From the NCBI RefSeq assembly GCF_025380365.1, contig NZ_JAOCQF010000005.1, positions 1 to 64,000 of the forward strand: a DNA stretch of 64,000 nt. The letters run 5' to 3'. The position numbers and the translations under genes were made by a program. The notes beneath the pieces were generated by a model. The model was not told the origin of the DNA, searched no databases, and was given only the letters and a program-made list of their open reading frames with translations. The first letter of the stretch is position 1, and each line of letters begins with the position of its first letter. Origin of the DNA: Albidovulum sediminis (GTDB lineage Bacteria > Pseudomonadota > Alphaproteobacteria > Rhodobacterales > Rhodobacteraceae). Shown one piece after another: positions 1 to 64,000 of this stretch.

Positions 1-96
1 TTCTTCGATACCACGGCCTGATCCCTTCAATCTGTGAAACTCGGTCAGACCGTGACACACAAATTGAGGATGACCCCATTTAAGGGCTACGCGACA
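1..96. mobile_element. Terminal end of a TniABQ-type transposon, body to the left
   Basis: Read on the minus strand inward from 96, the sequence starts TGTCGCGTAGCCCTTAAA. This is nearly the same as the ends at 9354, 14237 and 17742. One copy of the 18 bp end motif lies at 71-89; a second copy at the expected 41 bp spacing is not visible. No coding sequence is evident in these 96 bases. Host sequence begins at 97 inside a truncated gene, so 96/97 is an insertion junction. The five bases after it (CCTCG) do not match those outside any other end in the window. Confidence 0.75.
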
Positions 97-338
97 CCTC
101 GCTGACCTTCGGATACTTCTTCCTTGGTCTCGACGCGATTCTGGGGTTCTGGCTGGCCTATATCTTCACACGGCTGCTCGGCGCATCGTTTGGTGATTTT
201 CTGTCGCAGCCAACCCAGTATGGCGGCCTTGGCCTTGGCACAATTATCACCAGCGCCCTGTTTCTAAGCGCGATCATTGCAATCGTGGTCTGGATCAGCG
301 CAACCCGGCGCGCTGAAGATCGGCTAGCGATGAATTAG
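97..338 (+). pseudogene. 3' fragment of a COG4705-type membrane protein
   Basis: An open frame from the transposon junction to a TAG at 336-338 gives about 79 residues. Two hydrophobic segments are visible, with a central GASFGDFLSQP stretch, a GGLGLGT stretch and a basic C-terminus. The pattern fits the last two helices of the COG4705 'uncharacterized membrane-anchored protein' family, whose full members are roughly three times longer. There is no start codon; the N-terminal part was lost at the transposon junction. It is probably not functional. The family assignment is from memory of the motif. Confidence 0.7.
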
Positions 339-343
339 CTAAT

Positions 344-381
344 CTGCTGCTGCCTTTTGTCCTTCAGTGAGGCAGCAGCAG
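344..381. terminator. 12 bp stem hairpin between convergent genes
   Basis: Perfect arms CTGCTGCTGCCT (344-355) and AGGCAGCAGCAG (370-381) surround a 14-base loop. It lies just after the truncated membrane-protein gene and before the convergent end of the LysR gene. No good T-run follows on either strand, so it is a stable hairpin and perhaps a weak terminator. The rest of 382-496 shows nothing else. Confidence 0.45.
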
Positions 382-496
382 TTCCGCATTTGAGTGATCT
401 CGCATCGGCGAGTTTCAAGAGGATTGAAGAGATCATTTTTACGGCCTTTGAATTTGGTCCCCCTAGCGTTTGGACGCCGATGTTGCCAATCTGGGA

Positions 497-1405
497 TCAA
501 ACAAGCAAATCAGGTGTTTTCTTCTGCACAGTGGCGGGGATCGTCAGGAATCGCTGCTCGGTCTTTGACAGTGTGCGTTCCCTGTGGCGCAGAACATGGA
601 ATGCGCGGTGCGGCAGATCAAATGGTACTTCAACCAGCGCACCAGCACGTAGCGCCTCTTGCACCACCAATACCGACAACAGGCTTGCCCCGGCACCCGC
701 TGTCACGGCGGCCCGCACGGCCTCGTTGGATGGCAGTTCCAACGACATGACAATCTTGCCGATCGGCACGCCTGCACGCTGCACCACGTCTTCGAACAAA
801 GCACGTGTGCCCGATCCGGGTTCGCGCAAAACCCACGGGCTCGCTGAGATCTCGCGCCCTAATGGCGGGCGTTGCGTCCAGGGATGTCCTGGCGCCACGA
901 CCAAGGCCAGACGGTCGCCGGGTATGGTGCTAGAGGACAAGGCAAAGTTGTCGACGGAGCCTTCCACAAATCCCAGATCAGCGGACAGATTTGCCACCGC
1001 TGCCGTAACCTGTGCCGTGTTGCCGATGGTCAATGTCAATGTGATGCCTGGGTAATCCTCGCGAAAGCGTTGCATGAGGGGCGGCAACCAATAGTTTCCC
1101 ACGGTCTGGCTGGCCGCCAGCCGCAACGTGCCGCGCGTGGCACCGGCGAGATCATTCAGGACGCGCACCGCCGTATCGGCGCGGGCCAGCACGGCGCGCG
1201 CCTCGGCCAGAAATTCCCGTCCTGTAGGGGTCAGCACGATCCGGCGACCGATCCTGTCGAACAGGTGCACAACGTGCCGATCCTCAAGTGCTGCGATGGC
1301 CGCTGACGCCGCACTTTGCGTCAGGTTCAGGGCCACCGCCGCCCGGGTCATATGTTCGCGCTCGGCTACGGCCACAAAGATGCGCAACTGATCCAGCGTC
1401 ATCAT
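497..1405 (-). CDS. LysR-family regulator next to the YeiH-type exporter
   Basis: A 302-residue protein with an N-terminal winged helix-turn-helix (about residues 3-62, with the LysR-typical LNLTQSAASAAIAALE recognition region) and a substrate-binding domain from about residue 90. The ATG at 1403-1405 directly follows the TAG of the yeiH gene, so the two are translationally coupled; a second ATG follows at once. In enterobacteria a LysR protein (YeiE) also neighbours yeiH. Control of the exporter and perhaps of sulfite-stress genes is therefore plausible but inferred. The effector is unknown. Confidence 0.85.
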   Translation of the reverse strand: MMTLDQLRIFVAVAEREHMTRAAVALNLTQSAASAAIAALEDRHVVHLFDRIGRRIVLTPTGREFLAEARAVLARADTAVRVLNDLAGATRGTLRLAASQTVGNYWLPPLMQRFREDYPGITLTLTIGNTAQVTAAVANLSADLGFVEGSVDNFALSSSTIPGDRLALVVAPGHPWTQRPPLGREISASPWVLREPGSGTRALFEDVVQRAGVPIGKIVMSLELPSNEAVRAAVTAGAGASLLSVLVVQEALRAGALVEVPFDLPHRAFHVLRHRERTLSKTEQRFLTIPATVQKKTPDLLV

Positions 1406-2467
1406 CTACACCCCCGCCAGCGTCACTAGCGCCAGACTGAACAGCGTGATGAACAGCCACGATCCGGCCCCCAGCAGCGCCGGGCGGATGCCCTCGGCGG
1501 CCAGTTTGCGCATGTCGGTCGAAAGCCCCATCGCAGCCAGCGCCACCGCGAGCAGGAACTGAGTACCGGTGGCCACGGGCGACAGTACCGCTTGCGACAC
1601 CCAACCAGTGCTGGCCACGCCCACCATGCCGACAAAGCCCAGCACGAACCACGGGACCGGCGGAGCTGACCGGGCTGCGGATTTGCCGGGATGATGCCGC
1701 GCCTTGCGCACGGCCAGTGCCCCCAGCATCAGCACCATCGGGGCCAGCATCATTACCCGGGTCAGTTTGGCGATGGTGCCGAAATGGCCAGCTTCGGTAC
1801 CACGCTGATAGGCAGCGGCAACCACCTGCGCCACTTCATGGATCGATGCTCCGGCCCAAAGACCGAAGGCATGAGGGCCCATGTTCAGCATCCCGGCCAA
1901 CACGGGATAAAGCACCATCGAGGCCGATCCAAACACCGTGACACAAGCAACAGCATAAGCCACATCCTCATCTCGCCCGCGTGTCACGGTATTGGTTGCG
2001 ATTACCGCTGAAGCCCCGCAGATCGATGTGCCCGCCGCGATCAACTCGGTCAGTTTGGCATCAACGCCCAGAAACCGCCCCAGCCAGATGGTGAAGGCAA
2101 ACGTCGAAACCAGCGTTGCCACGATGATCAGCACGCCCATGCCACCCACCGCCATCACCTGTTCGATGGTCAGTTGCAGCCCAAGCAAAACGATCCCCGC
2201 CCGCAAGACCCGCTTGAGGCTGAACGCAACGCCGGCCCGCGCACGCATCGATGTGCCGATCAGGTTGTGAAACGCCATGCCAATCAGGATCGACAAGATG
2301 AGCGGACTGAGAATGCCAACCCCGGGCAGCAGTCGCAAGGCAAAGGCCGCGCAGGCGATCAGGGTGGTCAGAAGCAACCCCGGCAGAACCGGGTGTGCGA
2401 TAGGAGCGGATTTGGGCGGATGGGTCAGCGTGCTGTCGGTCAAGGTCGGATACTCCTGTGCTGACAT
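1406..2467 (-). CDS. yeiH: YeiH/UPF0324 family putative sulfate exporter
   Basis: Inner-membrane protein of 353 residues with about ten hydrophobic segments and the family signature [15 protein letters not shown] in the middle. YeiH proteins are annotated as putative sulfate exporters. The sulfite dehydrogenase genes lie directly upstream on the same strand, and export of the sulfate they produce would make sense. The ATG at 2467 was chosen because the protein then starts MSAQEYP and has the family's usual length; an ATG 87 bases upstream would add an unlikely hydrophobic extension. The gene is coupled to the LysR gene behind it. Confidence 0.85.
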
Positions 2468-2594
2468 CGCAATACCGCGCACCAAACAAACAATCCAACT
2501 GATTGATATGATGATTTCCATCGAGATTACTTGTTGAAGTAAAAGCTGGCGCAAAGAACAGCGCCGCCAAGGTGGCCCCGGCGGCGCTTCTTTA

Positions 2595-2900
2595 TCAATA
2601 CTGTGCAGCCAGATAGGCGGTAATTGCCGCAGCGTCGCTCTCGGTTATCGGTGCGCCATACACCACAACCATCTTGTGCACCTCGGCCTCCCAGAACTTG
2701 GCACCTTTGCCGGGTGGCTGGTAATTGATGTAATCGGCGGAATGGCAGGTACCGCAATTCGCCTCGGCCACCTCCAGCCCGTCACCAGGTCGAAGAATAG
2801 CAGTTTCATTCTCATAGGGGATTTCATAATTGACGGGTTCCGCGTTGGCAGCACCACACAGCGCCAGTCCGGCAAACACAACGACTTGAAGCGTTTTCAT
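2595..2900 (-). CDS. sorB: Periplasmic c-type cytochrome, SorB-like subunit of sulfite dehydrogenase
   Basis: About 101 residues: a signal peptide ([20 protein letters not shown], about 20 residues) and one haem-binding CGTCH motif at C49, C52 and H53, with a probable Met ligand near the C-terminus. Small monohaem cytochromes encoded right after a SorA protein accept electrons from the molybdenum centre during sulfite oxidation. Three ATGs in a row occur at 2906, 2903 and 2900. The third is best placed behind the GGAG at 2910-2907. That Shine-Dalgarno overlaps the sorA stop, so the pair is coupled. Confidence 0.88.
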
Positions 2901-2909
2901 CATCATCTC

Positions 2910-4112
2910 CTAAGCTGCCGTGACATGGGTGGTTTCCACGACATTTCGCATGTAGCCAGACGGGTTCCAAAGCGCATCCAGAGGTTGCGACTGACCGATG
3001 CGGTTGGTAGCGCGCACCATCAGGGCCACGTCACCTGCGCCAACGGGCAGCGCAATCGTCCATTCGCGGAACGAATACTTGCCCAGATCCTCACCCAGTT
3101 TGGCGCGGTTCCAGGTCTGCCCGCCATCAGCCGACAGGCTGACATCGCTGACCCCGTAGCCGCCATCGAACGCAATGCCGCGCAGGGCCAGCGGGGCATT
3201 TGCCGCGACCTTTGCCCCATTCACCACGTTGGTGATGAACGACCGCACGTTGAACCGCGCGATCGGCAACGTATGGGCGGCAATGGTACCGGGTTCAATA
3301 CAGGCGCAGGTATTGGCCGGAATGCGGTAGGCCTTTGCCATCCAGAACGAGTCGAGTGCTGTGTCACGGACTGTGATCTGGTTCAGATGTTTGACCCAAT
3401 AGGTGCCGTAATGCCCCGGTACCACCAGCCGCAGCGGAAAACCGTTCAGCCAGGGCAAGTCTTCGCCGTTCATCGCCCAGGCCAGCATCACTTCGCCGTC
3501 CAAAGCGTGCTCCAGTTCCAAAGCCTTGGTGAAATCCGGTGTCTCCACCAGAACCGGGCCATCCAGTCCATCAAAGGCGACCTCGATCGCACCGTCTTGA
3601 ACGCCCGCCTTCTCCAATACAGATTTCAGCGAAACTCCGGTCCAGCGGGCATTGCCCATCAGCCCGTTGCCTGCCTGCCCACCCGCCACGCGCGGCATGG
3701 TGAAGCCACGGCTGTTGCCAGAACATTGATGCACCGCCACCAGATCAACCGTGTCGAACTGTGATTTCAGGTCAGACAGAGACAGTGAAAGCGAGGTTTC
3801 AACTTTACCACCAACTGCCAGCCGGAAGGTTTCCGGGTCGATCTCGGTTGGGATGTCTGCCAAATGATAGCGCACGAAGAAGGCATCGTTTGGTGTCAGC
3901 AAGCTCTCGTTGAAGACCGCGAAGGGCGTCTCCAGCTGCGGTGGGCGCGCCGACAAGCCCAACAACGGACGCTTGCCCGGATAAGTTACAAGCTGGCGAT
4001 CCCCGTTCTCGAACCCCAAGGACACGGTTTCGGCCAACGACTGCGTGCCTCCAAGCATGGCAAAGCCAGCGGCGGCTCCGGCGGATGCGATGATCTGTCG
4101 TCTGTTGAACAT
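2910..4112 (-). CDS. sorA: Sulfite dehydrogenase molybdopterin subunit (SorA-like, Tat-exported)
   Basis: A 400-residue protein of the sulfite oxidase family. The N-terminus carries a twin-arginine signal (NRRQIIASAGAAAGFAMLGG). The molybdenum-ligating cysteine is in AVHQCSGNSRG, at about C130. A central oxidoreductase domain is followed by a C-terminal dimerisation domain (about 275-395, with the SADGGQTW motif typical of the family). It oxidises sulfite to sulfate in the periplasm and passes electrons to SorB. The ATG at 4112 follows a strong GAGGAGG; an in-frame ATG seven codons upstream is less likely. A candidate ECF promoter lies at 4209-4184. Confidence 0.92.
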   Translation of the reverse strand: MFNRRQIIASAGAAAGFAMLGGTQSLAETVSLGFENGDRQLVTYPGKRPLLGLSARPPQLETPFAVFNESLLTPNDAFFVRYHLADIPTEIDPETFRLAVGGKVETSLSLSLSDLKSQFDTVDLVAVHQCSGNSRGFTMPRVAGGQAGNGLMGNARWTGVSLKSVLEKAGVQDGAIEVAFDGLDGPVLVETPDFTKALELEHALDGEVMLAWAMNGEDLPWLNGFPLRLVVPGHYGTYWVKHLNQITVRDTALDSFWMAKAYRIPANTCACIEPGTIAAHTLPIARFNVRSFITNVVNGAKVAANAPLALRGIAFDGGYGVSDVSLSADGGQTWNRAKLGEDLGKYSFREWTIALPVGAGDVALMVRATNRIGQSQPLDALWNPSGYMRNVVETTHVTAA

Positions 4113-4183
4113 GGTTTTCCTCCTCTGTGACACGGCGCTTTAGTTGCGGAGTTGGCCCCCGATTTTGGCGCTTAAGGTGAAAA

Positions 4184-4209
4184 GACGATTGTCAGGCCCA
4201 GTTTATTCC
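4184..4209 (-). promoter_or_regulatory. Candidate ECF sigma promoter for sorAB
   Basis: On the minus strand GGAATAA (4209-4203) is followed after 15 bases by CGTC (4187-4184), about 70 bases before the sorA ATG. The same layout, GGGATTA-N15-CGTC, occurs upstream of the secreted repeat gene at 5695-5720. GGAA-type -35 and CGTC -10 elements are typical of ECF sigma factors, and an ECF gene lies next door. Use by that sigma is inferred. Confidence 0.5.
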
Positions 4210-4236
4210 TTGCCACGCAGAATTATTTTGGCGCGG

Positions 4237-5055
4237 TCAGCCAAGACAGGGTTGCCGCGCCTCGGTCAGCGCCAGCAAAAGATCGGGATGTGTCTGATCC
4301 GGCGCACCCGTCGCACGACGCAGGGCCAGCGCGAGCGTGGCAAAACGGGCCGGATCCATCGACCGCGACACAAGCGTATACCGCGACCCGGTATCGGCCC
4401 ATTGTGCCAGTAGGGTCTGGCCGTTATCGATGATCTGCATCGTTGGCGGCTGGCCTGCGACGTTGGTCCGGATGTAGAGACCAATGTGACAGCCTGAAGC
4501 GCCGGCGAACTTCCGCGCTACGGCTATTTCACCCGAGGGCAGCGTCATGCGGGTCACGGCGATTTGCCGCAGTCCATTGGACTTCATCAGTGGTGCAATC
4601 GGATCGGTCTGTTCGACCTGCTTAGGGTCAGAGCCAGCGGTCGGTACAACGGCAACACCCAAAGTAGCGTCGAAATCTGCGACCATCGCGGCGATGTCTA
4701 ACTCTTGTATCGCTGCCATCTGCACCGAAGCTGCGCCGATACCCGGGCGCAAAGCATCCGCCCACCACATACCGCCGACCGTCAAAGCCACCATAGTTGC
4801 GGCAAGGGCTGCCCCAAGGCCAGCCCGCAAGTACCACGGGGCGGCGCGGTCGCGAATGGTGTCGGGAAGAGTGATGACCACAGTCTCAGATCCGATGGCC
4901 GCGACCTGCGCCCGCATCGCCTGATACTGCGCCACAGTCCGGGCCAGAACGGGGTCGCGCGCGATCTCGGCGGCAATGTCTGCCGCGTCGTGCGGCGACA
5001 TCTCACCATCGACATAGGCGCTGATCCTGTCGGCACCGGACAAAGGTTCAGCCAT
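4237..5055 (-). CDS. Membrane anti-sigma factor paired with the ECF sigma gene
   Basis: A 272-residue protein. The cytoplasmic N-terminus (ISAYVDGEMSPHDAADIAAEIA) looks like an anti-sigma binding helix bundle. A single transmembrane segment lies at about residues 77-98, followed by a periplasmic domain that includes CHIGLYIRT and ends near a Cys. The ATG at 5055 overlaps the sigma stop by 8 bases and follows a GGGAG. It presumably holds the sigma factor at the membrane until a periplasmic signal, perhaps sulfite, arrives. The signal is inferred from the sorAB neighbours only. Confidence 0.82.
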   Translation of the reverse strand: MAEPLSGADRISAYVDGEMSPHDAADIAAEIARDPVLARTVAQYQAMRAQVAAIGSETVVITLPDTIRDRAAPWYLRAGLGAALAATMVALTVGGMWWADALRPGIGAASVQMAAIQELDIAAMVADFDATLGVAVVPTAGSDPKQVEQTDPIAPLMKSNGLRQIAVTRMTLPSGEIAVARKFAGASGCHIGLYIRTNVAGQPPTMQIIDNGQTLLAQWADTGSRYTLVSRSMDPARFATLALALRRATGAPDQTHPDLLLALTEARQPCLG

Positions 5056-5578
5056 GTCGCACTCCCTTGTCTTGCCCCGGAAAGGCCACCACATTCACAT
5101 CCGACAACTGTACCTCCAATGCAGCGCGGGCGCGGCTGACCCGGCTCATCACAGTGCCACGGTTGATCCCAAGCATGATCGCCGTTTCGTCATAGCTAAA
5201 GCCGCCGATATCCACCAGCGCCAGCACGTCGCGGTGGTCGGGCGATAAATGGAAGAACGCTTCTCGCACAGCAAGACGCGCAACGGTGGCATCTATGCGC
5301 GCAGCGGCGGCATTGTTTGCCTCATCAATTGCGCCGAGCAGCGCCCGCTGACGCCGGGACGACCGAAGCTGATCGATCCAGACGTTACGCGCAATCGTGA
5401 ACAACCAGGCCCGAAAGCTGCGTTCATTTTCTGGGCCGCCGGCGCTTGACAATGCGCGCACCACGCAATCTTGCACCAGATCTCTTGCCTGATCCCGATT
5501 GCGCGTGAGGGCCAGCGCATATCCGAACAGTCTGCTGCCCGCAGTGGTCAGCATCCGGCGTTGATCGGCGTTCAGCAC
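5048..5578 (-). CDS. ECF RNA polymerase sigma factor
   Basis: A 176-residue protein with sigma region 2 (about 15-80; RDQARDLVQDCVVRAL and RSFRAWLFTIARNVWIDQLR) and region 4 (about 115-165; GGFSYDETAIMLGINRGTVMSRVSRAR). It has the usual length for the ECF class and no extra domains. It is cotranscribed with the downstream anti-sigma gene through an 8-base overlap. Likely targets are the two GGRATWA-N15-CGTC promoters that flank the sigma/anti-sigma pair, one before sorA and one before the secreted repeat gene. Confidence 0.9.
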   Translation of the reverse strand: MLNADQRRMLTTAGSRLFGYALALTRNRDQARDLVQDCVVRALSSAGGPENERSFRAWLFTIARNVWIDQLRSSRRQRALLGAIDEANNAAAARIDATVARLAVREAFFHLSPDHRDVLALVDIGGFSYDETAIMLGINRGTVMSRVSRARAALEVQLSDVNVVAFPGQDKGVRHG

Positions 5579-5694
5579 AGTTGGCTCCTCCTCCGACCAA
5601 CCCTAGAGCCCATCTGCGTCAAACGCACGAATTTTAGGACCGTCGCTGTTAAGGCGTAAAAAACCACCCTCATGCAAATTTATTTTGCGGCGTC

Positions 5695-5720
5695 GGGATT
5701 ATTCTCTGAACGCCTGCGTC
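5695..5720 (+). promoter_or_regulatory. Candidate ECF sigma promoter for the secreted repeat gene
   Basis: GGGATTA (5695-5701), then 15 bases, then CGTC (5717-5720), 54 bases before the ATG at 5775. Spacing is identical to the candidate upstream of sorA. The divergent sigma gene starts at 5578, so this 196-base spacer may carry promoters in both directions; no matching element was found facing the sigma gene. Confidence 0.5.
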
Positions 5721-5774
5721 ATTCCTTGCAGATGCCGCGAAAATCGCCGCATCCCTTAAACGGGAGTGACCATC

Positions 5775-6146
5775 ATGAACCGCCTTTTGACCTCTGCCTT
5801 CGCGCTGATCCTCGCTGCTGGCAGTGCGCTTGCCGCGCCGACCATGACCGCCGAAAACGCTGGTGGCGCGATGCTGACCAATGCCGATGGGATGACGCTA
5901 TACACCTTTGACAAGGACGCCGAGGGTGTTTCGAACTGCGCAGGCGAGTGTGCGGCGATCTGGCCGATGTTGGCCGCCACTGCGGATGACAAGGCCGAGG
6001 GCGACTATGCCGTGATTGACCGCGCCGACGGCACCAAACAGTGGACCTACAAAGGCAAACCGCTTTACACCTTTGCCAAGGACGCCGCCGCTGGCGACGT
6101 GATGGGCGACGGCGTAAAGGGTGTCTGGCATATCGCCCGGCCCTGA
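5775..6146 (+). CDS. Secreted repeat protein (COG4315/PF03640 type)
   Basis: A 123-residue exported protein. The signal peptide (NRLLTSAFALILAAGSALA) is followed by two copies of the short family repeat: GMTLYTFDKD with CAGECAAIWPML, then GKPLYTFAKDAAAGDVMGDGVKGVWHIA. The function is unknown; family members are often found near ECF genes. The ATG at 5775 sits 8 bases behind GGGAG. A GTG at 5766 is in frame but overlaps that Shine-Dalgarno. A candidate ECF promoter precedes it, and a second ECF sigma gene follows 42 bases downstream. Confidence 0.85.
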   Translation: MNRLLTSAFALILAAGSALAAPTMTAENAGGAMLTNADGMTLYTFDKDAEGVSNCAGECAAIWPMLAATADDKAEGDYAVIDRADGTKQWTYKGKPLYTFAKDAAAGDVMGDGVKGVWHIARP

Positions 6147-6188
6147 TCTTTGAACGCCCACCTTCATCCCTGACAGAAAGCCCACCGC

Positions 6189-6713
6189 ATGACGGTCCTG
6201 GACGACATCGAGGCCTCGATCCCGGCGCTGCGGCGCTATGCACGGGCCTTGGTGCGCGACCGCGACCGGGCGGATGACCTTGTGCAGGATTGTCTGGAAC
6301 GGGCCGTTGCCAAACGCCATCTGTGGCGCGGTGACGGCCCGGTTCAGGCCTGGCTGTTCCGTATTCTGATCAACAGATACCGCGATCTGCAACGCCAGAA
6401 CCCAAGCCCCGGCCATCTGGTCGCCATCGAGGATCTGACGCATGAGCCAGCACAGGGCGGCAGTCAGGAATCTAGCCTCGCCCTGCGCGAGGTGCGCGAT
6501 GCAATGGCCCGCCTGCCGGGTGATCAGCGTGAGGCACTGCTGATCGTCGCGCTGGAAGGCAAAAGCTTTGATCAGGCGGCCAGCCTGCTGGATATTCCGA
6601 AGGGCACGCTGATGTCGCGGCTGGCCCGCGCACGCGCCACATTGCGCCTGTTGACCGGGCGAAATGTCGGACCGACACAAACAAAGGGGCCAAGCCAAGG
6701 GGCCAGACCATGA
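6189..6713 (+). CDS. Second ECF RNA polymerase sigma factor
   Basis: A 174-residue protein with sigma region 2 (RDRADDLVQDCLERAVAK and VQAWLFRILINRYRDLQR) and region 4 (GKSFDQAASLLDIPKGTLMSRLARAR). It differs enough from the sigma encoded at 5048-5578 to be a separate regulator. The stop overlaps the next gene's ATG by four bases (ATGA at 6710), so its anti-sigma is made in step with it. No Cys or other sensory motif is visible. The target promoter is not identified. Confidence 0.9.
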   Translation: MTVLDDIEASIPALRRYARALVRDRDRADDLVQDCLERAVAKRHLWRGDGPVQAWLFRILINRYRDLQRQNPSPGHLVAIEDLTHEPAQGGSQESSLALREVRDAMARLPGDQREALLIVALEGKSFDQAASLLDIPKGTLMSRLARARATLRLLTGRNVGPTQTKGPSQGARP

Positions 6714-7495
6714 GTGACCAGACTGCCCTTACTGAAGCCGAATTGCTGGATTTTGCGGCCGGCCAGCTGCCGGCCGATGCGATGTCGGCCCTGGTAGCTC
6801 GGTTGGCTGATGATCCCGCTGCTCGGGCCACTCTGGCAGAATGGCAGCGCCAGGACGCAGCCATTGAGGCACTTTATCAACCTGTCGCGCGCGAACCCGT
6901 GCCGTACCGGCTGACCGATGTGATACGCCGAGCAGAGGCGGAAGATAGTGCCAAAGCCAATGGCCGACCGCAAACCAGACTTTGGCTGGTCGCCGCAACA
7001 ATTGCCGCGCTGGCCGTAGGCACCGGGGCAGGCTGGTTCGCCCGCGATCTGACGTCGCCTGCCCCCATGTCCCAAACGCTCGCAGCCAACGCCATGCGGG
7101 CCTATGACACATATGTGGTCGAGGTAGCCCACCCTGTTGAAGTTGCGGCGTCCGATGCTGATCATCTGAACGCCTGGATGTCGAAACGCCTGGGGCATGA
7201 AACCCGACCCCCTGATTTTGCCGCTGCAGGATTTACCCTGATGGGGGGGCGGATTGTGCCCTCCGAACAGGGTGCGGCGGCGCTGTACATGTACGACAAT
7301 GCGCAGGGCGAGCGCATCACGCTCTACATCGCGCCGCAAGGGGCCAGCAGTACGACGGCTTTTCAGTTTGCACAGGAAGGCGCCACCAGCAGCTTTTACT
7401 GGATGGACCGTGATCTGAGCTATGCGGTCGTCGGCACCGTCCCGCGAGAGGTTCTGCGAAGCATCGCCTTGGCCGCTTACGATCAGTTGATCTGA
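6710..7495 (+). CDS. Anti-sigma factor for the second ECF sigma
   Basis: A 261-residue protein. The N-terminal cytoplasmic region begins ALTEAELLDFAAGQLPADAM (typical anti-sigma helices). One membrane segment lies at about 86-106 (LWLVAATIAALAVGTGAGWF), and a periplasmic domain of about 150 residues follows (SKRLGHETRPPDF, YMYDNAQGERITLYIAP, then SSFYWMDRDLSYAVVG). This C-terminal pattern is common in alphaproteobacterial anti-sigma factors. The signal is unknown. Confidence 0.85.
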   Translation: MSDQTALTEAELLDFAAGQLPADAMSALVARLADDPAARATLAEWQRQDAAIEALYQPVAREPVPYRLTDVIRRAEAEDSAKANGRPQTRLWLVAATIAALAVGTGAGWFARDLTSPAPMSQTLAANAMRAYDTYVVEVAHPVEVAASDADHLNAWMSKRLGHETRPPDFAAAGFTLMGGRIVPSEQGAAALYMYDNAQGERITLYIAPQGASSTTAFQFAQEGATSSFYWMDRDLSYAVVGTVPREVLRSIALAAYDQLI

Positions 7496-7572
7496 CAGAC
7501 CTTAAACACCCCGCAAAATTCTGCGGTCCCGGCCGGGGCTTCAGATATCCATCTAAGACAAAGGAACATCCC

Positions 7573-8370
7573 ATGCAGATGAAACCATTCATTCTGACGA
7601 CCCTGCTGCTTTCTGCTCCGGCATATGCTCAGGGAACGGCCCTTTACGATCCAACCATTGAGCACATGCCAAAAGACGGCATCGTTACCCTTTACGGGGC
7701 GGGCGGGCCGAATACGGCGTTTCAGAAGGTTGCCGATGTCTGGCAGGCCAAAAACGGAAAAGCGATCAAGATCATCGCCGGTCCTGAGGCCACATGGTCA
7801 AAGGACGCACAGGCCAACGCCGATATTCTGTGGGGCACCTCGGAGCAGTCGATGACGGCGTTTCTGGAAACCTACCTGACCTTCAAATCGTCAGAGGTCG
7901 AGCCGATCTACATCCGTCCGACGATCATTGCGGTCAAGGCGGGCAATCCCAAGGCAATAGCCGGATTTGACGATCTGCTGAAGCCGGGCATCAAAATCGT
8001 TGTCACCGAAGGCGCCGGCGTGTCCAACACCTCAGGCACAGGGACGTGGGAAGATATCGCAGGCAGGCTCGGCAAACTCTCAGATGTCACAGCCTTTCGC
8101 CAGAATATTGTGGTGTACGCCAAGGGCTCGGGCGCAAGTTTCAAGGCGTTTCAGGAAATGGACGCCGATGCCTGGATCACCTGGCCAGATTGGCCCATTA
8201 CCCATGACGATGTCCTCGACCAGGTCAATATCGCGGCAGACCGGACAATCTGGCGGGACGTCAACGTCGCGTTGTCGCCGGATGCCGATCCGGAAGCCAA
8301 GGAATTTCTGACATTTCTTGTCAGCAACGAAGCGCAAGAAATCATGTTGACCGAAGGATGGGTGCGGTGA
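7573..8370 (+). CDS. AcfC-like periplasmic substrate-binding protein
   Basis: A 265-residue secreted protein: signal peptide (MKPFILTTLLLSAPAYAQ), then a ModA/sulfate-binding-like fold with VTLYGAGGPNTAFQKVADVW, ADILWGTSEQSM, PTIIAVKAGNPKAI and a closing SNEAQEIMLTEGWVR. The closest family I recognise is AcfC (accessory colonization factor C), a lone oxyanion-type binding protein. There is no permease or ATPase gene beside it, so either the transporter is elsewhere or it works as a sensor or binder. It starts 77 bases after the anti-sigma gene. Confidence 0.7.
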   Translation: MQMKPFILTTLLLSAPAYAQGTALYDPTIEHMPKDGIVTLYGAGGPNTAFQKVADVWQAKNGKAIKIIAGPEATWSKDAQANADILWGTSEQSMTAFLETYLTFKSSEVEPIYIRPTIIAVKAGNPKAIAGFDDLLKPGIKIVVTEGAGVSNTSGTGTWEDIAGRLGKLSDVTAFRQNIVVYAKGSGASFKAFQEMDADAWITWPDWPITHDDVLDQVNIAADRTIWRDVNVALSPDADPEAKEFLTFLVSNEAQEIMLTEGWVR

Positions 8371-8403
8371 TCAGCACTCGCACGCCACGAATGCGTTGCA
8401 AGA

Positions 8404-8419
8404 CCGTATTGCAATACGG
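8404..8419. promoter_or_regulatory. Perfect 16 bp palindrome upstream of the DUF411 gene
   Basis: CCGTATTGCAATACGG is fully self-complementary. It lies 61 bases before the GTG at 8480, between the AcfC-like gene and the DUF411 gene. A palindrome without loop suits a dimeric repressor or MerR-type operator better than an RNA hairpin. No regulator gene is adjacent. Confidence 0.4.
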
Positions 8420-8479
8420 CAGACTTGATCGCTGACATCAGAGATTTTTTGGCTGTCGCCAGCAAAAGGAGTAACATGA

Positions 8480-8944
8480 GTGACCTATCCAACACGAAGA
8501 ACGTTTCTGCTTACCCTCTTCGCGCTCACACTGACGTCCCCTGTGTTTGCCCAAGAAAATCTGCCCATTTATGTGGTTAAGGATCCGGGCTGTCCTTGCT
8601 GCAATGCCTGGATCGGTTACCTTCGTGAAAACGGTTTTGTGGTCAGCTTCGAAGAGCGCAGCACTGAAGAGCTTGCGGCGTTTAAGCGGCAGCAAGGTAT
8701 CCCGGACGCGCTTGTGTCCTGCCACACCGCGACGGTCGGCGGCTACACTATCGAAGGGCACGTTCCTGCCGTTGATATCCGCAGACTTCTGGCGGACGCG
8801 CCGGATGCTATCGGGCTTACGGTCCCCGGCATGCCTTACGGCTCGCCCGGCATGGGATCCGAGGCTGAGCGAGAGGCGTATGACGTCATTCTGATCGGAC
8901 GGGACGGTTCTGCATCGACCTTCTCGCGGTATGAGGCCGCCTGA
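8480..8944 (+). CDS. DUF411 metal-binding secreted protein
   Basis: A 154-residue protein with a Tat-like or Sec signal (RRTFLLTLFALTLTSPVFAQ). It carries the DUF411 signature YVVKDPGCPCCNAW with Cys at about 38, 40 and 41, then SCHTATVGGYTIEGHVP and the conserved GLTVPGMPYGSPGM. DUF411 proteins are found with copper-resistance genes and are thought to bind copper. A GTG start at 8480 sits 8 bases behind AGGAG; the ATG at 8476 is in another frame and reads into a stop. Confidence 0.88.
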   Translation: MTYPTRRTFLLTLFALTLTSPVFAQENLPIYVVKDPGCPCCNAWIGYLRENGFVVSFEERSTEELAAFKRQQGIPDALVSCHTATVGGYTIEGHVPAVDIRRLLADAPDAIGLTVPGMPYGSPGMGSEAEREAYDVILIGRDGSASTFSRYEAA

Positions 8945-8972
8945 CACTTTGCATGGCTTTTTGCCGCGTTGG

Positions 8973-9003
8973 CACGGGCAGGTGAGAAACACACCCGCCC
9001 GTG
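8973..9003. terminator. Hairpin between convergent DUF411 and DUF305 genes
   Basis: Arms at 8973-8984 (CACGGGCAGGTG) and 8992-9003 (CACCCGCCCGTG) pair at 11 of 12 positions around a seven-base loop. It lies in the 68-base gap between two genes that end facing each other. There is no T-run, so it may block readthrough rather than be a classical terminator. Confidence 0.4.
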
Positions 9004-9012
9004 TGGATGATG

Positions 9013-9353
9013 CTACATGCCTTTGGCGGCAAGCCAGGCGTTCATCTGAGCGATTTCGGTTTCCTGCGCGGCAATCACAGCTTCAGCCAGAGCGCGCATT
9101 TCGGGATCTTTCCCGAACTCCAACTGTACTTTTGCCATCGCTACCGCCGCCTTATGGTGCGGTATCATGCCCTTTACGAAATCAACATCGGCGTCCCCAC
9201 TGTAGGGGATCATCATGTCTGTCATCATCTTGTCCATAGCCGCAGCGTAGGCCTTTGTGGCTGGATCATTCGCAAGTTCTGGCGGGATAAAGGAGGCGTG
9301 GCTCATCATCTCCATGCCCTCCATCCCGGCCATACCGGAATGGTCCATCTTGG
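9013..9353 (-). pseudogene. DUF305 protein gene, 5' end removed by a transposon
   Basis: The frame gives 111 residues from an ATG at 9348. It starts in a Met/His-rich stretch ([15 protein letters not shown]) and contains the DUF305 core ([19 protein letters not shown] and [17 protein letters not shown]). DUF305 proteins are normally secreted copper-associated proteins with a signal peptide before this region. Here the transposon end begins at 9354, five bases upstream of the ATG, so the signal peptide and promoter are gone. The ATG is most likely an internal Met. It is probably inactive or mislocalised. Confidence 0.8.
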
Positions 9354-9961
9354 TGTCGCGTTGTCCTTTAATCTAGCACACTGCGCGTTGGCCAGCATTT
9401 GTTGCCCTTAAATATGACATTCAGGCGCCCGCTAGTCGGAGTCTTTCCCTGTTTCGCAGTACGATCCGGTCAACTGCGTCAAGAAGGCGGGGCTCTTTTT
9501 CAAACGCACGAAGCAAGGCAACTCTTGCGTACCCATCGAGGCCAGTGCTGAACAGTGCCGCCTTGACCAGTGGACGTGACTGAGCTTCAACGATGGTGGC
9601 AAGGCAGAAGAGTCTCACGTCGGGTCTGGGACTTTGAAGGGCAAAGGCCGTATCGGCGCGAACGGACTTGAGCGCCTTGGCATAGGAGGCCGCCCGCATG
9701 GCGCGTCTAAGTTTGTTGGCGCAGTTGGACGTCACCGCACTTTCGAGCAGCCCTGCCCCGCTTCGAGCACGACGCACCAGCTGTTCGGATATTCGGCTGC
9801 GATCAGGCTTGATGAGGATAGAAATGAGTCGGTTGCCGCAGATCTGGCAGTCGAATGCCCATAATTTCCGCCATTGTTTGAGCGCTATGCCACGCCGAGA
9901 GCAGTCGGGACACGACTGGAACGCGACCTGCGCCGTCATCAGGGCTTCGGTTTCGGTCACC
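9354..9961. mobile_element. Left end of a TniABQ-type transposon with truncated tniQ
   Basis: The end starts TGTCGCGTTGTCC at 9354, with end motifs at 9361-9378 and 9402-9419, 41 bases apart as in the complete element at 14237. The tniQ reading inward is homologous to, but diverged from, the one at 14291-15142. Homology stops near 9961, where an unrelated gene fragment begins. This is the remnant of a separate, older copy. Confidence 0.75.
9421..9960 (-). pseudogene. tniQ: TniQ, N-terminally truncated
   Basis: The frame gives about 179 residues matching the C-terminal two thirds of the intact TniQ in this window: zinc-finger pairs CPDC and CQIC with AFDCQICGNRL, then RRARSGAGLL, RRAMRAA, RPDVRLFCLA and the tail AFEKEPRLLDAVDRIV. 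The first 100 or so residues, including the DELLSGWLARLA segment, are missing upstream of 9960. TniQ proteins act in target selection for Tn5053/Tn7-like elements. Without its N-terminus this copy is probably dead. Confidence 0.8.
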
Positions 9962-9986
9962 CGTTGCGGGCACCGCGCGTAACACC

Positions 9987-10403
9987 GAACATGACTTTCT
10001 TTTCACCCAGACCCTGATCGAGGCCATCACCACCGACCCGGGCTTCAAGAACGGCCGCTATGCTACCTCTGCTGATGTGGCCGCCGGGCTGCGCCGTCAT
10101 GCGATGCTTTGGACGGTGATGGGCTGGTCAACCGAGTTCTTCCAGCAGGGCCGCCACAAGGCGCTTAGCTTCACCGACATGGACCATTTTGTCGATGCCT
10201 TCATGTGCGGGTATTTCGGGTCAATGGACCCTAACAACCTGCTTCGGATGGCATGGAAATGGCAGCGGGGCGATGTATCACGCGACACCGGCGGTGATCT
10301 GGCCGCTGCCTTGGCGCGAGTCACTGCAAAGATGTTGGTGATGCCGATCACCCACGAAATGTTCTTCCCACCGTCCGATTGCGCCCGAGAAGCTGCACTG
10401 GTG
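9987..10403 (+). pseudogene. Fragment of a homoserine O-acetyltransferase-like alpha/beta hydrolase
   Basis: The frame reads TLIEAITTDPGFKNGRY, GLRRHAMLWTVMGWS, NNLLRMAWKWQRGDVS and LAAALARVTAKMLVMPITHEMFFPP, the central and C-terminal part of MetX-like acyltransferases. The N-terminus (with the catalytic Ser) and the last segment with the catalytic His are absent. The frame then runs directly into a LysR fragment. It is debris between transposon copies, not a gene. Confidence 0.65.
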
Positions 10404-10456
10404 ATCGGCTTTCCATTGGTGACATTGGCCGCGCCGGGATTATTCCCTGACACCCA

Positions 10457-10691
10457 AATCAGTCCCCACGACCTCGATCCTGCACTTTGTCTGGCCCTGG
10501 GAAACCGGCCCTGGAAGTTCAGCCGGAATGGTGAAGAGCTCCGCTTGCAGCCCCAAGGCAGGCTGCGGTCAAACAGCGGCACGTTTTTGGCTCAAAGCGC
10601 GGTGGCCGGTGCAGGTGCCATTCAGGTACCGTCATATTATGGCTCTCAGGATTGCGCTAAACGTCGCTTAATCCAACTATTTCCTGACTGA
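10457..10691 (+). pseudogene. C-terminal fragment of a LysR-type regulator
   Basis: In the same frame as the preceding hydrolase fragment, about 78 residues read like the end of a LysR effector domain: SPHDLDPALCLAL, PWKFSRNGEELRLQPQGRL, then a Ser/Ala-rich segment and RRLIQLFPD before TGA. There is no DNA-binding domain. The fusion with the hydrolase fragment indicates deletion or recombination. Between 10692 and 10836 nothing further is recognisable. Confidence 0.6.
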
Positions 10692-10836
10692 GTTGCATCA
10701 GAAGAGTTCGAGTTTTTCATCGTTTACCCGCAACAGAGATATGTACTGTCACGCCTGCGCGCACTAATAGACTATGTAGTTTCCTCCAGTCACTAATGTA
10801 ACGATTCCGTTGGGTTAGAGCCAAAGTCTACGGGAA

Positions 10837-11823
10837 TCAAACTGCTGCGCGCCACATCCGGTAGCGGCCTTGCCCTGTCACTTCACGGATCAACCCCCGC
10901 GCTTCCATCCAAGCAAGGTTTCGCTGGACGGCCGCACGACTTGCACCAGTCAGGGCTTCAGCCATCGGGGCAGAGACGAACGGCCATTCGGCCAGTACAG
11001 CGCTCAAAGCCAAGGGCGTGCGGCCCGAAAGCGGTGACGTCTCGGCTTCCGCCCTCGCCGACCACGCCTCGGTATCGTCCAGATGCCGCATTGCTGTCAG
11101 GCATGCCGTCTCCATTCCATCGAGCCAACGCGCAAGGCGGTCAGCCGGTAGGCCACCAGCGCGCAGCCCCCCTGCCCCGCCCATGGCTAGAGGCGCAAAG
11201 ACCGCACCCTTTCCCTCACTGGCCGCGATCCGCGCGGCAGTGACGGCCGCTTCCATCCGGTCGCCGTGTTGCCCAAGGCCCGCCAAGCTCCACAGGTGAA
11301 AGCCGATGCAGGCGCGGGTGATCGGGTGCAGATCGGTGGCTTGCGAAATGAAATCAACCCAACCGCTTGCGCGATCCGCAAAGGGCTCCGCCTCATCCGC
11401 CAAGTTCGCGGTGTCACGGCGGTCGAGGAAGGCTGACAGGTCCTGCTCCGGTCCCGGCCCACCCATTAGTCGCCGCACCGCCCATCCGATACGCGCGAGG
11501 GCCGCAGTGTCGTCGTGTAAGCCAGACAGGCGCAGGGAAATCCAGAGCACTAGCCGATCCGGCCCGATGCGGTCGCCTGCGAACCAGCTCAGGTCGGCCG
11601 CTTCGATCAGGGCGAGCCTGTGGCGCCAACCCTCCGGCCCGCGCTTCAGCCGCTCGTCCAGCGCGCCAAGCCGACTCGCGACACGGGCGAGGCGTGCGGC
11701 ATGCCCCGCCTCGGCCTTCCGCCAGTGGTCGAGAACCGCCGTCTCGCGAGATTCCGCGCCTGGCCCGGGCGGCAGATCGTCGGGCTCCTCTTCGATCGGA
11801 CCGGGCAGGAACCACTGTCGCAT
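10837..11823 (-). CDS. Helix-turn-helix protein of unknown function
   Basis: About 328 residues, mostly alpha-helical. An N-terminal part contains LGALDERLKRGPEGWRHRLALIEAADLSWFAGD; the middle has GGAGGLRAGGLPADRLARWL; the C-terminal 70 residues form a winged helix (PLALSAVLAEWPFVSAPMAEALTG, AAVQRNLAWMEARGLIREVTG). The layout recalls the DUF1403/DUF1612 plasmid-borne proteins, but I cannot decide which. It is divergent from tniA at 11952. Its role is unknown; it may be cargo of the transposon or its regulator. ATG at 11823; a GTG at 11832 is possible. Confidence 0.6.
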   Translation of the reverse strand: MRQWFLPGPIEEEPDDLPPGPGAESRETAVLDHWRKAEAGHAARLARVASRLGALDERLKRGPEGWRHRLALIEAADLSWFAGDRIGPDRLVLWISLRLSGLHDDTAALARIGWAVRRLMGGPGPEQDLSAFLDRRDTANLADEAEPFADRASGWVDFISQATDLHPITRACIGFHLWSLAGLGQHGDRMEAAVTAARIAASEGKGAVFAPLAMGGAGGLRAGGLPADRLARWLDGMETACLTAMRHLDDTEAWSARAEAETSPLSGRTPLALSAVLAEWPFVSAPMAEALTGASRAAVQRNLAWMEARGLIREVTGQGRYRMWRAAV

Positions 11824-11951
11824 TTGCTTCACGATTTCACTGCGTCCTTTTCACATTATTTCCGCATGGTAGGGGGAAAACAGGGGCCAACTTGTGCTTT
11901 GCGATTTCAATTTCATCACTGATTTCAATAGCGAGGCGAGGGCACAGAGGG

Positions 11952-13613
11952 ATGACAGCTTCCTTCGACGATCGACCGCTGAACAGCAACAGCCAGGCGG
12001 CGTCCGATGAGGCTTGGAACAAGGCCGTCCGGATCGCGCGAGAACTGGATCAGGCCCTCGATGGGGTCGTGCCGATGCGGGAGGCCGTCACACGTGCGGC
12101 AACAGAGCTGCGCCTTTCCACCCGTCAGGTCTACAATCATCTTGCCCGGTATCGCGGGGATCGTCGTGTCTCATCGCTATTGCCCAGGACGAACGGATCG
12201 CGGCGCACGCGGATCGCCTCCGAGGTCGAAACCATCATTGTTGCAACACTGCGGGAGATGTGGCTCCGGCCGGAACAACCCGATCTCGCGCCGATCGTCG
12301 ACGAAATCCGCGCGCGCTGTGCCAGTGAAGGTTTAAAGCCCCCGGCCTATGTCACCGTGGCCAAAAGGATCCCGCGCGTGTTCTCCCCCGAAGAGATTGC
12401 GCGGCGACGGCTTTCCGGTGGCAAACACTTGCACCGCCTGAAGCCGCGTCCGGGGTACATCCGCGCGACCCATGCCCTTGACGTCGTCCAGATCGATCAC
12501 ACGCCGGCCGATATCCAGTTCGTCGAGGTGATCGACGACCACGGCGTTTTCGTGGGCAGACCCTATCTGACCATCGCCGCCGATGTCGCGACCAGTGCAA
12601 TCATCGGCTTTTGCCTCACCCTCGAGCGCCCTTCCCGACTATCAGTCGCACTTTGCCTTGCGCACGCGATGTGCCGAAAGGATGACTGGCTGGCCGAACG
12701 CGGGATTGCGCACCCATGGACAATGTATGGCCGCCCGAAGCAGATCGTTGTCGACTCAGCCAAGGAATTCCAGAGCAGTACCTTCACGACGGGATGTGCC
12801 GACTTCGGCATCGCCGTCCGCACCCGGAACAAGGGGACGGTACATCGGGGTGGCATTGTCGAGCGGCTTCTGGGCAAGGTGAACACGGTGCTTCGCTCTC
12901 TTCCCGGCAAGACCGGGCGGTCCATCGCGGACCGCGGAGATTATTCGTCCGACAAGCGGGCAAGCCTGACCTTCGCGGCCCTTGAGCGCTGCATTGCCCT
13001 GGCAATCATCGATCACAACCAGACACAGAACGCACGCAAGCTGACCGTGCCTCGCCTCGAATGGGAACGGCGGCTTCCACCGATTGACCGACAGATCGAC
13101 GATCCCACCGATGTCCTGCTCAACTTCCTGCCTCGCAAGACGCGCCGCATCTCTCCCCAAGGCGTCAGCCTGTTCGCCATCGACTACTTTGAACACTGGC
13201 TTGGGCCGCTCGTAGCCCGGCGTGACCGCCTTGCAGCTCTGGATCTGTGCTATGACCCCCGGGACATCAGCCAGATCTACATCGCCGATCCCGACACGCG
13301 TGTCTGGCGCCCGGTAAGGCGACGGGACGGGGTCACTATGTCGGTCACCCTCTGGCACCATGAAGCCGACCGAGCGCGCCAGCGCCAGAACCAGCAACGC
13401 CCCGTGCAGGACAAGACGCTCCTGCGCCGAGAAATCGCTGCAACGGTCGCGGGGGCCAAATCCGCAAAGGCTCAACTGAGAGAGATGACCCGAGCCCGAC
13501 ACGCCGCAGGCGCGACAAAACCATATCAAGCTGCAGGAGCCGTTTCAGAGGCGACGAATCCTGGACCGGCGCCTGACCGACCCCGTCGCGTCTTTCCTAT
13601 CGAGACCTGGTGA
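11952..13613 (+). CDS. tniA: TniA-type DDE transposase (first copy)
   Basis: A 553-residue Tn7/Tn5053-family transposase. An N-terminal helix-turn-helix region is followed by an rve catalytic core with D182 (VVQIDHT), D268 (IVVDSAKEF) and E304 (GIVERLLG), giving the usual 35-residue D-E spacing, then a Mu-type C-terminal beta-barrel (YDPRDISQIYI). It is intact in sequence. It differs clearly from the second tniA at 15962-17593, so it belongs to another transposon lineage. The tniB gene begins two bases after its stop. No matching terminal repeat was found upstream of it. Confidence 0.9.
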   Translation: MTASFDDRPLNSNSQAASDEAWNKAVRIARELDQALDGVVPMREAVTRAATELRLSTRQVYNHLARYRGDRRVSSLLPRTNGSRRTRIASEVETIIVATLREMWLRPEQPDLAPIVDEIRARCASEGLKPPAYVTVAKRIPRVFSPEEIARRRLSGGKHLHRLKPRPGYIRATHALDVVQIDHTPADIQFVEVIDDHGVFVGRPYLTIAADVATSAIIGFCLTLERPSRLSVALCLAHAMCRKDDWLAERGIAHPWTMYGRPKQIVVDSAKEFQSSTFTTGCADFGIAVRTRNKGTVHRGGIVERLLGKVNTVLRSLPGKTGRSIADRGDYSSDKRASLTFAALERCIALAIIDHNQTQNARKLTVPRLEWERRLPPIDRQIDDPTDVLLNFLPRKTRRISPQGVSLFAIDYFEHWLGPLVARRDRLAALDLCYDPRDISQIYIADPDTRVWRPVRRRDGVTMSVTLWHHEADRARQRQNQQRPVQDKTLLRREIAATVAGAKSAKAQLREMTRARHAAGATKPYQAAGAVSEATNPGPAPDRPRRVFPIETW

Positions 13614-13614
13614 C

Positions 13615-14253
13615 GTGGCCGACCATCTCCTGCCATCAACCTCAGCGTTGCTGGATGCGGATGCTGCCGCCCGCATGGCGCATATTCGGGCGCCACGCTG
13701 GATCGGCCATCCCGGTGCCTCTAGGGCACATGATGCGATGCGGCAGCTGCTGGAACGCCCGCCATCACTCCGCCCTCGCGGATTGCTGCTCGCCGGCCCC
13801 TATCACAACGGCAAGACCATGATCGCCGAACGCTTCGCCGTCGAACATCTGCGCCGTGCCGACCGGCAAAGGGTCTGGATGATCCAGACTCGGGAGGGGG
13901 CTGGCCTGTCGCATTTCTACGCCAGCATCCTGTCCGGGCTGCGCGCCCCGCAGGCTGTCGGCTGGCGCAGCCTGTCCCGCGCCAGCGAACAGGTCGATCA
14001 TCTTCTCGACAGCCTGAAGCCGCGCCTGCTCATCTTCGACGAATTCCACAGTGCGCTGCGCGGACGCCGACAGGATGTGAAGGCAATCTTCTCATTTCTG
14101 CGGCGGATCGCACGCGTGCATGACATCTCGCCCGTGCTTGTCGGCGAAATCGCCGTCTACGATGCGCTGCACGACACCGAAGAAATGGGCTCGCGGTTCG
14201 ATACGGTCGCGGTGCCACGGTGGGGTTTCGACGAAGTGTCGCGTTGCCGTTAA
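13615..14253 (+). pseudogene. tniB: TniB ATPase, 3' truncated by transposon insertion
   Basis: AAA+ target-immunity-type ATPase with P-loop GPYHNGKTMI and Walker B LLIFDEFHSAL. The 212-residue frame stops at 14253, only because at 14237 it runs into the left end of the second transposon; the last residues (VSRCR) come from that end. Intact TniB proteins are about 290 residues or longer. The missing C-terminal part is not found on the far side of the inserted element (after 17742), so flanking DNA was also lost or rearranged. Confidence 0.85.
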
Positions 14254-14302
14254 ATATGAGACGCGGTGCGTTGGGCGACATTTCTTGCCCTTAATTGTGA
14301 GA
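14237..14302 (+). repeat. Left transposon end with two TniA-binding motifs
   Basis: TGTCGC terminus, then TTGCCGTTAAATATGAGA (14244-14261) and TTGCCCTTAATTGTGAGA (14285-14302). The same pair spacing (41 bases) occurs in the remnant end at 9354. Consensus about TTGCCNTTAAATRTGAGA. Confidence 0.75.
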
Positions 14303-15142
14303 TTCTGCTGCCAGTGGGGAGGTCCGTTGTCGGGTGCGTTCCACGATCCGATCAACGGCGACTAACAGGCGCGGTTCCTTTTCGAATGCCGCCAGCAACG
14401 CAACCCTTGCAAAACCGTCGATGCCGGCGCTGAACATCACCGCCTTAACCAGCGGGCGCTTCCGGGCCACGGCGATCGCAGCGAGGCAGAACAGTCTCAC
14501 GTCCGGTCTGGGGCCCTGAAGTGCGAAGGCCGGATCCCCGCGGACCTTCTTGAGACCCATTGCAAAACGGGCGGCCCGCATCGCGCGACGGAGATCGACG
14601 CTGCCGCTGGACGTGGCTGCTTGCTCGAGCAGCCCTGCCCCGCTCCGGGCACGACGCAGCAACTTTTCTGGCTGGACCTCGACTTCGGATCTACCAAGGA
14701 TCGGAAGGAGCCTCTCTCCGCACTTCTGGCAGTCGAATGCCCAAGCCCGCCGCCAATGCTTCAGCGCGAGGCCAAGTCGTGAGCACCTGGGACAACGCTG
14801 GAACGGAACCTGCGCCGTCAGTAGCGCTTCGTTCTGGGGCAGTGCCGGAAAGATCAGCGACTGGACAAGCGCGGGAGAGACGCGCGCCGCCGCGGCGATC
14901 CGTCCAGCGGCTTCGGCGTTGAGTTCGAAGTTAAGCGTGTCGGCATGTCGGCTGTCCAGACCGACATGCGCCAGAAGTTCGCTGATTTCACAATAATTAC
15001 TGGCCGCCAGCCGCGCCAGCCAACCGGAGAGGAGCTCATCCCGGAGTGGCGCGACGGTCTTCGGGAGCGGGCGCAGCGTTACGCTCCCGACTGCTCGAGC
15101 CGCCGCTGAGCGGTTGCGTGGCGCGACCAGACCGGGGTCCAC
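14291..15142 (-). CDS. tniQ: TniQ target-selection protein
   Basis: A 283-residue TniQ-family protein. The N-terminal segment has PKTVAPLRDELLSGWLARLAA. Paired zinc-binding cysteines follow in CPRCSRLGLALKHW and FDCQKCGERLLPI, then RRARSGAGLLEQA and RPDVRLFCLAA. The C-terminus (ending SHN) overlaps the second end motif of the transposon. The ATG at 15142 overlaps the tniB gene by 64 bases; a later non-ATG start near 15080 would remove the overlap and fits the family's usual N-terminus, so the start is uncertain. Confidence 0.85.
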   Translation of the reverse strand: MDPGLVAPRNRSAAARAVGSVTLRPLPKTVAPLRDELLSGWLARLAASNYCEISELLAHVGLDSRHADTLNFELNAEAAGRIAAAARVSPALVQSLIFPALPQNEALLTAQVPFQRCPRCSRLGLALKHWRRAWAFDCQKCGERLLPILGRSEVEVQPEKLLRRARSGAGLLEQAATSSGSVDLRRAMRAARFAMGLKKVRGDPAFALQGPRPDVRLFCLAAIAVARKRPLVKAVMFSAGIDGFARVALLAAFEKEPRLLVAVDRIVERTRQRTSPLAAESHN

Positions 15143-15960
15143 TTCGTGATTGCGTCATCGGTGATGCATTCCTCGCCGGAGAGAATGGCATCGATAGACA
15201 GATCTTTGACCAGAGCGAAGATCCGCGAGGTCACCCCGCCGGTCAGTGCAAGGATCTGCTTGAGCGATTTAACCTTCAGATTGGATTTCTTCCCTAGCGG
15301 CATCGCCGCGATAAGGGTCTGGATCATGTCCGAGAACTCGGCGTCATCGCGCCAGTTCGGCAGGTGGTGCTCGTCCAGCCGCCGGGCAAGCTGCACGTCG
15401 CAACGGATTGCATCCACTGCTTCGCTGACCCCGAAGCAGACCAGAGACGCCTCGAGTTCGTTGCTGAGATAGCGCAGGACATTGAGGAAGCGGCGCTGCT
15501 CGCGGTGGGTTCCGGCCAACAGGTTGTGGACCTCGTCGATCATGATCATGCGAAGCCCGAGATCACGCAGCAGGGCAATCACTCGGACTTCGAGGGCGGC
15601 AACGCTCTGTGCGCGGACGCCCAGCGTCGTTGCCGGCGCGCCGACCGCCGCGAGGATATGCAGATAGAACCGCCGTTCGTCAGGAGCGGGCGGCGCCTGC
15701 AGCAAGAGCAGTGGGGTGTGGGTTATGCCCACGGCCGGGTCATATTCCGGCGCGTATCTGCGCGAGAGGTTCCGGGCGATCATCGTCTTGCCGATGCCCG
15801 AAGCACCATGGACGAGAAGGCCTGGCATCCGGGTTTGCCGCGGCGCGTCGATCAGGCTCTGCAACCTGTCCAGCACCCGCTCTGCGCGGGGAAAGCCGAT
15901 CCAGATGTCCGATTGAATGAGGGCGATACGACCGTCTTGCCCAGTTCCCCCTGCCCTCAC
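15079..15960 (-). CDS. tniB: TniB AAA+ ATPase of the complete transposon
   Basis: A 293-residue ATPase with P-loop VHGASGIGKTMI, Walker B MIMIDEVHNLLAG, the arginine-rich region QLARRLDEHHLPNW and a C-terminal helical lid (TGGVTSRIFALVKDLS). It partners TniA in target capture. The GTG at 15960 begins one base after the tniA TAA and gives the normal length; an ATG 35 codons upstream would overlap tniA deeply. It is only distantly related to the truncated TniB at 13615. Confidence 0.85.
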   Translation of the reverse strand: MRAGGTGQDGRIALIQSDIWIGFPRAERVLDRLQSLIDAPRQTRMPGLLVHGASGIGKTMIARNLSRRYAPEYDPAVGITHTPLLLLQAPPAPDERRFYLHILAAVGAPATTLGVRAQSVAALEVRVIALLRDLGLRMIMIDEVHNLLAGTHREQRRFLNVLRYLSNELEASLVCFGVSEAVDAIRCDVQLARRLDEHHLPNWRDDAEFSDMIQTLIAAMPLGKKSNLKVKSLKQILALTGGVTSRIFALVKDLSIDAILSGEECITDDAITKWTPVWSRHATAQRRLEQSGA

Positions 15961-15961
15961 G

Positions 15962-17593
15962 TTACCATCGCTCCACCTTGAACAACGGGCGCGACGTATC
16001 ACCGGTGTCGACCGGGCGCAGCCCCTCGGACGAGAAATCTGCTGGGGTTGGCCCTTTCGACGCACTGCGTCTTTCGCGGGATCGGCGTTCGGCCTTGGTC
16101 AGGATCCGGCTTTCCCCCTCGATCTGCCGTTGCTGTCGGATCAACTCTGCCAGGACCAGCTCATTAGACCCCGTCTTGCCTAAGGTCCGCGCCATCCTCA
16201 TGGCCTCGCGATACTCCCACAACGACACCGGCGGGATTTCCAGGTTTCGGTAGCGCGCCTCCACGCACCGTCCGCCGTCGAGCTCGACCCAGATCGCGGA
16301 GATGTCACGCGGATCGTAGCGCACGACCACCTTCCCGTCCTTTCGGGCAGCCCGCCCCGCCAGGGCATCCGACCAGTAGCGGATGTCGAACAGATGAATG
16401 CCATCCCGCCGAATCTGGCGCTTCTCGCTTGGCAGGAAGCTCACCCGGAACGCCTCCATGTCGAAGGGAATGTCGCTCGACATTTCCGCGGCCAGCGCCT
16501 CCCATTTGGCGACGGGCGTGCAGCCAAGGCTCGAGTGAACGCTGTTGTTGTAGCGACAGATTTCCAGAACGAACCAGCTGTCAAACTCACTCAGACTCAT
16601 CGCGGCCTTGGCTTCGGCATCATAGCTGCCCTTGGCGGCAATGGAGGACTCGGTCGTTCCAGGCAGCAGGTGCACGGCCCCCATCATCGTGCCGATCAGC
16701 CGCTCGATGTGACCGCCGAAGTGCGGGCGCGCCAGGGGCCGGTACGTGAGATCGATCCCCCATTCGGCACAGGCCCCTTGGAAGGTGTTCGACCGGAAAT
16801 CGCTGCCGTTGTCGACGTGAATGCTGCGCGGCCGGCCCTGTGCGGGCCAGGGTGCACTACTGCCCAGATCGGCCAGAAGCGCCGCCTTCGGCGCGACGGC
16901 CCGGGTCAGACAAAGCGCCACCGAGAGGCGAGACGGCGCCTCAAGGCTAACGTAGTATCCGGTCACCATCCGCGTGGCGATGTCGATCGTGAGCGTCACC
17001 CAGGGTCGGCCGATGGGTTTGCGCTCGAAACTGTCGACAAGAATGATGTCAGCCAGCGTGTGGTCGACCTGCACGACATCGAGGGGAAGGCCCACCTTCT
17101 TCCTGCCGGGCACCGGGCCAAACCTCTGGCGCGCCGCCTTTGCGCCCTCCCTTGCCCTCATGAGTTCGCGTTCGTCCAGCGCGTCCAGTCGCCGCTGCAC
17201 CGTCCGGCGCGTTGGCGACTGAAGGCCACGTTCACGACAAGCGATGCCGATCTCCTTGACTACGCGCGCCAGGCTGGCTCGCTCCCGCCGCAAATAGTAC
17301 CGGCGCAGATGGCCTTCGATGAGCGCCTCGACATCGCCGGAGATAACCGTCGTGCCCGAGCGCCGACCGCGCTTTCGTGCGGCCAGCGCGCTGGTCCGCC
17401 CACCATCCTCTGCCAGCCGCCTGATCCAGCGCCACACCGTCGCCCGGCTGACGCCGAGCTCCCAGACAGCATCCCGAACACCACTTTCCAGACTGCCGGC
17501 GCCCGCAAGATAGGCTTCCACGAGCGGGCGCAGGACCGTGGCCCTGCGATGGGTTTCGGCGCCAACCGCTTCGCCAGGATCCCCGTCCTCCAT
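15962..17593 (-). CDS. tniA: TniA-type DDE transposase of the complete transposon
   Basis: A 543-residue transposase. N-terminal helix-turn-helix (ELGVSRATVWRWIRRLAEDGG), then the catalytic triad D177 (VVQVDHT), D261 (HVDNGSDF) and E297 (GGHIERLIG) with a 35-residue D-E gap, then the Mu-type barrel with YDPRDISAIWVELDG. All key residues are present, so the element could be active. First gene of the tniA-tniB-tniQ operon; the four-motif transposon end sits right upstream. An ATG at 17593 fits the family length. Confidence 0.92.
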   Translation of the reverse strand: MEDGDPGEAVGAETHRRATVLRPLVEAYLAGAGSLESGVRDAVWELGVSRATVWRWIRRLAEDGGRTSALAARKRGRRSGTTVISGDVEALIEGHLRRYYLRRERASLARVVKEIGIACRERGLQSPTRRTVQRRLDALDERELMRAREGAKAARQRFGPVPGRKKVGLPLDVVQVDHTLADIILVDSFERKPIGRPWVTLTIDIATRMVTGYYVSLEAPSRLSVALCLTRAVAPKAALLADLGSSAPWPAQGRPRSIHVDNGSDFRSNTFQGACAEWGIDLTYRPLARPHFGGHIERLIGTMMGAVHLLPGTTESSIAAKGSYDAEAKAAMSLSEFDSWFVLEICRYNNSVHSSLGCTPVAKWEALAAEMSSDIPFDMEAFRVSFLPSEKRQIRRDGIHLFDIRYWSDALAGRAARKDGKVVVRYDPRDISAIWVELDGGRCVEARYRNLEIPPVSLWEYREAMRMARTLGKTGSNELVLAELIRQQRQIEGESRILTKAERRSRERRSASKGPTPADFSSEGLRPVDTGDTSRPLFKVERW

Positions 17594-17627
17594 CTTCTCC
17601 GACCGCTGCTTGCCCGCTTGAACGTTG

Positions 17628-17742
17628 TCTCAGCTTTAGGGGCAAGAATGTCGGAGTTAAAGGCAAAATCTCACATTTAACAGCAAAGCATCGCCATTGA
17701 TTTTGTTGGGTTTGTCATCTCGCCTTTAAGGGCAACGCGACA
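17628..17742 (-). repeat. Right transposon end with four TniA-binding motifs
   Basis: Read inward on the minus strand: TTGCCCTTAAAGGCGAGA (17735-17718), TTGCTGTTAAATGTGAGA (17686-17669), TTGCCTTTAACTCCGACA (17666-17649) and TTGCCCCTAAAGCTGAGA (17645-17628). The last three sit 20-21 bases apart, one helical face. They also overlap the probable tniA promoter region upstream of 17593, so TniA may autoregulate. Confidence 0.75.
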
Positions 17743-17744
17743 GT

Positions 17745-18761
17745 TCAAGGGGCAGATGGTCGGGCAAGGGCGAGGGCCGCTTCGAAGATCCGCTGGTCAA
17801 CCTCGATCCCGCCATCGGCGCTGCGACGACGGTTGGCAAAGCGCCTTTCGCCGGGCAGGCGAGTTCCTGTGCTTTGGTCGAAAGCCAGGACCAGGGTTGC
17901 CAGCCTTTCGGCGAAATGCCCGCCGGAGGTCTTGCGCGGATCGACAGCGATGAAGAACTGCCCAACGCCGGGTGGTCCGCCGGCCGGGCCGGAGAAGGGC
18001 GCAGCCTCGACACCGGGAAGCGATCCGGTCAGCAGTGCCGCGAAGGTCTCCACCAGCAGCGCGCTGCCGACGCCCTTGTAGCCGCCCGCCGGGGCCATGC
18101 TGCCCTTCAGCGCGACATTCGGGTCGGTGGTCGGCACGCCCTCGGCGTCCAGCGCCCAGGTGTCCGGGATCGTCCGGCCCTCCCGCTGGTGCTTCATCAC
18201 CTCGCTCTTCGCGACGACGCTGGCACTCTGGTCGATCAGGAACGCCACGCCGCCCGACGCATCCGGCACGGCAAGGGACCAAGGGTTTGTCCCGAGGACC
18301 GGCTTGCGCCCGCCCCAGCCTGCAATCGAGGCCGGGGCATTGGTGAACCCCAGTCCGACAAGTCCGGCACGCGCCAGGCGTTCGGTGTGGAAGCTGAGCA
18401 CACCGCAGTTGTACGATCTGGTGATCGCCAGGGCGGCAATGCCGTGTTCCCGCGCAAGCGGCACCAGCGCGTCGAAGCCGACGTCAATGGCCGGATGGGC
18501 AAAGCCGTGCGCCGCATCGACCCGGACGACGGAATGGTTGCTTTCGACCCGCGGGATCGCCGCCGGATCAACCTTGCCGCAGGTCAGGTGAAGGCAATAG
18601 GTCGGCAGATAGGCCAGCCCGTGCGAGGGGATGCCGTCACGTTCTGCGGCGGCAATGGCATCCGACAGCGACCGTGCCGACGTCCGGCTTGCCCCAGCCC
18701 TTTCCAGGGCCTCGGACGCAAGGTTGGCGATTTCCGTCTCGGTCAGGGTGATCGTCTTCAT
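17745..18761 (-). CDS. Malate/L-lactate/ureidoglycolate dehydrogenase family oxidoreductase (Ldh_2)
   Basis: A 338-residue NAD(P)-dependent oxidoreductase with family motifs: RDGIPSHGLAYLP, VDAAHGFAHPAIDVGF, RSYNCGVLSFHTERLA, GTNPWSLAVP and GGYKGVGSALLVE. Members reduce or oxidise 2-keto/2-hydroxy acids; the substrate here is unknown. Its ATG overlaps the dipeptidase stop (ATGA). The TGA at 17747-17745 lies three bases from the transposon end at 17742, yet the length is normal, so the gene seems just spared. Last gene of a three-gene operon. Confidence 0.85.
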   Translation of the reverse strand: MKTITLTETEIANLASEALERAGASRTSARSLSDAIAAAERDGIPSHGLAYLPTYCLHLTCGKVDPAAIPRVESNHSVVRVDAAHGFAHPAIDVGFDALVPLAREHGIAALAITRSYNCGVLSFHTERLARAGLVGLGFTNAPASIAGWGGRKPVLGTNPWSLAVPDASGGVAFLIDQSASVVAKSEVMKHQREGRTIPDTWALDAEGVPTTDPNVALKGSMAPAGGYKGVGSALLVETFAALLTGSLPGVEAAPFSGPAGGPPGVGQFFIAVDPRKTSGGHFAERLATLVLAFDQSTGTRLPGERRFANRRRSADGGIEVDQRIFEAALALARPSAP

Positions 18762-19816
18762 CCGTTCACCCTTGCAAGTTTATCGACCAGCCCCTGTCCA
18801 GCCGCGACAGCGACGGACCGGGGCAGCGTCCGATCGTCCGGCTGCATCGCCGAGGACAGGAACCGGACCCAGTTCCCGCCCATGATGCCGGCGATTTCCT
18901 GCTCGGCGAAGCCGATCTGCCGTAAGCCTTCGGCGATGTTGGGGAAATCAAGGTTCGAGCTGAACCAGCTCACGGGCGACGGGAAATCGGTCGATTCAGC
19001 CGTAGGGTTGGGAAAGCGCCACCGTCCTTCGCGCATCCAGTGCAGGGACGACGCCGGACGGTCCTGGCACAGGTCCGAGCCGATGCCGATGCGGCCCGCG
19101 CCGATCATGTCGGCCAGCCGCGCCGCCATCTCGCAGAAACCGCGCAGCGACGTGCCGGAGCCGGCGGGCATGTGGCGGGGATAAAGCGACAGGCCCACCA
19201 GGCCGCCGGTCCGTGCCAGCCTGCGCAACACCTCGTCGCTGACATTCCGCCGCGTCGGATGCCACGAATAGGGGTTGGCATGGCTGATCACCACGGGGCG
19301 CGCGGAATAGTCGATGACATCCAGCGTCGAGCGCTCCCCCGCGTGCGACATGTCGATTACCATGCCCAGCCGGTTCATCTCATTCACGACCTCGCGGCCC
19401 ATCAGGGTCAGCCCGCTGTCGTGCTCTTCGGTCCAGCCACTGCAAAGCAGGGACTGGTTGTTGTAGCTTAGCTGCATGATGCGAATGCCAAGCCGAAACA
19501 GCATCTCGACCAGCCCGATTTCGGCCTCGATCGGAGATGGGTTCTGCAGCGCCAGGAAGATGGCCGTGCGCCCGCTGGCGTTGATCGCACGCATTTCATC
19601 GATGTTCTGTGCAAGCGCGATCAGATCGGCGTTCTCGCGGAAAAGGCGGTTCCATTCCATCAGCAAGTTGACGGTGCTGCGGAAATTCTCGTGATAGGCG
19701 ACGGTCACGTCGACCGCTTCCACGCCGCCGGCGCGCATCTGTTCGAAGATCTTGCGCGACCATTGTGCATATTGCGCACCGTCGAACACCGGGAATGGCA
19801 TCGCTTCAGGTTTCAC
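18758..19816 (-). CDS. Membrane dipeptidase (renal dipeptidase, peptidase M19 family)
   Basis: A 352-residue zinc peptidase-like protein. Seen: EIGLVEMLFRLGIRIMQLSYN, GREVVNEMNRLGMVIDMSHAG, VVISHANPYSWHPTRRN and RIGIGSDLCQD, which carry the conserved His/Asp metal ligands. M19 enzymes cleave dipeptides or D-amino-acid-containing substrates; some act on other amides in catabolic operons. A GTG at 19816 overlaps the aldehyde dehydrogenase stop (GTGA), supporting that start over an ATG 156 bases upstream inside the neighbouring gene. Confidence 0.82.
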   Translation of the reverse strand: MKPEAMPFPVFDGAQYAQWSRKIFEQMRAGGVEAVDVTVAYHENFRSTVNLLMEWNRLFRENADLIALAQNIDEMRAINASGRTAIFLALQNPSPIEAEIGLVEMLFRLGIRIMQLSYNNQSLLCSGWTEEHDSGLTLMGREVVNEMNRLGMVIDMSHAGERSTLDVIDYSARPVVISHANPYSWHPTRRNVSDEVLRRLARTGGLVGLSLYPRHMPAGSGTSLRGFCEMAARLADMIGAGRIGIGSDLCQDRPASSLHWMREGRWRFPNPTAESTDFPSPVSWFSSNLDFPNIAEGLRQIGFAEQEIAGIMGGNWVRFLSSAMQPDDRTLPRSVAVAAGQGLVDKLARVNG

Positions 19817-21336
19817 AGCGGCCCCCCTGGCGAGACGTAGGAGGTCTTGATGACCGTGTAGAAATCGATCGCATAGCGGCCCTGCTCTCGCGGGCCGTAG
19901 CTTGACTGTCCCGTGCCACCGAAGGGAACATGGTAGTCCGTCCCGGCGGTGGGAAGGTTCACCATCACGCAACCCGATTTCGAGCGGGACTGGAAGGCAC
20001 GCGCGCGCGCCAGCGACTTCGTCATGATACCCGCCGTAAGACCGAAAGGCGTCCCGTTCGCTACCGCCACCGCCTCGTCGAAATCGGAGACCTTCAGCAC
20101 ACAGGTGATCGGTGCGAACATTTCTTCCTGGTTAATCCGCATGTCCACGCGGGTATTGGCGAAGACGCCCGGCGACATGTAGTAGCCCTCTGTCCGGGCC
20201 TCGACCCGTTCCCCGCCGGTCAGCAGTTCCGCACCCTCGGTCTTGCCAAGCGCGACGTAGTCCAGGTTGCCGCGCAGCTGCCCTTCACTGACCACCGGGC
20301 CGATGTTCGTCCCTTCGTCCAACGCATGACCGACCCGCAGCGCCCGTGTTGCCCGGACGAGCCGGTCGACGAAATCATCGTGGATCGTCTCATGTACCAC
20401 CAGCCGGGACGAGGCCGTACATTTCTGACCGCTACCGCCGAAAGCGCCGTTGACCGCCGTCGAGACGGCTAGGTCGATGTCGGCATCGTCCATCACGACC
20501 AGCGCGTTCTTGGACCCCATCTCCAGTTGAACACGGGTGAAATTCGCTGCAGCGGCAGCCCCGACACCCCGGCCTACCGGGACCGAGCCGGTGAAGGAGA
20601 CGGCATTGACCCCCGGGTGGGAAACCAGCGCCTCCCCCGCCGTCGCGCCCGAGCCGACGACCAGGTTGAACAGGCCTTTCGGAATGTCCTGCTTGGCAAT
20701 GACTCCGGTCAGCGCAACGGCGCAGGCCGGGGTCAGGTTCGCGGGCTTGAACACCACGGCATTGCCGAAGGCCAGCGCCGGAGCGATCTTCCAACTGGCA
20801 GTTGCGATGGGAAAATTCCACGGCGAGACGATCGCAACCACGCCCACCGGCTCGCGGCGAACGTCGATCTCCACCCCGGGCCGAACGGACTGAAGGAAGT
20901 CGCCCTCTTGACGCAGGATCTCGCCCGCATAATAGGTGAAGAATTGCCCGGCGCGATAGACTTCGCCCACGCCCTCAGGCAGGGGTTTTCCCTCTTCGCG
21001 TGAAACGAGTTCCCCCAATTCCTTCGAGCGCGCCATGAGTTCACGCCCGATGCTGTCAAGCACCGCGGCCCGCTTTTCAAGCCCGGTGGCCGACCAGGCC
21101 GGTTGCGCCAGCCGGGCAGCCGAAACCGCGTCCGCGACCTGTGCCGCGTCGGCCTGCGCATAGTCTCCGATGATGTCCCGGACGTCGGACGGATTGACAC
21201 TGGGGACACCCGTTGCGGATCCACACCATTCTCCGGCGATGTAATTCGTAAGAATCAGACTTCTCCCTGGCTCGTCGCACGTCCAGAAAAGCTTGCTTCG
21301 CTCTTGAAGTTCAGACAAACTAATAAAATTCAACAT
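19813..21336 (-). CDS. NAD(P)-dependent aldehyde dehydrogenase
   Basis: ALDH-superfamily protein of about 507 residues as drawn: SPWNFPIATASWKIAPALAFG, LEMGSKNALVVMDDAD with the general base Glu, catalytic Cys in GGSGQKCTASSRL, and INQEEMFAPI. It resembles alpha-ketoglutaric semialdehyde or succinate semialdehyde dehydrogenases. The homologous region begins at ILTNYIAGEW, so the ATG at 21336 (19 bases from the divergent LysR start) is probably too early. A CTG or ATT near 21255, behind GGGAG, would leave room for a promoter. First gene of the operon with the dipeptidase and the Ldh_2 enzyme. Confidence 0.8.
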   Translation of the reverse strand: MLNFISLSELQERSKLFWTCDEPGRSLILTNYIAGEWCGSATGVPSVNPSDVRDIIGDYAQADAAQVADAVSAARLAQPAWSATGLEKRAAVLDSIGRELMARSKELGELVSREEGKPLPEGVGEVYRAGQFFTYYAGEILRQEGDFLQSVRPGVEIDVRREPVGVVAIVSPWNFPIATASWKIAPALAFGNAVVFKPANLTPACAVALTGVIAKQDIPKGLFNLVVGSGATAGEALVSHPGVNAVSFTGSVPVGRGVGAAAAANFTRVQLEMGSKNALVVMDDADIDLAVSTAVNGAFGGSGQKCTASSRLVVHETIHDDFVDRLVRATRALRVGHALDEGTNIGPVVSEGQLRGNLDYVALGKTEGAELLTGGERVEARTEGYYMSPGVFANTRVDMRINQEEMFAPITCVLKVSDFDEAVAVANGTPFGLTAGIMTKSLARARAFQSRSKSGCVMVNLPTAGTDYHVPFGGTGQSSYGPREQGRYAIDFYTVIKTSYVSPGGPL

Positions 21337-21355
21337 AACTTCAGGAAAACTGAAA
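21265..21355. promoter_or_regulatory. AT-rich divergent regulatory region between ALDH and LysR genes
   Basis: The stretch around 21311-21353 is far more AT-rich than its surroundings and holds TAATAAAATT, ATAACTTCAGGAAAACTGAA and other T-N11-A patterns usual for LysR operators. The LysR ATG is at 21356. This only works if the aldehyde dehydrogenase start lies further inside, as argued for that gene. No exact operator can be fixed from one site. Confidence 0.4.
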
Positions 21356-22294
21356 ATGCGGAGCATATTCAGCCTCTGGCAGTACACCGTCTTTGTCACA
21401 GTGGCCGATCAGGGAGGCATCCGCGGGGCGGCCGAGCAGCTTGGGCGCACCACGTCCGCGATCTCGATGATGTTGAAACAGATGGAGCAGGAGGCCGGAG
21501 CCCCGCTGTTCGAGGGCGAGCGTAAAACTACTCTGACCCGCTTCGGCAAATTTGCCTATGATCAGGCCCGCAGTCTGCTCGAACACAGCGACCGGGTTTC
21601 GCGGTCCCTCGGGGCTCATGCCCAGAACGGGGAAGGACAGATCGAAACGGCACTGCTTCCGTCGGTGGCGGCGGCATTTCTTCCCAAGACGCTTCTTCGG
21701 CTGAGCGTGGAGGCACCCACCATCAGCGTCCGGGTGCGCGACCTCGATACCCAGGGCATCCAGCAGGCCGTCAGCCATGAACATGTGGAAATCGGGATTG
21801 CCAGCTACTCTTCGGCTGTGGCGATCAGATATGAAGCTTTGTTTTCCGAGCCGCTTGCCGTCGTGTGCAAGTGCGATGATCCCCTGTCCCGGCTCGGTCG
21901 CCCGGTCGAGTGGACCGATCTTGCAGATCACGATCTCATAGCAAACAATTCGTATATGCGCACCGCCATCCCCGACATCCTCTCAAGGGAAAGCAAGGCG
22001 CCGAAGCTGGAAATCCTGAACATCATCTCGCTGTTGGCTGTCGTCCGGGCCGGAGTCGGCATCACCATCCTGCCTGCCCTTTCCCGACATCAGGACAAGT
22101 CGGGCCTGGCCTTCCTGCGGATCGCCGACCCGACCGCCCGGCGCACCGTCTACATGCTGACCCACGCCGACCGCAGCCTGTCCCCGGCCGCGCAACGCTT
22201 TGCCGATGTGTTGAAGTCCGTCATCTCGGAACATGCAGAAGAGTATCAGCTCAGCTTCGATCATGGCGTGCCGCACGGCCGGCCGGGCGCCTGA
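21356..22294 (+). CDS. LysR-family regulator of the divergent dehydrogenase operon
   Basis: A 312-residue LysR protein. Helix-turn-helix at about residues 18-60 (GGIRGAAEQLGRTTSAISMMLKQ), effector-binding domain from about residue 95. It is divergent from the ALDH/dipeptidase/Ldh_2 operon, the usual arrangement for a LysR activator and its target. Inducer unknown. The C-terminal tail (SFDHGVPHGRPGA) is short and basic. No other regulator lies nearby. Confidence 0.88.
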   Translation: MRSIFSLWQYTVFVTVADQGGIRGAAEQLGRTTSAISMMLKQMEQEAGAPLFEGERKTTLTRFGKFAYDQARSLLEHSDRVSRSLGAHAQNGEGQIETALLPSVAAAFLPKTLLRLSVEAPTISVRVRDLDTQGIQQAVSHEHVEIGIASYSSAVAIRYEALFSEPLAVVCKCDDPLSRLGRPVEWTDLADHDLIANNSYMRTAIPDILSRESKAPKLEILNIISLLAVVRAGVGITILPALSRHQDKSGLAFLRIADPTARRTVYMLTHADRSLSPAAQRFADVLKSVISEHAEEYQLSFDHGVPHGRPGA

Positions 22295-22364
22295 TCGCAA
22301 TCAGCGCGCCCGGCGCGGAAAGCGGCTGGCGCAGCTTTCCAGCCATCAGCCGCCTTCCACCGTC

Positions 22365-23714
22365 TCAGGACTGGCCCGGCACCGAAACCGAAACCAGGTC
22401 TGAGGGTGCGGCAAGATCGGGCAGCTTCCAGGCCAGGTCCAGGGCCGCGCGGCTTTGCGCCTCGCCGATGACCCGCGCGGACTGGCGCAGGAACTTTTCA
22501 TTCACCTCATCATTGGTCAGGGGCCGCTCGATGCTGCCGATGGCGTGATCGACGTGGAGATCGACGTGGCCGCCGTCCTTCATCAGCAGCCGGATATGCA
22601 CCTCATCCTCGGCGATGTTTCCGGCCGTCGCGGTCACCCTGTCGCGCAGGGCAATGACGGCTGGATCGCGGGCGAGTGCATCGGTGAAGGCGGTTGGCGA
22701 ACCGTCGCCATGCAGCAGCGCGACGGCGGCGGCGTGATAGACGCTGAATTTTGTCTCCAGACCGGTCTGGGGCGTCCGCTTGCCGGTCAGTTCCAGAACC
22801 AGCGGATGGGTCGTCAGTTCGACCGCGGCAATGTCGGCGACCTTTTCCCCCAACTTGCCGCGAAGCTGGGAGCAGCCGTCGATCGTGGGATGGATGACGA
22901 TGCCGCAGGCATAGGGCTTGTAGCTGTTCAGCGCGGCTTCCCAACGCGTGCCAATGTCGCCGAGGATTTCGGTGTAATCCTGTTTGTCGGACATCACCCG
23001 TGCAAAGCCGCGCGGCGCCTCGATGCCCCGCGTCGAGCTGTCGAAGCCGGCTTCGGCCAGGAATGCCGCTGCGGCGCCGTTCTGCGCCGCCCTGCCGGGA
23101 TGGAAGCTCTTGCACATGGTGCCGAACATCTCGCGCAGGCCCGAGGATTGCGTGGCCGCGATGCCAAGCGCCCAGACGGTCTGTTCGACAGTGAGGCCCA
23201 GCACCTTGGACACCGCCGCTGCCGCGCCGAAGACACCCGCCGTGCCGGTGATGTGCCAGCCCCGGTCATAATGGTGAGGATAGACCGCATTGCCGATGCG
23301 GCATTCGACCTCAACCCCGACGATCAGCGCATCCAGCAGGACCGCGCCCGACAGGGGCCTGTATCCCGCGACAGCCATCAGCGCCGAGGCGACCGGACCC
23401 GCCGGGTGGATGATAGTCTTCAGATGGGTGTCGTCATAATCTAGAACATGCGAGGTGATGCCGTTGAAAAGCGCCGCATGAAGGACGTCGGTGCGCTCCT
23501 GCCGGCCGATCACTCCGGCTTGGGGCGCACCGGCGAAGGGCGAAAGCGCCGCAATCGCGCGGTCGGCCGTCATATGATCGGCCCCGCCGATCGCGCATCC
23601 GAACCAGTTGACGAAGGTCCGCAAGCCTTCGGCACGAACCGTATCGGGAATATCCTTGGCGCGGAGTGCAACAATCCATTCCGCAAGATTGCGGGTTACG
23701 GGCAGGTCGGTCAT
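22365..23714 (-). CDS. MmgE/PrpD family protein (first)
   Basis: A 449-residue protein of the 2-methylcitrate dehydratase/immune-responsive-gene-1 fold: VNWFGCAIGGADHM, NGITSHVLDYDDTHLKTIIHPAGPV, GIAATQSSGLREMFGTMCKSFHPGRAAQNG and YKPYACGIVIHPTID. PrpD relatives dehydrate or isomerise tricarboxylic or 2-hydroxy acids; the exact substrate cannot be read from the sequence. With a tricarboxylate transporter nearby, a citrate-like or aconitate-like compound is plausible. The protein shares motifs with, but is not close to, the second PrpD at 24575. Confidence 0.85.
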   Translation of the reverse strand: MTDLPVTRNLAEWIVALRAKDIPDTVRAEGLRTFVNWFGCAIGGADHMTADRAIAALSPFAGAPQAGVIGRQERTDVLHAALFNGITSHVLDYDDTHLKTIIHPAGPVASALMAVAGYRPLSGAVLLDALIVGVEVECRIGNAVYPHHYDRGWHITGTAGVFGAAAAVSKVLGLTVEQTVWALGIAATQSSGLREMFGTMCKSFHPGRAAQNGAAAAFLAEAGFDSSTRGIEAPRGFARVMSDKQDYTEILGDIGTRWEAALNSYKPYACGIVIHPTIDGCSQLRGKLGEKVADIAAVELTTHPLVLELTGKRTPQTGLETKFSVYHAAAVALLHGDGSPTAFTDALARDPAVIALRDRVTATAGNIAEDEVHIRLLMKDGGHVDLHVDHAIGSIERPLTNDEVNEKFLRQSARVIGEAQSRAALDLAWKLPDLAAPSDLVSVSVPGQS

Positions 23715-23783
23715 TTCTTGGCCTTTCAGTTTTCAAATTGCTTGGAACCAACCGTGTCGAATTGACGGCGGTTCGGTTCCGCT

Positions 23784-24563
23784 TCATCCGGTACGGGGCG
23801 TTCCCGCCTTTCCAGTCGGGGCACCTTCCAGCAGACGGCGCTGCTCCAATATTCGGGCATAGCCGTTCATCACATGCCCCCGCGCGGCATCGAAGGCCGC
23901 CTGCGGGTTGCTTTCGGCGATCGCCTCGACAATCTCGCCGTGTTCGCGGTTTGAAAGCTCCAGGCTTGCCGGGGCCGACAGCCCGCGGAAGCGCTGGACA
24001 TGCAGTTCACGCGCAAACCCCTGATATGTCGCTGCAAGACGACGGTTGCCGCACATGTCGCAAAGGGCCTGATGGAAGGAGACGTTCAGCGGGTAATAGG
24101 CACCCACACTTCCGCTGCGGACCACCTCTTCCATGCGCAGGATATGTCCGCGCAACTCGTGGACCTGCATTGCACTTGCGTTCTCGGCCAGGCTCCAGGC
24201 CACGGCACCGAAGGCAAAGCCGCGCGCGATATCCACCTCACGCAGTTCGGCCTCGTCCATCTGCCGCACGAAGAGACCGCGGTTCGGGATGTATTCCAGC
24301 AATCCGATCGCCGCGAGGGCGCGGCAAGCCTCACGGACAGGCGCGCGGCTCACGCCGCATTGCGTTGCAAGGCTCAGCTCGTTTATCCGCTCATTCGGGG
24401 CGAAATGACCGGCGATGATCATTGCCTCGATTTCCTTCCGGACAAGCTCGCTCAGCGAGGTGCCCTTCAGGAAGCGGATGCCTGACATGCCGGGTTGTCC
24501 GGTATCTTCGGCATCCTGCGCGATTATCCGTGCCATGCGTTTGCCCGTGCCTGTTCCGTCCAT
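23784..24563 (-). CDS. GntR-family regulator, FadR/FCD type
   Basis: A 259-residue regulator: winged helix (about 33-95; INELSLATQCGVSRAPVREACRALAAIGLL) and an FCD ligand-binding domain with the metal-type residues NVSFHQALCDMCGN and SNREHGEIVEAI. It lies between the two PrpD genes and 11 bases after the end of the second one, possibly in the same transcript. The inverted repeats ATTGTCG-N5-CGACAAT before tctC and the related site before the AbrB gene suit a GntR dimer. It probably represses this carboxylate operon until the substrate binds. Confidence 0.87.
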   Translation of the reverse strand: MDGTGTGKRMARIIAQDAEDTGQPGMSGIRFLKGTSLSELVRKEIEAMIIAGHFAPNERINELSLATQCGVSRAPVREACRALAAIGLLEYIPNRGLFVRQMDEAELREVDIARGFAFGAVAWSLAENASAMQVHELRGHILRMEEVVRSGSVGAYYPLNVSFHQALCDMCGNRRLAATYQGFARELHVQRFRGLSAPASLELSNREHGEIVEAIAESNPQAAFDAARGHVMNGYARILEQRRLLEGAPTGKAGTPRTG

Positions 24564-24574
24564 ATCAAGCCACC

Positions 24575-25966
24575 CTAGCCACGAAACGCGGCAAGTGGCA
24601 GCATATTCTCCTGCGAGAACAACCCTTCGGCGACCCGGAGCAGCGCGTCGATGCGGGCCTCATCCCAGCCACCGAAGCGGCAGTTCGCCCGGAACTTTGC
24701 CAGAACCTCGCCCCGGGGCAGCCTTTCGCGACGACCGCCGCGCAAATGCGGTTGGTGGGCGGTGCGGGTACTTCCGTCCTTCAGCGTTGCGATCACCGTG
24801 CCCGTGTAGTTGCGCGGATATTCATCCAAGGGGTCGATTTCGTAGCGGATGCGCCCGGCCAGATCGAGAAGCGCCGCATCCCGGATACGCTCGTCCGTGA
24901 ACTGTCGCAGGCCGGCTTCGCGGTCAAGGAAGCCGACCGCGACACCATAGGGAACGCTGAACTTGGCCGAATAAGGCGTGCTTGGCTGGCGCTTTTCGGA
25001 CAGGGGCTCCCAAAGCCGATGAACGGTGCCTTCGCCGACCTTGCACGTCACCGAGTCAATCTGGGCCGGGTCCAGACCCTCGCGTGCCAGGGTGATGGCA
25101 CAGTCGATGAACGGCTGCACCATGGTGCCGCAGGCATAGGGCTTGAAGGCGACGTCGGCAAAATGCCATTGGTCGCCGAGATCCGCCGTCAGTCGACTGA
25201 CATCGGGCGGGATGTCGGCCGTGCCGAAGGCGTAGAAGAAGCCATGTTCACCTTCGAAGACCGTGCGCGGACCCTTGAAGCCACCACGCGCGAAATGCGC
25301 AGCGCGGATGCCGCTTTGCGCCGCCCAGCCCGGATGCAGGCGCTTGGTCCAGGTGCCTTCCGCCAGATACTCGATGATCCCCGACGCCATGCTGCCCGCG
25401 ATCCCCAGCGCATCGGTGGTCTGCTGCGCCGTCAGACCCAGGACAACCGAGACGCCCGCAGCCGCGCCCATGGCGCCTGCCACCGCCGTCGGATGGAAGC
25501 CGGCCCGATGCTGCGCCATCGGCGCCACGATGGCCATGCGGCACATGAGTTCCGCCCCGGCGACGATCCCGCAGAGCACGGCCTCGCCACTCGCGCCCGA
25601 GTGTTCGGCAGCCGCCAGAACCGCCGGGATGATCGCGGCACTGGGATGCATGGGCGTGCCTTCGAACGTGTCGTCATAGTCCTCGCCATGGGCCGCGGTG
25701 CCGTTCAGAAGCGCGGCCCCCGCCATGTCGAAGCCGCCCTTCTGCCCGAAGGCAGTGCAATCGCCCCGGCTGTCCAGCCCCGCCAGGATCGCCGCCACAT
25801 AGGGCGCGCGCCGAGCGGACACGACCAGCCCCAGATGGTCGATCAGGGCTTCTTCAGCGCGGGCGCGCAGTCCGGCGGGAAGCTCTGCCACCTTCAGGCC
25901 GACCGCCCAGGCGGCGACCTGTTCAGCGATGGCCTGACCTGCCGGAGCAAGGAAGTGTTTCACCAT
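24575..25966 (-). CDS. MmgE/PrpD family protein (second)
   Basis: A 463-residue PrpD-fold protein: LIDHLGLVVSARRAPYV, NGTAAHGEDYDDTFEGTPMHPSAAIIPA, GIAGSMASGIIEYLAEGTWTKRLHPGWAAQSG and FKPYACGTMVQPFID. The ATG at 25966 gives the family's normal N-terminus (KHFLAPAGQAIAEQVAAW). The gene follows the TctA gene by about 50 bases and is probably cotranscribed with tctCBA, which suggests that it acts on the transported acid. Confidence 0.86.
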   Translation of the reverse strand: MVKHFLAPAGQAIAEQVAAWAVGLKVAELPAGLRARAEEALIDHLGLVVSARRAPYVAAILAGLDSRGDCTAFGQKGGFDMAGAALLNGTAAHGEDYDDTFEGTPMHPSAAIIPAVLAAAEHSGASGEAVLCGIVAGAELMCRMAIVAPMAQHRAGFHPTAVAGAMGAAAGVSVVLGLTAQQTTDALGIAGSMASGIIEYLAEGTWTKRLHPGWAAQSGIRAAHFARGGFKGPRTVFEGEHGFFYAFGTADIPPDVSRLTADLGDQWHFADVAFKPYACGTMVQPFIDCAITLAREGLDPAQIDSVTCKVGEGTVHRLWEPLSEKRQPSTPYSAKFSVPYGVAVGFLDREAGLRQFTDERIRDAALLDLAGRIRYEIDPLDEYPRNYTGTVIATLKDGSTRTAHQPHLRGGRRERLPRGEVLAKFRANCRFGGWDEARIDALLRVAEGLFSQENMLPLAAFRG

Positions 25967-26019
25967 AACGTCGTCTTTCTTTGAGACCAGGGATCGCCCG
26001 ACGGGCGATCCCGTTGCTG

Positions 26020-27519
26020 TTATTCCTGTGTCGCCCGTCGACCGTGCCGAAGCCGCCGGATTTCGCTGACGACCGCAAGACCGATGATCAGGCCAGCACA
26101 GAGCAGCAGGCCCAGGCTGAGGGGGTTCTCGAAGAACACCCGGTGCTCGCCATTGGTCAAGAGCAGAGACCGGCGATAGTTCGCCTCGATCATGTAGCCC
26201 AACACGACCCCGAGGATCAGCGGCAGGACCGGAAACTTCAGCAGTTTCATGCCGTAGCCCAGAACCCCGGACAGCAGCACGACCCAGAAGTCGAAGAGGC
26301 TTTGATTGATCGAATAGACCCCGGACAGCACGATCATGAAAATGCTCGCGGTTAGGTAGGGCTTGGGCCGGTTCACCAGCCAGACCGCAGGCCCCAGCAG
26401 CAGAAGGCCGAAGATAAGCATGAACATGTTCGACAGGAACAGGCCGCCGAAGAGGCCGTAGACCAGATCCGGGCGTGTGCTGAGCAGCATGGGCCCCGGC
26501 TGGATGCCATGGATCAGAAGCCCGCCCAGAAGGACCGCCATCGAATTCGACCCCGGGATCCCGAAGGTCAATGTCGGGATCAACGCCGACGAGGTCACGG
26601 CGTTGTTCGCTGCCTCGGGCGCGACGACACCCTCCTCGGCCCCATGGCCGAACTGTTCGGGCGTCTTCGACCAGCGCTTGGCCTCGTTGTAGGACAGGAA
26701 GGCCGCGACGGTGCCCCCGGCCCCGGGGATAGGACCTTCGATGATGCCGACGCCCGTGCCGATGCCCAGGGCGCCGCGCAGGGCCCACAGCTTCTTCACG
26801 CCGGGCAGCTTCACACGGGCCACGGACTTCGTGATGCCCTCTTCATCATCGCCTTCGGCCATCTTGGACATCAGTTCTGCCACGGCAAAGACGCCCAGCA
26901 TGACAAAGATATACTCGATGCCGCCCAGCAGTTCCGCCCCGCCGAAGGTGAATCGGGTCACCCCGGACAGGGGATCGGTGCCGATCGTCGAGATCATCAA
27001 GCCGATGATCCCCATGATCAGGCCCTTGACCAGCGATCCCTCGGACAGAGCGGCGATGACGCTGAGCCCCATGATCGCCAGTGCAAAATAGGCTGGCGGC
27101 GTGAAGTAGAGTGCAAGCGCCGACAGGGGCGCGGTCAGCAGCACAAGGCAGATCAGGCCGACCAGCCCGGCAATCGTCCCCGCGACCAGCGACAGGCCAA
27201 GCGCCTCGCCGCCCCGTCCCTGTTGATGCATGGCATAGCCGTCGATGACGGTCGCGGCGGCTGCGTTGGTGCCGGGCGTTCGGATCAGGATGGCCGGGAT
27301 CGACCCGCCGTATTCCGCCCCGATATAGATGCCGGTCAGCATGACGATGGCGGCCAGCGGGGTCATGTCGAAGGTGAATGGCAGCAGCAGGGCCATCGCG
27401 ATCGAGGGCGAAAGCCCCGGCAGGGCGCCACCGAGGATGCCCCACAGAACACCACCCGCAGCGGCCAACAGGACCGAGGGCGTCGTAACCGCGGTCAGCG
27501 CATAAGAGATACCGTCCAT
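26020..27519 (-). CDS. tctA: Tripartite tricarboxylate transporter, large permease TctA
   Basis: A 499-residue inner-membrane protein with about twelve hydrophobic segments. Family signatures: GILGGALPGLSPSIAMALLLPFT near the N-terminus, GGSIPAILIRTPGTNAAAATVIDGYAM, and a second GIIEGPIPGAGGTVAAFLSYNEAKRWS with LTFGIPGSNSMAVLLGGLLIHGIQPGP. It is the ion-coupled channel subunit of the TTT family, driven by TctC-bound substrate. It lies between tctB and the second PrpD gene, all on the minus strand. Confidence 0.93.
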   Translation of the reverse strand: MDGISYALTAVTTPSVLLAAAGGVLWGILGGALPGLSPSIAMALLLPFTFDMTPLAAIVMLTGIYIGAEYGGSIPAILIRTPGTNAAAATVIDGYAMHQQGRGGEALGLSLVAGTIAGLVGLICLVLLTAPLSALALYFTPPAYFALAIMGLSVIAALSEGSLVKGLIMGIIGLMISTIGTDPLSGVTRFTFGGAELLGGIEYIFVMLGVFAVAELMSKMAEGDDEEGITKSVARVKLPGVKKLWALRGALGIGTGVGIIEGPIPGAGGTVAAFLSYNEAKRWSKTPEQFGHGAEEGVVAPEAANNAVTSSALIPTLTFGIPGSNSMAVLLGGLLIHGIQPGPMLLSTRPDLVYGLFGGLFLSNMFMLIFGLLLLGPAVWLVNRPKPYLTASIFMIVLSGVYSINQSLFDFWVVLLSGVLGYGMKLLKFPVLPLILGVVLGYMIEANYRRSLLLTNGEHRVFFENPLSLGLLLCAGLIIGLAVVSEIRRLRHGRRATQE

Positions 27520-27552
27520 CTTCGTCTCCGGTCTGGCGGTGGAAGGGGCTGC

Positions 27553-28053
27553 TTAGTTCACGAGACCGGGCCAAAACCCGGCGGGCAGCGGAATTTGCAG
27601 AAGTTTCACGAAGATCAGGTAGAAACAGAGCCCACCGCAAACCGCGAACAGCAGCGTGGCCAGCGATGGCCGAAGCCCGGCATAGGTCGCGACCGCGCCC
27701 AGCATCAGTCCGCCCGCCACCATGTATCCAAGGTAGGGCAGCAGCAGCACATAGGCGATACCGATGGCGATCAGGCCAAAGGCACGCAGGTGCCCCCGCC
27801 AGGCAGAGGATGCGTCTTGGGCCTCTTCCTGGACAGGAGCCTTGTCGCGGGCCGGAACGATGTAGCTTTCGAACAGCGTCTGGCCCGCAAGGATCAGGGA
27901 AAGCACACCAAGGGCGACACCAAGCACCTTCGGAAACCCGTCGGCGCCGACGGCGCCTGCCAGACGGCTTTCCGATATGGAGTCGGCGGAGATCCAGTAT
28001 CCCACCGCCAGAGCGAACAAAGCCGCAGATACGACCAGCGTCACGTTGCGCAT
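27553..28053 (-). CDS. tctB: Tripartite tricarboxylate transporter, small permease TctB
   Basis: A 166-residue membrane protein with four hydrophobic segments (RNVTLVVSAALFALAVGYW, VLGVALGVLSLILAGQTLF, a central pair, then LLFAVCGGLCFYLIFVKLL) ending PAGFWPGLVN. This is the typical size and tail of TctB subunits. The ATG at 28053 follows GGGAGG by six bases; an upstream ATG at 28077 overlaps tctC and is rejected. Confidence 0.9.
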   Translation of the reverse strand: MRNVTLVVSAALFALAVGYWISADSISESRLAGAVGADGFPKVLGVALGVLSLILAGQTLFESYIVPARDKAPVQEEAQDASSAWRGHLRAFGLIAIGIAYVLLLPYLGYMVAGGLMLGAVATYAGLRPSLATLLFAVCGGLCFYLIFVKLLQIPLPAGFWPGLVN

Positions 28054-28073
28054 GTGTGCCTCCCCTGCCTGAT

Positions 28074-29036
28074 TCACTTGATGTCGAATTTCTCGAAGAA
28101 CGCCTTCAGAGATGTCACGAATTCATCGCGGGCGACCCGAGCTTCGGCTTGTGTCATGTAGGCGTTTTCCAGTCCTTCGGCTTCGTACCATTTGCGGAAT
28201 TCGGGGTCCTCCATCAGCTTGGCGACGCCGTCTTCCCAGGCGGCAATCACCTCGGGCGGCAGGTCCTTCGCGCCCACGAGGCCGCGGAACTTGGACACGA
28301 CGAGATCAATACCCTGCTCGCGTGCGGTCGGAACATCGCCGATGCCGGGCACACGATTTTCGGTGTAGGTTGCCAGGATCCGGACGGCTTTGGCGTCGAG
28401 CTGACCGCGAAGTTCGGCAATCTCGCTGACGCCGACCTGCGCTGTGCCGTTCAGGACGCTGAGGACCGCATCGCCGCCGCCATCATGGGTCAGGACGACC
28501 ATCGACGTACCGGTGACGGCCTGGAATTCCTCCATCACCTGACGGTCCAGCGAACCCGGGGTCGAAACCGCGACCACGACGCCGCCGGGATTGGCCTTGG
28601 CCGCGTCGACCACGTCATTCAACGTGTTGTAGGGGCTGTCGGCCAGCACATAGACGGTCTGCGGATCGTTGAAGAAGTTCACCACCGGATCCAGATCTTC
28701 ATACGTCACCGGAGGAGCGCTGAGCAGCGAGGTGATGATATGCGTCGGGGTCGCGCCATAGAAAACGCTGCCATCCTTGGCTCCGTTGACGACCTCGGCC
28801 ATCGCCGCGGCACCGCCGCTGCCCGTGACGTTCTCGACCACGAAATTGACGCCCATGATCGGCCCAAGATGCTTGCCGATCTCGCGCAGGAAGACGTCCA
28901 TCCCGCCGCCGGGGCTGGAATGCGTGATCAGGCGGACGGTCTCGACCGGATACTCGGCCAGCGCCGGTGTCGCCCCCGCCGTCATCGTCGCCAGTGCTGC
29001 GGCCCCCAACAGGGCGCGGATTCCGTAATGCTTCAT
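28074..29036 (-). CDS. tctC: Tripartite tricarboxylate transporter, periplasmic binding protein TctC
   Basis: A 320-residue secreted protein: signal peptide to about residue 27 (LGAAALATMTAGATPALA), then VRLITHSSPGGGMDVFLREIGKHLG, NVTGSGGAAAMAEV and a Bug-type domain. It binds a carboxylate and delivers it to TctAB. The ATG at 29036 sits behind GAGGGAGG. The operator-like inverted repeat at 29076-29094 lies about 40 bases upstream, so transcription of tctCBA probably starts here. Confidence 0.92.
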   Translation of the reverse strand: MKHYGIRALLGAAALATMTAGATPALAEYPVETVRLITHSSPGGGMDVFLREIGKHLGPIMGVNFVVENVTGSGGAAAMAEVVNGAKDGSVFYGATPTHIITSLLSAPPVTYEDLDPVVNFFNDPQTVYVLADSPYNTLNDVVDAAKANPGGVVVAVSTPGSLDRQVMEEFQAVTGTSMVVLTHDGGGDAVLSVLNGTAQVGVSEIAELRGQLDAKAVRILATYTENRVPGIGDVPTAREQGIDLVVSKFRGLVGAKDLPPEVIAAWEDGVAKLMEDPEFRKWYEAEGLENAYMTQAEARVARDEFVTSLKAFFEKFDIK

Positions 29037-29075
29037 TTTTTCCTCCCTCGGGCGCCTCCCAGCAACCCCTTGGCT

Positions 29076-29094
29076 ATTGTCGTCTGTCGACAAT
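29076..29094. promoter_or_regulatory. Probable GntR operator upstream of tctC
   Basis: Perfect inverted repeat ATTGTCG (29076-29082), five bases, CGACAAT (29088-29094). A second site with 15 of 19 matching bases is at 31047-31065 before the AbrB-type gene. FadR-class GntR regulators bind short palindromes of this kind, and one is encoded at 23784-24563. Confidence 0.6.
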
Positions 29095-29116
29095 TTAATG
29101 TTTGTTGATCCTTGTC

Positions 29117-29896
29117 CTATGTCAAGAACAATCCGCCGTTCACATGCAAGGATTGGCCGGTGATGTAGCTGCCGGCCGAACCGCAGAGTGTCATCACCAT
29201 TGCGGCGACGTCCTCCGGTCGCCCCTCCCGGCCCACAATGGGGCGGACCTCGCGGTCATGGATCCCGAACGATTCGCCGGACGTTGCCGAGCGCTTGCCG
29301 CCGATCTTGCCCGGCACCACGCAATTCGCCGTGACGCCCGATGCCGCAAACTCGACCGCCAGCGCGCGGGTGAAGCCCTCGATCCCGGCCTTGGCCGCAG
29401 CGACATGGGCGCGCTGGCTGGCCCCGGTATGGGCGCTGACGCCGCCGATGTTGACGATCCGGCCGTAGCCTTGTGCAACCATCGCCGGCAGGAAGGCCCT
29501 GCTCGTCAGGAAGGCCCCATCCAGAATAACCGAAAGCACGCTGCGCCACTCGTGCAAGCTCATTTCCGTCAGAGCCGCCTGCTGCCGGATCGCGGCATTG
29601 TTGACAAGGACATCAAGTCGGCCGAACCGGCCCAGCACATGGTCCCGCATCCGTTCGACATCGTCCTCTCTGGTGACATCGGCGAGATGGACTTCCGCCC
29701 TTGCCCCCAGTGCCCTCGCGGCACGGCAGACGTCCTCGGCTTCATCGGCAGAACTGCGGGCATTGATGACGATATCCGCACCGGCCTCGGCCAGTGCCAG
29801 GGCGATGGCGCGCCCGATCCGGCGCACCCCACCTGTCACCAAAGCGACCTGTCCCGTCAACGGGCGGCCGGGTAGCGCAGTCAGATCGGTGGGCAT
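29117..29896 (-). CDS. Short-chain dehydrogenase/reductase (SDR)
   Basis: A 259-residue classical SDR. Cofactor motif TGGVRRIG near residue 20, NNAAIRQ, a catalytic Ser in IVNIGGVSAHTG. The family YxxxK position reads HVAAAKAG, so the Tyr is replaced by Ala or is shifted (odd). The C-terminus ITGQSLHVNGG is normal. The ATG at 29896 follows AGGAG. It lies between tctC and the AbrB gene. Lack of a clear catalytic Tyr leaves activity uncertain; the substrate is unknown. Confidence 0.75.
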   Translation of the reverse strand: MPTDLTALPGRPLTGQVALVTGGVRRIGRAIALALAEAGADIVINARSSADEAEDVCRAARALGARAEVHLADVTREDDVERMRDHVLGRFGRLDVLVNNAAIRQQAALTEMSLHEWRSVLSVILDGAFLTSRAFLPAMVAQGYGRIVNIGGVSAHTGASQRAHVAAAKAGIEGFTRALAVEFAASGVTANCVVPGKIGGKRSATSGESFGIHDREVRPIVGREGRPEDVAAMVMTLCGSAGSYITGQSLHVNGGLFLT

Positions 29897-29947
29897 GTCT
29901 GTTCTCCTTGGTTGATCATGTCCGTCCTTCGTTTCCGCCATGGCCGG

Positions 29948-30982
29948 TCAGATGAGCCCGATGCGCCGGAAGAACCGGAAGAACTGCAATGCCCAAGCAT
30001 TGACCATGAGCGATCGGGTAAAGTGAAACGCGGTGATCAGCATGACGTCCAGGTGCAAGGCCGCAGCGGTCAAAGCCATTTCCGCCATCCCGCCGGGGGA
30101 TGAAACCAGGATCGTCGTGGAAAACCCCAGCGTCGTGAACCGGGTCAGCAACACGCCATATCCGGCAAGCAACAGCGCCATGACCAGCACCATTGCCACG
30201 CTCACGGCCAGAACCGGAAGGATCCTCTGCAACCTCTCACGCTCGAACCGGGCCCCGATCGAAATACCGATGAGATACTGCCCAAGGGCAAACGGCACGG
30301 CGGGCGTCTTGCCCTCGACCAGCCCCGATCCGGACAGGACGGCCGCCGTCAGCAGGCCGCCGATCATCCATGGGTTGTTCGCGCCGCTGCGCCGGACCAG
30401 TTGCACGGCGACCAGTCCAAGGGCCAGAACCCCCAGATAGAGCCTGATCGGCAGGACCTCCAGGCTTGCCAGAACGGAAAGCCCGCCATCCACGCCGAAG
30501 TTCCGCAAGAGCAGCGGCAGGATCGTCACCAGCATAGCCACTCGCACCGCCTGCGACAGGGCGACCACCTCGGACCGCGCCCCTTCCGAAGCGCCGACGC
30601 GGGCCATCTCCGAAAGGCCTCCCGGTGTCAGCGAGAAGAAGGCTGTCGCAACGTCCTGCCCGGTCAGGCGCGCGAAGGGTCGGGTCAGAACAGCCGTCAC
30701 AAGGATCGCGACCAGCGCCGTCAGCACCATCAGCGGCGCCCAGGCAAGGAGAAGTCCAGCCGCGCCCGGCGTCAGCGTCAGACCGATGGCCGACCCGACA
30801 AACAGCTGGCCGATTTTGCGGCCGGGCTGCATCTTGGGCATTTTCAGGCCGGCGATCGAGGCGAAGGCCGTCACCAGCATCGGCGCCAGCACCCATGCGA
30901 GCGGCAGCCCCAGGTGCGACGCGCACCACCCGGCCAGCAGCGCCACAGCAAGAACCGAAAGGGAAGGCAGAGAAGCCCGCAT
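29948..30982 (-). CDS. AbrB-family putative membrane transporter (COG3180)
   Basis: A 344-residue membrane protein with two homologous halves: GLPLAWVLAPMLVTAFASIAGLKMP, FFSLTPGGLSEMARVGAS early and LVSSPGGMAEMALTAAALHLDV late, each the family's PGG-(L/M)-(S/A)-EM motif. This family, misnamed 'ammonia monooxygenase', has an unproven transport role and often sits beside tricarboxylate transporters. The start at 30982 (MRASLPSLSV) gives one hydrophobic first helix; longer ATG starts upstream would overlap the operator at 31047-31065. Confidence 0.8.
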   Translation of the reverse strand: MRASLPSLSVLAVALLAGWCASHLGLPLAWVLAPMLVTAFASIAGLKMPKMQPGRKIGQLFVGSAIGLTLTPGAAGLLLAWAPLMVLTALVAILVTAVLTRPFARLTGQDVATAFFSLTPGGLSEMARVGASEGARSEVVALSQAVRVAMLVTILPLLLRNFGVDGGLSVLASLEVLPIRLYLGVLALGLVAVQLVRRSGANNPWMIGGLLTAAVLSGSGLVEGKTPAVPFALGQYLIGISIGARFERERLQRILPVLAVSVAMVLVMALLLAGYGVLLTRFTTLGFSTTILVSSPGGMAEMALTAAALHLDVMLITAFHFTRSLMVNAWALQFFRFFRRIGLI

Positions 30983-31046
30983 ACAAGTCCATCGCAGAAT
31001 GAGCCCTTCTCCAGCTAAAACCGGCCCCCGGCAAAAGCAATTCATT

Positions 31047-31065
31047 TCTGCCGACTGTCGACAAT
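31047..31065. promoter_or_regulatory. Second probable GntR operator, upstream of the AbrB gene
   Basis: The right half (GTCGACAAT) is identical to the site at 29076-29094; the left half reads TGCCGAC, so 15 of 19 bases match. It lies between the AbrB-type gene and the end of the LysR gene, about 65-80 bases before the chosen ATG. Confidence 0.5.
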
Positions 31066-31086
31066 TCTTTCGGCCAAGCGCCCCTT

Positions 31087-31989
31087 TCACAAAGCTGCGG
31101 CCGCAGCGCGGTAGCGGACGGACAGCCAGTCCAGAAACACCCGAAGCCGGGGCGAAAGCTGGTGTGTGCGCAGATAAAGCGCATGGATCGGCAGCGGCGA
31201 GGGCGGGTGGCCGGGAAGGACCTCGACCAGCTTGCCGCCCACCACCTCGGCCTCGACGCGGTAGCGCGGAACCTGGATCAATCCCAACCCCGCACAGGCC
31301 GCCGCCACATTGGTGTCTGCCCCGGTGACCGTGATGCAGGTCGGCAAGGTCAGCGCCCGCCCGCCCGCTGCCCCGGTAAAGGACAAGGGCACGACAGCCG
31401 CACTGTCCGGGGACAAAAGGCCCACCATCCGATGCCTTTGCGACAAGTCTTCGACCCGCGCGGGCGTCCCGAAGCGCGCCAGATAGGCGGGGCTTGCGAA
31501 GGTGCCGCGACGCAGCTCCGCAAGCTTCCGGCTGATCAGCGCCGAATCCGCCAGCTGCCCGGCCCGCACGATGCAGTCATATCCCTCGCGCAAGAGATCC
31601 AGCGGCTCATGCCTTTCGGTGATGTGCAACTGAAGCTCGGGATAGCGGTCAAGAAACTCCGAAAGGCCCGGGATCAGGAAATGCCGGGCTTCCGTTCCGT
31701 GCAGGTCAACCCGCAACCGGCCCGACGGTGTCCTGCCGCTGAAACCGGCCTCCGCATCCTCCAGGTCCGACAGGATCTGGACGCAGCGATTGTAATAGGC
31801 CTCTCCATCCAGGGTGGGGCGCACGACCCGGGTGGTGCGTTCCAGCAGGCGCACTCCCAGGCGTTTCTCCAGATCGCGCACCGCATCGGTCGCGGTCGAC
31901 CGTGGCAGGCCCAGGTCCCCGGCCGCCAGAGTGAAGCTGCATCTTTCCGTCACGCGGGCGAAAACCCGCATAGCCTCGAAACGGTCCAT
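31087..31989 (-). CDS. LysR-family regulator, divergent to an SDR gene
   Basis: A 300-residue LysR protein of the AaeR/PecT-like branch: start MDRFEAMRVFARV, helix-turn-helix in SFTLAAGDLGLPRSTATDAVRDLE, then LERTTRVVRPTLDGEAYY. The effector domain follows. The ATG at 31989 matches this branch; upstream in-frame codons would run into the promoter region. The 112-base gap to the divergent SDR at 32102 probably holds the shared promoter. Such LysR/SDR pairs are usually one regulator and one target. Confidence 0.87.
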   Translation of the reverse strand: MDRFEAMRVFARVTERCSFTLAAGDLGLPRSTATDAVRDLEKRLGVRLLERTTRVVRPTLDGEAYYNRCVQILSDLEDAEAGFSGRTPSGRLRVDLHGTEARHFLIPGLSEFLDRYPELQLHITERHEPLDLLREGYDCIVRAGQLADSALISRKLAELRRGTFASPAYLARFGTPARVEDLSQRHRMVGLLSPDSAAVVPLSFTGAAGGRALTLPTCITVTGADTNVAAACAGLGLIQVPRYRVEAEVVGGKLVEVLPGHPPSPLPIHALYLRTHQLSPRLRVFLDWLSVRYRAAAAAL

Positions 31990-32101
31990 TATTCGCCTTT
32001 TCCGGTCAATGCTGCCGAAAGTTGCCAGATTATCTGGGTCACGAAAAGTGCCATCTGGTCCGTATTGGCTGTTGTCGCCAGATCGAAGGGATCGGGAAGA
32101 A

Positions 32102-32830
32102 ATGAAAAGGGTTGCCCTTGTCACGGGAGCGTCGCGCGGGATCGGTGCGGCCATCTCTGAGCGTCTGGGCCAGGATGGCTTCACCGTCATCGTGACCTAT
32201 TCCGGCAGTGCCGCCGCCGCGCAGGCGCTGGCCGCGAAGATCGAGGCCGCAGGCGGAACCGCCCGCTCGGTGCAGGCGGATGTGGCGGACGCAGCCGCTG
32301 TGGCGCGGCTGTTCGACACGGCGGAAGCGGCCTTTGGCGGCGTCGACGTGCTGGTGAACAGCGCCGGGATCATGAAGCTGTCGCCGCTGGCCGACACGGA
32401 CGACGGGCTGGTCGACAGCCTGATCGACGTGAACCTGAAAGGTACGGTCCACACCCTGCGCGAGGCGGCGAAACGCCTTCGCAACGGCGGGCGGATCGTC
32501 AATCTCTCGACCTCGGTCGTCGGGCTGAAACTGGAAACCTACGGCATCTATGCGGCGACCAAGGCGGCGGTCGAAACCCTGACCGGCATCCTGTCGAAGG
32601 AACTCCGGGGCCGCAACATCACCGTCAACGCCGTGGCTCCCGGTCCGACGGCGACGGCACTGTTCCTGGATGGCAAGTCGCCCGAGTTGATCGAACGCAT
32701 GGCGAAGATGAACCCGCTGGAGCGCCTTGGCACGCCAGAGGACATCGCGGCGGCGGTCTCGTTCCTGGTCGGTCCTGACGGCGGCTGGATCAACGGCCAG
32801 GTGTTGCGCGCGAATGGCGGCATGGTCTGA
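32102..32830 (+). CDS. Short-chain dehydrogenase/reductase
   Basis: A 242-residue SDR: TGASRGIGAAIS, DVADAAAV, NSAGIMKLSPL, catalytic Ser in IVNLSTSVVGLKL, Tyr-x3-Lys in YGIYAATKAAVE, and INGQVLRANGGMV. It is a complete and probably active NAD(P)H oxidoreductase; the 'GR-type' motif after the first strand suits NADPH. It is divergent from the LysR gene. The substrate cannot be told. The ATG at 32102 follows GGGAAG. Confidence 0.88.
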   Translation: MKRVALVTGASRGIGAAISERLGQDGFTVIVTYSGSAAAAQALAAKIEAAGGTARSVQADVADAAAVARLFDTAEAAFGGVDVLVNSAGIMKLSPLADTDDGLVDSLIDVNLKGTVHTLREAAKRLRNGGRIVNLSTSVVGLKLETYGIYAATKAAVETLTGILSKELRGRNITVNAVAPGPTATALFLDGKSPELIERMAKMNPLERLGTPEDIAAAVSFLVGPDGGWINGQVLRANGGMV

Positions 32831-32947
32831 ACGCGCGGGACGGAATCGGACCGGACTGTTCAGCAGCGCTGACCAGCCCAAGGTCTTGGGAGCCCGCGCC
32901 GCGGGACCGCGTCTCCATCGACAGGCTCAAGCCATCAAGGGCAGATG

Positions 32948-32969
32948 GCATGGTGTTCCAACACCATGC
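32948..32969. promoter_or_regulatory. Near-perfect inverted repeat upstream of the MttB gene
   Basis: Arms GCATGGTGTT (32948-32957) and AACACCATGC (32960-32969) around CC. The 297-base gap 32831-33127 has no gene; this is its clearest structure. It could be an operator for the amine operon, about 160 bases before the ATG, or a hairpin ending the SDR transcript. There is no T-run, so an operator is preferred. Confidence 0.45.
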
Positions 32970-33127
32970 ACGCCCGCCGGGCATCGGATGAAACTGCCAT
33001 TCGCCCCGGAATTGATAAGTGCAGCTTACGCACCGGGTCACTTTTTCCCAAGTTGTCCGCTTGTCGGGAGACCTCTAGCAATTCTCTCGTAAGTCCAAAT
33101 GCGGCCATACGGGAGCTACTAGCGACA

Positions 33128-34675
33128 ATGACCGGCACAGCTGTCTCTCGACGTGAAACCCGACGCGGCCGTCGCGGCGCGCAAGACTGGGTTGCAACAT
33201 CGCCCCAGATCAGCAGCCAAATCCCCGAACGGCAGATTCCGGTCTACGACCTGATCTCGAATGACGGGGTCGAGTTGATCCACGAAGCCTCGATGCGGTT
33301 GCTGGAAGAGCAAGGCATCGAGTTCCGTGACCCCGTGGCGCTAGACACCTGGCGGCAGGCGGGTGCCGAGGTGGATCTGGCCACGTCGAACGTGAAGATC
33401 GACCGCAACCTCTTGCTGGAACTCATCGCGCGGGCCCCGTCAGACTATGTCCACAACGCCCGCAACCCGGAACGCTCGGTCAGGATCGGCGGCAGGTCGA
33501 TGGGCTTTGCCCCGATCTACGGCTCGCCCTATGTCCGCGACCTGGAGGGGCAAAGACGGTATGCCCGGCTGGAGGACTTCGAGAACTTCGTCCGCCTCGC
33601 CTACATGGCGCCCTCGCTGAACATCTCGGGCGGGACGGTCTGCGAGCCGACGGACGTTCCGGTGGCCAAGCGCCATCTCGACATGCTTTACGGCCATATC
33701 CGCCTGTCCGACAAGCCGTTCATGGGCGGCGTCACCCATGCCTCCCGCGCCGAGGATTGCCTGGAGATGTGCCGCATCCTGTTCGGCGCGGATTTCGTGC
33801 AGGACAACACGGTCATGACCTCGCTGACCAACTGCAACTCGCCCCTCGTCTGGGACGAGACGATGCTGTCGGTGATCCGGGTCTATGCGGCCTCGAAACA
33901 GGCCTGCATCATCAGCCCGTTCATCATGCAGGGGGCGAACACCCCGATCACCACTGCCGGGGCGTTTTCGCAACTGAATGCCGAGGCGCTGGCCGGGGTC
34001 GCCTATGCCCAGCTTGTCCGCGCCGGGGCGCCGGTGATCTACGGCGCAACGCTCTCGACCGTTTCGATGAAAAGCGGGGCGCCGATGTATGGCACCTCGG
34101 AAACGCAGGTGCTGACCTTCCTGACCGGGCAGATGGCGCGACGCTACAAGCTGCCGATGCGGACGGGCGGGATGCGGCACGGCGCCAAGGCGCTGGACGT
34201 GCAGGCCGGGTTCGAATCCCTCCAGACCATGCTTCCCGCCATCCTTGCGGGGGGCAACTTCTTCCTGAATTCGGCAGGTTGGATGGAAAGCGGGCTCTCC
34301 GCATCGTTCGCCAAGTTCATGCTGGATGTCGAGCAGCTGTCTATCCTGCAACGCCTGACGCAGGGGATTTCGCTGACGCCGGCGGATTTCGCGGCGGATG
34401 CCATCGCCGAGGTGGGGCCGGGCGGCCACTTCCTTGGCTGCCAGCACACGATAGACCGCTACCAGACCGCCTTCTTCGTGCCGCGCACCTCGGACGTGAA
34501 CACCTACGAGCAATGGCACGAGGAAGGCGCCAAGGATTCCGCCGTTCTGGCGACCGAGCTTGCGGCAAGGTCCCTGGCCGAATACGCCCCGCCGCCGCTG
34601 GACGAAGCGAAAGACGAGGCGCTGCGGGACTTCATGCGCAGGCGCAAATCTGAATTGCCCGACGGGATCGAATAG
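33128..34675 (+). CDS. Trimethylamine methyltransferase family protein (MttB-like, non-pyrrolysine)
   Basis: A 515-residue MttB-superfamily protein: VYDLISNDGVELIHEASMRLLEEQGIEF, IGGRSMGFAPIYGSPYV, EDFENFVRLAYMAPSLNISGGT, SGAPMYGTSETQVLTFLTGQMARRYKLP and TYEQWHEEGAKD. No in-frame amber codon occurs, so it is a non-Pyl homologue; such proteins demethylate glycine betaine or related amines, giving the methyl group to a corrinoid protein. No corrinoid protein gene is in this window. The ATG at 33128 gives the family length. It starts the betaine-type cluster. Confidence 0.87.
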   Translation: MTGTAVSRRETRRGRRGAQDWVATSPQISSQIPERQIPVYDLISNDGVELIHEASMRLLEEQGIEFRDPVALDTWRQAGAEVDLATSNVKIDRNLLLELIARAPSDYVHNARNPERSVRIGGRSMGFAPIYGSPYVRDLEGQRRYARLEDFENFVRLAYMAPSLNISGGTVCEPTDVPVAKRHLDMLYGHIRLSDKPFMGGVTHASRAEDCLEMCRILFGADFVQDNTVMTSLTNCNSPLVWDETMLSVIRVYAASKQACIISPFIMQGANTPITTAGAFSQLNAEALAGVAYAQLVRAGAPVIYGATLSTVSMKSGAPMYGTSETQVLTFLTGQMARRYKLPMRTGGMRHGAKALDVQAGFESLQTMLPAILAGGNFFLNSAGWMESGLSASFAKFMLDVEQLSILQRLTQGISLTPADFAADAIAEVGPGGHFLGCQHTIDRYQTAFFVPRTSDVNTYEQWHEEGAKDSAVLATELAARSLAEYAPPPLDEAKDEALRDFMRRRKSELPDGIE

Positions 34676-34783
34676 GCCCGTCCGCAACGCCCCAGCAGGG
34701 GGCAATCGAACGAAAGTACTCGCCGGGTCGCATCCAGGCGGGGCCAACAAGAAAGACAAGCCAACCATCAGGGAGTAAACACG

Positions 34784-35788
34784 ATGTCCTTTCTCAAAAG
34801 CAGCCTGGCGGTCATCGCGACCACCGGCAGCATCATGCTCTCGCTACCAGCTTTCGCCGAAGGCCTGCCCGGCGAAGGCAAATCCATCCAGCCCATCGCC
34901 ACCGGCCAGACCGGGCACATCTTCCAGCACGCCATCGTCCAGATCGGGCTGGAGCGTCTGGGCTACGAAGTGGAGGACTCGCTTGAAGCCCAGTATCCCC
35001 CCATGCACCTGGCCATCGCCGAGGGTGATGCCGACTATACCGCGATCCACTGGGACCGGCTGCACATTCCAATCTACGAACAGGCCGGCGGCGATGAAAA
35101 GCTGATCCGCATCGGCACTTTGACGCCGAACGGGACCCAGGGCTACTTCATCGACAAGGCGACCTCCGAGAAATACGGCATCACCAATCTTGGCCAGTTC
35201 ACTGACCCGGCGGTAAGGGCGATCTTCGATACCGACGGCGATGGCAAGGCCGACCTGACCGGCTGCGAATCCGGCTGGGGCTGCGAACTGGTGATCGAGC
35301 ATCAGCTTGACGCCTTCAAGCTTCGCGACAGCATCAGCCACAACCAGGGCAGCTATTACGCGCTGATCGCCGACACGATCACCCGCTACAAGGCCGGCAA
35401 TCCGATCTTCTATTTCACCTGGTCTCCGCTCTGGGTCGGCTCGGTGCTGAAGACCGGCAAGGACGTGGTTCAGTTGAACGTGCCGTTCTCGTCACTGCCC
35501 GGCAACGAAACCGCCAATACCGAACAGCCGGACGGCAGCAATTCGGGTTTCGAGCTGAACAACATCCGCATCGTCGCCAACCGGAAATTCGCGGAAGAAA
35601 ACCCCGCGGCCGCACGCTTCTTCGAACTGGTAACGGTGCCGATCGAGGACGTGAACGCGGAACTTCTGACCGAGTACGAAAGCGAAGCCGACCGCGCGCA
35701 GATCTACGAGAATGCCGAAGCATGGATCGCCGCGCATCAGGAACAATTCGACTCCTGGATCGCAGAGGCGACCAAGGCGGGCCAGTAA
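34784..35788 (+). CDS. proX: Glycine betaine/proline-type ABC substrate-binding protein (ProX-like)
   Basis: A 334-residue secreted protein: signal peptide to about residue 25 (LPAFAEG), then the OpuAC fold. Substrate-box tryptophans are visible in AIHWDRLHIP, CESGWGCELV and FYFTWSPLWVGSVL, the last close to E. coli ProX. It binds a quaternary amine in the periplasm and feeds ProVW, encoded downstream beyond the demethylase. A GC hairpin follows its stop at 35810-35835, which often keeps the binding protein mRNA in excess. Confidence 0.9.
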   Translation: MSFLKSSLAVIATTGSIMLSLPAFAEGLPGEGKSIQPIATGQTGHIFQHAIVQIGLERLGYEVEDSLEAQYPPMHLAIAEGDADYTAIHWDRLHIPIYEQAGGDEKLIRIGTLTPNGTQGYFIDKATSEKYGITNLGQFTDPAVRAIFDTDGDGKADLTGCESGWGCELVIEHQLDAFKLRDSISHNQGSYYALIADTITRYKAGNPIFYFTWSPLWVGSVLKTGKDVVQLNVPFSSLPGNETANTEQPDGSNSGFELNNIRIVANRKFAEENPAAARFFELVTVPIEDVNAELLTEYESEADRAQIYENAEAWIAAHQEQFDSWIAEATKAGQ

Positions 35789-35809
35789 TCCGGTCGGCAG
35801 ACGTGACAC

Positions 35810-35835
35810 GGTGGGGCGGTTCGCATCGCCCCACC
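35810..35835 (+). terminator. GC hairpin behind the proX gene
   Basis: Arms GGTGGGGCG (35810-35818) and CGCCCCACC (35827-35835) with an eight-base loop, 22 bases after the stop. There is no strong T-run, so probably partial termination or mRNA 3'-end protection. Equivalent hairpins follow two other binding-protein genes in this window. Confidence 0.55.
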
Positions 35836-35884
35836 CGACTCCTCATTCTGACATTTCCGCACATCGACCGGGACCCGATCCGTC

Positions 35885-37954
35885 ATGACCAGCCCGACCA
35901 ACAGCTTGGCCGAAGCCGACGTTCACTCCACGCGCCGCGATCCCTTGCTTGAACCCCTGAAGATCAGGCACCTGACCCTGCGCAACCGGATCATGAGTAC
36001 CAGCCACGCCTGCGGGCTGGAAGAAGGCGGGATGCCCGCCGAACGCTACCAGCGCTACCACGAGGAAAAGGCAGCCGGCGGGATCAGCCTCAGCATGTTC
36101 GGCGGGTCCTCCAACGTCGCGCCGGATTCGCCCTCGGTCTTCCAGCAGCTTTACGTCGGGGATGACCGGATCATCCCCTACTTCCAACAATTCTCGCAGC
36201 GGATGCACAGCCAGGGCGCAGCGCTGATGTGTCAGATCACCCATCTTGGGCGGCGTGGCGAACCCTATGCCGGAAACTGGCTGCCGACCATCGGGCCCTC
36301 ACCCATCCGCGAAACCCTGCACCGCAGCTTTCCAAAGGAAATGGACGACCATGACATCGCCCGCGTCGTAAAGGCGTTCGGCGCGGCGGCGCGGCGCTGC
36401 AAGGAAGGCGGGCTTGACGGTCTGGAGACCTTGGCCGCGGGCCACCTGATCGGGCAGTTCATGTCGCCCGCCATGAACAAGCGGACCGACCGTTTCGGCG
36501 GCTCGCTGGAAAACCGGATGCGCTTTCCGATCCTGGTACATCAGGAAATCCGCCGCCAGACCGGCGACGATTTCATCGTGGGGATGCGCCTGACGGTCGA
36601 AGAGGGCGGCGAGGGATGGCTGTCGCTCGACGATTGCATCGCCGCCGCGCAGCTCTTGCAGGCCGAAGCCGGGATCGACTTTTTTAACGCTACCTACGGG
36701 CGGGCCGATACCGAACGCGGACAGGCCCGCGACAGTATGCCGGGGATGGATTCCCCGATTGCCCCCTGGGTGACACAAGTGGGCGCATTCAAACGCGAGG
36801 TCGGGCTGCCGGTCTTTCACGCCGCGCGCGTGCTGGACGTGGCCTCGGCACGCTATGCCATCCGCCAGGGGCTGCTTGACATGGTCGGCATGACCCGCGC
36901 CCATATCGCCGACCCGCATCTGGTCCGCAAACTTGCGGCGGGGCAGGAGGACCGGATCCGCCCCTGCATCGGCGCCACCCATTGCATGTCGGGCTACAGG
37001 CCCGCCTGCCTGCACAATGCAGCCACGGGACGCGAGGCGAAACTGCCCCATCACGCAGCCCAGGCAGAAGCGCCGGGGCGCCGGGTGGTGATCATCGGCG
37101 GCGGCCCCGCCGGGCTGGAGGCGGCGCGCATTTCGGCCGAACGCGGCCACCATGTCGTCCTGTTCGAAGCGGCCCGCGAACTGGGCGGCCAAATCCTGCT
37201 GGGCGCCAAGGGATCGTGGCGCAAGGATCTGCTCGGCATCGTCCAGTGGCGCGAGGCCGAACTGGAACGCCTTGGCGTCGAGGTCCGCCTCAACCGTTAT
37301 GTCGAACCCGACGAAGTCCGCGCCGAAAATCCCGATGTGGTGATCATCGCGACCGGCGGGATGCCCGACCTCGGCTGGCTTCCGGGGGCAGAGCTTTGCA
37401 CCAGCGTCTGGGACATCCTGACCAAGGACGTGGCGCTCCGCGACAACTCGATCATCTATGACGGCACGGGTCGCCATCCCGCCCTTCTGTGCGCCGAAAT
37501 GGCAGGCGACCAGGACAAGGCGACGACGCTGGTTTCGCTCGATGTCCAGATGGGCCAGGATCTGGTCTACGGCGAAAGGTTCGGCTGGAAGCGCCGGATG
37601 CACCAGCTTCACACGCCGATGCTGATGGAACACCATCTGCGCCGCGTCCAGCGCGCAGGCAACGAACTTGAAGCTGTCTTCGTCAACGAGGTCACGCTGG
37701 AAGAAAAGGTGCTGCGCGCCTCGCAGGTGATCGTGGAATGCGGCACCCTGCCCCTTGACGGGCTGTACCGCGACCTGCGCTCGGCCTCGGTCAACGATGG
37801 CGTGACCGATCTCGACGCCCTGATCGCCAGCGCGCCGCAGCCGATCCGTGCCGGGAAGGGCCAGTTCGAACTATACCGGGTGGGCGATGCCATCGCCAGC
37901 CGCAACATCCACGCGGCCATTCTGGATTCGCTGCGCCTCTGCGCGACCCTTTGA
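35885..37954 (+). CDS. N-methyl amine demethylase, Old-Yellow-Enzyme/FAD fusion (StcD/DgcA type)
   Basis: A 689-residue flavoprotein. Residues about 15-350 form an FMN-binding barrel (LKIRHLTLRNRIMSTSHA, CQITHLGRRGEPY, GLDGLETLAAGHLIGQF, TDRFGGSLENR). Cysteines 361, 367 and 375 (RPCIGATHC, PACLHN) suit an Fe-S cluster. A C-terminal FAD/NAD part begins VVIIGGGPAGLEAARISAERGH. This is the trimethylamine-dehydrogenase/2,4-dienoyl-CoA-reductase family; the closest I recognise demethylate proline betaine, N-methylproline or dimethylglycine. It lies between proX and proV, so it likely demethylates the imported compound. Confidence 0.85.
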   Translation: MTSPTNSLAEADVHSTRRDPLLEPLKIRHLTLRNRIMSTSHACGLEEGGMPAERYQRYHEEKAAGGISLSMFGGSSNVAPDSPSVFQQLYVGDDRIIPYFQQFSQRMHSQGAALMCQITHLGRRGEPYAGNWLPTIGPSPIRETLHRSFPKEMDDHDIARVVKAFGAAARRCKEGGLDGLETLAAGHLIGQFMSPAMNKRTDRFGGSLENRMRFPILVHQEIRRQTGDDFIVGMRLTVEEGGEGWLSLDDCIAAAQLLQAEAGIDFFNATYGRADTERGQARDSMPGMDSPIAPWVTQVGAFKREVGLPVFHAARVLDVASARYAIRQGLLDMVGMTRAHIADPHLVRKLAAGQEDRIRPCIGATHCMSGYRPACLHNAATGREAKLPHHAAQAEAPGRRVVIIGGGPAGLEAARISAERGHHVVLFEAARELGGQILLGAKGSWRKDLLGIVQWREAELERLGVEVRLNRYVEPDEVRAENPDVVIIATGGMPDLGWLPGAELCTSVWDILTKDVALRDNSIIYDGTGRHPALLCAEMAGDQDKATTLVSLDVQMGQDLVYGERFGWKRRMHQLHTPMLMEHHLRRVQRAGNELEAVFVNEVTLEEKVLRASQVIVECGTLPLDGLYRDLRSASVNDGVTDLDALIASAPQPIRAGKGQFELYRVGDAIASRNIHAAILDSLRLCATL

Positions 37955-38076
37955 CTCCTGCCGGACAAACACCAGCATGGACTACGCCGACCCAATGCCG
38001 GACAGACCAATGACAGGCGAATGGAGGACCCCGATGTCAAGACCACCTTTCGCCTGCCCGAGATCGGAGACTGCCA

Positions 38077-39096
38077 GTGTCTGACCCGCAGATTGAATGC
38101 CGCGCCCTGTGGAAGATCTACGGCAAACGCCAGGTCGAGGCGATGCGGGCGGTGCAGGAGCGCAGCCTCTCCAAGGAAGAGGTCCGCGACGAATACGGCT
38201 GCGTGCTCGGAGTGCGCAATGTCAGCTTCAGCGTCGAACGCGGCGAAATCTTCTGCATCATGGGCCTCTCGGGGTCGGGCAAGTCGACGCTCGTGCGCCA
38301 CATCAACCGGCTGATCGACCCCACCTCGGGCGAAATTCATGTGGCGGGGGCAAGGGTCGACCGGATGGGCGAAACCGAGCTTCGCCAGCTGCGTGCCGAG
38401 AAGATCGGCATGGTGTTCCAGCACATGGCGCTCTGGCCCCATCGTACGCTGGCGGAAAACGCGGCCTTCGGCCTTGAAGTGCGCGACCTCTCACCCCCGA
38501 AACGCCGCGCCGCCGCGGAAAAGGCGCTGGCCGCGACGGGTCTGGAGGGCTGGGCGGACCACTACCCGGACCAGCTTTCCGGCGGCATGCAGCAGCGGGT
38601 CGGCCTGGCCCGCGCGCTGGCCGCCGATCCGGAAATCCTTCTGATGGACGAACCCTTCTCGGCGCTTGATCCCCTTATCAGGCGGCAGTTGCAGGATCAG
38701 TTTCTGGACCTTTCGACCAAGCTGAAGAAGACGACCGTATTCATCACGCACGATTTGGACGAAGCGATCCGCATGGGTGGACACATCGCGATCATGAATG
38801 ATGGCGAGATCGTCCAGATCGGCACGCCCGAGGAAATCGTCACCCGCCCCAGCGACGACTATGTGCGGGAATTCGTCAAGGGTATCTCCCGCATCGGGCT
38901 GGTGCGGGCGGAAACCATCATGACACCACTTGACGGTCGCCAGGCCACGCCAAAAACCATTTCCACCGGCTCCCGGCTCGACGCGGTCATTGACCTCTTC
39001 CTGCCCGACCAGCAGCCGCTGACCGTGATTGACCCGCTCGGCTCTGCGGTTGGGCAGATCACCATCACCGATGCGCTGCGCGCGCTGCGAGGGTAA
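38077..39096 (+). CDS. proV: Glycine betaine/proline-type ABC transporter ATP-binding protein (ProV-like)
   Basis: A 339-residue ATPase: Walker A GLSGSGKSTLVRHINRL, signature LSGGMQQRVGLARA, Walker B ILLMDEPFSALDP, switch His in TVFITHDLDEAIRM. A C-terminal CBS-like region follows from about residue 275 (VIDLFLPDQQPLTVIDPLGS), as in osmoregulated betaine importers. The GTG start at 38077 sits six bases behind GGAGA. proW starts five bases after its stop. Confidence 0.92.
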   Translation: MSDPQIECRALWKIYGKRQVEAMRAVQERSLSKEEVRDEYGCVLGVRNVSFSVERGEIFCIMGLSGSGKSTLVRHINRLIDPTSGEIHVAGARVDRMGETELRQLRAEKIGMVFQHMALWPHRTLAENAAFGLEVRDLSPPKRRAAAEKALAATGLEGWADHYPDQLSGGMQQRVGLARALAADPEILLMDEPFSALDPLIRRQLQDQFLDLSTKLKKTTVFITHDLDEAIRMGGHIAIMNDGEIVQIGTPEEIVTRPSDDYVREFVKGISRIGLVRAETIMTPLDGRQATPKTISTGSRLDAVIDLFLPDQQPLTVIDPLGSAVGQITITDALRALRG

Positions 39097-39100
39097 TCGC

Positions 39101-40039
39101 ATGAAAACGGACCTCTACAACATCTTCGACACAGAATGGGTGCCGGTTGGCGACTGGATTGAGGCGACGCTGAAATACGTCGTGGAGAACTTCCGCTACA
39201 TCTTTCAGGCGATCAAGGTGCCCTTCGATCTGGTCCTTCGCGGGTTCGAAGGCGCCCTGACCGGCGCGCCCGACCTGCTGATCTACGCGATCATCCTGCT
39301 GGTCGCCTGGCAGGCCGGCGGCCGCAGGATCGCTCTGATCGCCGGGGCCTCGATGCTGGCCATCGGGCTGATGGGCGCATGGGAACCGGCGATGACGTCG
39401 CTGTCGATCGTGCTGACCTGCGTGATCTTCTGCGCCCTCATCGGCATCCCGCTCGGAATCTATGCCGCGCGAAGCGATCGGTTCTGGCTGATCCTGCGCC
39501 CGATCCTTGACCTGATGCAGACGATTCCGTCCTTCGTGTACCTCGTCCCCGTCGTGATGCTGTTCTCGATCGGCAACGTGTCGGGGGTCATCGTCACCTT
39601 CATCTATGCGCTTCCCCCGGTGGTGCGCCTGACCAATCTCGGCATCCGCCAGGTGAGGCCCGACATGGTCGAGGCCGCGCGCGCCTTCGGCGCAAGCCGC
39701 CGACAGACCCTGCTGAAGATCGAGCTGCCGCTCGCAGCGCCGACCATCATGGCCGGGTTGAACCAGACCATCATGATGGCACTGGCGATGAGTGTGGTCT
39801 CCTCGATGATTTCGGTCACGGGTCTGGGCCGGATGGTCCTGCGGGGTATCGGTCGTCTGGACATGGGCATCGCCACTGTCGGGGGGCTTGGCATTGTCTG
39901 CTTGGCCGTCATGATCGACCGGGTCTCGCAAAGCTTTGGAGTATCTGCCCGAGACCGGGGTCATCGGAAATGGTATGAGACCGGGCCCGTCGGTGCCTTT
40001 TATCGACCACTCGCCAAGTTTCGTCATGCTGCAAAATAA
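39101..40039 (+). CDS. proW: Glycine betaine/proline-type ABC transporter permease (ProW-like)
   Basis: A 312-residue permease with an N-terminal amphipathic region (TDLYNIFDTEWVPVGDWIEA), typical of ProW, and about six membrane helices. The coupling loop is EAARAFGASRRQTLLKIELPLAAPTIMAGLNQT. It pairs with ProV and ProX of this cluster to import a quaternary amine. The ATG at 39101 lies just after the proV stop. The C-terminal tail is charged and longer than needed for the last helix. Confidence 0.92.
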   Translation: MKTDLYNIFDTEWVPVGDWIEATLKYVVENFRYIFQAIKVPFDLVLRGFEGALTGAPDLLIYAIILLVAWQAGGRRIALIAGASMLAIGLMGAWEPAMTSLSIVLTCVIFCALIGIPLGIYAARSDRFWLILRPILDLMQTIPSFVYLVPVVMLFSIGNVSGVIVTFIYALPPVVRLTNLGIRQVRPDMVEAARAFGASRRQTLLKIELPLAAPTIMAGLNQTIMMALAMSVVSSMISVTGLGRMVLRGIGRLDMGIATVGGLGIVCLAVMIDRVSQSFGVSARDRGHRKWYETGPVGAFYRPLAKFRHAAK

Positions 40040-40102
40040 CCCGACCTGTAAAGCCGATCCCATTGGCGCTCGAGTATTCCCTTCAATGGAAGGTTTCCTT
40101 GT

Positions 40103-41095
40103 ATGACCCTCCTTCGAACAAGAGAGTTCAATTCGCGCCCCGAAGAAAACGAGCCGTCGCATTTCGTGTTTTTGCTCTTGCCGCAGTTTTCGCACCTGGC
40201 TTTTTGCTGCGCCGTCGAACCCCTCCGCCTGGCGAACCTGGTGAGCGGCGAGACTCTCTTTCGCTGGACTGTTGCCAGCGAGAATGGCCAGCCAGTCATG
40301 GCGTCCAACGGCTGCAGGCTGGATGTGGACTGCGGGCTTGAGCGTACACGAGGCGCCGAGCGTCTAATGCTGATCACCGGCAATGACGTACGAAAGGTGT
40401 TGCCGCCGGCGGTTCAGGCCTATCTCAGGCGCGAACGCGCCGCTGGTACGCCGTTGGCAGGGCTTGGGGCCGGGGCCTATGCCCTTGCGAAATGCGGTTT
40501 CCTCGACGGGATGGACGTGGCGGTGCACTGGGCGTACCACGACATCTTTGCTGAAACTTTCCCTGAGGTTCGGCCAGTGCGCACTGTCTTCGTCGCGCAT
40601 GAGAGAATCCTGACCGCAGCCGGCGGCACAGCCGTGGCCGATCTGATGCTGCACTTGATTCGGCAGACGCATGGAGAAGACCTTGCCACATTGGTGGCAG
40701 ACCAGATGGTCTACAACGCGGTGCGCGAAGAAAGTGCAGCTCAGCGTGTCTCTATCCAGTCGCGCCACGGCATGCGCAGCGGGCCGCTGGTGAAGGCAAT
40801 CGCCATCATGGAAAAGCACATCGAAGAGCCGGTTTCGCCTGTTACGATTGCCCAAGAACTTGGGATCTCGACGCGCCAACTGGAGAGATTGTTCAAGAAG
40901 TTCCTGTCTTCCACCCCGAAGACCTATTTCAATGCGATGCGGCTCGATCGCGCTCGCAACCTCCTCGTGCAGACCGAACTTTCAGTCACCGAAGTCGCGG
41001 TTGCCACTGGTTTTGCCTCCCCTTCGCATTTTTGCAGACTGTTTCGTGCCCATTTCGGCCGATCGCCGCACGCGCATCGCACGACCTTGAACTAA
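40103..41095 (+). CDS. AraC-family regulator with amidotransferase-like domain (GbdR-like)
   Basis: A 330-residue regulator. Residues about 18-190 form a DJ-1/PfpI-like sensory domain (HFVFLLLPQFSHLAF, LMLITGNDV, GLGAGAYALAKCGFL). The C-terminal AraC domain begins at about 225 (EEPVSPVTIAQELGISTRQLERLFKKFL, SVTEVAVATGFASPSHFCRLFRAHFGRSP). This layout is that of GbdR, which activates glycine betaine catabolism in Pseudomonas. It lies 63 bases after proW on the same strand, so control of the proX/demethylase/proVW cluster is likely. Confidence 0.87.
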   Translation: MTLLRTREFNSRPEENEPSHFVFLLLPQFSHLAFCCAVEPLRLANLVSGETLFRWTVASENGQPVMASNGCRLDVDCGLERTRGAERLMLITGNDVRKVLPPAVQAYLRRERAAGTPLAGLGAGAYALAKCGFLDGMDVAVHWAYHDIFAETFPEVRPVRTVFVAHERILTAAGGTAVADLMLHLIRQTHGEDLATLVADQMVYNAVREESAAQRVSIQSRHGMRSGPLVKAIAIMEKHIEEPVSPVTIAQELGISTRQLERLFKKFLSSTPKTYFNAMRLDRARNLLVQTELSVTEVAVATGFASPSHFCRLFRAHFGRSPHAHRTTLN

Positions 41096-41177
41096 CGCCT
41101 CGCCGGTCTGGTGGCGAACCCGTGACCTGCAGCATAACTCCGTGGAAATGATGGCCCGGGACGGCTATGAGCGTGGT

Positions 41178-42086
41178 ATGCACAGGCTTCGCTTCATCTT
41201 GCCGCCGCCAAACCTCCTCGTCACCTTCGAGGCGGCAGGTCGACTGATGAGTTTCACAAGAGCTGCTGAGGAACTGAACGTGACGCGTGTCGCCGTAAGT
41301 CAGCAGATCAAGGCCTTGGAAACCTATCTTGGAGTGTTGTTGTTCCACCGCGAGAATAGGTCACTGTCGTTCACCCATGTCGGAAAGCGTTATCATGACG
41401 AGATCGTGGCATCCCTGGAGAGAGCAGTTCGCGCCACCGCTGACATTGTCGGCAAGCCTGACAGCAATATCCTCGTTGTCACGGCGACCACTGGCTTTGC
41501 CACCTACTGGCTGATGCCGCGGATCGGGACCTTCCGCCATCAGTACCCGGAAATCGACCTGCGCTTTGTCGTCTCGGATCGGTATCTGGATATCGCCGAG
41601 GAAAGCATTGATATCGCGATCAGATATGGTGCGCCGCCCACCATGGATGTAAACTATGAGTATCTTCAGCAGGAAATCATCGCGCCCACCTGCTCGATCG
41701 ACTTCATTGCGCCAGGCCGAACACTGCGCCCTGAGGACCTGGAAACCCTCCCGCTGATCCATCTTGACGGTCCCTACGACCAGCAGACCCGCTGGCAGAA
41801 CTGGTTCGAAATTCATGGACGAAAGGATTTCCGCCTGAAGGGGGGGATCACCGTCAACACCTACACGAACCTGGTCCAAGCCGTGCTGGTTGGTCAGGGT
41901 TTTGCCCTGATCGGCACGCCGTTGATGGAGGCGTTCCTTGCATCCGGGAAATTGATTCAACCTGTCCTGGCCGAACCGATCAAGCGCAGATCATTCTACC
42001 TTGCAACCCCGGCTACAAGACGGCCAACACTTGCCGGAGAAGCGTTCATCAGTTGGATCCGAGAGGCATTCAAACTCTCGGTCTAA
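41178..42086 (+). CDS. LysR-family regulator (GcvA-like branch)
   Basis: A 302-residue LysR protein: PPPNLLVTFEAAGRLMSFTRAAEELNVT, then VAVSQQIKALETYLGVLLFHRENRSLSFT, and an effector domain with IDIAIRYGAPPTMD. These are hallmarks of the GcvA branch, which often regulates glycine or one-carbon genes and would fit demethylation products. The ATG at 41178 matches the family N-terminus; an ATG at 41142 would add 12 residues. Targets are unknown. The gap 42087-42365 holds nothing I can identify. Confidence 0.85.
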   Translation: MHRLRFILPPPNLLVTFEAAGRLMSFTRAAEELNVTRVAVSQQIKALETYLGVLLFHRENRSLSFTHVGKRYHDEIVASLERAVRATADIVGKPDSNILVVTATTGFATYWLMPRIGTFRHQYPEIDLRFVVSDRYLDIAEESIDIAIRYGAPPTMDVNYEYLQQEIIAPTCSIDFIAPGRTLRPEDLETLPLIHLDGPYDQQTRWQNWFEIHGRKDFRLKGGITVNTYTNLVQAVLVGQGFALIGTPLMEAFLASGKLIQPVLAEPIKRRSFYLATPATRRPTLAGEAFISWIREAFKLSV

Positions 42087-42365
42087 TGGGCCACCTCTTG
42101 TATTTCCGACAAGCGCAACTGGCGCGACGTCCGGGTTGGCGCGTGATGCGCCCGATGGTCAACGATTTGCACGACTGGATGCGGCCGAGCCGCCGGACTT
42201 CCACAAACCCGACGGCCTCCCCATGGCGCTCCCGACCGGCTGCCAATTAAGACCTTCCATGCAAATCTTAACGCGACGGCGCATCGCAGCTTTGGATTTC
42301 AGCAAGAAGGTGGAGTCAGGACGGCGCTTACACCAGTGCTGCCAAACTATCGACCGATCGGAGTC

Positions 42366-43103
42366 TCAGCCTGGAAGGCTGAGCTTGCTCATTCGTCCGC
42401 CGTCGACAGTCCAGACCTGGCCCGTCACAAACCCGGCCTCTTCCGAGGCCAGCCAAACTACGAGGCTTGCCACTTCTTCGGGCGTTCCAGTCCGTCCGAC
42501 AGGATGAATCCTGCCCAGCCCTGCCTTGAACGAAGTCGGGTCCGGCATGCTCTCGATGAAATCTATGTTCAAGTCCGTATCGATCCAGCCGGGTGCTACA
42601 GCATTGCACCGGACACCTTCCGGGCTGTGATCTATGGCGATTGCGCGGGTCAGCCCATGCAGGCCGGCTTTGGATGCGCAATATGCTGCATGTTTGGGGT
42701 TTGAACCCAGGCCTTCCGTGGATCCGATGTTCACGATGGATCCACCGACGGTGCGCAGATAGGGTAGCGCGGCTTTGATCAGCATGAATGGTGTGGTCAG
42801 GTTGACGGTAATATTCCGCTCCCACTCTTCCAATGACATGTCTTCGGCGAGCACCTCCTGCATCATTCCGGCATTGTTGACAAGTACGTCAATTCTGCCC
42901 GCACGCCCTGCGACCTCTTCAACCAGCGCAGCCGCGGAACTCGGATCCGCAAAATCCACCGAAATGCTCTCGAACTCATCGTCTTTGCCGCGTTGAGCCG
43001 TGAACACCTTGGCTCCTTCGCTTTCCAGGCGGCGGGCGATCGCTCGCCCAATGCCACTGCGCCCACCCGTTACCAAGGCAACCTTATTGCGAAAGCGTTC
43101 CAT
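42366..43103 (-). CDS. Short-chain dehydrogenase/reductase
   Basis: A 245-residue SDR: VTGGRSGIGRAIARRLE, NNAGMMQEVLAED, Ser in SIVNIGSTEGLG, Tyr-x3-Lys in HAAYCASKAGLHG, and VTGQVWTVDGG. Complete active site. The ATG at 43103 is preferred to a GTG at 43106. It is divergent from the LysR gene at 43253, which probably controls it; the 149-base gap is AT-richer than the surroundings. Substrate unknown. Confidence 0.87.
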   Translation of the reverse strand: MERFRNKVALVTGGRSGIGRAIARRLESEGAKVFTAQRGKDDEFESISVDFADPSSAAALVEEVAGRAGRIDVLVNNAGMMQEVLAEDMSLEEWERNITVNLTTPFMLIKAALPYLRTVGGSIVNIGSTEGLGSNPKHAAYCASKAGLHGLTRAIAIDHSPEGVRCNAVAPGWIDTDLNIDFIESMPDPTSFKAGLGRIHPVGRTGTPEEVASLVVWLASEEAGFVTGQVWTVDGGRMSKLSLPG

Positions 43104-43252
43104 CACGTTGTCCTTTTCGATGTGTCTTTACCTGGCATGCCGCCATGGCGGTGGTTTCCGCGCCGTTGGCTTGCTTTGGAGTCAACATAGGGCGAGACAA
43201 ACTGTTCGACTAGATGCTATAATGTGATAGGCTTGATAAGGGCATCTTATAA

Positions 43253-44152
43253 ATGTCGAAGCATCATCTGGACGATCTGGCCACCTTTATCGTCGTCGCG
43301 GAGGAGAAGAATTTTACCAGGGCCGCCAAACGCCTGGGCATATCCCAGTCAGCCCTGAGCCAGACCATTCTTGCATTGGAAGCCCGTCTTGGCCTGCGTT
43401 TGCTCACGCGAACCACCAGACGGGTCTCGCTTACTCCCGCTGGCGAGCGCATGTTGCATGTGATCGCTCCGCGGATTGAAGAGATTCAATTGGAATTGAA
43501 GGCACTGGGCGACCTTCGAGATAAGCCGTCCGGGTCCATCAGGATCAGTGCAACAGAATATACGGCGGAAGCCATTCTTTGGCCTGCTGTTTCCGGGCTC
43601 ATTAAATTATATCCCGATATCGATGTCGAGGTATCGAGTGATTATGGCTTCGTGGATATCGTTCAGGATCGCTTCGATGCGGGGATCAGGCCTGGCGATA
43701 CTGTCGAGAAGGACATGATTGCAGTTCGCGTTGGACCCGATATCAGAATGGCTGTTGCCGGGTCTCCGGACTATTTTTCATCCTTTCCCGCACCACATAC
43801 TCCAAACGAACTTACCGAACACAATTGCATCAATCTCAGGCTTCCGCGCCATGGCGGTATGTACGCCTGGGAATTCGAGAAAGGCGGGCAGAGGGTCAAC
43901 GTCCGTGTCAAAGGACAATTGGTGTTCAATTCGGGGAGGATGGTTGTAAATGCAGCCTTAGGCGGCCACGGGCTCATCTACCTGCCGGAAAGCCAGCTCG
44001 CGCCTTATCTGAATGAGGGTCAGCTTGTTCGCGTACTCGATGACTGGTGCCGTGTCTACACGGGCTATCATCTCTACTACCCGCGCAATCGTCAGCCAAC
44101 TCAGGCCTTCTCCTTGCTCGTCGAAGCGCTGCGTCACAACGGAAAGTCATGA
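43253..44152 (+). CDS. LysR-family regulator, divergent to an SDR gene
   Basis: A 299-residue LysR protein: DDLATFIVVAEEKNFTRAAKRLGIS, SALSQTILALEARLGLRLLTRTTRRVSLTPAGE, then an effector domain with QDRFDAGIRPGDTVEKDMIAVRVG. It belongs to the branch whose members control a divergent oxidoreductase. Base use is slightly less GC-rich than in its neighbours. Between its end and the kinase gene at 44351 there are about 200 bases with no visible feature. Confidence 0.88.
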   Translation: MSKHHLDDLATFIVVAEEKNFTRAAKRLGISQSALSQTILALEARLGLRLLTRTTRRVSLTPAGERMLHVIAPRIEEIQLELKALGDLRDKPSGSIRISATEYTAEAILWPAVSGLIKLYPDIDVEVSSDYGFVDIVQDRFDAGIRPGDTVEKDMIAVRVGPDIRMAVAGSPDYFSSFPAPHTPNELTEHNCINLRLPRHGGMYAWEFEKGGQRVNVRVKGQLVFNSGRMVVNAALGGHGLIYLPESQLAPYLNEGQLVRVLDDWCRVYTGYHLYYPRNRQPTQAFSLLVEALRHNGKS

Positions 44153-44350
44153 TTTTCTGGCTCTGTAGGTCGACCGCCTGAAAGAATCGATCCACGCAAG
44201 CCGATAATTGCGTCGATCCTCCCCTGGAACCGTCGATCCTCCAGACAAATCGGTCCAGACCCAAATCTTGCGACAGACCCCATCCGCTTCCAGCGGCTGC
44301 AAGGCGTCCTGGGCGGGTTGTTGCGGTCCGGCGGGCGGGCCGCATGCTCT

Positions 44351-45352
44351 CTAGGAAAAGCGCGCGATGTATTCCCTGGCCAGTTTCGCGGTTCCGGATG
44401 CGAAATGCGGCGCCATCGCCTGCGGTTCAGGAGCCTCGATATGGCTGCCGATCCAGGCGAGGAGTGCCATGCGGCGCAGCATGATGAAGGTGTCGATCTC
44501 GGCCTCTTCCTCGTCAGACAGCGGGCGGACCGAACGGTAGCCCTGAACCCAGGCATGCCGCAGCGCGGGAACCTGGGGATGATCCTCCATGAAGCTGATG
44601 CCGGTTGCGAAGTCGTAAAGGAACCAGCCCAAGCCGCAGTCGTCGAAGTCGATCAGCCGCGTGGTCTCGCCCTCGATCAGCAGGTTCGCCAGCCGCATGT
44701 CGGCGTGGATCAGGCCGAAGCGCTCGGGCCCCTTTCCAAAGGCCGCGAGGCGATCGCAGATCAGGGCCTGGGCATCTTCCAGCACCGCACGGATCTCGGG
44801 AGTGACATTCGGCGCGTCGCGCCAGTCGCCCCAGTTTGCCTGCGGGCCGAAGACGGCGTCGGCATCCCAGTGCAGCCGCTCCAGGGGGGCAGGTTTCTGC
44901 CAACCCTGCGAGTGCATATGGGTCCGCGCGGCGATGGCCCCGAGACGTTCGAAGGGGCCGGCGAGATCCTCGTTTTCATCGGGCTGGCGGCCGGGGGCGA
45001 AGGCGAACATCACCATGAAACGCGGCGCGGACAGGGCGGGGTGATGCCCTTCCTGCACAAGAGCGCCGTTCCTTCCGGCGATGGGCGGCGGGGTAAGGAC
45101 CATATTGTCGGTCGCCAGCGCCTGCGACCAAGCCAATTCCTGCTGGATCCCCCGGCGGCTGTGATAGGCTGGCCGGTGAATGCGCAGGATCGAGCGGAAC
45201 TCCCCGGCCTCGACCAGATAGGTGGCGTTTTCCGAGACGTTGATCAGCCGCGCCTTTGCCCCTTCGGGCACCGGCCAGAGCGGCAGGGAGGCATTCGCCA
45301 TTTGGTCCAGGTGGCGCAGAAGATCCTGCAAAGGTATGGTGTCGGCCGGCAT
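44351..45352 (-). CDS. Aminoglycoside-phosphotransferase-like small-molecule kinase of the BMC operon
   Basis: A 333-residue APH/choline-kinase-fold enzyme. Brenner motif LIHADMRLANLLI (about 217) and the Mg-binding LIDFDDCGLGWFLYD. RMM-type microcompartment loci encode such a kinase, thought to phosphorylate 1-amino-2-propanol so that a phospho-lyase can release propionaldehyde. Last gene of the operon that also encodes the shell, nine bases after the SDR stop. The substrate is inferred from context. It differs from the kinase at 56291. Confidence 0.83.
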   Translation of the reverse strand: MPADTIPLQDLLRHLDQMANASLPLWPVPEGAKARLINVSENATYLVEAGEFRSILRIHRPAYHSRRGIQQELAWSQALATDNMVLTPPPIAGRNGALVQEGHHPALSAPRFMVMFAFAPGRQPDENEDLAGPFERLGAIAARTHMHSQGWQKPAPLERLHWDADAVFGPQANWGDWRDAPNVTPEIRAVLEDAQALICDRLAAFGKGPERFGLIHADMRLANLLIEGETTRLIDFDDCGLGWFLYDFATGISFMEDHPQVPALRHAWVQGYRSVRPLSDEEEAEIDTFIMLRRMALLAWIGSHIEAPEPQAMAPHFASGTAKLAREYIARFS

Positions 45353-45361
45353 GGAACCCCC

Positions 45362-46141
45362 TCAGATCGACGCCAGAGCTTCCAGCGATTCCGGCAGGAT
45401 CTGGCCGCCGTCCACGACGATCTGCTGGCCGGTGATGTAGCCCGCCTCGTCCGAGGCGAAGAACAGCGCCGCATTGCCGATGTCCTCGACCACGCCCAGC
45501 CGCTTGAGCGGGATCGAATTGGCCATGGTCTTGAGGTAGTCCTCGCCAAGGCCCTGCAGCCCTTCGGTGATGATGTTGCCCGGCATCACCGCGTTGATCG
45601 TGGTGTTGTAGCGCGCAAGCTCCATCGCGGCGGTCTTGATGAAGCCCAGTTGCCCGGCCTTCGACGCACCGTAATGCGACCAGCCGGGATAGCCGGTGAC
45701 CGGCCCGGTGATCGAGGAGGTGACGACGACGCGGCCCTTGCCGGCCTTCTCGAAATGCGGGATCGCGGCCTTGACCGTGAAGAAGGTCGAACGAAGGTTG
45801 GTGGCCATCACATGGTCCCAGTCCTCGGGCGACATGTCGACCATCTTGACCTGCGGGAAGATGCCGGCGTTGACGCAAAGCACATCCAGCCCGCCCTGCG
45901 CCGCCGCGGCCTCGTCCACCATGCGGCGAACGCTGTCGTAATCGGTCACGTCGCAGATCGCCCCGCGCGCGGTGGCGCCGAGCGCGTTCATCTCGGCCAC
46001 CGCATCGTCGATCTCGGCCTTGTGGCGGGCGGCGATCGTCAGCTTGACCCCGGCGCGCGCAAAGCAGCGGGCAATGCCCCGGCCGATGCCCTTGGAGCCC
46101 CCGGTGACGATGACGCTCCGGCCCTTCAGTGATGTCAGCAT
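45362..46141 (-). CDS. Short-chain dehydrogenase of the BMC operon, possible amino-alcohol dehydrogenase
   Basis: A 259-residue SDR: VTGGSKGIGRGIARCF, CVNAGIFPQVKMVDM, Ser in VVVTSSITGPVTG, Tyr-x3-Lys in HYGASKAGQLGF, and YITGQQIVVDGGQILPESLE. In the mycobacterial RMM locus an SDR interconverts aminoacetone and 1-amino-2-propanol; the operon position here suggests the same job, but the specificity is inferred. The ATG at 46141 follows GGGAGG. No shell-targeting peptide is evident, so it may act outside the compartment. Confidence 0.82.
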   Translation of the reverse strand: MLTSLKGRSVIVTGGSKGIGRGIARCFARAGVKLTIAARHKAEIDDAVAEMNALGATARGAICDVTDYDSVRRMVDEAAAAQGGLDVLCVNAGIFPQVKMVDMSPEDWDHVMATNLRSTFFTVKAAIPHFEKAGKGRVVVTSSITGPVTGYPGWSHYGASKAGQLGFIKTAAMELARYNTTINAVMPGNIITEGLQGLGEDYLKTMANSIPLKRLGVVEDIGNAALFFASDEAGYITGQQIVVDGGQILPESLEALASI

Positions 46142-46167
46142 GGTATCCTCCCTTTTTCTTCTTTGTT

Positions 46168-46962
46168 TCAGTCGCGCGGCCGCATCCAGCGCATCAGCAC
46201 CAGCCCGACCGCGACAAGCAGCGTGGATCCGATCACCGAGAGCACGCCCAGTGCCGGAATTTGCGGCGTATAGCCCGAGACCATCCGCGAATAGAGCCAT
46301 TTCGGCAGGGTCGCATCGACGCCCGTGGTGAACAGCGACAACGGGAAGTTGCCCCAGGACAGCAGGAAGGCGAACAGCCCGGCCGAGACGATCCCCGGCA
46401 TCAGGAGCGGCAGCGTGATCTCGCGCAGCACGGTCAGGGTCGAGGCTCCCATGTCGCGCGCGGCCTCCTCCAGCGCGGGATCGAAGGCATAGGCGCGGAT
46501 GGCGATGATCAGCGTGGTGATCGGCGCGATCCAGACCAGATGCGCGACGACCGCCGTCTTCCAGCTGGGCGTGATCCCCAGGGCCGAGAACCAGATCAGG
46601 AGGGCAAGGCCCAGCACCGTCTGCGGAAAGAAGATCGGCAGCAGGATGATCTTCTGGAACAGCCCGCGATAGCGCCACTGGAACCGGGCAAAGGCCAGCG
46701 CGCCGAAGAAGCCGATCACCATCGACAGGATTGTGACCGACACCGCGATTTTCAGCGAGGTGAGAACCAGTTCGTGCACTGTCGGGCTGGTGACGGCGGC
46801 GGTCATCCATTCGCTGGTATAGCGCTTGATCGGAAAGCTCAGGTAGCGCGCCTTCGAAACCGAGGCGAAGCCCACCGAGACCAGCGGCAGATAGAGCAGG
46901 GAGAGGATCACGGCACCGTAGAGATAGAGCGCGATCCGGGTCGATCGGGAAACCTGCCTCAT
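46168..46962 (-). CDS. Polyamine-type ABC transporter permease (PotC-like)
   Basis: A 264-residue permease with six membrane helices and the coupling loop EEAARDMGASTLTVLREITLPLLMPGIVS. The ATG overlaps the stop of the partner permease (46959) by four bases. Together with the other PotABD-like genes it forms a complete importer inside the BMC operon, likely for an amine substrate of the compartment. Confidence 0.9.
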   Translation of the reverse strand: MRQVSRSTRIALYLYGAVILSLLYLPLVSVGFASVSKARYLSFPIKRYTSEWMTAAVTSPTVHELVLTSLKIAVSVTILSMVIGFFGALAFARFQWRYRGLFQKIILLPIFFPQTVLGLALLIWFSALGITPSWKTAVVAHLVWIAPITTLIIAIRAYAFDPALEEAARDMGASTLTVLREITLPLLMPGIVSAGLFAFLLSWGNFPLSLFTTGVDATLPKWLYSRMVSGYTPQIPALGVLSVIGSTLLVAVGLVLMRWMRPRD

Positions 46963-47813
46963 CTCTTGCGCCCCATGATCGCGTCCAGGTCGATCCGGCT
47001 GATCGGCACCAGGGCCAGCAGCGCGACGATGACGATCAGCGTCAGCGACAGGGCCGAGCCGAGCGGCCAGTTCTGGCCGAAGGTAAAGGCGCTTTCGACG
47101 TCATCGGTCAGCACGATCACCGACCGGCCGCCCAGCAGCTTGGCCTCGGCCACCGCGCCGGCGGACAGGACAAAGGTCAAGAGGCAACCCACCATGATCC
47201 CCGGTGCGGCCAGCGGCATCTCGATCTCGAACAGGATGCGCGCCGGGCTGGCCCCCAGATCCGAGGCCGCCAGCCGCGCATCGTCGGGCACCAGCGAGAT
47301 GCCCTGCGCCAGCGGGAACAGCATGAAGGGAAAATAGACATAGCACATGCCGAAGACGATCACCGGCCAGTCGTACAGCGGCGTCTCGAAGCTGAAGCCG
47401 AACCACGCCCGCAGATAGCCTTCAAGCAGGCCCCCCTTCATCAGCGACAGGCTCCAGCCGAACAGGCGGATGTTTTCGGACACGAACAGGATCAGGACGA
47501 CCAGGATGGTGATGACCAGTGTGAACCGGCCAAAGACCTTGGCCATGCCATAGGCGAGCGGCCAGCTGACCAGGAACAGGATCACCGTGGTCAGAAAGGC
47601 CAACCCCAGCGAGCGGAGGAGGGATTTGTAATATCCCTGCTCCCAGATCACCGCGAAGGAGGAAAAGTCCGGCAGATGCGCCAGTTCGAACACTTTTTGC
47701 GGCATCGCCGCAAAGCCTGCGACCAGAAGCAGCGGCATCACGAAGCTCAGCAGCAGCAGGATGCCGATCGGCAGGGCCGACAGCAGGCCCAGGCGACGCT
47801 CAAGCCGTTCCAT
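46959..47813 (-). CDS. Polyamine-type ABC transporter permease (PotB-like)
   Basis: A 284-residue permease with six hydrophobic segments; the coupling loop reads LAASDLGASPARILFEIEMPLAAPGIMVG. Its start overlaps the ATPase gene's end by 14 bases, and its stop overlaps the next permease, so the three are translated together. Periplasmic loops before the second helix (PQKVFELAHLPDFSSF) are usual for PotB proteins. Confidence 0.9.
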   Translation of the reverse strand: MERLERRLGLLSALPIGILLLLSFVMPLLLVAGFAAMPQKVFELAHLPDFSSFAVIWEQGYYKSLLRSLGLAFLTTVILFLVSWPLAYGMAKVFGRFTLVITILVVLILFVSENIRLFGWSLSLMKGGLLEGYLRAWFGFSFETPLYDWPVIVFGMCYVYFPFMLFPLAQGISLVPDDARLAASDLGASPARILFEIEMPLAAPGIMVGCLLTFVLSAGAVAEAKLLGGRSVIVLTDDVESAFTFGQNWPLGSALSLTLIVIVALLALVPISRIDLDAIMGRKR

Positions 47814-48885
47814 CGGCGGCCTCCGCGATCAGATGCACGGCGGCACGATCCCAGCCCAGCGTGACCGGGGTGCCGACCGGCGCGGTCAGGCGGGTTTCGA
47901 AGGGACGCTCGACGGTCACCAGACCGGCGGCCGTGTCGACCGAATACTGGATACGGGACCCCAGGGCATATTCGGCGGTCAGCGTGCCGGACAGGGTGAA
48001 ATCCGCGGCCTGCCCCGCGTCCAGGAAACGGACCAGCTCGGGACGCGCCATCAGCACGCCGGTCCAGCCCGGGGCCACCGCCAGTGCGCCGGGCCGGGCG
48101 CTGATCGCTCCGGCCGGCCAGTCCGGCGTGCCATCGGCCCGGCCTATCACCGGGAACAGGTTCACCTCGCCCATGAAGCTGGCGACAAAGCGGCTGATGG
48201 GGCGGGAATAGATTTCCTCGGCGGTGGCGATCTGTTCGAACCGGCCCGACCGCATGATGGCGATCCGGTCCGACATCACCATGGCCTCTTCCAGCGAATG
48301 GGTGATGTAGACAAAGGTCTTGCCGGTGCGGGCGTGCAGGTCCTTCAACTCCTTCTCCAGCGTCTTGCGCAGGCGGTAGTCCAGGGCCGACAGCGGTTCG
48401 TCGAAGACGATGATCTGCGGGTCGAAGGCCAGCGCCCGGGCCAGCGCCACGCGCTGCCGCTCGCCGCCCGAACATTGCGAGATGCGCTTGCCGTAATAGC
48501 TTTCCGGCAGCCGCAGCAGCGCCAGCAGTTCGATCGCGCGGGTGCGGCGGTCGGCGGGCGCGACGCCCCTGAGCTTCAGCGGGAATTCGATGTTCTGCCC
48601 CACGGTCATGTGCGGGAACAGCGCCAGCGACTGAAAGACCATGCAGGTCGGTCGCTTGTTGGCGGGCATCGTGTCTATGCGGGTGCCGTTCAGGCTGATC
48701 GTGCCCTCGGTCACGTCGTCGATCCCGACCAGCAGCCGGATCAGCGTCGACTTGCCGCTGCCCGATGGGCCGACGATGGTCAGAAACTCACCTTCCGAGA
48801 TGTCCAGGTTGATCCGGTCCAGGGCGGTAAAGCGCCCGAAACGTTTGGTGACGTTCTCGATCTGCACGAAAGGTTTCGCGGCCAT
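47800..48885 (-). CDS. Polyamine-type ABC transporter ATP-binding protein (PotA-like)
   Basis: A 361-residue ATPase: Walker A GPSGSGKSTLIRLLVG, signature CSGGERQRVALARA (Cys instead of the usual Leu), Walker B IIVFDEPLSALD, switch His in FVYITHSLEEAM. A C-terminal TOBE domain spans about 285-355. It powers the PotB/PotC pair. A GC hairpin at 48919-48941 separates it from the upstream binding-protein gene. Confidence 0.91.
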   Translation of the reverse strand: MAAKPFVQIENVTKRFGRFTALDRINLDISEGEFLTIVGPSGSGKSTLIRLLVGIDDVTEGTISLNGTRIDTMPANKRPTCMVFQSLALFPHMTVGQNIEFPLKLRGVAPADRRTRAIELLALLRLPESYYGKRISQCSGGERQRVALARALAFDPQIIVFDEPLSALDYRLRKTLEKELKDLHARTGKTFVYITHSLEEAMVMSDRIAIMRSGRFEQIATAEEIYSRPISRFVASFMGEVNLFPVIGRADGTPDWPAGAISARPGALAVAPGWTGVLMARPELVRFLDAGQAADFTLSGTLTAEYALGSRIQYSVDTAAGLVTVERPFETRLTAPVGTPVTLGWDRAAVHLIAEAADGTA

Positions 48886-48918
48886 CCGGGTCTACTCTTG
48901 GCGTTGAAGGAAAGGGCA

Positions 48919-48941
48919 GCCCGCCGGACCAGCCGGCGGGC
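48919..48941 (-). terminator. GC hairpin behind the PotD-like gene
   Basis: Perfect nine-base arms GCCCGCCGG (48919-48927) and CCGGCGGGC (48933-48941) with a five-base loop, between the binding-protein stop and the ATPase start. No T-run follows. It is most likely an intercistronic stabiliser or partial terminator that favours the binding protein. Confidence 0.55.
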
Positions 48942-48950
48942 CGGGACATG

Positions 48951-50081
48951 TCAGCCCCGACGGGCGGCGACGTAGACCGCCAGCAGTTCGTCGTAGGACG
49001 GCACCACGTCGAATTCGAGGCAGCGCGACATTTCCTCTTCCAGCGTATCGAACTGGATCGCTTCCAGCTTCTCGTCGTCGAAGCGCGCCATCACCTCGGG
49101 ATTGCCCATCTGGGCCACCGGGTTGTAGGTGCCTTCGGCAAAGGCCACGACCTCGGCGATCTCGGGCTTCTGGACGAATTCCAGGAATTCCTCGGCCAGA
49201 TCGGACGGATCGGGGTTGTTCACCGCCGAGGTCAGCTCGACCCAGGATGCGCCGCCCTTGCCGTCGATCGGGCCGCTGCGGGGCGTGATGCCACGCACGA
49301 ACAGCGCGCCGTCATAACGGGCGGGCGAAGCGGTATAGGTCCCGCCGGTGAAGTAGCAGTCGATCTCGCCATTGATCAGCGCGGTGTTCATCGCCACCAG
49401 ATCGTCGGTCATCAGCTTGGCGCCCGCCACGATCTGCTTGGCCGTGTCGGTGAATTTCTGCAGCGCGTCACCTTCGACCGGCTGGAACGGATGGATGCCG
49501 GCCGCAAGGCACAGGTGGATCACGTTCCAGTTGTCATAGGTCAGAAGCCCGTAGCGCCCCTGCATCGCCGGATCGAGGAACAGGTTCCAGCCCTGGTCCT
49601 CGGCCATGTCCTGGCTGATCTTGTCGGTGTTCACGACAAACGAGAACGGCCCATAGCGCTGCGGCATGCCGAGCAGGTCGCCGTTATCCGCAAAGGCGAG
49701 CGGATAGGGCTTCGAGAATTCGGGCGTCATCTTCTCGAAATAGGGCAGGAACCGATCCTTGTTCAGCGGACGGATCAGGTTGTCGCGCAGCATCTCGCCC
49801 CGCGCCCAGGGCTGGTTGACGTTGATCAGGTCCCAGGTGCCGATCTCGCCCGCGCGCAGGCGGTTGATCATCTCGGGGTCCGAGGTGCCGCTTTCTGCCC
49901 GCACGGTCGCACCGGGGTGCAACTCGCGGAACGGGTTCAGAACCTGGTCCGAATTGTAACCCTCCCAGCAGAGGATGTTCAGTCGATCGGCGCGCCCGGC
50001 CCGCGCCATGCGGGGCAGAGACATGGCCGAAAGCCCGGCCAGACCGGCCGCGCCCAAGGTAAATTGGCGTCTGTTGATCAT
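48951..50081 (-). CDS. Polyamine-type ABC substrate-binding protein (PotD-like)
   Basis: A 376-residue exported protein with a Tat-type signal (NRRQFTLGAAGLAGLSAM, cleavage near ARAG). It then reads LNILCWEGYNSDQVLNPF, AGEIGTWDLINVNQPWARGEM and YGPFSFVVNTDKIS, as in spermidine/putrescine binding proteins. A substrate amine is likely; within a BMC operon of RMM type an amino alcohol such as 1-amino-2-propanol is a candidate (inference). The ATG at 50081 follows AGGGAG. It lies 84 bases after the first BMC-T gene. Confidence 0.88.
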   Translation of the reverse strand: MINRRQFTLGAAGLAGLSAMSLPRMARAGRADRLNILCWEGYNSDQVLNPFRELHPGATVRAESGTSDPEMINRLRAGEIGTWDLINVNQPWARGEMLRDNLIRPLNKDRFLPYFEKMTPEFSKPYPLAFADNGDLLGMPQRYGPFSFVVNTDKISQDMAEDQGWNLFLDPAMQGRYGLLTYDNWNVIHLCLAAGIHPFQPVEGDALQKFTDTAKQIVAGAKLMTDDLVAMNTALINGEIDCYFTGGTYTASPARYDGALFVRGITPRSGPIDGKGGASWVELTSAVNNPDPSDLAEEFLEFVQKPEIAEVVAFAEGTYNPVAQMGNPEVMARFDDEKLEAIQFDTLEEEMSRCLEFDVVPSYDELLAVYVAARRG

Positions 50082-50165
50082 CTTCTTCTCCCTGTTTTGA
50101 TTGGTGACCCTGGCGGTTGATCCGCTCTGTCTGGGCACGCCGCCCCTTGCGGAGCGGCGGCAGGC

Positions 50166-50789
50166 TTATCGTCCCTGGATCGCCTCCAGTTTTGCCGTGA
50201 TCGTGTCGCGGGCGATCCGCATGTCGTCCAGCGTGCCGGACATGAACAGCCGGCCCGTCGCGCCCATCATCTGCACGTCGTTGATGACAGCATTCGGGGC
50301 GGCCTTCTCGGCCTCGTTCGCGGCCACGCAGGCGAACAGCGCGGGCGCCATCTCGTAGATCAGCAGCGCAACCCCCGGCACGAGGATCGACGCATCGCGG
50401 GAACGGTTCAGGATGATCGCATGCTGGTCCGACAGGTCCTCGATGATGTCGTGATAGAGGATCTGCGGTTTCAGCTGGTCTTCCGGTTTCGCCCCGATTC
50501 CCTCCAGAATCGCCGTGCCGGCCGAATCCAGATCTTCCATCCGGTCCGAGTGCAGTTCGAGAAGCCCGAACTGCCGTTCGGTATAAAGGATCCCCGGTTC
50601 CATCTCGGGCGCTGATTTCAGCGCGAGGTCGGTGATGCGGTGGATCGCCAGCGCCGGTGCGACCTCGATGATCAGCGAATGCTGCCCGGCGAAGGGCGGG
50701 TATCCCCTCGCCCGGGTGGGCGAGGAAAGATAGGCCGCAAACTGGGGCTGGAGATCCTCGATGGGGAGATAGACGCGAAGCTCTGTCAT
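50166..50789 (-). CDS. Microcompartment shell protein, tandem-domain BMC-T (first)
   Basis: A 207-residue protein with two BMC domains (about 1-105 and 106-205): halves share patterns such as LIIEVAPALAIHRITDLALK with ERQFGLLELH, then ALLIYEMAPALFACVAANEAEKAAPN with GATGRLFMSG. BMC-T proteins form trimers that look like hexagons and often have gated pores. A paralogue is encoded at 51829-52443. Two BMC-T proteins beside one BMC-H and one BMC-P is the shell set known from the mycobacterial RMM organelle. Confidence 0.88.
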   Translation of the reverse strand: MTELRVYLPIEDLQPQFAAYLSSPTRARGYPPFAGQHSLIIEVAPALAIHRITDLALKSAPEMEPGILYTERQFGLLELHSDRMEDLDSAGTAILEGIGAKPEDQLKPQILYHDIIEDLSDQHAIILNRSRDASILVPGVALLIYEMAPALFACVAANEAEKAAPNAVINDVQMMGATGRLFMSGTLDDMRIARDTITAKLEAIQGR

Positions 50790-50821
50790 GCCTCAGTCCT
50801 TGGTTTGGGATGCGGCCGGGC

Positions 50822-51103
50822 TCAGGCCTTGATGGCTTCGAAGTGCTTGGCCAGGTCGGGGTGCGGGCGCGGAATGACGTGGACGGCGGTGACTTCGCCG
50901 ACCTGCGCGGCCGCCTCGGCCCCGGCTTCGGTCGCGGCCTTCACCGCGCCCACATCGCCGCGCACCACCACCGACACCAGACCGCCGCCGACTTCATTGC
51001 GGGCGATGATTTCGACATTGGCCGCCTTGACCATGGCGTCTGCCGCCGACAGGGCGGGGACATAGCCCTTGGTTTCGATCATTCCGATTGCGAGATTTGC
51101 CAT
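50822..51103 (-). CDS. Microcompartment shell protein, hexamer BMC-H
   Basis: A 93-residue single-domain protein in canonical BMC-H form: [28 protein letters not shown], then [42 protein letters not shown]. The pore-lining turn lies in EVGGGLV. It makes the main hexagonal facets. It is the only BMC-H in the operon, so it must be the bulk shell component. The upstream Shine-Dalgarno GGGAG is good. Confidence 0.95.
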
Positions 51104-51116
51104 GTTGAGAACTCCC

Positions 51117-51371
51117 TTACTTGCGTTTCGTGTCTTGCTCGTCGATCGAGCCGATGATCAATGCGTCGATCGGCGCCGATCTTTCCGGAAAATAGGCAGC
51201 TGCGACCGACCCTTGCGTGATCAGCACCGCCTCGCCCTCGGCACAGCCGAGCGGATCGAAGGCGACCAGCTTCGCCCCGGTTTCCGTCTCGACTTCCAGA
51301 AGCGCCCCGGTGGGAAGCGTGCCGATATGCCGGGTAGACCACAGCCTGCCGCTGACGCGTGCCCGTATCAT
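51117..51371 (-). CDS. Microcompartment vertex protein, pentamer BMC-P (EutN/CcmL)
   Basis: An 84-residue EutN/CcmL-family protein: [56 protein letters not shown]. These pentamers cap shell vertices. The ATG overlaps the stop of the 154-residue protein upstream (ATGA). A single copy suffices for a closed shell. Confidence 0.93.
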
Positions 51372-51832
51372 GCCAGTGTCCTTTCGATCCTGATGCCGCG
51401 CCGGCGGGCTTCGTCGCCGGCCAGCGGGGTAAGCCGCGCGGATTTCGTGAGGCGCAGGCGGGTTTCACCCTCTGCGATCCCGGCAATATCGCGCTCGGTG
51501 ATCAGCCCCTTGCGCAGCTCCGGCACCGCAGCCGGAACCGTCGTCACCAGGGCCATGGGCTGCGCCGCCACGGGAATCCGTGCAGCCGCCGGGGCGGGTG
51601 CGGGCGCGCTGTAGCCAGGCCCGTCCAGTTCAAAGCGCAGGCGTCCATCCCGCAGGGCGGCGGCAAAGGCCGGGTCCTGGGCGCGGCGCGCGACCGACTG
51701 CGCAAAGTCCGTCAGATCGGCGCCCGAGTTGACCCGGACCCGCTCCACCTGCAAGCCACCCAGAAGCTCGGCGCGGATCGCGGCGATCTCCTCGGACAGC
51801 AGCTCGCGGACAAGGGCGCGGAGATCGGTCAT
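51368..51832 (-). CDS. Unknown 154-residue protein of the microcompartment operon
   Basis: I do not recognise a named function. The N-terminus is an amphipathic helix (DLRALVRELLSEEIAAIRAE), then a helical region to about 60, an Ala/Pro-rich linker at about 75-95, and a C-terminal module of about 50 residues: GLITERDIAGIAEGETRLRL with LTPLAGDEARRRGI. That module resembles a short motif in several microcompartment and ethanolamine-utilisation proteins. RMM loci carry a small unknown gene in this place. Helix, linker and module suggest a cargo or scaffold protein (inference). It overlaps both neighbours by four bases. Confidence 0.72.
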   Translation of the reverse strand: MTDLRALVRELLSEEIAAIRAELLGGLQVERVRVNSGADLTDFAQSVARRAQDPAFAAALRDGRLRFELDGPGYSAPAPAPAAARIPVAAQPMALVTTVPAAVPELRKGLITERDIAGIAEGETRLRLTKSARLTPLAGDEARRRGIRIERTLA

Positions 51833-52443
51833 CCGGTGGCCCCCGCATCGCGCAGGGCGCGTTCCGCCGCGTCACGGGCATTGCGCACGTCGGCCTCGGT
51901 CCCGGCCAGGTAAAGCCGGCCGTTCGCACCGATCATCCGCATGTCGATGACCTTGATGTCGGCCTCTTTCTCGGCCTCGTTGCAGGCCAGGATCGCATAG
52001 GCCGCCGGCTGGCATTCCAGCAGATAGATGCTTTCCCCGCCCAGGACCATCGAGCCGGTCTTGTTCCGGTTCATCAGGAAGGCGTGCTGGTCGTCGACCC
52101 GGGTGACGATCTTCGACGCCATGATCTTGGGCTTTTCCGCCTCGTCCCTGCGCTTTCCCATGGCATGCAGCGCGGCCTCGGCCCCGGCCTGCACCTCGGC
52201 CGTGGAATAGGCATGGAACTGCAGCGTGCCGAACTGGCGTTCGACCACCAGAAAGCCCGCCCGCACGTCGGCGCTTTTCAGCACCGTGTCGGTCAGCGCC
52301 TCGATGTCGAGGCCGGGCGCGATCTCGATGATCTGGGCCGCCATGCGGGCCCGCGGCAAGGTGCCGCGCATCCAGGTTGCGGTATAGGCCAGGGTCTGCG
52401 GCTGCAACTGGTCGATGAAGATGAAAGCGCGAAGATCGGTCAC
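51829..52443 (-). CDS. Microcompartment shell protein, tandem-domain BMC-T (second)
   Basis: A 204-residue tandem BMC protein: IIEIAPGLDIEALTDTVLK with ERQFGTLQFH in the first half, IYLLECQPAAYAILACNEAEKEADIKVIDMRMIGANGRLYLAG in the second. It is clearly paralogous to the protein at 50166 but divergent, so the two trimers probably have different pores. The ATG overlaps the aldehyde dehydrogenase stop. A glutamine- and proline-containing loop (LQPQTLAY) is shared with the first copy (LQPQFAAY). Confidence 0.88.
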   Translation of the reverse strand: MTDLRAFIFIDQLQPQTLAYTATWMRGTLPRARMAAQIIEIAPGLDIEALTDTVLKSADVRAGFLVVERQFGTLQFHAYSTAEVQAGAEAALHAMGKRRDEAEKPKIMASKIVTRVDDQHAFLMNRNKTGSMVLGGESIYLLECQPAAYAILACNEAEKEADIKVIDMRMIGANGRLYLAGTEADVRNARDAAERALRDAGATG

Positions 52444-53990
52444 GACTGGCCTCGGGTCAGTTCACGGAGTTCCTGAAGGATGAGCTGGCGCAGCATGTCG
52501 CGATCCATCCCGCCGGCCTCGGCTAGGGGGGCCGCTGCCGGGGCGGGCGCCGGACGCGGCGCGGGAGCCTGTCCCTCGAAGGGAGCGCGCACCGCGCCGA
52601 AATCGCCCATCTGCACCGAGGCGTCCGAATTCCAGGCCAGCCGCGTCCAGTGCACCAGATGCTGCGGCCCGATGTTCTCGCCCACCGACGAGCGGCCGAA
52701 ATAGCCGGTGCCGATCATGAAGGACGGCGCGAGATGCGTGGCAAAGCCCGCCGCGCCCTGCGAACAGGGGGCGTTCACCACCACCCGGTAGACCGAAAGT
52801 GCGGCGGCGAAATCCATCGCCTTCTGCGGGTCCTCGCAGTGGATCGCCGCCGAATGGCCCGCGCCAGTCATCCGCAGGATCATCTGCGCCATGCCCGTCG
52901 CCCGCTCGAAAGTCTCGGCCGTGGCCCAGGCCAGGACCGGGCACAGCTTTTCGCGGGTCAGCGGCTCGTCCAGGCCGACCTGCGCGACCGGAGCGATCAG
53001 CACCCTGGTCGAGGGCACGACCCGCAGGCCCGCCTGCTGCGCGATCCAGACCGCGCTTTTTCCCACGGCCGCCGTGTTCAGATGGCCATGCGGGAAGAGC
53101 CAGGCCCGCAGCTTGCCGACCTCTGGCTCCGACAGGATATGCGCCCCGGCCGCGCGCAGGCCGCGTTCCAGCCGGTTGGCGTTCTCGGCCAGAGAGATCA
53201 GCACGCTTTCGTTGGTGCACAGCACCGAATTGTCGAAGGCCTTGCTGTCGACGATGCGCTGCGCGGCAAGGGTCTGGTCGGCCGTGGGATCGACATAGAC
53301 CGGCGCATTGCCCGGCCCCACGCCGATCGCCGGGTTGCCCGACGAATAGGCCGCCCGCACCATCGGACCACCACCCGTAGCCAGGATCACCTGCACCTTG
53401 GGCGAGGCCATCAGCGCCTGCACCAGCGGAACCGAGGGCTCCTCGATACACTGGATCAACCCCGCCGGGGCCCCCGCCGCTACCGCCGCCGCCTCAAGCC
53501 GGGCCGCGGCATGGGCGCAGCAGGCCCTGGCCAACGGATGGGGGCTGAAGATCACCGCATTGCGGCTGAGCAGTGCCAGGATCGCCTTGTAATACAGCGT
53601 CGAGACGGGATTGGTCGCCGGAGTCAGCGCCAGGACCACCCCTGCGGGCTTCGGGATCTCCACCATCTTGCGGCCAGCATCGACACGCGGGTTCACCAGA
53701 TCGGTATTCTCGTAGAAATCTACCAGCGGATGGGCCGAGAGTTCGTTCTTCAGCCGCTTGTGCTCGACCACGCCCATGCCGGTTTCGCGGACCGCCCATT
53801 CGGCATATTCCTGCGCCGCCTTGTGAGCCGCCTCGGCCACGGCGCGGGTGACGCGCATGACTGCGGCCCGGTCGAAGCGGGCATAGGACCTGACCGCCCA
53901 ACCGGCCCGGTCGATCTTCATCCGCGCAGTGGCCTCGGCCCGGTCGGGCACGACAAGGCGTGGCGCGTCCTCGTGAAGCTGCATCTGCAT
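52440..53990 (-). CDS. CoA-acylating aldehyde dehydrogenase with C-terminal encapsulation peptide
   Basis: A 516-residue enzyme of the PduP/EutE type: LALTPATNPVSTLYYK, ATGGGPMVRAAYSSGNPAIGVGPGN, catalytic C258 in FDNSVLCTNES, and SVYRVVVNAPCSQGA. It would oxidise propionaldehyde or another short aldehyde to acyl-CoA inside the shell. After an Ala/Pro linker (about 470-490) the last 23 residues (MDRDMLRQLILQELRELTRG) form a short amphipathic helix, the usual signal for cargo loading; in some PduP proteins this peptide is N-terminal instead. It overlaps the BMC-T gene by ATGA. Confidence 0.92.
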   Translation of the reverse strand: MQMQLHEDAPRLVVPDRAEATARMKIDRAGWAVRSYARFDRAAVMRVTRAVAEAAHKAAQEYAEWAVRETGMGVVEHKRLKNELSAHPLVDFYENTDLVNPRVDAGRKMVEIPKPAGVVLALTPATNPVSTLYYKAILALLSRNAVIFSPHPLARACCAHAAARLEAAAVAAGAPAGLIQCIEEPSVPLVQALMASPKVQVILATGGGPMVRAAYSSGNPAIGVGPGNAPVYVDPTADQTLAAQRIVDSKAFDNSVLCTNESVLISLAENANRLERGLRAAGAHILSEPEVGKLRAWLFPHGHLNTAAVGKSAVWIAQQAGLRVVPSTRVLIAPVAQVGLDEPLTREKLCPVLAWATAETFERATGMAQMILRMTGAGHSAAIHCEDPQKAMDFAAALSVYRVVVNAPCSQGAAGFATHLAPSFMIGTGYFGRSSVGENIGPQHLVHWTRLAWNSDASVQMGDFGAVRAPFEGQAPAPRPAPAPAAAPLAEAGGMDRDMLRQLILQELRELTRGQS

Positions 53991-54005
53991 CCCCCTTCTC
54001 CCGGA

Positions 54006-55286
54006 TCAGGCGGCCCGCCGCGGGCTGCGCAACAGCGCCCGCACGCGCGGCATGGCCGCTTCCATCCGGTCGACGATTTCCTGACAGGTTGCGACGTCCA
54101 GAAGGACGCCCGGCTTGAACTGCAACACCCGCTTGTCGAGCGACGAGAAGATCGCCCAGACCCCGTTTTCATACAGCGCGCGAGACACGGCGACCGCACC
54201 CTCGGGGTGGTCGAACTCCAGCCCAAGGATCACCCCGCGCTGGCGGATGCCGACGAAGACATCGCTGTGGGCGGCCATCATCTGGTTCAGGCTGCGGTGG
54301 AAGAAATCCGCGACGAAATGGACATTCGAGATGACCTCGGGGCGCTGCAGGATGTCGATGACCTGATGGCCCACCACGCAGCCCAGCTCCGACCCGCCCG
54401 AGGTGCTGATATGCGCAGCCCCGTCCTCATGCAGCCAGCCACCACATTTCTCGGTCACGACGCAGGCCGAGATCGGGTAGATCCCGCCGCCCAGGCCCTT
54501 GCCGGTGACGAACATGTCCGGCTCCAGCCCATAGGACTGCCAGCCCCACATCATCCCGGTGCGCATCAGCCCGGTCTGCACCTCGTCGGCGATGTAAAGC
54601 GTGCCATAGCGGCGGCACAGCTCCTGGCAGGCCTTCAGATAGCCGTCGTTGGGCATCGGGAAGCCGTAGGTGGCCGGGATCGTCTCGATGATGAAGGCCG
54701 CCACGTCGCGACCGCGCAGCGCGCGCTCCAGCGCGTCGATGTCGTTGAACGGGACCTGGACGAATTCCTCGGGCCGGTCGGCCAGGAAGATCTTCGAGAA
54801 ACGGTCGTCGCCGGTCGCCACCGACAGGCCCGAATGGCCATGGTAGCCCTTGATGATCGACACGATCTTGCGGCGTTTTGTGGCATATCGGGCAGTCTTC
54901 AGTGCGATTTCCACAGCCTCGGCGCCGCCTGCGCCGAAGATCGCGTATTTCATCCCCGGCGCGGTCTTGACCAGCTTTTCCGCAAAGGCCGCCCGTGCGA
55001 CCGACGGAAACCAATGGTTGCCCATGTCGAAATAGTCCAGCGCCGACTTCAGCGTGGCGACCAGCTCGGGGTTGCGATGGCCAAAATTGTAAGTCCCGCC
55101 ATTGAGATGCAGGTCGATCAGCCGGCGACCGGACATGTCGTAAAGGAAGTAGCCCTCGCGCCGGTCGATCACCAGATCGATGCCCGCATCCTGCCAGAAC
55201 TTGGTCTTGCCGGGGTTCCAGTATTCGATCGCCTTGTCGAGCAGCTCGGCCTTCGAATCGAAGTTGAAGAATCCGTAGTTGAACAC
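54006..55286 (-). CDS. Class-III aminotransferase-fold enzyme, probable amino-alcohol phosphate phospho-lyase
   Basis: A 426-residue PLP enzyme: LHLNGGTYNFGHRNPELV, IFGAGGAEAVEIALKTAR, KGYHGHSGLSVAT, ADEVQTGLMRTG with D234, and the PLP lysine K263 in VTGKGLGGGIYP. Relatives include ethanolamine-phosphate phospho-lyase. With the kinase of this operon it could turn an O-phospho amino alcohol into aldehyde, ammonia and phosphate; plain transamination is the alternative. A GTG start at 55286 follows GGAGG. First gene of the BMC operon, divergent from the DeoR gene. Confidence 0.88.
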   Translation of the reverse strand: MFNYGFFNFDSKAELLDKAIEYWNPGKTKFWQDAGIDLVIDRREGYFLYDMSGRRLIDLHLNGGTYNFGHRNPELVATLKSALDYFDMGNHWFPSVARAAFAEKLVKTAPGMKYAIFGAGGAEAVEIALKTARYATKRRKIVSIIKGYHGHSGLSVATGDDRFSKIFLADRPEEFVQVPFNDIDALERALRGRDVAAFIIETIPATYGFPMPNDGYLKACQELCRRYGTLYIADEVQTGLMRTGMMWGWQSYGLEPDMFVTGKGLGGGIYPISACVVTEKCGGWLHEDGAAHISTSGGSELGCVVGHQVIDILQRPEVISNVHFVADFFHRSLNQMMAAHSDVFVGIRQRGVILGLEFDHPEGAVAVSRALYENGVWAIFSSLDKRVLQFKPGVLLDVATCQEIVDRMEAAMPRVRALLRSPRRAA

Positions 55287-55334
55287 GAGCGTACCTCCGT
55301 TTGACCGAAGACTGTCATCGTAATGTGTGACTGG

Positions 55335-55349
55335 CAACACTAAATGTTG
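55335..55349. promoter_or_regulatory. Candidate DeoR operator in the BMC promoter region
   Basis: Inverted repeat CAACA-CTAAA-TGTTG, extended imperfectly to GGCAACA/TGTTGGC, in the 144-base gap between the aminotransferase GTG and the DeoR gene. The gap is AT-rich. A repressor site between both promoters would allow control of both directions. Confidence 0.5.
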
Positions 55350-55430
55350 GCAATCGGGCAAAAAAATGATTGAAGCCGGCGAACGGCTTCGGCAAAACCT
55401 TGGCAGGCGCAGCAGCTCCGGGGGGTCCGC

Positions 55431-56234
55431 TTGAAACCGACGAGATCGCGCAAGGAAATGCGCCACGCCCGAATCCTGGCGGCGCTGGAGGCCAACCCGA
55501 CTCTTCGGGTCAACCAGTTGGCAGACCAGCTTGAAGTCTCGACCGAGACCATCCGCCGCGACCTGGCCGAGTTGGACCAGATCGGCCGGCTGAGCCGCAC
55601 CTATGGCGGCGCGGTCAGCGCAGGCAGCCGATTCGAGCCGGCGCTGACGGAGCGTCTGGCCCTGCATGTGGCGGAACGGCGGGCCATCGCCGAGACGGCC
55701 GTGGACCGCTTTGGCGATTCCGAAACGCTGGTTCTGGGCGGCGGGGCAACCATGCTGACCTTTGCCCGAGCCCTGCGCGATACCCAGCAGCGCCGCACTG
55801 TCATCACCCCCGCCTACCCCATTGCGGTGGAGCTGTCCGCCAACCCGCTGATCGAGGTCATGCTTCTGCCCGGCATCTTCGAACCGCAGGAACGGGTGGT
55901 CTACGGTCCCGAAACGATCCGCGCGCTGGAGCGCTATCGCGCCGAGGTGGCAATCATCGGCGCCTCGGGCCTGGCCGCCGCCGGGATCAGCGAGGCGATG
56001 CTGCAGGTCGGCGAGATCTATGGCGCGCTGTTGCGGACGGCGGAACGCGTCGTCGTGCTTGCCGACCATTCCAAGTTCGGCAAGCGCGCCCTGACGCTGC
56101 TCAGCAGCTGGAGCAACCGGATCAGCCTTGTGACCGACCGGATGCCCGAAGGCGATCTGTACCTCACGATGCGCGAGGCCGGGGCGCAGATCATCCTGCC
56201 CGACAACTCTGGGTCCGACAGCACAGGCCGCTGA
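55431..56234 (+). CDS. DeoR-family regulator of the microcompartment operon
   Basis: A 267-residue DeoR protein: helix-turn-helix (RHARILAALEANPTLRVNQLADQLEVSTETIRRDLAEL, with RLSRTYGG), then a sugar-phosphate-isomerase-like effector domain with GGGATMLTFARAL, GASGLAAAGISEA and LADHSKFGKRA. DeoR proteins often sense phosphorylated metabolites, which would fit a kinase-made intermediate. A TTG start at 55431 behind GGGGGG is chosen; an ATG at 55458 has a poor ribosome site. Divergent from the BMC operon. Confidence 0.87.
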   Translation: MKPTRSRKEMRHARILAALEANPTLRVNQLADQLEVSTETIRRDLAELDQIGRLSRTYGGAVSAGSRFEPALTERLALHVAERRAIAETAVDRFGDSETLVLGGGATMLTFARALRDTQQRRTVITPAYPIAVELSANPLIEVMLLPGIFEPQERVVYGPETIRALERYRAEVAIIGASGLAAAGISEAMLQVGEIYGALLRTAERVVVLADHSKFGKRALTLLSSWSNRISLVTDRMPEGDLYLTMREAGAQIILPDNSGSDSTGR

Positions 56235-56235
56235 A

Positions 56236-56270
56236 CAAAAAAGCCGCCCCCGCTCAGACCGGGGGCGGTT
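56236..56270. terminator. Rho-independent terminator, bidirectional
   Basis: Nine-base stem CCGCCCCCG (56244-56252) / CGGGGGCGG (56260-56268), seven-base loop. On the minus strand it is followed by TTTTTT (56242-56237), a good terminator for the choline-kinase-like transcript; the plus side has TTCCTT, weaker, for the DeoR gene. It separates the microcompartment locus from the amine locus. Confidence 0.8.
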
Positions 56271-56290
56271 CCTTGGCAGATGCCACGGGA

Positions 56291-57280
56291 TCAGGCCGTC
56301 GCGGGAACCGAGCGCCGCACGGCCTCCAGCAGGGCCGGGAACTCCGGGGCGCGCATGATGGCCTGGCACCGGGTGAAACGGTCCATGGCATAGTCCCAGT
56401 AGCTCTTGAACTGATAGGCCGGCCGGGGGTTCCTGTTGGCTTCCTGCAGGCAGCCCCACAGCGTCCACAGCAGGAAGGCCAGCGCCTTGTAGCACATGAC
56501 CCGGCCATATTCGCCGTCGGTCGGCAACCGGCCCAGATAGGCCTCCAGGAACTGGCGGTCCTGCGCCTCGGTAAAGCCGGCCTCGACCGACAGGTCGGCG
56601 ATGTCCCAGAAGGGATCGTTGTTGCCAGCGAATTCCCAGTCCAGGATATGGGCGCGCGTGCCGGTGTAGACCAGATTTTCGGGCGCCGGATCATTGTGGC
56701 AGGGCACAAGCTCCGGCGCCGTGGCACGCAGCGCGCTGCGGATCACCTCGGCCTCTTCCTGGACCTGGGCATAGCCATCGGGCATCCGCGCGTTGCGGGC
56801 CGACAGCAGGTCGAGATATTCCTGCGCCACGGTCTTTTCGTTGAAATCGTTGCGCAGCTTCTTGCCGCAGGTGTGCAGCGTGCGAAAGGCCAGGGCCGCC
56901 TCGGACACTGCGCGGGGATCGCGCAGGATCTCGGGGTTCATCGGCACCGCGCCCTCGACAAAACGCGTAATCTGCGCGCCGGTCGCCGGATCGTACCAGA
57001 CCAGCGGTGCGTTCACCCCCAGCGAGGAGGTCAACCGCCCGGCCTCTTCGTCCGCCTTGCGGTCGATGTAATCCTCGGTGCCCGCGCCCGGGATGCGGAC
57101 CACGAACCGCTGGCCGTTCACCGTGACCAGATAGTTGCGGTTCGTCATCCCGGCCAGCGGTTCGATCCCGATGGTGGACGGGTCGACGGGAGTCTCGAAG
57201 ATGTGCCGCGAGGCAAGGTCCTGGGCGCGGATCTGGCGATCGCGCTCTTCCGCGTCGGTGTTTAGTCCCTGTTGTGTCAT
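56291..57280 (-). CDS. Choline/ethanolamine kinase-like phosphotransferase
   Basis: A 329-residue kinase-fold enzyme: LAGMTNRNYLVTVNGQRFVVRIPG, CHNDPAPENLVY with HILDWEFAGNNDPFWDIADLSVEAGF. These are choline-kinase motifs rather than those of the APH kinase at 44351. It probably phosphorylates choline, ethanolamine or an alike amine. It is transcribed with the flavoprotein downstream of the betaine transporter and ends at the terminator. Its product could feed the phospho-lyase of the microcompartment operon, but this is speculation. Confidence 0.83.
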   Translation of the reverse strand: MTQQGLNTDAEERDRQIRAQDLASRHIFETPVDPSTIGIEPLAGMTNRNYLVTVNGQRFVVRIPGAGTEDYIDRKADEEAGRLTSSLGVNAPLVWYDPATGAQITRFVEGAVPMNPEILRDPRAVSEAALAFRTLHTCGKKLRNDFNEKTVAQEYLDLLSARNARMPDGYAQVQEEAEVIRSALRATAPELVPCHNDPAPENLVYTGTRAHILDWEFAGNNDPFWDIADLSVEAGFTEAQDRQFLEAYLGRLPTDGEYGRVMCYKALAFLLWTLWGCLQEANRNPRPAYQFKSYWDYAMDRFTRCQAIMRAPEFPALLEAVRRSVPATA

Positions 57281-57298
57281 TTTCTTCTCCTTTTTGGC

Positions 57299-59713
57299 TC
57301 AGCCGCGCATCCGCAACCCCTCGGGGTCGTAGAGCGGGCCATCGACGCGGCGCGCGGCAATCCGCTCGCCGTAGACCTCGACCTCAAAGTCCGCATGACC
57401 CGCCTCAGCCGCGGGGACATAGCCAAAGACGATCGACTTTCCGACCGTATGGCCGAAGTCGCCCGAGGTGGTGACGCCGAGCACCTTGCCGTCGCGCAGG
57501 ATGCATTCGCCTCCATGTACGGGGGATTTGACATCCAGCACAAAGGTGCACAGGCGGCGATCCGGGCCACCCGCATCGCGGATCCGTTCCAGCGCGGCGC
57601 GGCCGATGAAGTCGCCCTTCTTCCAGGACACCAGCCGGTCCAGCCCGGCATGGAACGGCGTGTAGTCCGGCGAGACATCGCCCGCCCAGACGATAAAGCC
57701 CTTCTCCATCCGCAGGCTGTTCAGGCTGCGATAGCCGATGTCGCGGATACCCTGCGGCTGGCCCGCCTCGGACAACACGCGATAGACATGCGCGGCATAT
57801 TCGGTCGGGACATGCAGCTCATAGCCCAGTTCGCCGGTGAACGACACGCGCATGGCCCGGACCGGCGCGGCGCCCAGCGTCAGGTTGCGCATCTGCCCGT
57901 GACGGAAGGCAGCGCCCGACACATCCTCTTCGGCCACGGCGGCCAGCACGTCGCGCGACCTGGGGCCGCACAGGTTGATCACCGCCCAGCCCGAGGTGAC
58001 GTCGATCGTATGGACCGGCCCGTCCTGCGGCAGGTGCTGCCGGATCCAGCCAAAATCATGCCCACCAAAGGCCGTGCCGGTCACGACATAGAAATGCTCC
58101 GCCCCCAGCCGGCAGAGGGTCAGGTCGGCCTCGATCCCACCCGTTTCGTTCAGCATCTGGGTGTAGATCACGCTGCCGACCGGACGGTCCACATTGGCGA
58201 CCGCCAACCGTTGCAGCGCGGCCAGCGTGCCCGGCCCCATCACCTCCATCTTGGCGAAGGAGGACAGGTCGATCATCGCCACGCCCTCGCGCACGGCGCG
58301 GTGTTCCGCGGCGACATGGACATGCCAGTTCGGCCAGTCGAACGAGGGCTTATCCACCGGCTCGACACCCGCCGGGGCAAACCAGTTCGGCCGCTCCCAG
58401 CCCGCCCGCGACCCGAAGACCGCGCCCTTTTCCTTCAGCAGCGGATACAGCGGCGAGCTGCGGATGCGGCGGACCGACTCCAGCTCCTCGGTCGGCCATT
58501 TCATCTTGTAGTGATGGGCATAGATCTCGACCGCGCGGTCGTACATGAAATACCGCGTGTTGTGGTGGAACGAGAACCGGCGCACGTCCAGCGGCCAGAG
58601 CGCATTGGCGGGGCGCCCCTCCAGGATCCATTCCGCCATCACCGCGCCCGCGCCACCGGCGGCGGCGATGCCATATACGAAGCCGGCCGAGACAAAGACG
58701 TTGTCCAGTTCGGGCGCCTTGCCCATCACGAAATCGCCGTCCGCCGAAATCGGGATCGCGCCGTTGATCATCTGGCGCACGCCGACCGTACCCACGACCG
58801 GGGTGCGCCGGGCCGCATTGACGGCCAGCTGCTCGAACCGTTCGAAATTGTCGGGCAGCAGGCGCATGTCCCATCCGGACGGAATGCCGTTGCGGGCAAA
58901 GGCCAGGGTGTCGGGCTCATAGCCGCCGACGACGATGCCGCGGGTCTCCGGCTTCCAGTACAGCAGCAGGTCGGGGTCGCGCACCGTCGGCATGCCCTTC
59001 GGCAGGTCGGGGATCGGATCGGTGATCAGGTACTGGTGTTCGACGGCAAAGGCCGGAATCCGGCTGCCCATCATCTTGCCCAGCTCATGCCCCCACATCC
59101 CGGCGCAGTTCACCACCGTCTCGCAGGCGACATCGCCCTGCGCGGTGCGCACCTGGGTGATGCGGCGGTTCTCGATGCCAAAGCCGGTGACCTCGCAGCC
59201 CTGGATGAAGCGCACGCCCCGCGCCCGGGCACCGGCTGCCAGCGCCTGGCACAGGCTGGCCGGGTCGACATAGCCGTCCGAGGCGATGAAGGTCGCGCCC
59301 TCGACCCCGTCCAGCGACATGATGGGAAACATGTCCTGCGCCTCTTTCGGGGTCAGGATGTCCATCTCCATCCCGAAGGACCGCGCCGTGGTGGCCGAGC
59401 GGCGGAACTCTTTCATCCGGTCCTTGGACGAGGCGATTCGCAGCGAGCCCACCTGCTTGAAGTCGATGGCCTGCCCGGCTTCCTCTTGCAGGGTGGCGTA
59501 CAGCGCCACGCTGCGGCGCAGCATCCGTGTGACGTTCTGGGAATTCCGCAGCTGTCCCACCACGCCGGCCGCATGCCAGGTCGCGCCATGCGTCAGCTGG
59601 AACTGTTCCAGCACGACCACATCGGTGACGCCCTCCTTTGCCAGATGATAGGCGATGGAGCAGCCGATGATTCCGCCGCCGACGATCACGATTTGCGCTG
59701 ATTGAGGTAGCAT
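57299..59713 (-). CDS. FAD-dependent dimethylglycine/sarcosine dehydrogenase-like protein with GcvT domain
   Basis: An 804-residue two-domain protein. N-terminal FAD domain (IVIVGGGIIGCSIAYHLAKEG; TWHAAGVVGQLRNS with the His that carries covalent FAD in dimethylglycine dehydrogenase). C-terminal GcvT/tetrahydrofolate domain from about 430 (FDWPNWHVHVAAEHRAVREGVAMIDLSSFAKMEV, GELGYELHVPTEYAAHVYRVL, GDFGHTVGKSI). It oxidises an N-methylated glycine and passes the methyl carbon to folate. The ATG at 59713 follows AGGAA. It lies between the kinase and the betaine-type ABC genes. Confidence 0.9.
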   Translation of the reverse strand: MLPQSAQIVIVGGGIIGCSIAYHLAKEGVTDVVVLEQFQLTHGATWHAAGVVGQLRNSQNVTRMLRRSVALYATLQEEAGQAIDFKQVGSLRIASSKDRMKEFRRSATTARSFGMEMDILTPKEAQDMFPIMSLDGVEGATFIASDGYVDPASLCQALAAGARARGVRFIQGCEVTGFGIENRRITQVRTAQGDVACETVVNCAGMWGHELGKMMGSRIPAFAVEHQYLITDPIPDLPKGMPTVRDPDLLLYWKPETRGIVVGGYEPDTLAFARNGIPSGWDMRLLPDNFERFEQLAVNAARRTPVVGTVGVRQMINGAIPISADGDFVMGKAPELDNVFVSAGFVYGIAAAGGAGAVMAEWILEGRPANALWPLDVRRFSFHHNTRYFMYDRAVEIYAHHYKMKWPTEELESVRRIRSSPLYPLLKEKGAVFGSRAGWERPNWFAPAGVEPVDKPSFDWPNWHVHVAAEHRAVREGVAMIDLSSFAKMEVMGPGTLAALQRLAVANVDRPVGSVIYTQMLNETGGIEADLTLCRLGAEHFYVVTGTAFGGHDFGWIRQHLPQDGPVHTIDVTSGWAVINLCGPRSRDVLAAVAEEDVSGAAFRHGQMRNLTLGAAPVRAMRVSFTGELGYELHVPTEYAAHVYRVLSEAGQPQGIRDIGYRSLNSLRMEKGFIVWAGDVSPDYTPFHAGLDRLVSWKKGDFIGRAALERIRDAGGPDRRLCTFVLDVKSPVHGGECILRDGKVLGVTTSGDFGHTVGKSIVFGYVPAAEAGHADFEVEVYGERIAARRVDGPLYDPEGLRMRG

Positions 59714-59765
59714 TTCCTGTAGACCTGCCTTGTGAAGATGGGCCCGGGCCGCGCCGCGCGCGGCC

Positions 59766-61703
59766 TCAGGCATGAGAGTTGGGTTCCTGCGGGGCGATGC
59801 GGGCGGCTGCGGCCCGAAACAGCCGGTCGACCAGGATGCCGACCAGCCCAAGGCACAGCCCGGCCACCAGTCCCGATCCGACATCGGCCTTGGTCAGGGC
59901 GATATAGACCTTCTGGCCAAGGTCCCGCGTTCCGACCAGGGCGGTGATCACCACCATGGCCAGCGAGAACAGGAAGCATTGGTTGATGCCCAAAAGGATG
60001 GTGGGCAGCGCCACCGGCAGTTGCACATGGCGCAGCATCTGCCCCGAAGTGCAGCCCATCACCGTTCCGGCCTCGGTCAGGGCCGGGGGAACCGCCTCGA
60101 ACGCCGCCATCGTGTAGCGGATCACCGGCGTCACCGCGAAGGCGACGATGGCGATCATGGCCGATACGTCGCCCACCCGTAACAGCATGACGACCGGGAT
60201 CAGGTAGACAAAGCTGGGCATGGTCTGCAAAAGCTCGACTGCCAGGGTCAGCAGCTTGCCGAAACGCGGCCAGCGATGCCCGGCAATGCCCAGAGGAACG
60301 CCGAGCGAGACCGAAAGGATCGCCGCCGTCAGGCACAGGTAGATCGTCGTCATGGTCTCGTCCCACAGGCCGGTGACCAGACAGAAACCGCCGACCCCCA
60401 GACCCAGGACCGCCAGCCGCCAGCCACCCAGAACCCAGCCCAGCATCGCCACGATGGTCATCACCCCCAGCCAGGGCGCGCTGGCCAGGGCGATCCGGAT
60501 CGGGTTCATCAGGTTCATCAGCAGAAAGACCCGGACCGCCTCGATCGTGTCGAAGAAGTTGACGTTCAGCCAGGCGACAAGGCTGTCCATCGTGGACCCC
60601 GTGGTGACCTGCCAGCTTTCCGGAAAGGCGCGCAACGGGGCATGGATCTGGCCAAGCAGCGTCGTGCCCAGCAGCGCGCCAAGGACCAGCACCAGCCCCA
60701 GGCCCCGCCGCCGGGACATGGCCTGCCCGCGGCTCCAGCCCGAGGCCAGGACACGCCCCTGACGGTCCAGCATGATCGCCAGCACCACGATTGCCGCACC
60801 GGCCTCCAGCCCGCGGCCGATGTCCAGCTGGCGCAGCGCCAGCAGCACGTCGAAGCCCAGCCCCCCTGCCCCGATCATCGAGGCGATGATGACCATGTTC
60901 AGCGTCATCATCACCGTCTGGTTCAGCCCGACCAGCAGCATCGGCATTGCGGCCGGCAGCAGCACCCGCCACAGCGCCTGTCCCCGTGTGCAGCCCATCA
61001 TCGCGGCCAGATCGGTGATCGCACCCGGCAGCCGCGACAGGGCCAGCGTCGTGACCCGCGCCATCGGCGGCAGGGCAAAGATCACCGTCGCGATCAGCGC
61101 CGAAACCGGGCCAAAGCCGAACAGCACCAGCGTCGGCACCAGATAGGCAAAGGCGGGGACGGTCTGCATCAGGTCCAGCACCGGCGTGACCAGCCAGCGG
61201 TCCAGCCGCGGCATCCGCCAGGCAACGATCCCCAGCACGACCCCCGCACCCAGGGCAAAGGGCACCGCGATGACGACCGAGGCGAGCGTCAGCATCGCCG
61301 CCGACCACTGGCCGAAGAACAGCAGATAAGCGCATCCCAGCGCCTGCAGCAGCGCCAGCCCGGGGCCGCCGGTCCGCCAACCCGTCCAGACCACCGCCAG
61401 CGCAAGGCCGCTCCACGACAGCGGCGGCAGATCCAGTGCGAACCCGCCCAGCGTCAGCGCGCCGCCTTCGGACAGGAGGGCGACGACCAGGGTCATCGGC
61501 ACTTCGATCGCCGTGGCGAACAGCCGGGTCAGCCAGCTCAGGTTGTCTGTCACCACCGCCGCGCTTTTCGACACGGTCTTCGCGACGGGTAGCTCCCAGG
61601 CCTTGGGAAAGCGCGTGGCCCAGGAAAACTGCTGCGCGATCCACAGCGCGGCCACGGCCGCCGGAAGAAGCAACCAGATCGCGCGAGGCCGAAAGCGGGT
61701 CAT
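59766..61703 (-). CDS. Fused double permease of a glycine betaine-type ABC transporter
   Basis: A 645-residue membrane protein made of two ProW-like permeases in tandem. First half: VTPVLDLMQTVPAFAYLVPTLVLFGFGPV, AMMGCTRGQALWRVLLPAAMPMLLVGLNQT. Second half: LTLAVELLQTMPSFVYLIPVVMLLRVGDV, TVMGCTSGQMLRHVQLPVALPTILLGINQ. About twelve membrane helices. Single-gene double permeases of this class occur in rhizobial and Rhodobacteraceae betaine/choline importers. The ATG overlaps the ATPase stop (ATGA at 61703-61700). Confidence 0.88.
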   Translation of the reverse strand: MTRFRPRAIWLLLPAAVAALWIAQQFSWATRFPKAWELPVAKTVSKSAAVVTDNLSWLTRLFATAIEVPMTLVVALLSEGGALTLGGFALDLPPLSWSGLALAVVWTGWRTGGPGLALLQALGCAYLLFFGQWSAAMLTLASVVIAVPFALGAGVVLGIVAWRMPRLDRWLVTPVLDLMQTVPAFAYLVPTLVLFGFGPVSALIATVIFALPPMARVTTLALSRLPGAITDLAAMMGCTRGQALWRVLLPAAMPMLLVGLNQTVMMTLNMVIIASMIGAGGLGFDVLLALRQLDIGRGLEAGAAIVVLAIMLDRQGRVLASGWSRGQAMSRRRGLGLVLVLGALLGTTLLGQIHAPLRAFPESWQVTTGSTMDSLVAWLNVNFFDTIEAVRVFLLMNLMNPIRIALASAPWLGVMTIVAMLGWVLGGWRLAVLGLGVGGFCLVTGLWDETMTTIYLCLTAAILSVSLGVPLGIAGHRWPRFGKLLTLAVELLQTMPSFVYLIPVVMLLRVGDVSAMIAIVAFAVTPVIRYTMAAFEAVPPALTEAGTVMGCTSGQMLRHVQLPVALPTILLGINQCFLFSLAMVVITALVGTRDLGQKVYIALTKADVGSGLVAGLCLGLVGILVDRLFRAAAARIAPQEPNSHA

Positions 61704-62755
61704 GCCGGCTCTCCGGCCAGGCTTTTGCCGGACACGGCGGCAAGCACGGCATGCAGGTCGATCTCGCCGATCAGAGACCCGTCCTCGCCCTGAACGGCGA
61801 TGGGCCCGCCCCCGGCGGCCATCAGCGTTTCGGCGGCATCGGACAGGCGGCCTTGACCGGAAACGGCATGGGCATAGTCGCTCCGGCTGGCCGGGCGGGC
61901 CGCGGTGGCACAACGGATGACCCGGGTCAGGTCAACGCCGGCGACGAAATTGCGGACATAATCGTCGGCCGGCTGGCGAACGATATCCTCGGGCGTCCCG
62001 ACCTGACGGAGCCTGCCGTCCTTCATGATCGCCACGCGGTCGCCGACGCGCACCGCTTCGGAGAAGTCGTGGGTGACAAAGACCATCGTCTTGTGCAACC
62101 CCGCCTGCAGCCGGATCAGCTCGTCCTGCAACTCGCGCCGGATCAGCGGGTCCAGCGCCGAGAACGGCTCGTCCAGGAACAGCAGACCCGGGCCGACGGC
62201 CAGTGCACGGGCCAGGCCGACGCGTTGCTGCTGCCCGCCGGACAACTGGGCCGGCAGGCGATCCGCCATCGCGGCAAGGCCGGTCAGCTCCAGCGCGGTT
62301 GCGACCGCATGGTCCCGGCTTTCGGCTTTTTCGCCACGGATCTTCAGCGGCAGGGCGACATTGCCCGCCACCGTCAGATGCGGCAGCAGGCCGAAATGCT
62401 GGAACACCATGCCCATGTCATGGCGGCGAACCTCGCGCAGTTCGGCCTGCCCCATGCGGGTCAGGGATCGGCCGTCCAGTTCGACATTGCCGAAGGTCGG
62501 TTCGACCAGTTGCGCCAGACAACGCAGCAGCGTCGACTTGCCCGACCCCGACAGGCCCATGACGACGAAGATCTCGCCTTCGCCGATATCCAGACTGACA
62601 TCGCTCAGCGCGGCAAAGCAGCGGCCGTTGGCGGCGCGGCTTTCCACTTCGTCACGGCTGGCGGCGGGTCGGTCCGCGTTCGGCCCGTATAGCTTCCAGA
62701 TCTCGCGGCAGGACAATTTGGTCCGGCGCTGCACTGGGGCGGTGGTCTTCGACAT
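61700..62755 (-). CDS. Glycine betaine-type ABC transporter ATP-binding protein
   Basis: A 351-residue ATPase: Walker A GLSGSGKSTLLRCLAQL, signature LSGGQQQRVGLARA, Walker B LLFLDEPFSALDP, switch His in MVFVTHDFSEAV. A partly degenerate CBS-like tail (about 290-345) follows. It is close to the ProV at 38077 but a different set. It pairs with the fused permease. A GC hairpin at 62779-62806 separates it from the binding-protein gene. Confidence 0.91.
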   Translation of the reverse strand: MSKTTAPVQRRTKLSCREIWKLYGPNADRPAASRDEVESRAANGRCFAALSDVSLDIGEGEIFVVMGLSGSGKSTLLRCLAQLVEPTFGNVELDGRSLTRMGQAELREVRRHDMGMVFQHFGLLPHLTVAGNVALPLKIRGEKAESRDHAVATALELTGLAAMADRLPAQLSGGQQQRVGLARALAVGPGLLFLDEPFSALDPLIRRELQDELIRLQAGLHKTMVFVTHDFSEAVRVGDRVAIMKDGRLRQVGTPEDIVRQPADDYVRNFVAGVDLTRVIRCATAARPASRSDYAHAVSGQGRLSDAAETLMAAGGGPIAVQGEDGSLIGEIDLHAVLAAVSGKSLAGEPA

Positions 62756-62778
62756 ATCGGAACTCCTGTCATGCAGGG

Positions 62779-62806
62779 GCGGCCCGGACCCCAGGGCCCG
62801 GGCCGC
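62779..62806 (-). terminator. GC hairpin behind the second betaine-binding-protein gene
   Basis: Arms GCGGCCCGG (62779-62787) and CCGGGCCGC (62798-62806), ten-base loop, between the binding-protein stop (62813) and the ATPase start (62755). Same position as the hairpins at 35810 and 48919. No T-run. Confidence 0.55.
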
Positions 62807-62812
62807 GTGCCG

Positions 62813-63742
62813 TCACTGCATCCAGGCCTTCCAGCGCGCCTCATTGGCATCAAGCCATTCGGCAACGACCTTTTCCAAAGGCTCTTTCTCGACATCGACC
62901 CTGCGGATCAGCTCGTTGCTTTCCTCGGAAGACAGCTGGAAGTTCCTGATCGCCGTATGCGCCTTCGGCCATTTCTCGGCCAGGCCGGTCCAGGCAGCCT
63001 TCCAGATCGGTCCGGTCGGCTTGCCGCAATCGTAGCGCTCTTCCGAATAGCATTCCGGGGTGAAGGGCGGGAACTCGACATACTCGCCCTCATAGACTGC
63101 CGGCACCCAGTGCGGCGTATAGATCCACAGGATGATCGGCGCACTGCGCTGGTAGGCGGATTCCAGCTCGGCGAACAGGGCGGCATCCGTTCCGGCGTGG
63201 ATCACCTCGAAGTCCAGGCCCAAGGCTTCCACCCGTTCTTCGTCGAACCCGCCCCAGGTCACGGGGGCGCCAAGATACCTGCCTTTCGGCGCAGTTTCCG
63301 GCGTCGAGAAGGCCGCCACGCAGTCAGGCTCCAGCAGGGCCTCCCAATTCGGCAGGCCGGGACAGGCCTCTTTCATGTACAGCGGATACCACCATTCCTC
63401 CTTGGCCTGCATCCCGCTTTCACCCAGGTTCTCGACCTGGCCCGAGGCCACCGCCTCGTTCAGCACATCCGACTGCGTCGTCGCCCAGACCTCCATCGCC
63501 ACATGCAGATCGCCGGACTTCATGCCCACGAACTGGGCCATGGCATCCGCCTGGACATATTCGACGTTCAGGCCCTCGCGTTTCAGCGCCTCGCCCATGA
63601 TCTGGGCCGAGATCAGCTGCCCGGTCCAGTCGTTCAGGACGAACTTGATCGGATCGGCGGAATCCTCGGCCAAAGCGGGTATCGTTCCGGCCACGAATGT
63701 GCCCAGAAACAGTGCCGACAGTGTGGTCAGTCCTCTCTTCAT
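62813..63742 (-). CDS. Glycine betaine/choline-type ABC substrate-binding protein
   Basis: A 309-residue secreted protein: signal peptide to about residue 25 (LGTFVAGTIPALAED), then an OpuAC/ProX fold with IKFVLNDWTGQLISAQIMGEALK, VAMEVWATTQSDVL, APVTWGGFDEERVEAL, IILWIYTPHWVPAVY. The tryptophans suit a cation-pi box for a quaternary amine. Two Cys pairs are visible (CPGLP, PDCVAAF and PECYS, YDCGKP). First gene of this operon; a short gap separates it from the GcvT-type gene. Confidence 0.89.
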   Translation of the reverse strand: MKRGLTTLSALFLGTFVAGTIPALAEDSADPIKFVLNDWTGQLISAQIMGEALKREGLNVEYVQADAMAQFVGMKSGDLHVAMEVWATTQSDVLNEAVASGQVENLGESGMQAKEEWWYPLYMKEACPGLPNWEALLEPDCVAAFSTPETAPKGRYLGAPVTWGGFDEERVEALGLDFEVIHAGTDAALFAELESAYQRSAPIILWIYTPHWVPAVYEGEYVEFPPFTPECYSEERYDCGKPTGPIWKAAWTGLAEKWPKAHTAIRNFQLSSEESNELIRRVDVEKEPLEKVVAEWLDANEARWKAWMQ

Positions 63743-63795
63743 CGCGATATTCCCTGTTGTGATCCGTTTTTTGTTGGTGGTCTGACTGGTCGTCC

Positions 63796-64000
63796 CTAGC
63801 CCCGGACGCGTACGCCTGCCGGGTCGTAGAGCGGTTCGAGATGCAGTGTCGCGGGCAGGCGTCGGGTGCGGACCTCAAGCTCGTAGGTTCCGGCCAGCAG
63901 GGCCGCATCGTCGTCCAGCCCGTCGTTCGTTCGCAGGTATCCCAGCCCGATCGCACGCCCGACCGTGTGGCCCAGCCCGCCCGAGGACAGCCAGCCGATG
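63796..64000 (-). CDS. C-terminal end of a GcvT-type/dimethylglycine dehydrogenase-like protein (partial)
   Basis: The last 67 codons of a minus-strand gene that continues past the window: SSGGLGHTVGRAIGLGYL, then TYELEVRTRRLPATLHLEPLYDPAGVRVRG and TAG at 63798-63796. It matches the closing GcvT C-domain of the 804-residue protein at 57299 (SGDFGHTVGKSI, EVEVYGERIAARRVDGPLYDPEGLRMRG), so a paralogue lies just outside. It ends 54 bases upstream of the binding-protein start on the same strand, so the two may share an operon. Confidence 0.8.
   Translation of the reverse strand, partial: IGWLSSGGLGHTVGRAIGLGYLRTNDGLDDDAALLAGTYELEVRTRRLPATLHLEPLYDPAGVRVRG

Follow-up and report, generated by a model that had tools for sequence, protein, structure and literature searches.

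The closest described systems are the microcompartments known as RMM1, Aaum or Aut in Mycobacterium and Rhodococcus. For M. smegmatis, a route from aminoacetone to propionyl-CoA was reportedly proposed by Mallette and Kimber. The literature basis used here comprises passages of Axen 2014 (PMC4207490), Ravcheev 2019 (PMC6620236), Asija 2021 (PMC8156839), MCPdb (PMC8007038) and Sutter 2021 (PMC8217296), together with Lim 2018 (PMC5773746). RMM is counted among the microcompartments said to be without the usual cofactor-recycling enzymes, and papers disagree on the RMM aldehyde. Passages of the same literature place the Aut microcompartment in Proteobacteria, and RMM2, an RMM with a B12 diol dehydratase, is reported from Paracoccus yeei TT13 (in a passage of Asija 2021, PMC8156839). 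Earlier publications already cover the route to propionyl-CoA as well as the presence of RMM in Alphaproteobacteria; neither is new here.

The window, a stretch of 64,000 nucleotides from Albidovulum sediminis, holds 13 open frames on the minus strand between 44351 and 55286 that are separated by gaps of −14 to +84 nt and form one operon (Table 1). All the genes listed in an earlier, sequence-only reading of this DNA were found where it had put them, on the minus strand, by open frames and family matches, and its end coordinate, 55286, fits the start codon of the PLP gene, a GTG with GGAGG upstream. The divergent DeoR/GlpR-family regulator was absent from that list; next to many of the relatives' loci a regulator of this family is placed likewise. 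Scans for promoters and terminators found no excess of signals over shuffles, and tRNA and Rfam scans gave no match.

Table 1 Genes of the microcompartment operon and the adjacent regulator
Feature	Position	Strand	Evidence and remarks
PLP class III enzyme, probable 1-amino-2-propanol-phosphate phospho-lyase	54006..55286	-	GTG start with GGAGG; RMM PLP clade; Gln at transaminase Arg site
CoA-acylating aldehyde dehydrogenase (AldDH), C-terminal encapsulation-peptide-like stretch	52440..53990	-	Family matches; tree; C-terminus
BMC-T shell protein, MSM0275 type	51829..52443	-	Solved M. smegmatis RMM shell protein MSM0275, 5l39, E 3e-80
154-aa protein, probable lumen or assembly protein	51368..51832	-	C-terminal part weakly PduM-like
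BMC-P vertex protein	51117..51371	-	PF03319 6e-19
BMC-H facet protein	50822..51103	-	PF00936 1e-26
BMC-T shell protein, MSM0271 type	50166..50789	-	Solved M. smegmatis RMM shell protein MSM0271, 5suh, E 1e-84; tree branch 98
ABC solute-binding protein, polyamine-receptor fold	48951..50081	-	AF2 model, fold searches, PotD profile alignment
ABC ATPase, PotA-like	47800..48885	-	ABC ATPase with TOBE_2; NCBIfam match below curated cut-off
ABC permease, PotB-like	46959..47813	-	BPD_transp_1; NCBIfam match below curated cut-off
ABC permease, PotC-like	46168..46962	-	BPD_transp_1; NCBIfam match below curated cut-off
SDR, aminoacetone/1-amino-2-propanol dehydrogenase type	45362..46141	-	6ci8 E 5e-95; ATG start
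APH-family small-molecule kinase, (S)-1-amino-2-propanol kinase type	44351..45352	-	6ef6 E 5e-82, next best 4e-13
Divergent DeoR/GlpR-family regulator, probable operon regulator	55458..56234	+	Start 55431 TTG or 55458 ATG

The shell set is that of an RMM/Aaum microcompartment: two BMC-T proteins, one of the MSM0271 and one of the MSM0275 type, one BMC-H and one BMC-P. At a threshold of 0.001 Pfam gives nothing for the BMC-T at 50166, and for the BMC-T at 51829 it gives PF00936 (3e-6); both proteins match, short of the cut-off, an NCBIfam model of the CcmP type (1e-51 and 4e-59). A tree of the BMC-T proteins, one of the checks suggested by the sequence-only reading, puts the MSM0271-type rows on one side of a branch with support 98. 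The MSM0275-type rows have three outside proteins in their midst, and the MSM0275 type is therefore not RMM-specific. The 154-aa protein consists of an N-terminal helix, a small α/β part, a variable linker and a C-terminal part that is weakly PduM-like; similarity to the PduM family, below cut-off and 4e-4 at best, is seen in 25 of 50 members of its family. It has no PDB sequence match and, by Foldseek only, no convincing PDB fold match (best E 0.26), and is probably a lumen or assembly protein.

The APH kinase (PF01636, 4e-24) is of the aminopropanol type by its best PDB match, 6ef6, which we take to be the RMM kinase of Mallette and Kimber; the two outgroups of the kinase tree have a branch length of 10 and are too distant to inform membership. 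The SDR (family match 5e-60) passes the NCBIfam cut-offs of a FabG-named model. Its best PDB matches, 6ci8 and 6ci9 (1e-94), are presumably the RMM SDRs of Mallette and Kimber, which are aminopropanol dehydrogenases, and other SDRs follow close behind (6e-87 and 4e-85). The AldDH matches CoA-acylating enzymes. A quick IQ-TREE analysis covered the window, 43 of the 107 rows extracted and 8 outgroups with long branches, on which the tree was rooted. The window enzyme sits there among 24 proteobacterial rows that group together (SH-aLRT 83; 98 for 22 of the 24); 14 actinobacterial RMM rows (96) adjoin this group, and all 38 come together at 96. The enzyme thus does not fall outside RMM, the outcome that the sequence-only reading had named as counting against it. 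By a hydrophobic-moment test, the C-terminal stretch of the window AldDH is not distinctive (29% of the protein's own 18-mers score as high); among its homologues, the corresponding stretch is in the protein's own top 10% in 60 of 106.

Orthology to MSM0271 and MSM0275, the kinase match to 6ef6, the AldDH and PLP trees and, more weakly, the SDR support the assignment of the locus to an RMM/Aaum-type microcompartment with a PotABCD-like importer, an RMM core in a proteobacterial importer variant; the likeness to RMM noted from the letters alone is borne out by the same evidence. With RMM1, Aaum and Aut the window shares the shell set, a small protein of the 154-aa type, the AldDH, PLP enzyme, SDR and APH kinase, and the lack of PduL in the genome and of an alcohol dehydrogenase in the operon. 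It differs in its Proteobacteria host, in a DeoR/GlpR-type rather than a GntR regulator, and in an importer–SDR–kinase block that is a movable unit in Proteobacteria. We file it as a variant because a Pot-type ABC importer replaces the amino-acid-type permease. RMM2 has the same core and shell, but the window genome lacks a diol dehydratase. A PDU microcompartment was rejected, as neither PF02286 nor PF06130 has a match in the window genome.

The importer resembles E. coli PotABCD and PotFGHI in subunit make-up, in its ATPase and permease families and in the fold of its binding protein, but the binding proteins share only about 16% identity and the window family scores below curated cut-offs. 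By sequence, the binding protein is weakly PotD-like (NCBIfam 9e-5) and has no PDB sequence match. Its AF2 model is clearly PotD-like (1pot, Z 27.9, 3.0 Å over 320 residues), and in profile alignment PotD reaches 96% and PotF 58%; the predicted structure clearly has the polyamine-receptor fold.

Importer and SDR occur together in 47 of 53 well-flanked non-actinobacterial loci, from Alpha- and Gammaproteobacteria, and both are absent near the locus in the other 6. These 53 come from one scan alone, which covered the best 80 loci of 345 and is therefore biased to close relatives; 25 of the 80 were left out of the count for a flank under 8 kb on the left or 6 kb on the right. Since loci share ancestry and some genomes were reached twice (for example L031 and L063, among the repeats in the 114 loci and in the 94 PLP rows, 87 of them distinct), the counts are not independent. 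Within the same best 80 of 345, the SDR accompanies the importer in 47 of 47 importer-bearing flanked loci, and among 46 counted the importer–SDR–kinase block keeps a fixed order while lying upstream of the shell genes in 23 and downstream in 23; lying on either side, it behaves as a module. The genomes of the 6 importer-free loci have no binding-protein match at 1e-40. Judged by this conservation, the importer is a regular companion of the RMM organelle in Proteobacteria and not a one-off. The contrast drawn earlier with actinobacterial systems holds, with Pot genes in 0 of 20 actinobacterial loci and an amino-acid permease in 13 of 20. The picture of an importer inserted between shell and enzyme genes needs amending: it is present in the operon, but as part of a conserved module and not as an insertion. 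We found no description of the linkage of this importer to RMM in the literature; the supplementary locus tables of catalogue papers, which may list importer genes, were outside the scope of the search.

From gene content, orthology and linkage we infer, with a probability of about 0.7, an aldehyde-processing organelle of the RMM/Aaum type with a dedicated amine importer that converts aminoacetone or 1-amino-2-propanol to propionyl-CoA. The importer would take up either amine, the SDR would reduce aminoacetone to 1-amino-2-propanol, the APH kinase would phosphorylate the latter and the PLP phospho-lyase would split the phosphate ester into ammonia, phosphate and propionaldehyde. The shell would retain propionaldehyde for conversion to propionyl-CoA by the AldDH; propionyl-CoA would leave the compartment for the methylmalonyl-CoA route, and CoA esters may pass through the two BMC-T types that resemble CcmP. 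It may also be that the importer's cargo is an amine other than these two.

As the sequence-only reading had remarked for the operon, PduL (PF06130) is missing: it has no family match in the whole window genome and exceeds the cut-off in 0 of 21 genomes with an RMM-type shell (4 of them of the TauD-associated type), with one sub-threshold match (G937). Without PduL, CoA would not be recycled inside by phosphate exchange. The methylmalonyl-CoA mutase family is present in 15 of 15 genomes. Diol dehydratase (PF02286) has no match in the window genome and occurs in 10 of 25 chosen RMM-shell genomes, adjoining the RMM locus in 7 and on the same strand in 6 of these. It is found in 2 of 5 RMM genomes versus 2 of 193 others in the family sample (p 0.003), and within the held flank of 16 of 78 non-actinobacterial loci (best 80 of 345), several times on the strand of the importer block. 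This linkage points to propionaldehyde as the likely compartment aldehyde.

The same chemistry could yield acetaldehyde and acetyl-CoA, with ethanolamine or a different amino alcohol as the main substrate and the SDR working on a related ketone or alcohol. The AldDH resembles EutE- and AdhE-like acetaldehyde enzymes more closely than PduP, and an RMM variant in R. jostii includes a homologue of ethanolamine-phosphate phospho-lyase, near which lie a kinase and a permease annotated for ethanolamine. We nevertheless consider this substrate unlikely: ethanolamine needs no SDR, yet the SDR never parts from the importer in the flanked loci (from the best 80 of 345), its best solved relatives are presumably aminopropanol dehydrogenases, and the diol dehydratase linkage also speaks against it.

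The PLP enzyme belongs to the class III PLP family. In a tree built from the window, 8 outgroups and 35 of the 93 rows extracted, with L096 left out as too short, 36 RMM rows, actinobacterial ones among them, form one clade at 100, the proteobacterial rows at 99. The arginine of class III transaminases binds the keto acid. Where PatA, GabT and ArgD have this residue, 93 of 94 aligned RMM rows (87 distinct) carry Gln, the exception being a gap in L096, and in place of the Glu of their QGEGG motif 93 of 94 carry Thr. Among 11 comparison rows the Arg site holds Arg in 6, Lys in 2 (the R. jostii enzyme and own_L159) and other letters, one of them Gln, in 3 own-genome rows whose alignment there looks poor. 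Because the transaminase Arg is replaced by Gln in these 93 rows, the enzyme probably acts as a phospho-lyase rather than as a transaminase. It shares with the phosphoethanolamine-type phospho-lyases (5g4i, 6tor) the class III family and a partner kinase, and with their R. jostii homologue the lack of Arg at the transaminase site; it differs in having Gln instead of Lys, in forming a separate clade and in being nearer to aminotransferases in sequence.

A true transaminase would make methylglyoxal from aminoacetone, considered in a passage of Axen 2014 (PMC4207490), or lactaldehyde from 1-amino-2-propanol, as in a passage of Ravcheev 2019 (PMC6620236), and the AldDH would then yield pyruvyl- or lactyl-CoA. 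Besides having been proposed in print, these schemes draw on sequence likeness: the enzyme's nearest solved relatives are PigE and PatA, and PigE and the putrescine and ornithine aminotransferases resemble it more closely in sequence than the known phospho-lyases do (6tor, 6e-31). They are rather improbable given the two substitutions, on which a plain transaminase was set aside, and the R. jostii variant, whose PLP enzyme has phospho-lyases as best solved relatives (5g4i 2e-94, 6tor 1e-87); the diol dehydratase linkage points to propionaldehyde instead, and the kinase would come in only late in such schemes. That an unrelated polyamine transporter landed in the operon by chance would suit the receptor fold of the binding protein, but we reject this very improbable reading on the 47/53 linkage (from the best 80 of 345), the constant order that it keeps with SDR and kinase on either side of the shell genes and the missing binding protein in the genomes of importer-free loci.

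The importer–SDR linkage, the loss of the transaminase Arg and the diol dehydratase linkage reduce the dispute over the RMM aldehyde to a few assays. The importer is a direct handle on the natural substrate, because candidate ligands can be tested against its binding protein by titration, and several of the carrier Proteobacteria have type strains, among them Tabrizicola soli, Stappia indica and Pseudohalocynthiibacter aestuariivivens. Since the same shell and AldDH adjoin in relatives a B12 diol dehydratase, which would give the same aldehyde from 1,2-propanediol, they can be read as a module for propionaldehyde whose front ends are exchangeable. More tentatively, the proteobacterial RMM shell and AldDH might constitute a general propionaldehyde organelle that has no internal CoA recycling, passes CoA esters through its two CcmP-like BMC-T proteins and swaps its front ends; these, in an equally tentative list, might be the importer–SDR–kinase–phospho-lyase set, the B12 diol dehydratase, an amidase with a choline-kinase-like enzyme and a TauD-type dioxygenase, the last of these in one related branch. 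If this is true, the rule that CoA is recycled inside metabolosomes fails for the general propionaldehyde organelle.

The operon (see table) is part of a 129-kb contig (genome size 4.29 Mb), with intergenic gaps of at most 84 nt, and 16 proteins of the region recur at 99–100% identity in a near-twin, Tabrizicola soli. Its single-operon layout, with the enzymes, shell set, importer, SDR and kinase, is as described in the sequence-only reading, which also reported no PduL; profile searches of the whole window genome gave no hit for either PduL or the large subunit of diol dehydratase. The genes past the regulator are common to T. soli and appear in few other RMM loci.

Location of the operon, its neighbours and related loci
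Feature	Position	Remarks
13-gene operon: PLP class III enzyme, acylating AldDH, BMC-T, 154-aa protein, BMC-P, BMC-H, BMC-T, binding protein, PotA-like, PotB-like, PotC-like, SDR, APH kinase	55286 down to 44351	minus strand, listed 5'->3'
DeoR/GlpR-family regulator	about 55458–56234	divergent from operon
Choline-kinase-like protein; sarcosine-oxidase/aminomethyltransferase-like FAD protein	56291–59725	past regulator
Phospho-lyase homologue, R. jostii RHA1 pRHL2	L029:14611-16218	annotated ethanolamine permease nearby; shell genes duplicated as a set
Further class III PLP enzyme, window genome (L159)	G000:C13:130439-131440	clusters with the phospho-lyase-type protein of R. jostii (support 100)
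RMM-type shell and AldDH beside TauD-family dioxygenase	L041:5626-10930	
RMM-type shell and AldDH beside TauD-family dioxygenase	L044:5743-10606	
RMM core with replaced importer block	L052:10717-18412	
Isochorismatase-family protein after shell genes; also, judged by eye, proteins resembling HpaB and flavin reductase	L116:5376-15320 (L035 contig)	Hyphomicrobiales MAG

The assignment to the RMM type is borne out by shell proteins, kinase and trees. By sequence, the two BMC-T proteins correspond to different M. smegmatis shell proteins, one to MSM0271 at 1e-84 (next best 9e-43) and the other to MSM0275 at 3e-80 (next 3e-46). The best PDB match of the APH kinase is 6ef6 (5e-82; next chain only 4e-13). 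The SDR, a putative aminoacetone/1-amino-2-propanol dehydrogenase, is best matched by 6ci8 and 6ci9 (5e-95), yet other SDRs are close behind at 6e-87, and its NCBIfam model is named FabG. We take these three entries to be M. smegmatis RMM enzymes. In an AldDH tree of 52 rows (quick search, SH-aLRT support alone, long outgroup branches), the window enzyme is one of 24 proteobacterial rows that group together (support 83; 98 for 22 of these) and adjoin 14 actinobacterial RMM rows (96); R. jostii-type and TauD-associated enzymes branch outside, followed by EutE, PduP, AdhE and others. All 36 RMM rows of the PLP tree form one clade (100), the proteobacterial ones a clade of their own (99).

In class III aminotransferases, an Arg present in E. 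coli PatA, GabT and ArgD binds the keto acid carboxylate. This residue is Gln in 93 of 94 RMM PLP rows (87 distinct; a gap in one), and Thr replaces the Glu of QGEGG, likewise in 93 of 94. Among 11 comparison rows the Arg site holds Arg in six, Lys in two and other letters in three, the last being own-genome rows that align poorly in this part, one with Gln. Although aminotransferases are the nearest solved relatives of the window enzyme, the loss of this Arg makes a normal transaminase unlikely. Also against a transaminase are the kinase upstream and the R. jostii RHA1 RMM-type locus, whose different PLP enzyme has phospho-lyases as best solved relatives (5g4i, 2e-94; 6tor, 1e-87) and Lys at the Arg position. 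The kinase would act first and the PLP enzyme would then eliminate phosphate as a phospho-lyase, since the upstream kinase then makes most sense.

The importer is part of the RMM system. Importer and SDR occur together in 46 of the 53 flanked non-actinobacterial loci drawn from the best 80 of 345 relatives in a scan of named genomes (55 loci had sufficient flank, two of them actinobacterial; by title, 40 of the 53 are Alpha- and nine Gammaproteobacteria, four being without class). L074 is a 47th carrier, its block lying past the flank (L185). The other six (L049, L052, L057, L069, L096, L112) lack the importer and, within the flank, likewise the SDR; their whole genomes gave no binding-protein match at 1e-40. 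Gene order within the block is constant across the 46 importer loci: SBP-PotA-PotB-PotC-SDR-APH, or the last five of these. In 23 loci the block precedes the shell genes (upstream); in the other 23 it lies downstream of them, 21 times on the shell strand and twice on the opposite strand. The importer had been called inserted: in the window it does lie between the shell and SDR/kinase genes, but with 47 of 53 loci carrying it beside the SDR it is no one-off. As anticipated, Actinobacteria carry a permease instead: none of 20 loci (18 of one set, plus L114 and L124) has Pot genes, and 13 have an amino-acid permease within the stretch covered; of the other seven, a contig end interrupts five, L171 and L178 being uninterrupted. 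GntR is present in 20/20, SDR and kinase each in 19/20. In L069 (Rhizobium sp.) a permease and kinase replace the importer block.

MSM0271-type BMC-T was found at E 1e-99 or better in 5 of 198 family genomes (weaker matches in four more), and at 1e-50 in 11 of 385 genomes at class level and 3 of 398 at phylum level, each including the window genome; an actinobacterial query found it in 19 of 296 Actinomycetes genomes, centre genome included.

The binding protein, weakly PotD-like by sequence and without a PDB sequence match, gave a model (mean pLDDT 78.7) matching PotD 1pot at Z 27.9; 24 of the first 25 fold-search rows are titled polyamine receptors, variants or putative ones, the remaining row being YdcS. 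Profile alignment gave 96% for PotD and 58% for PotF. Opposite PotD W-T-E-Y and W-x-D, presumably ligand contacts, stand W41-x-x-Y44 and W282-x-E284 (A4, binding-protein numbering). The fold match and paired residues make an amine ligand likely. Since every importer-bearing locus here also has the SDR, we favour aminoacetone, a compound that the SDR would have to act on, over the amino alcohol itself.

PduL exceeded the cut-off in none of 21 RMM-shell genomes and the methylmalonyl-CoA mutase family (PF01642) is present in all 15 examined, so propionyl-CoA can probably be used directly outside the compartment. Redox balance between SDR and AldDH would require a shared cofactor; Sutter 2021 (PMC8217296) suggests gated BMC-T proteins as a possible passage for large cofactors.

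The 154-aa protein, present at 108 of the 114 loci (a count with repeats), has an N-terminal helix similar to the AldDH C-terminus and, towards its own C-terminus, sub-threshold PduM-family similarity. Its mostly confident model had no match in a PDB fold search. A role in the lumen or in assembly is probable. In L041 its linker has an additional stretch, SnoaL-like by eye.

L041 belongs with L042 and L043 (one genus) and L044 to a group with a TauD-family dioxygenase (PF02668, 5e-60 and 9e-59); no PLP enzyme, SDR or kinase was found in these 20-kb loci. The TauD proteins of L041 and L044 share a similar linker and a similar C-terminal stretch, the latter possibly serving as an encapsulation peptide. 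An O2-dependent signature enzyme could mark these loci as a new type of microcompartment, and no such compartment was among the first 10 of 128 literature matches. In L052, L057, L112 and L068 the RMM core reaches about 90% identity to that of the window, and an amidase takes the place of the Pot-SDR-APH block, accompanied in L052/L057 by a ribose-type binding protein and choline-kinase-like protein; no PLP gene was seen at L112.

The diol dehydratase large subunit (PF02286) occurs in 10 of 25 chosen RMM-shell genomes (two of TauD type; one match partial), adjoining the RMM locus in seven, on the same strand in six, with three on other contigs. Within the flank covered, 16 of 78 non-actinobacterial scan loci and 11 of 20 actinobacterial loci have the enzyme; among the family genomes sampled, 2 of 5 with RMM carry it versus 2 of 193 others (p 0.003, with small numbers and shared ancestry). 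Axen 2014 (PMC4207490) considers the dehydratase unused by RMM2, citing the opposite strand, and names a bifunctional compartment as the alternative, which the same-strand loci favour. In L182–L186 the B12 diol dehydratase genes adjoin the importer-SDR-kinase block on the same strand, which suggests one compartment for two substrates. The amino-alcohol and diol dehydratase routes would converge on propionaldehyde, a meeting point that agrees with a published aminoacetone-to-propionyl-CoA proposal, as cited in Asija 2021 (PMC8156839). That paper also places RMM2 in Paracoccus yeei TT13, a propylene glycol grower, although the authors who described this strain deduced a route through pyruvate from its lacking a pdu operon.

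Earlier publications already cover the occurrence of RMM in Alphaproteobacteria, the proposed propionyl-CoA route and a possible bifunctional role of RMM2; the literature searched yielded no description of importer linkage to RMM. The window system pairs an RMM core with an importer module shared lineage-wide.
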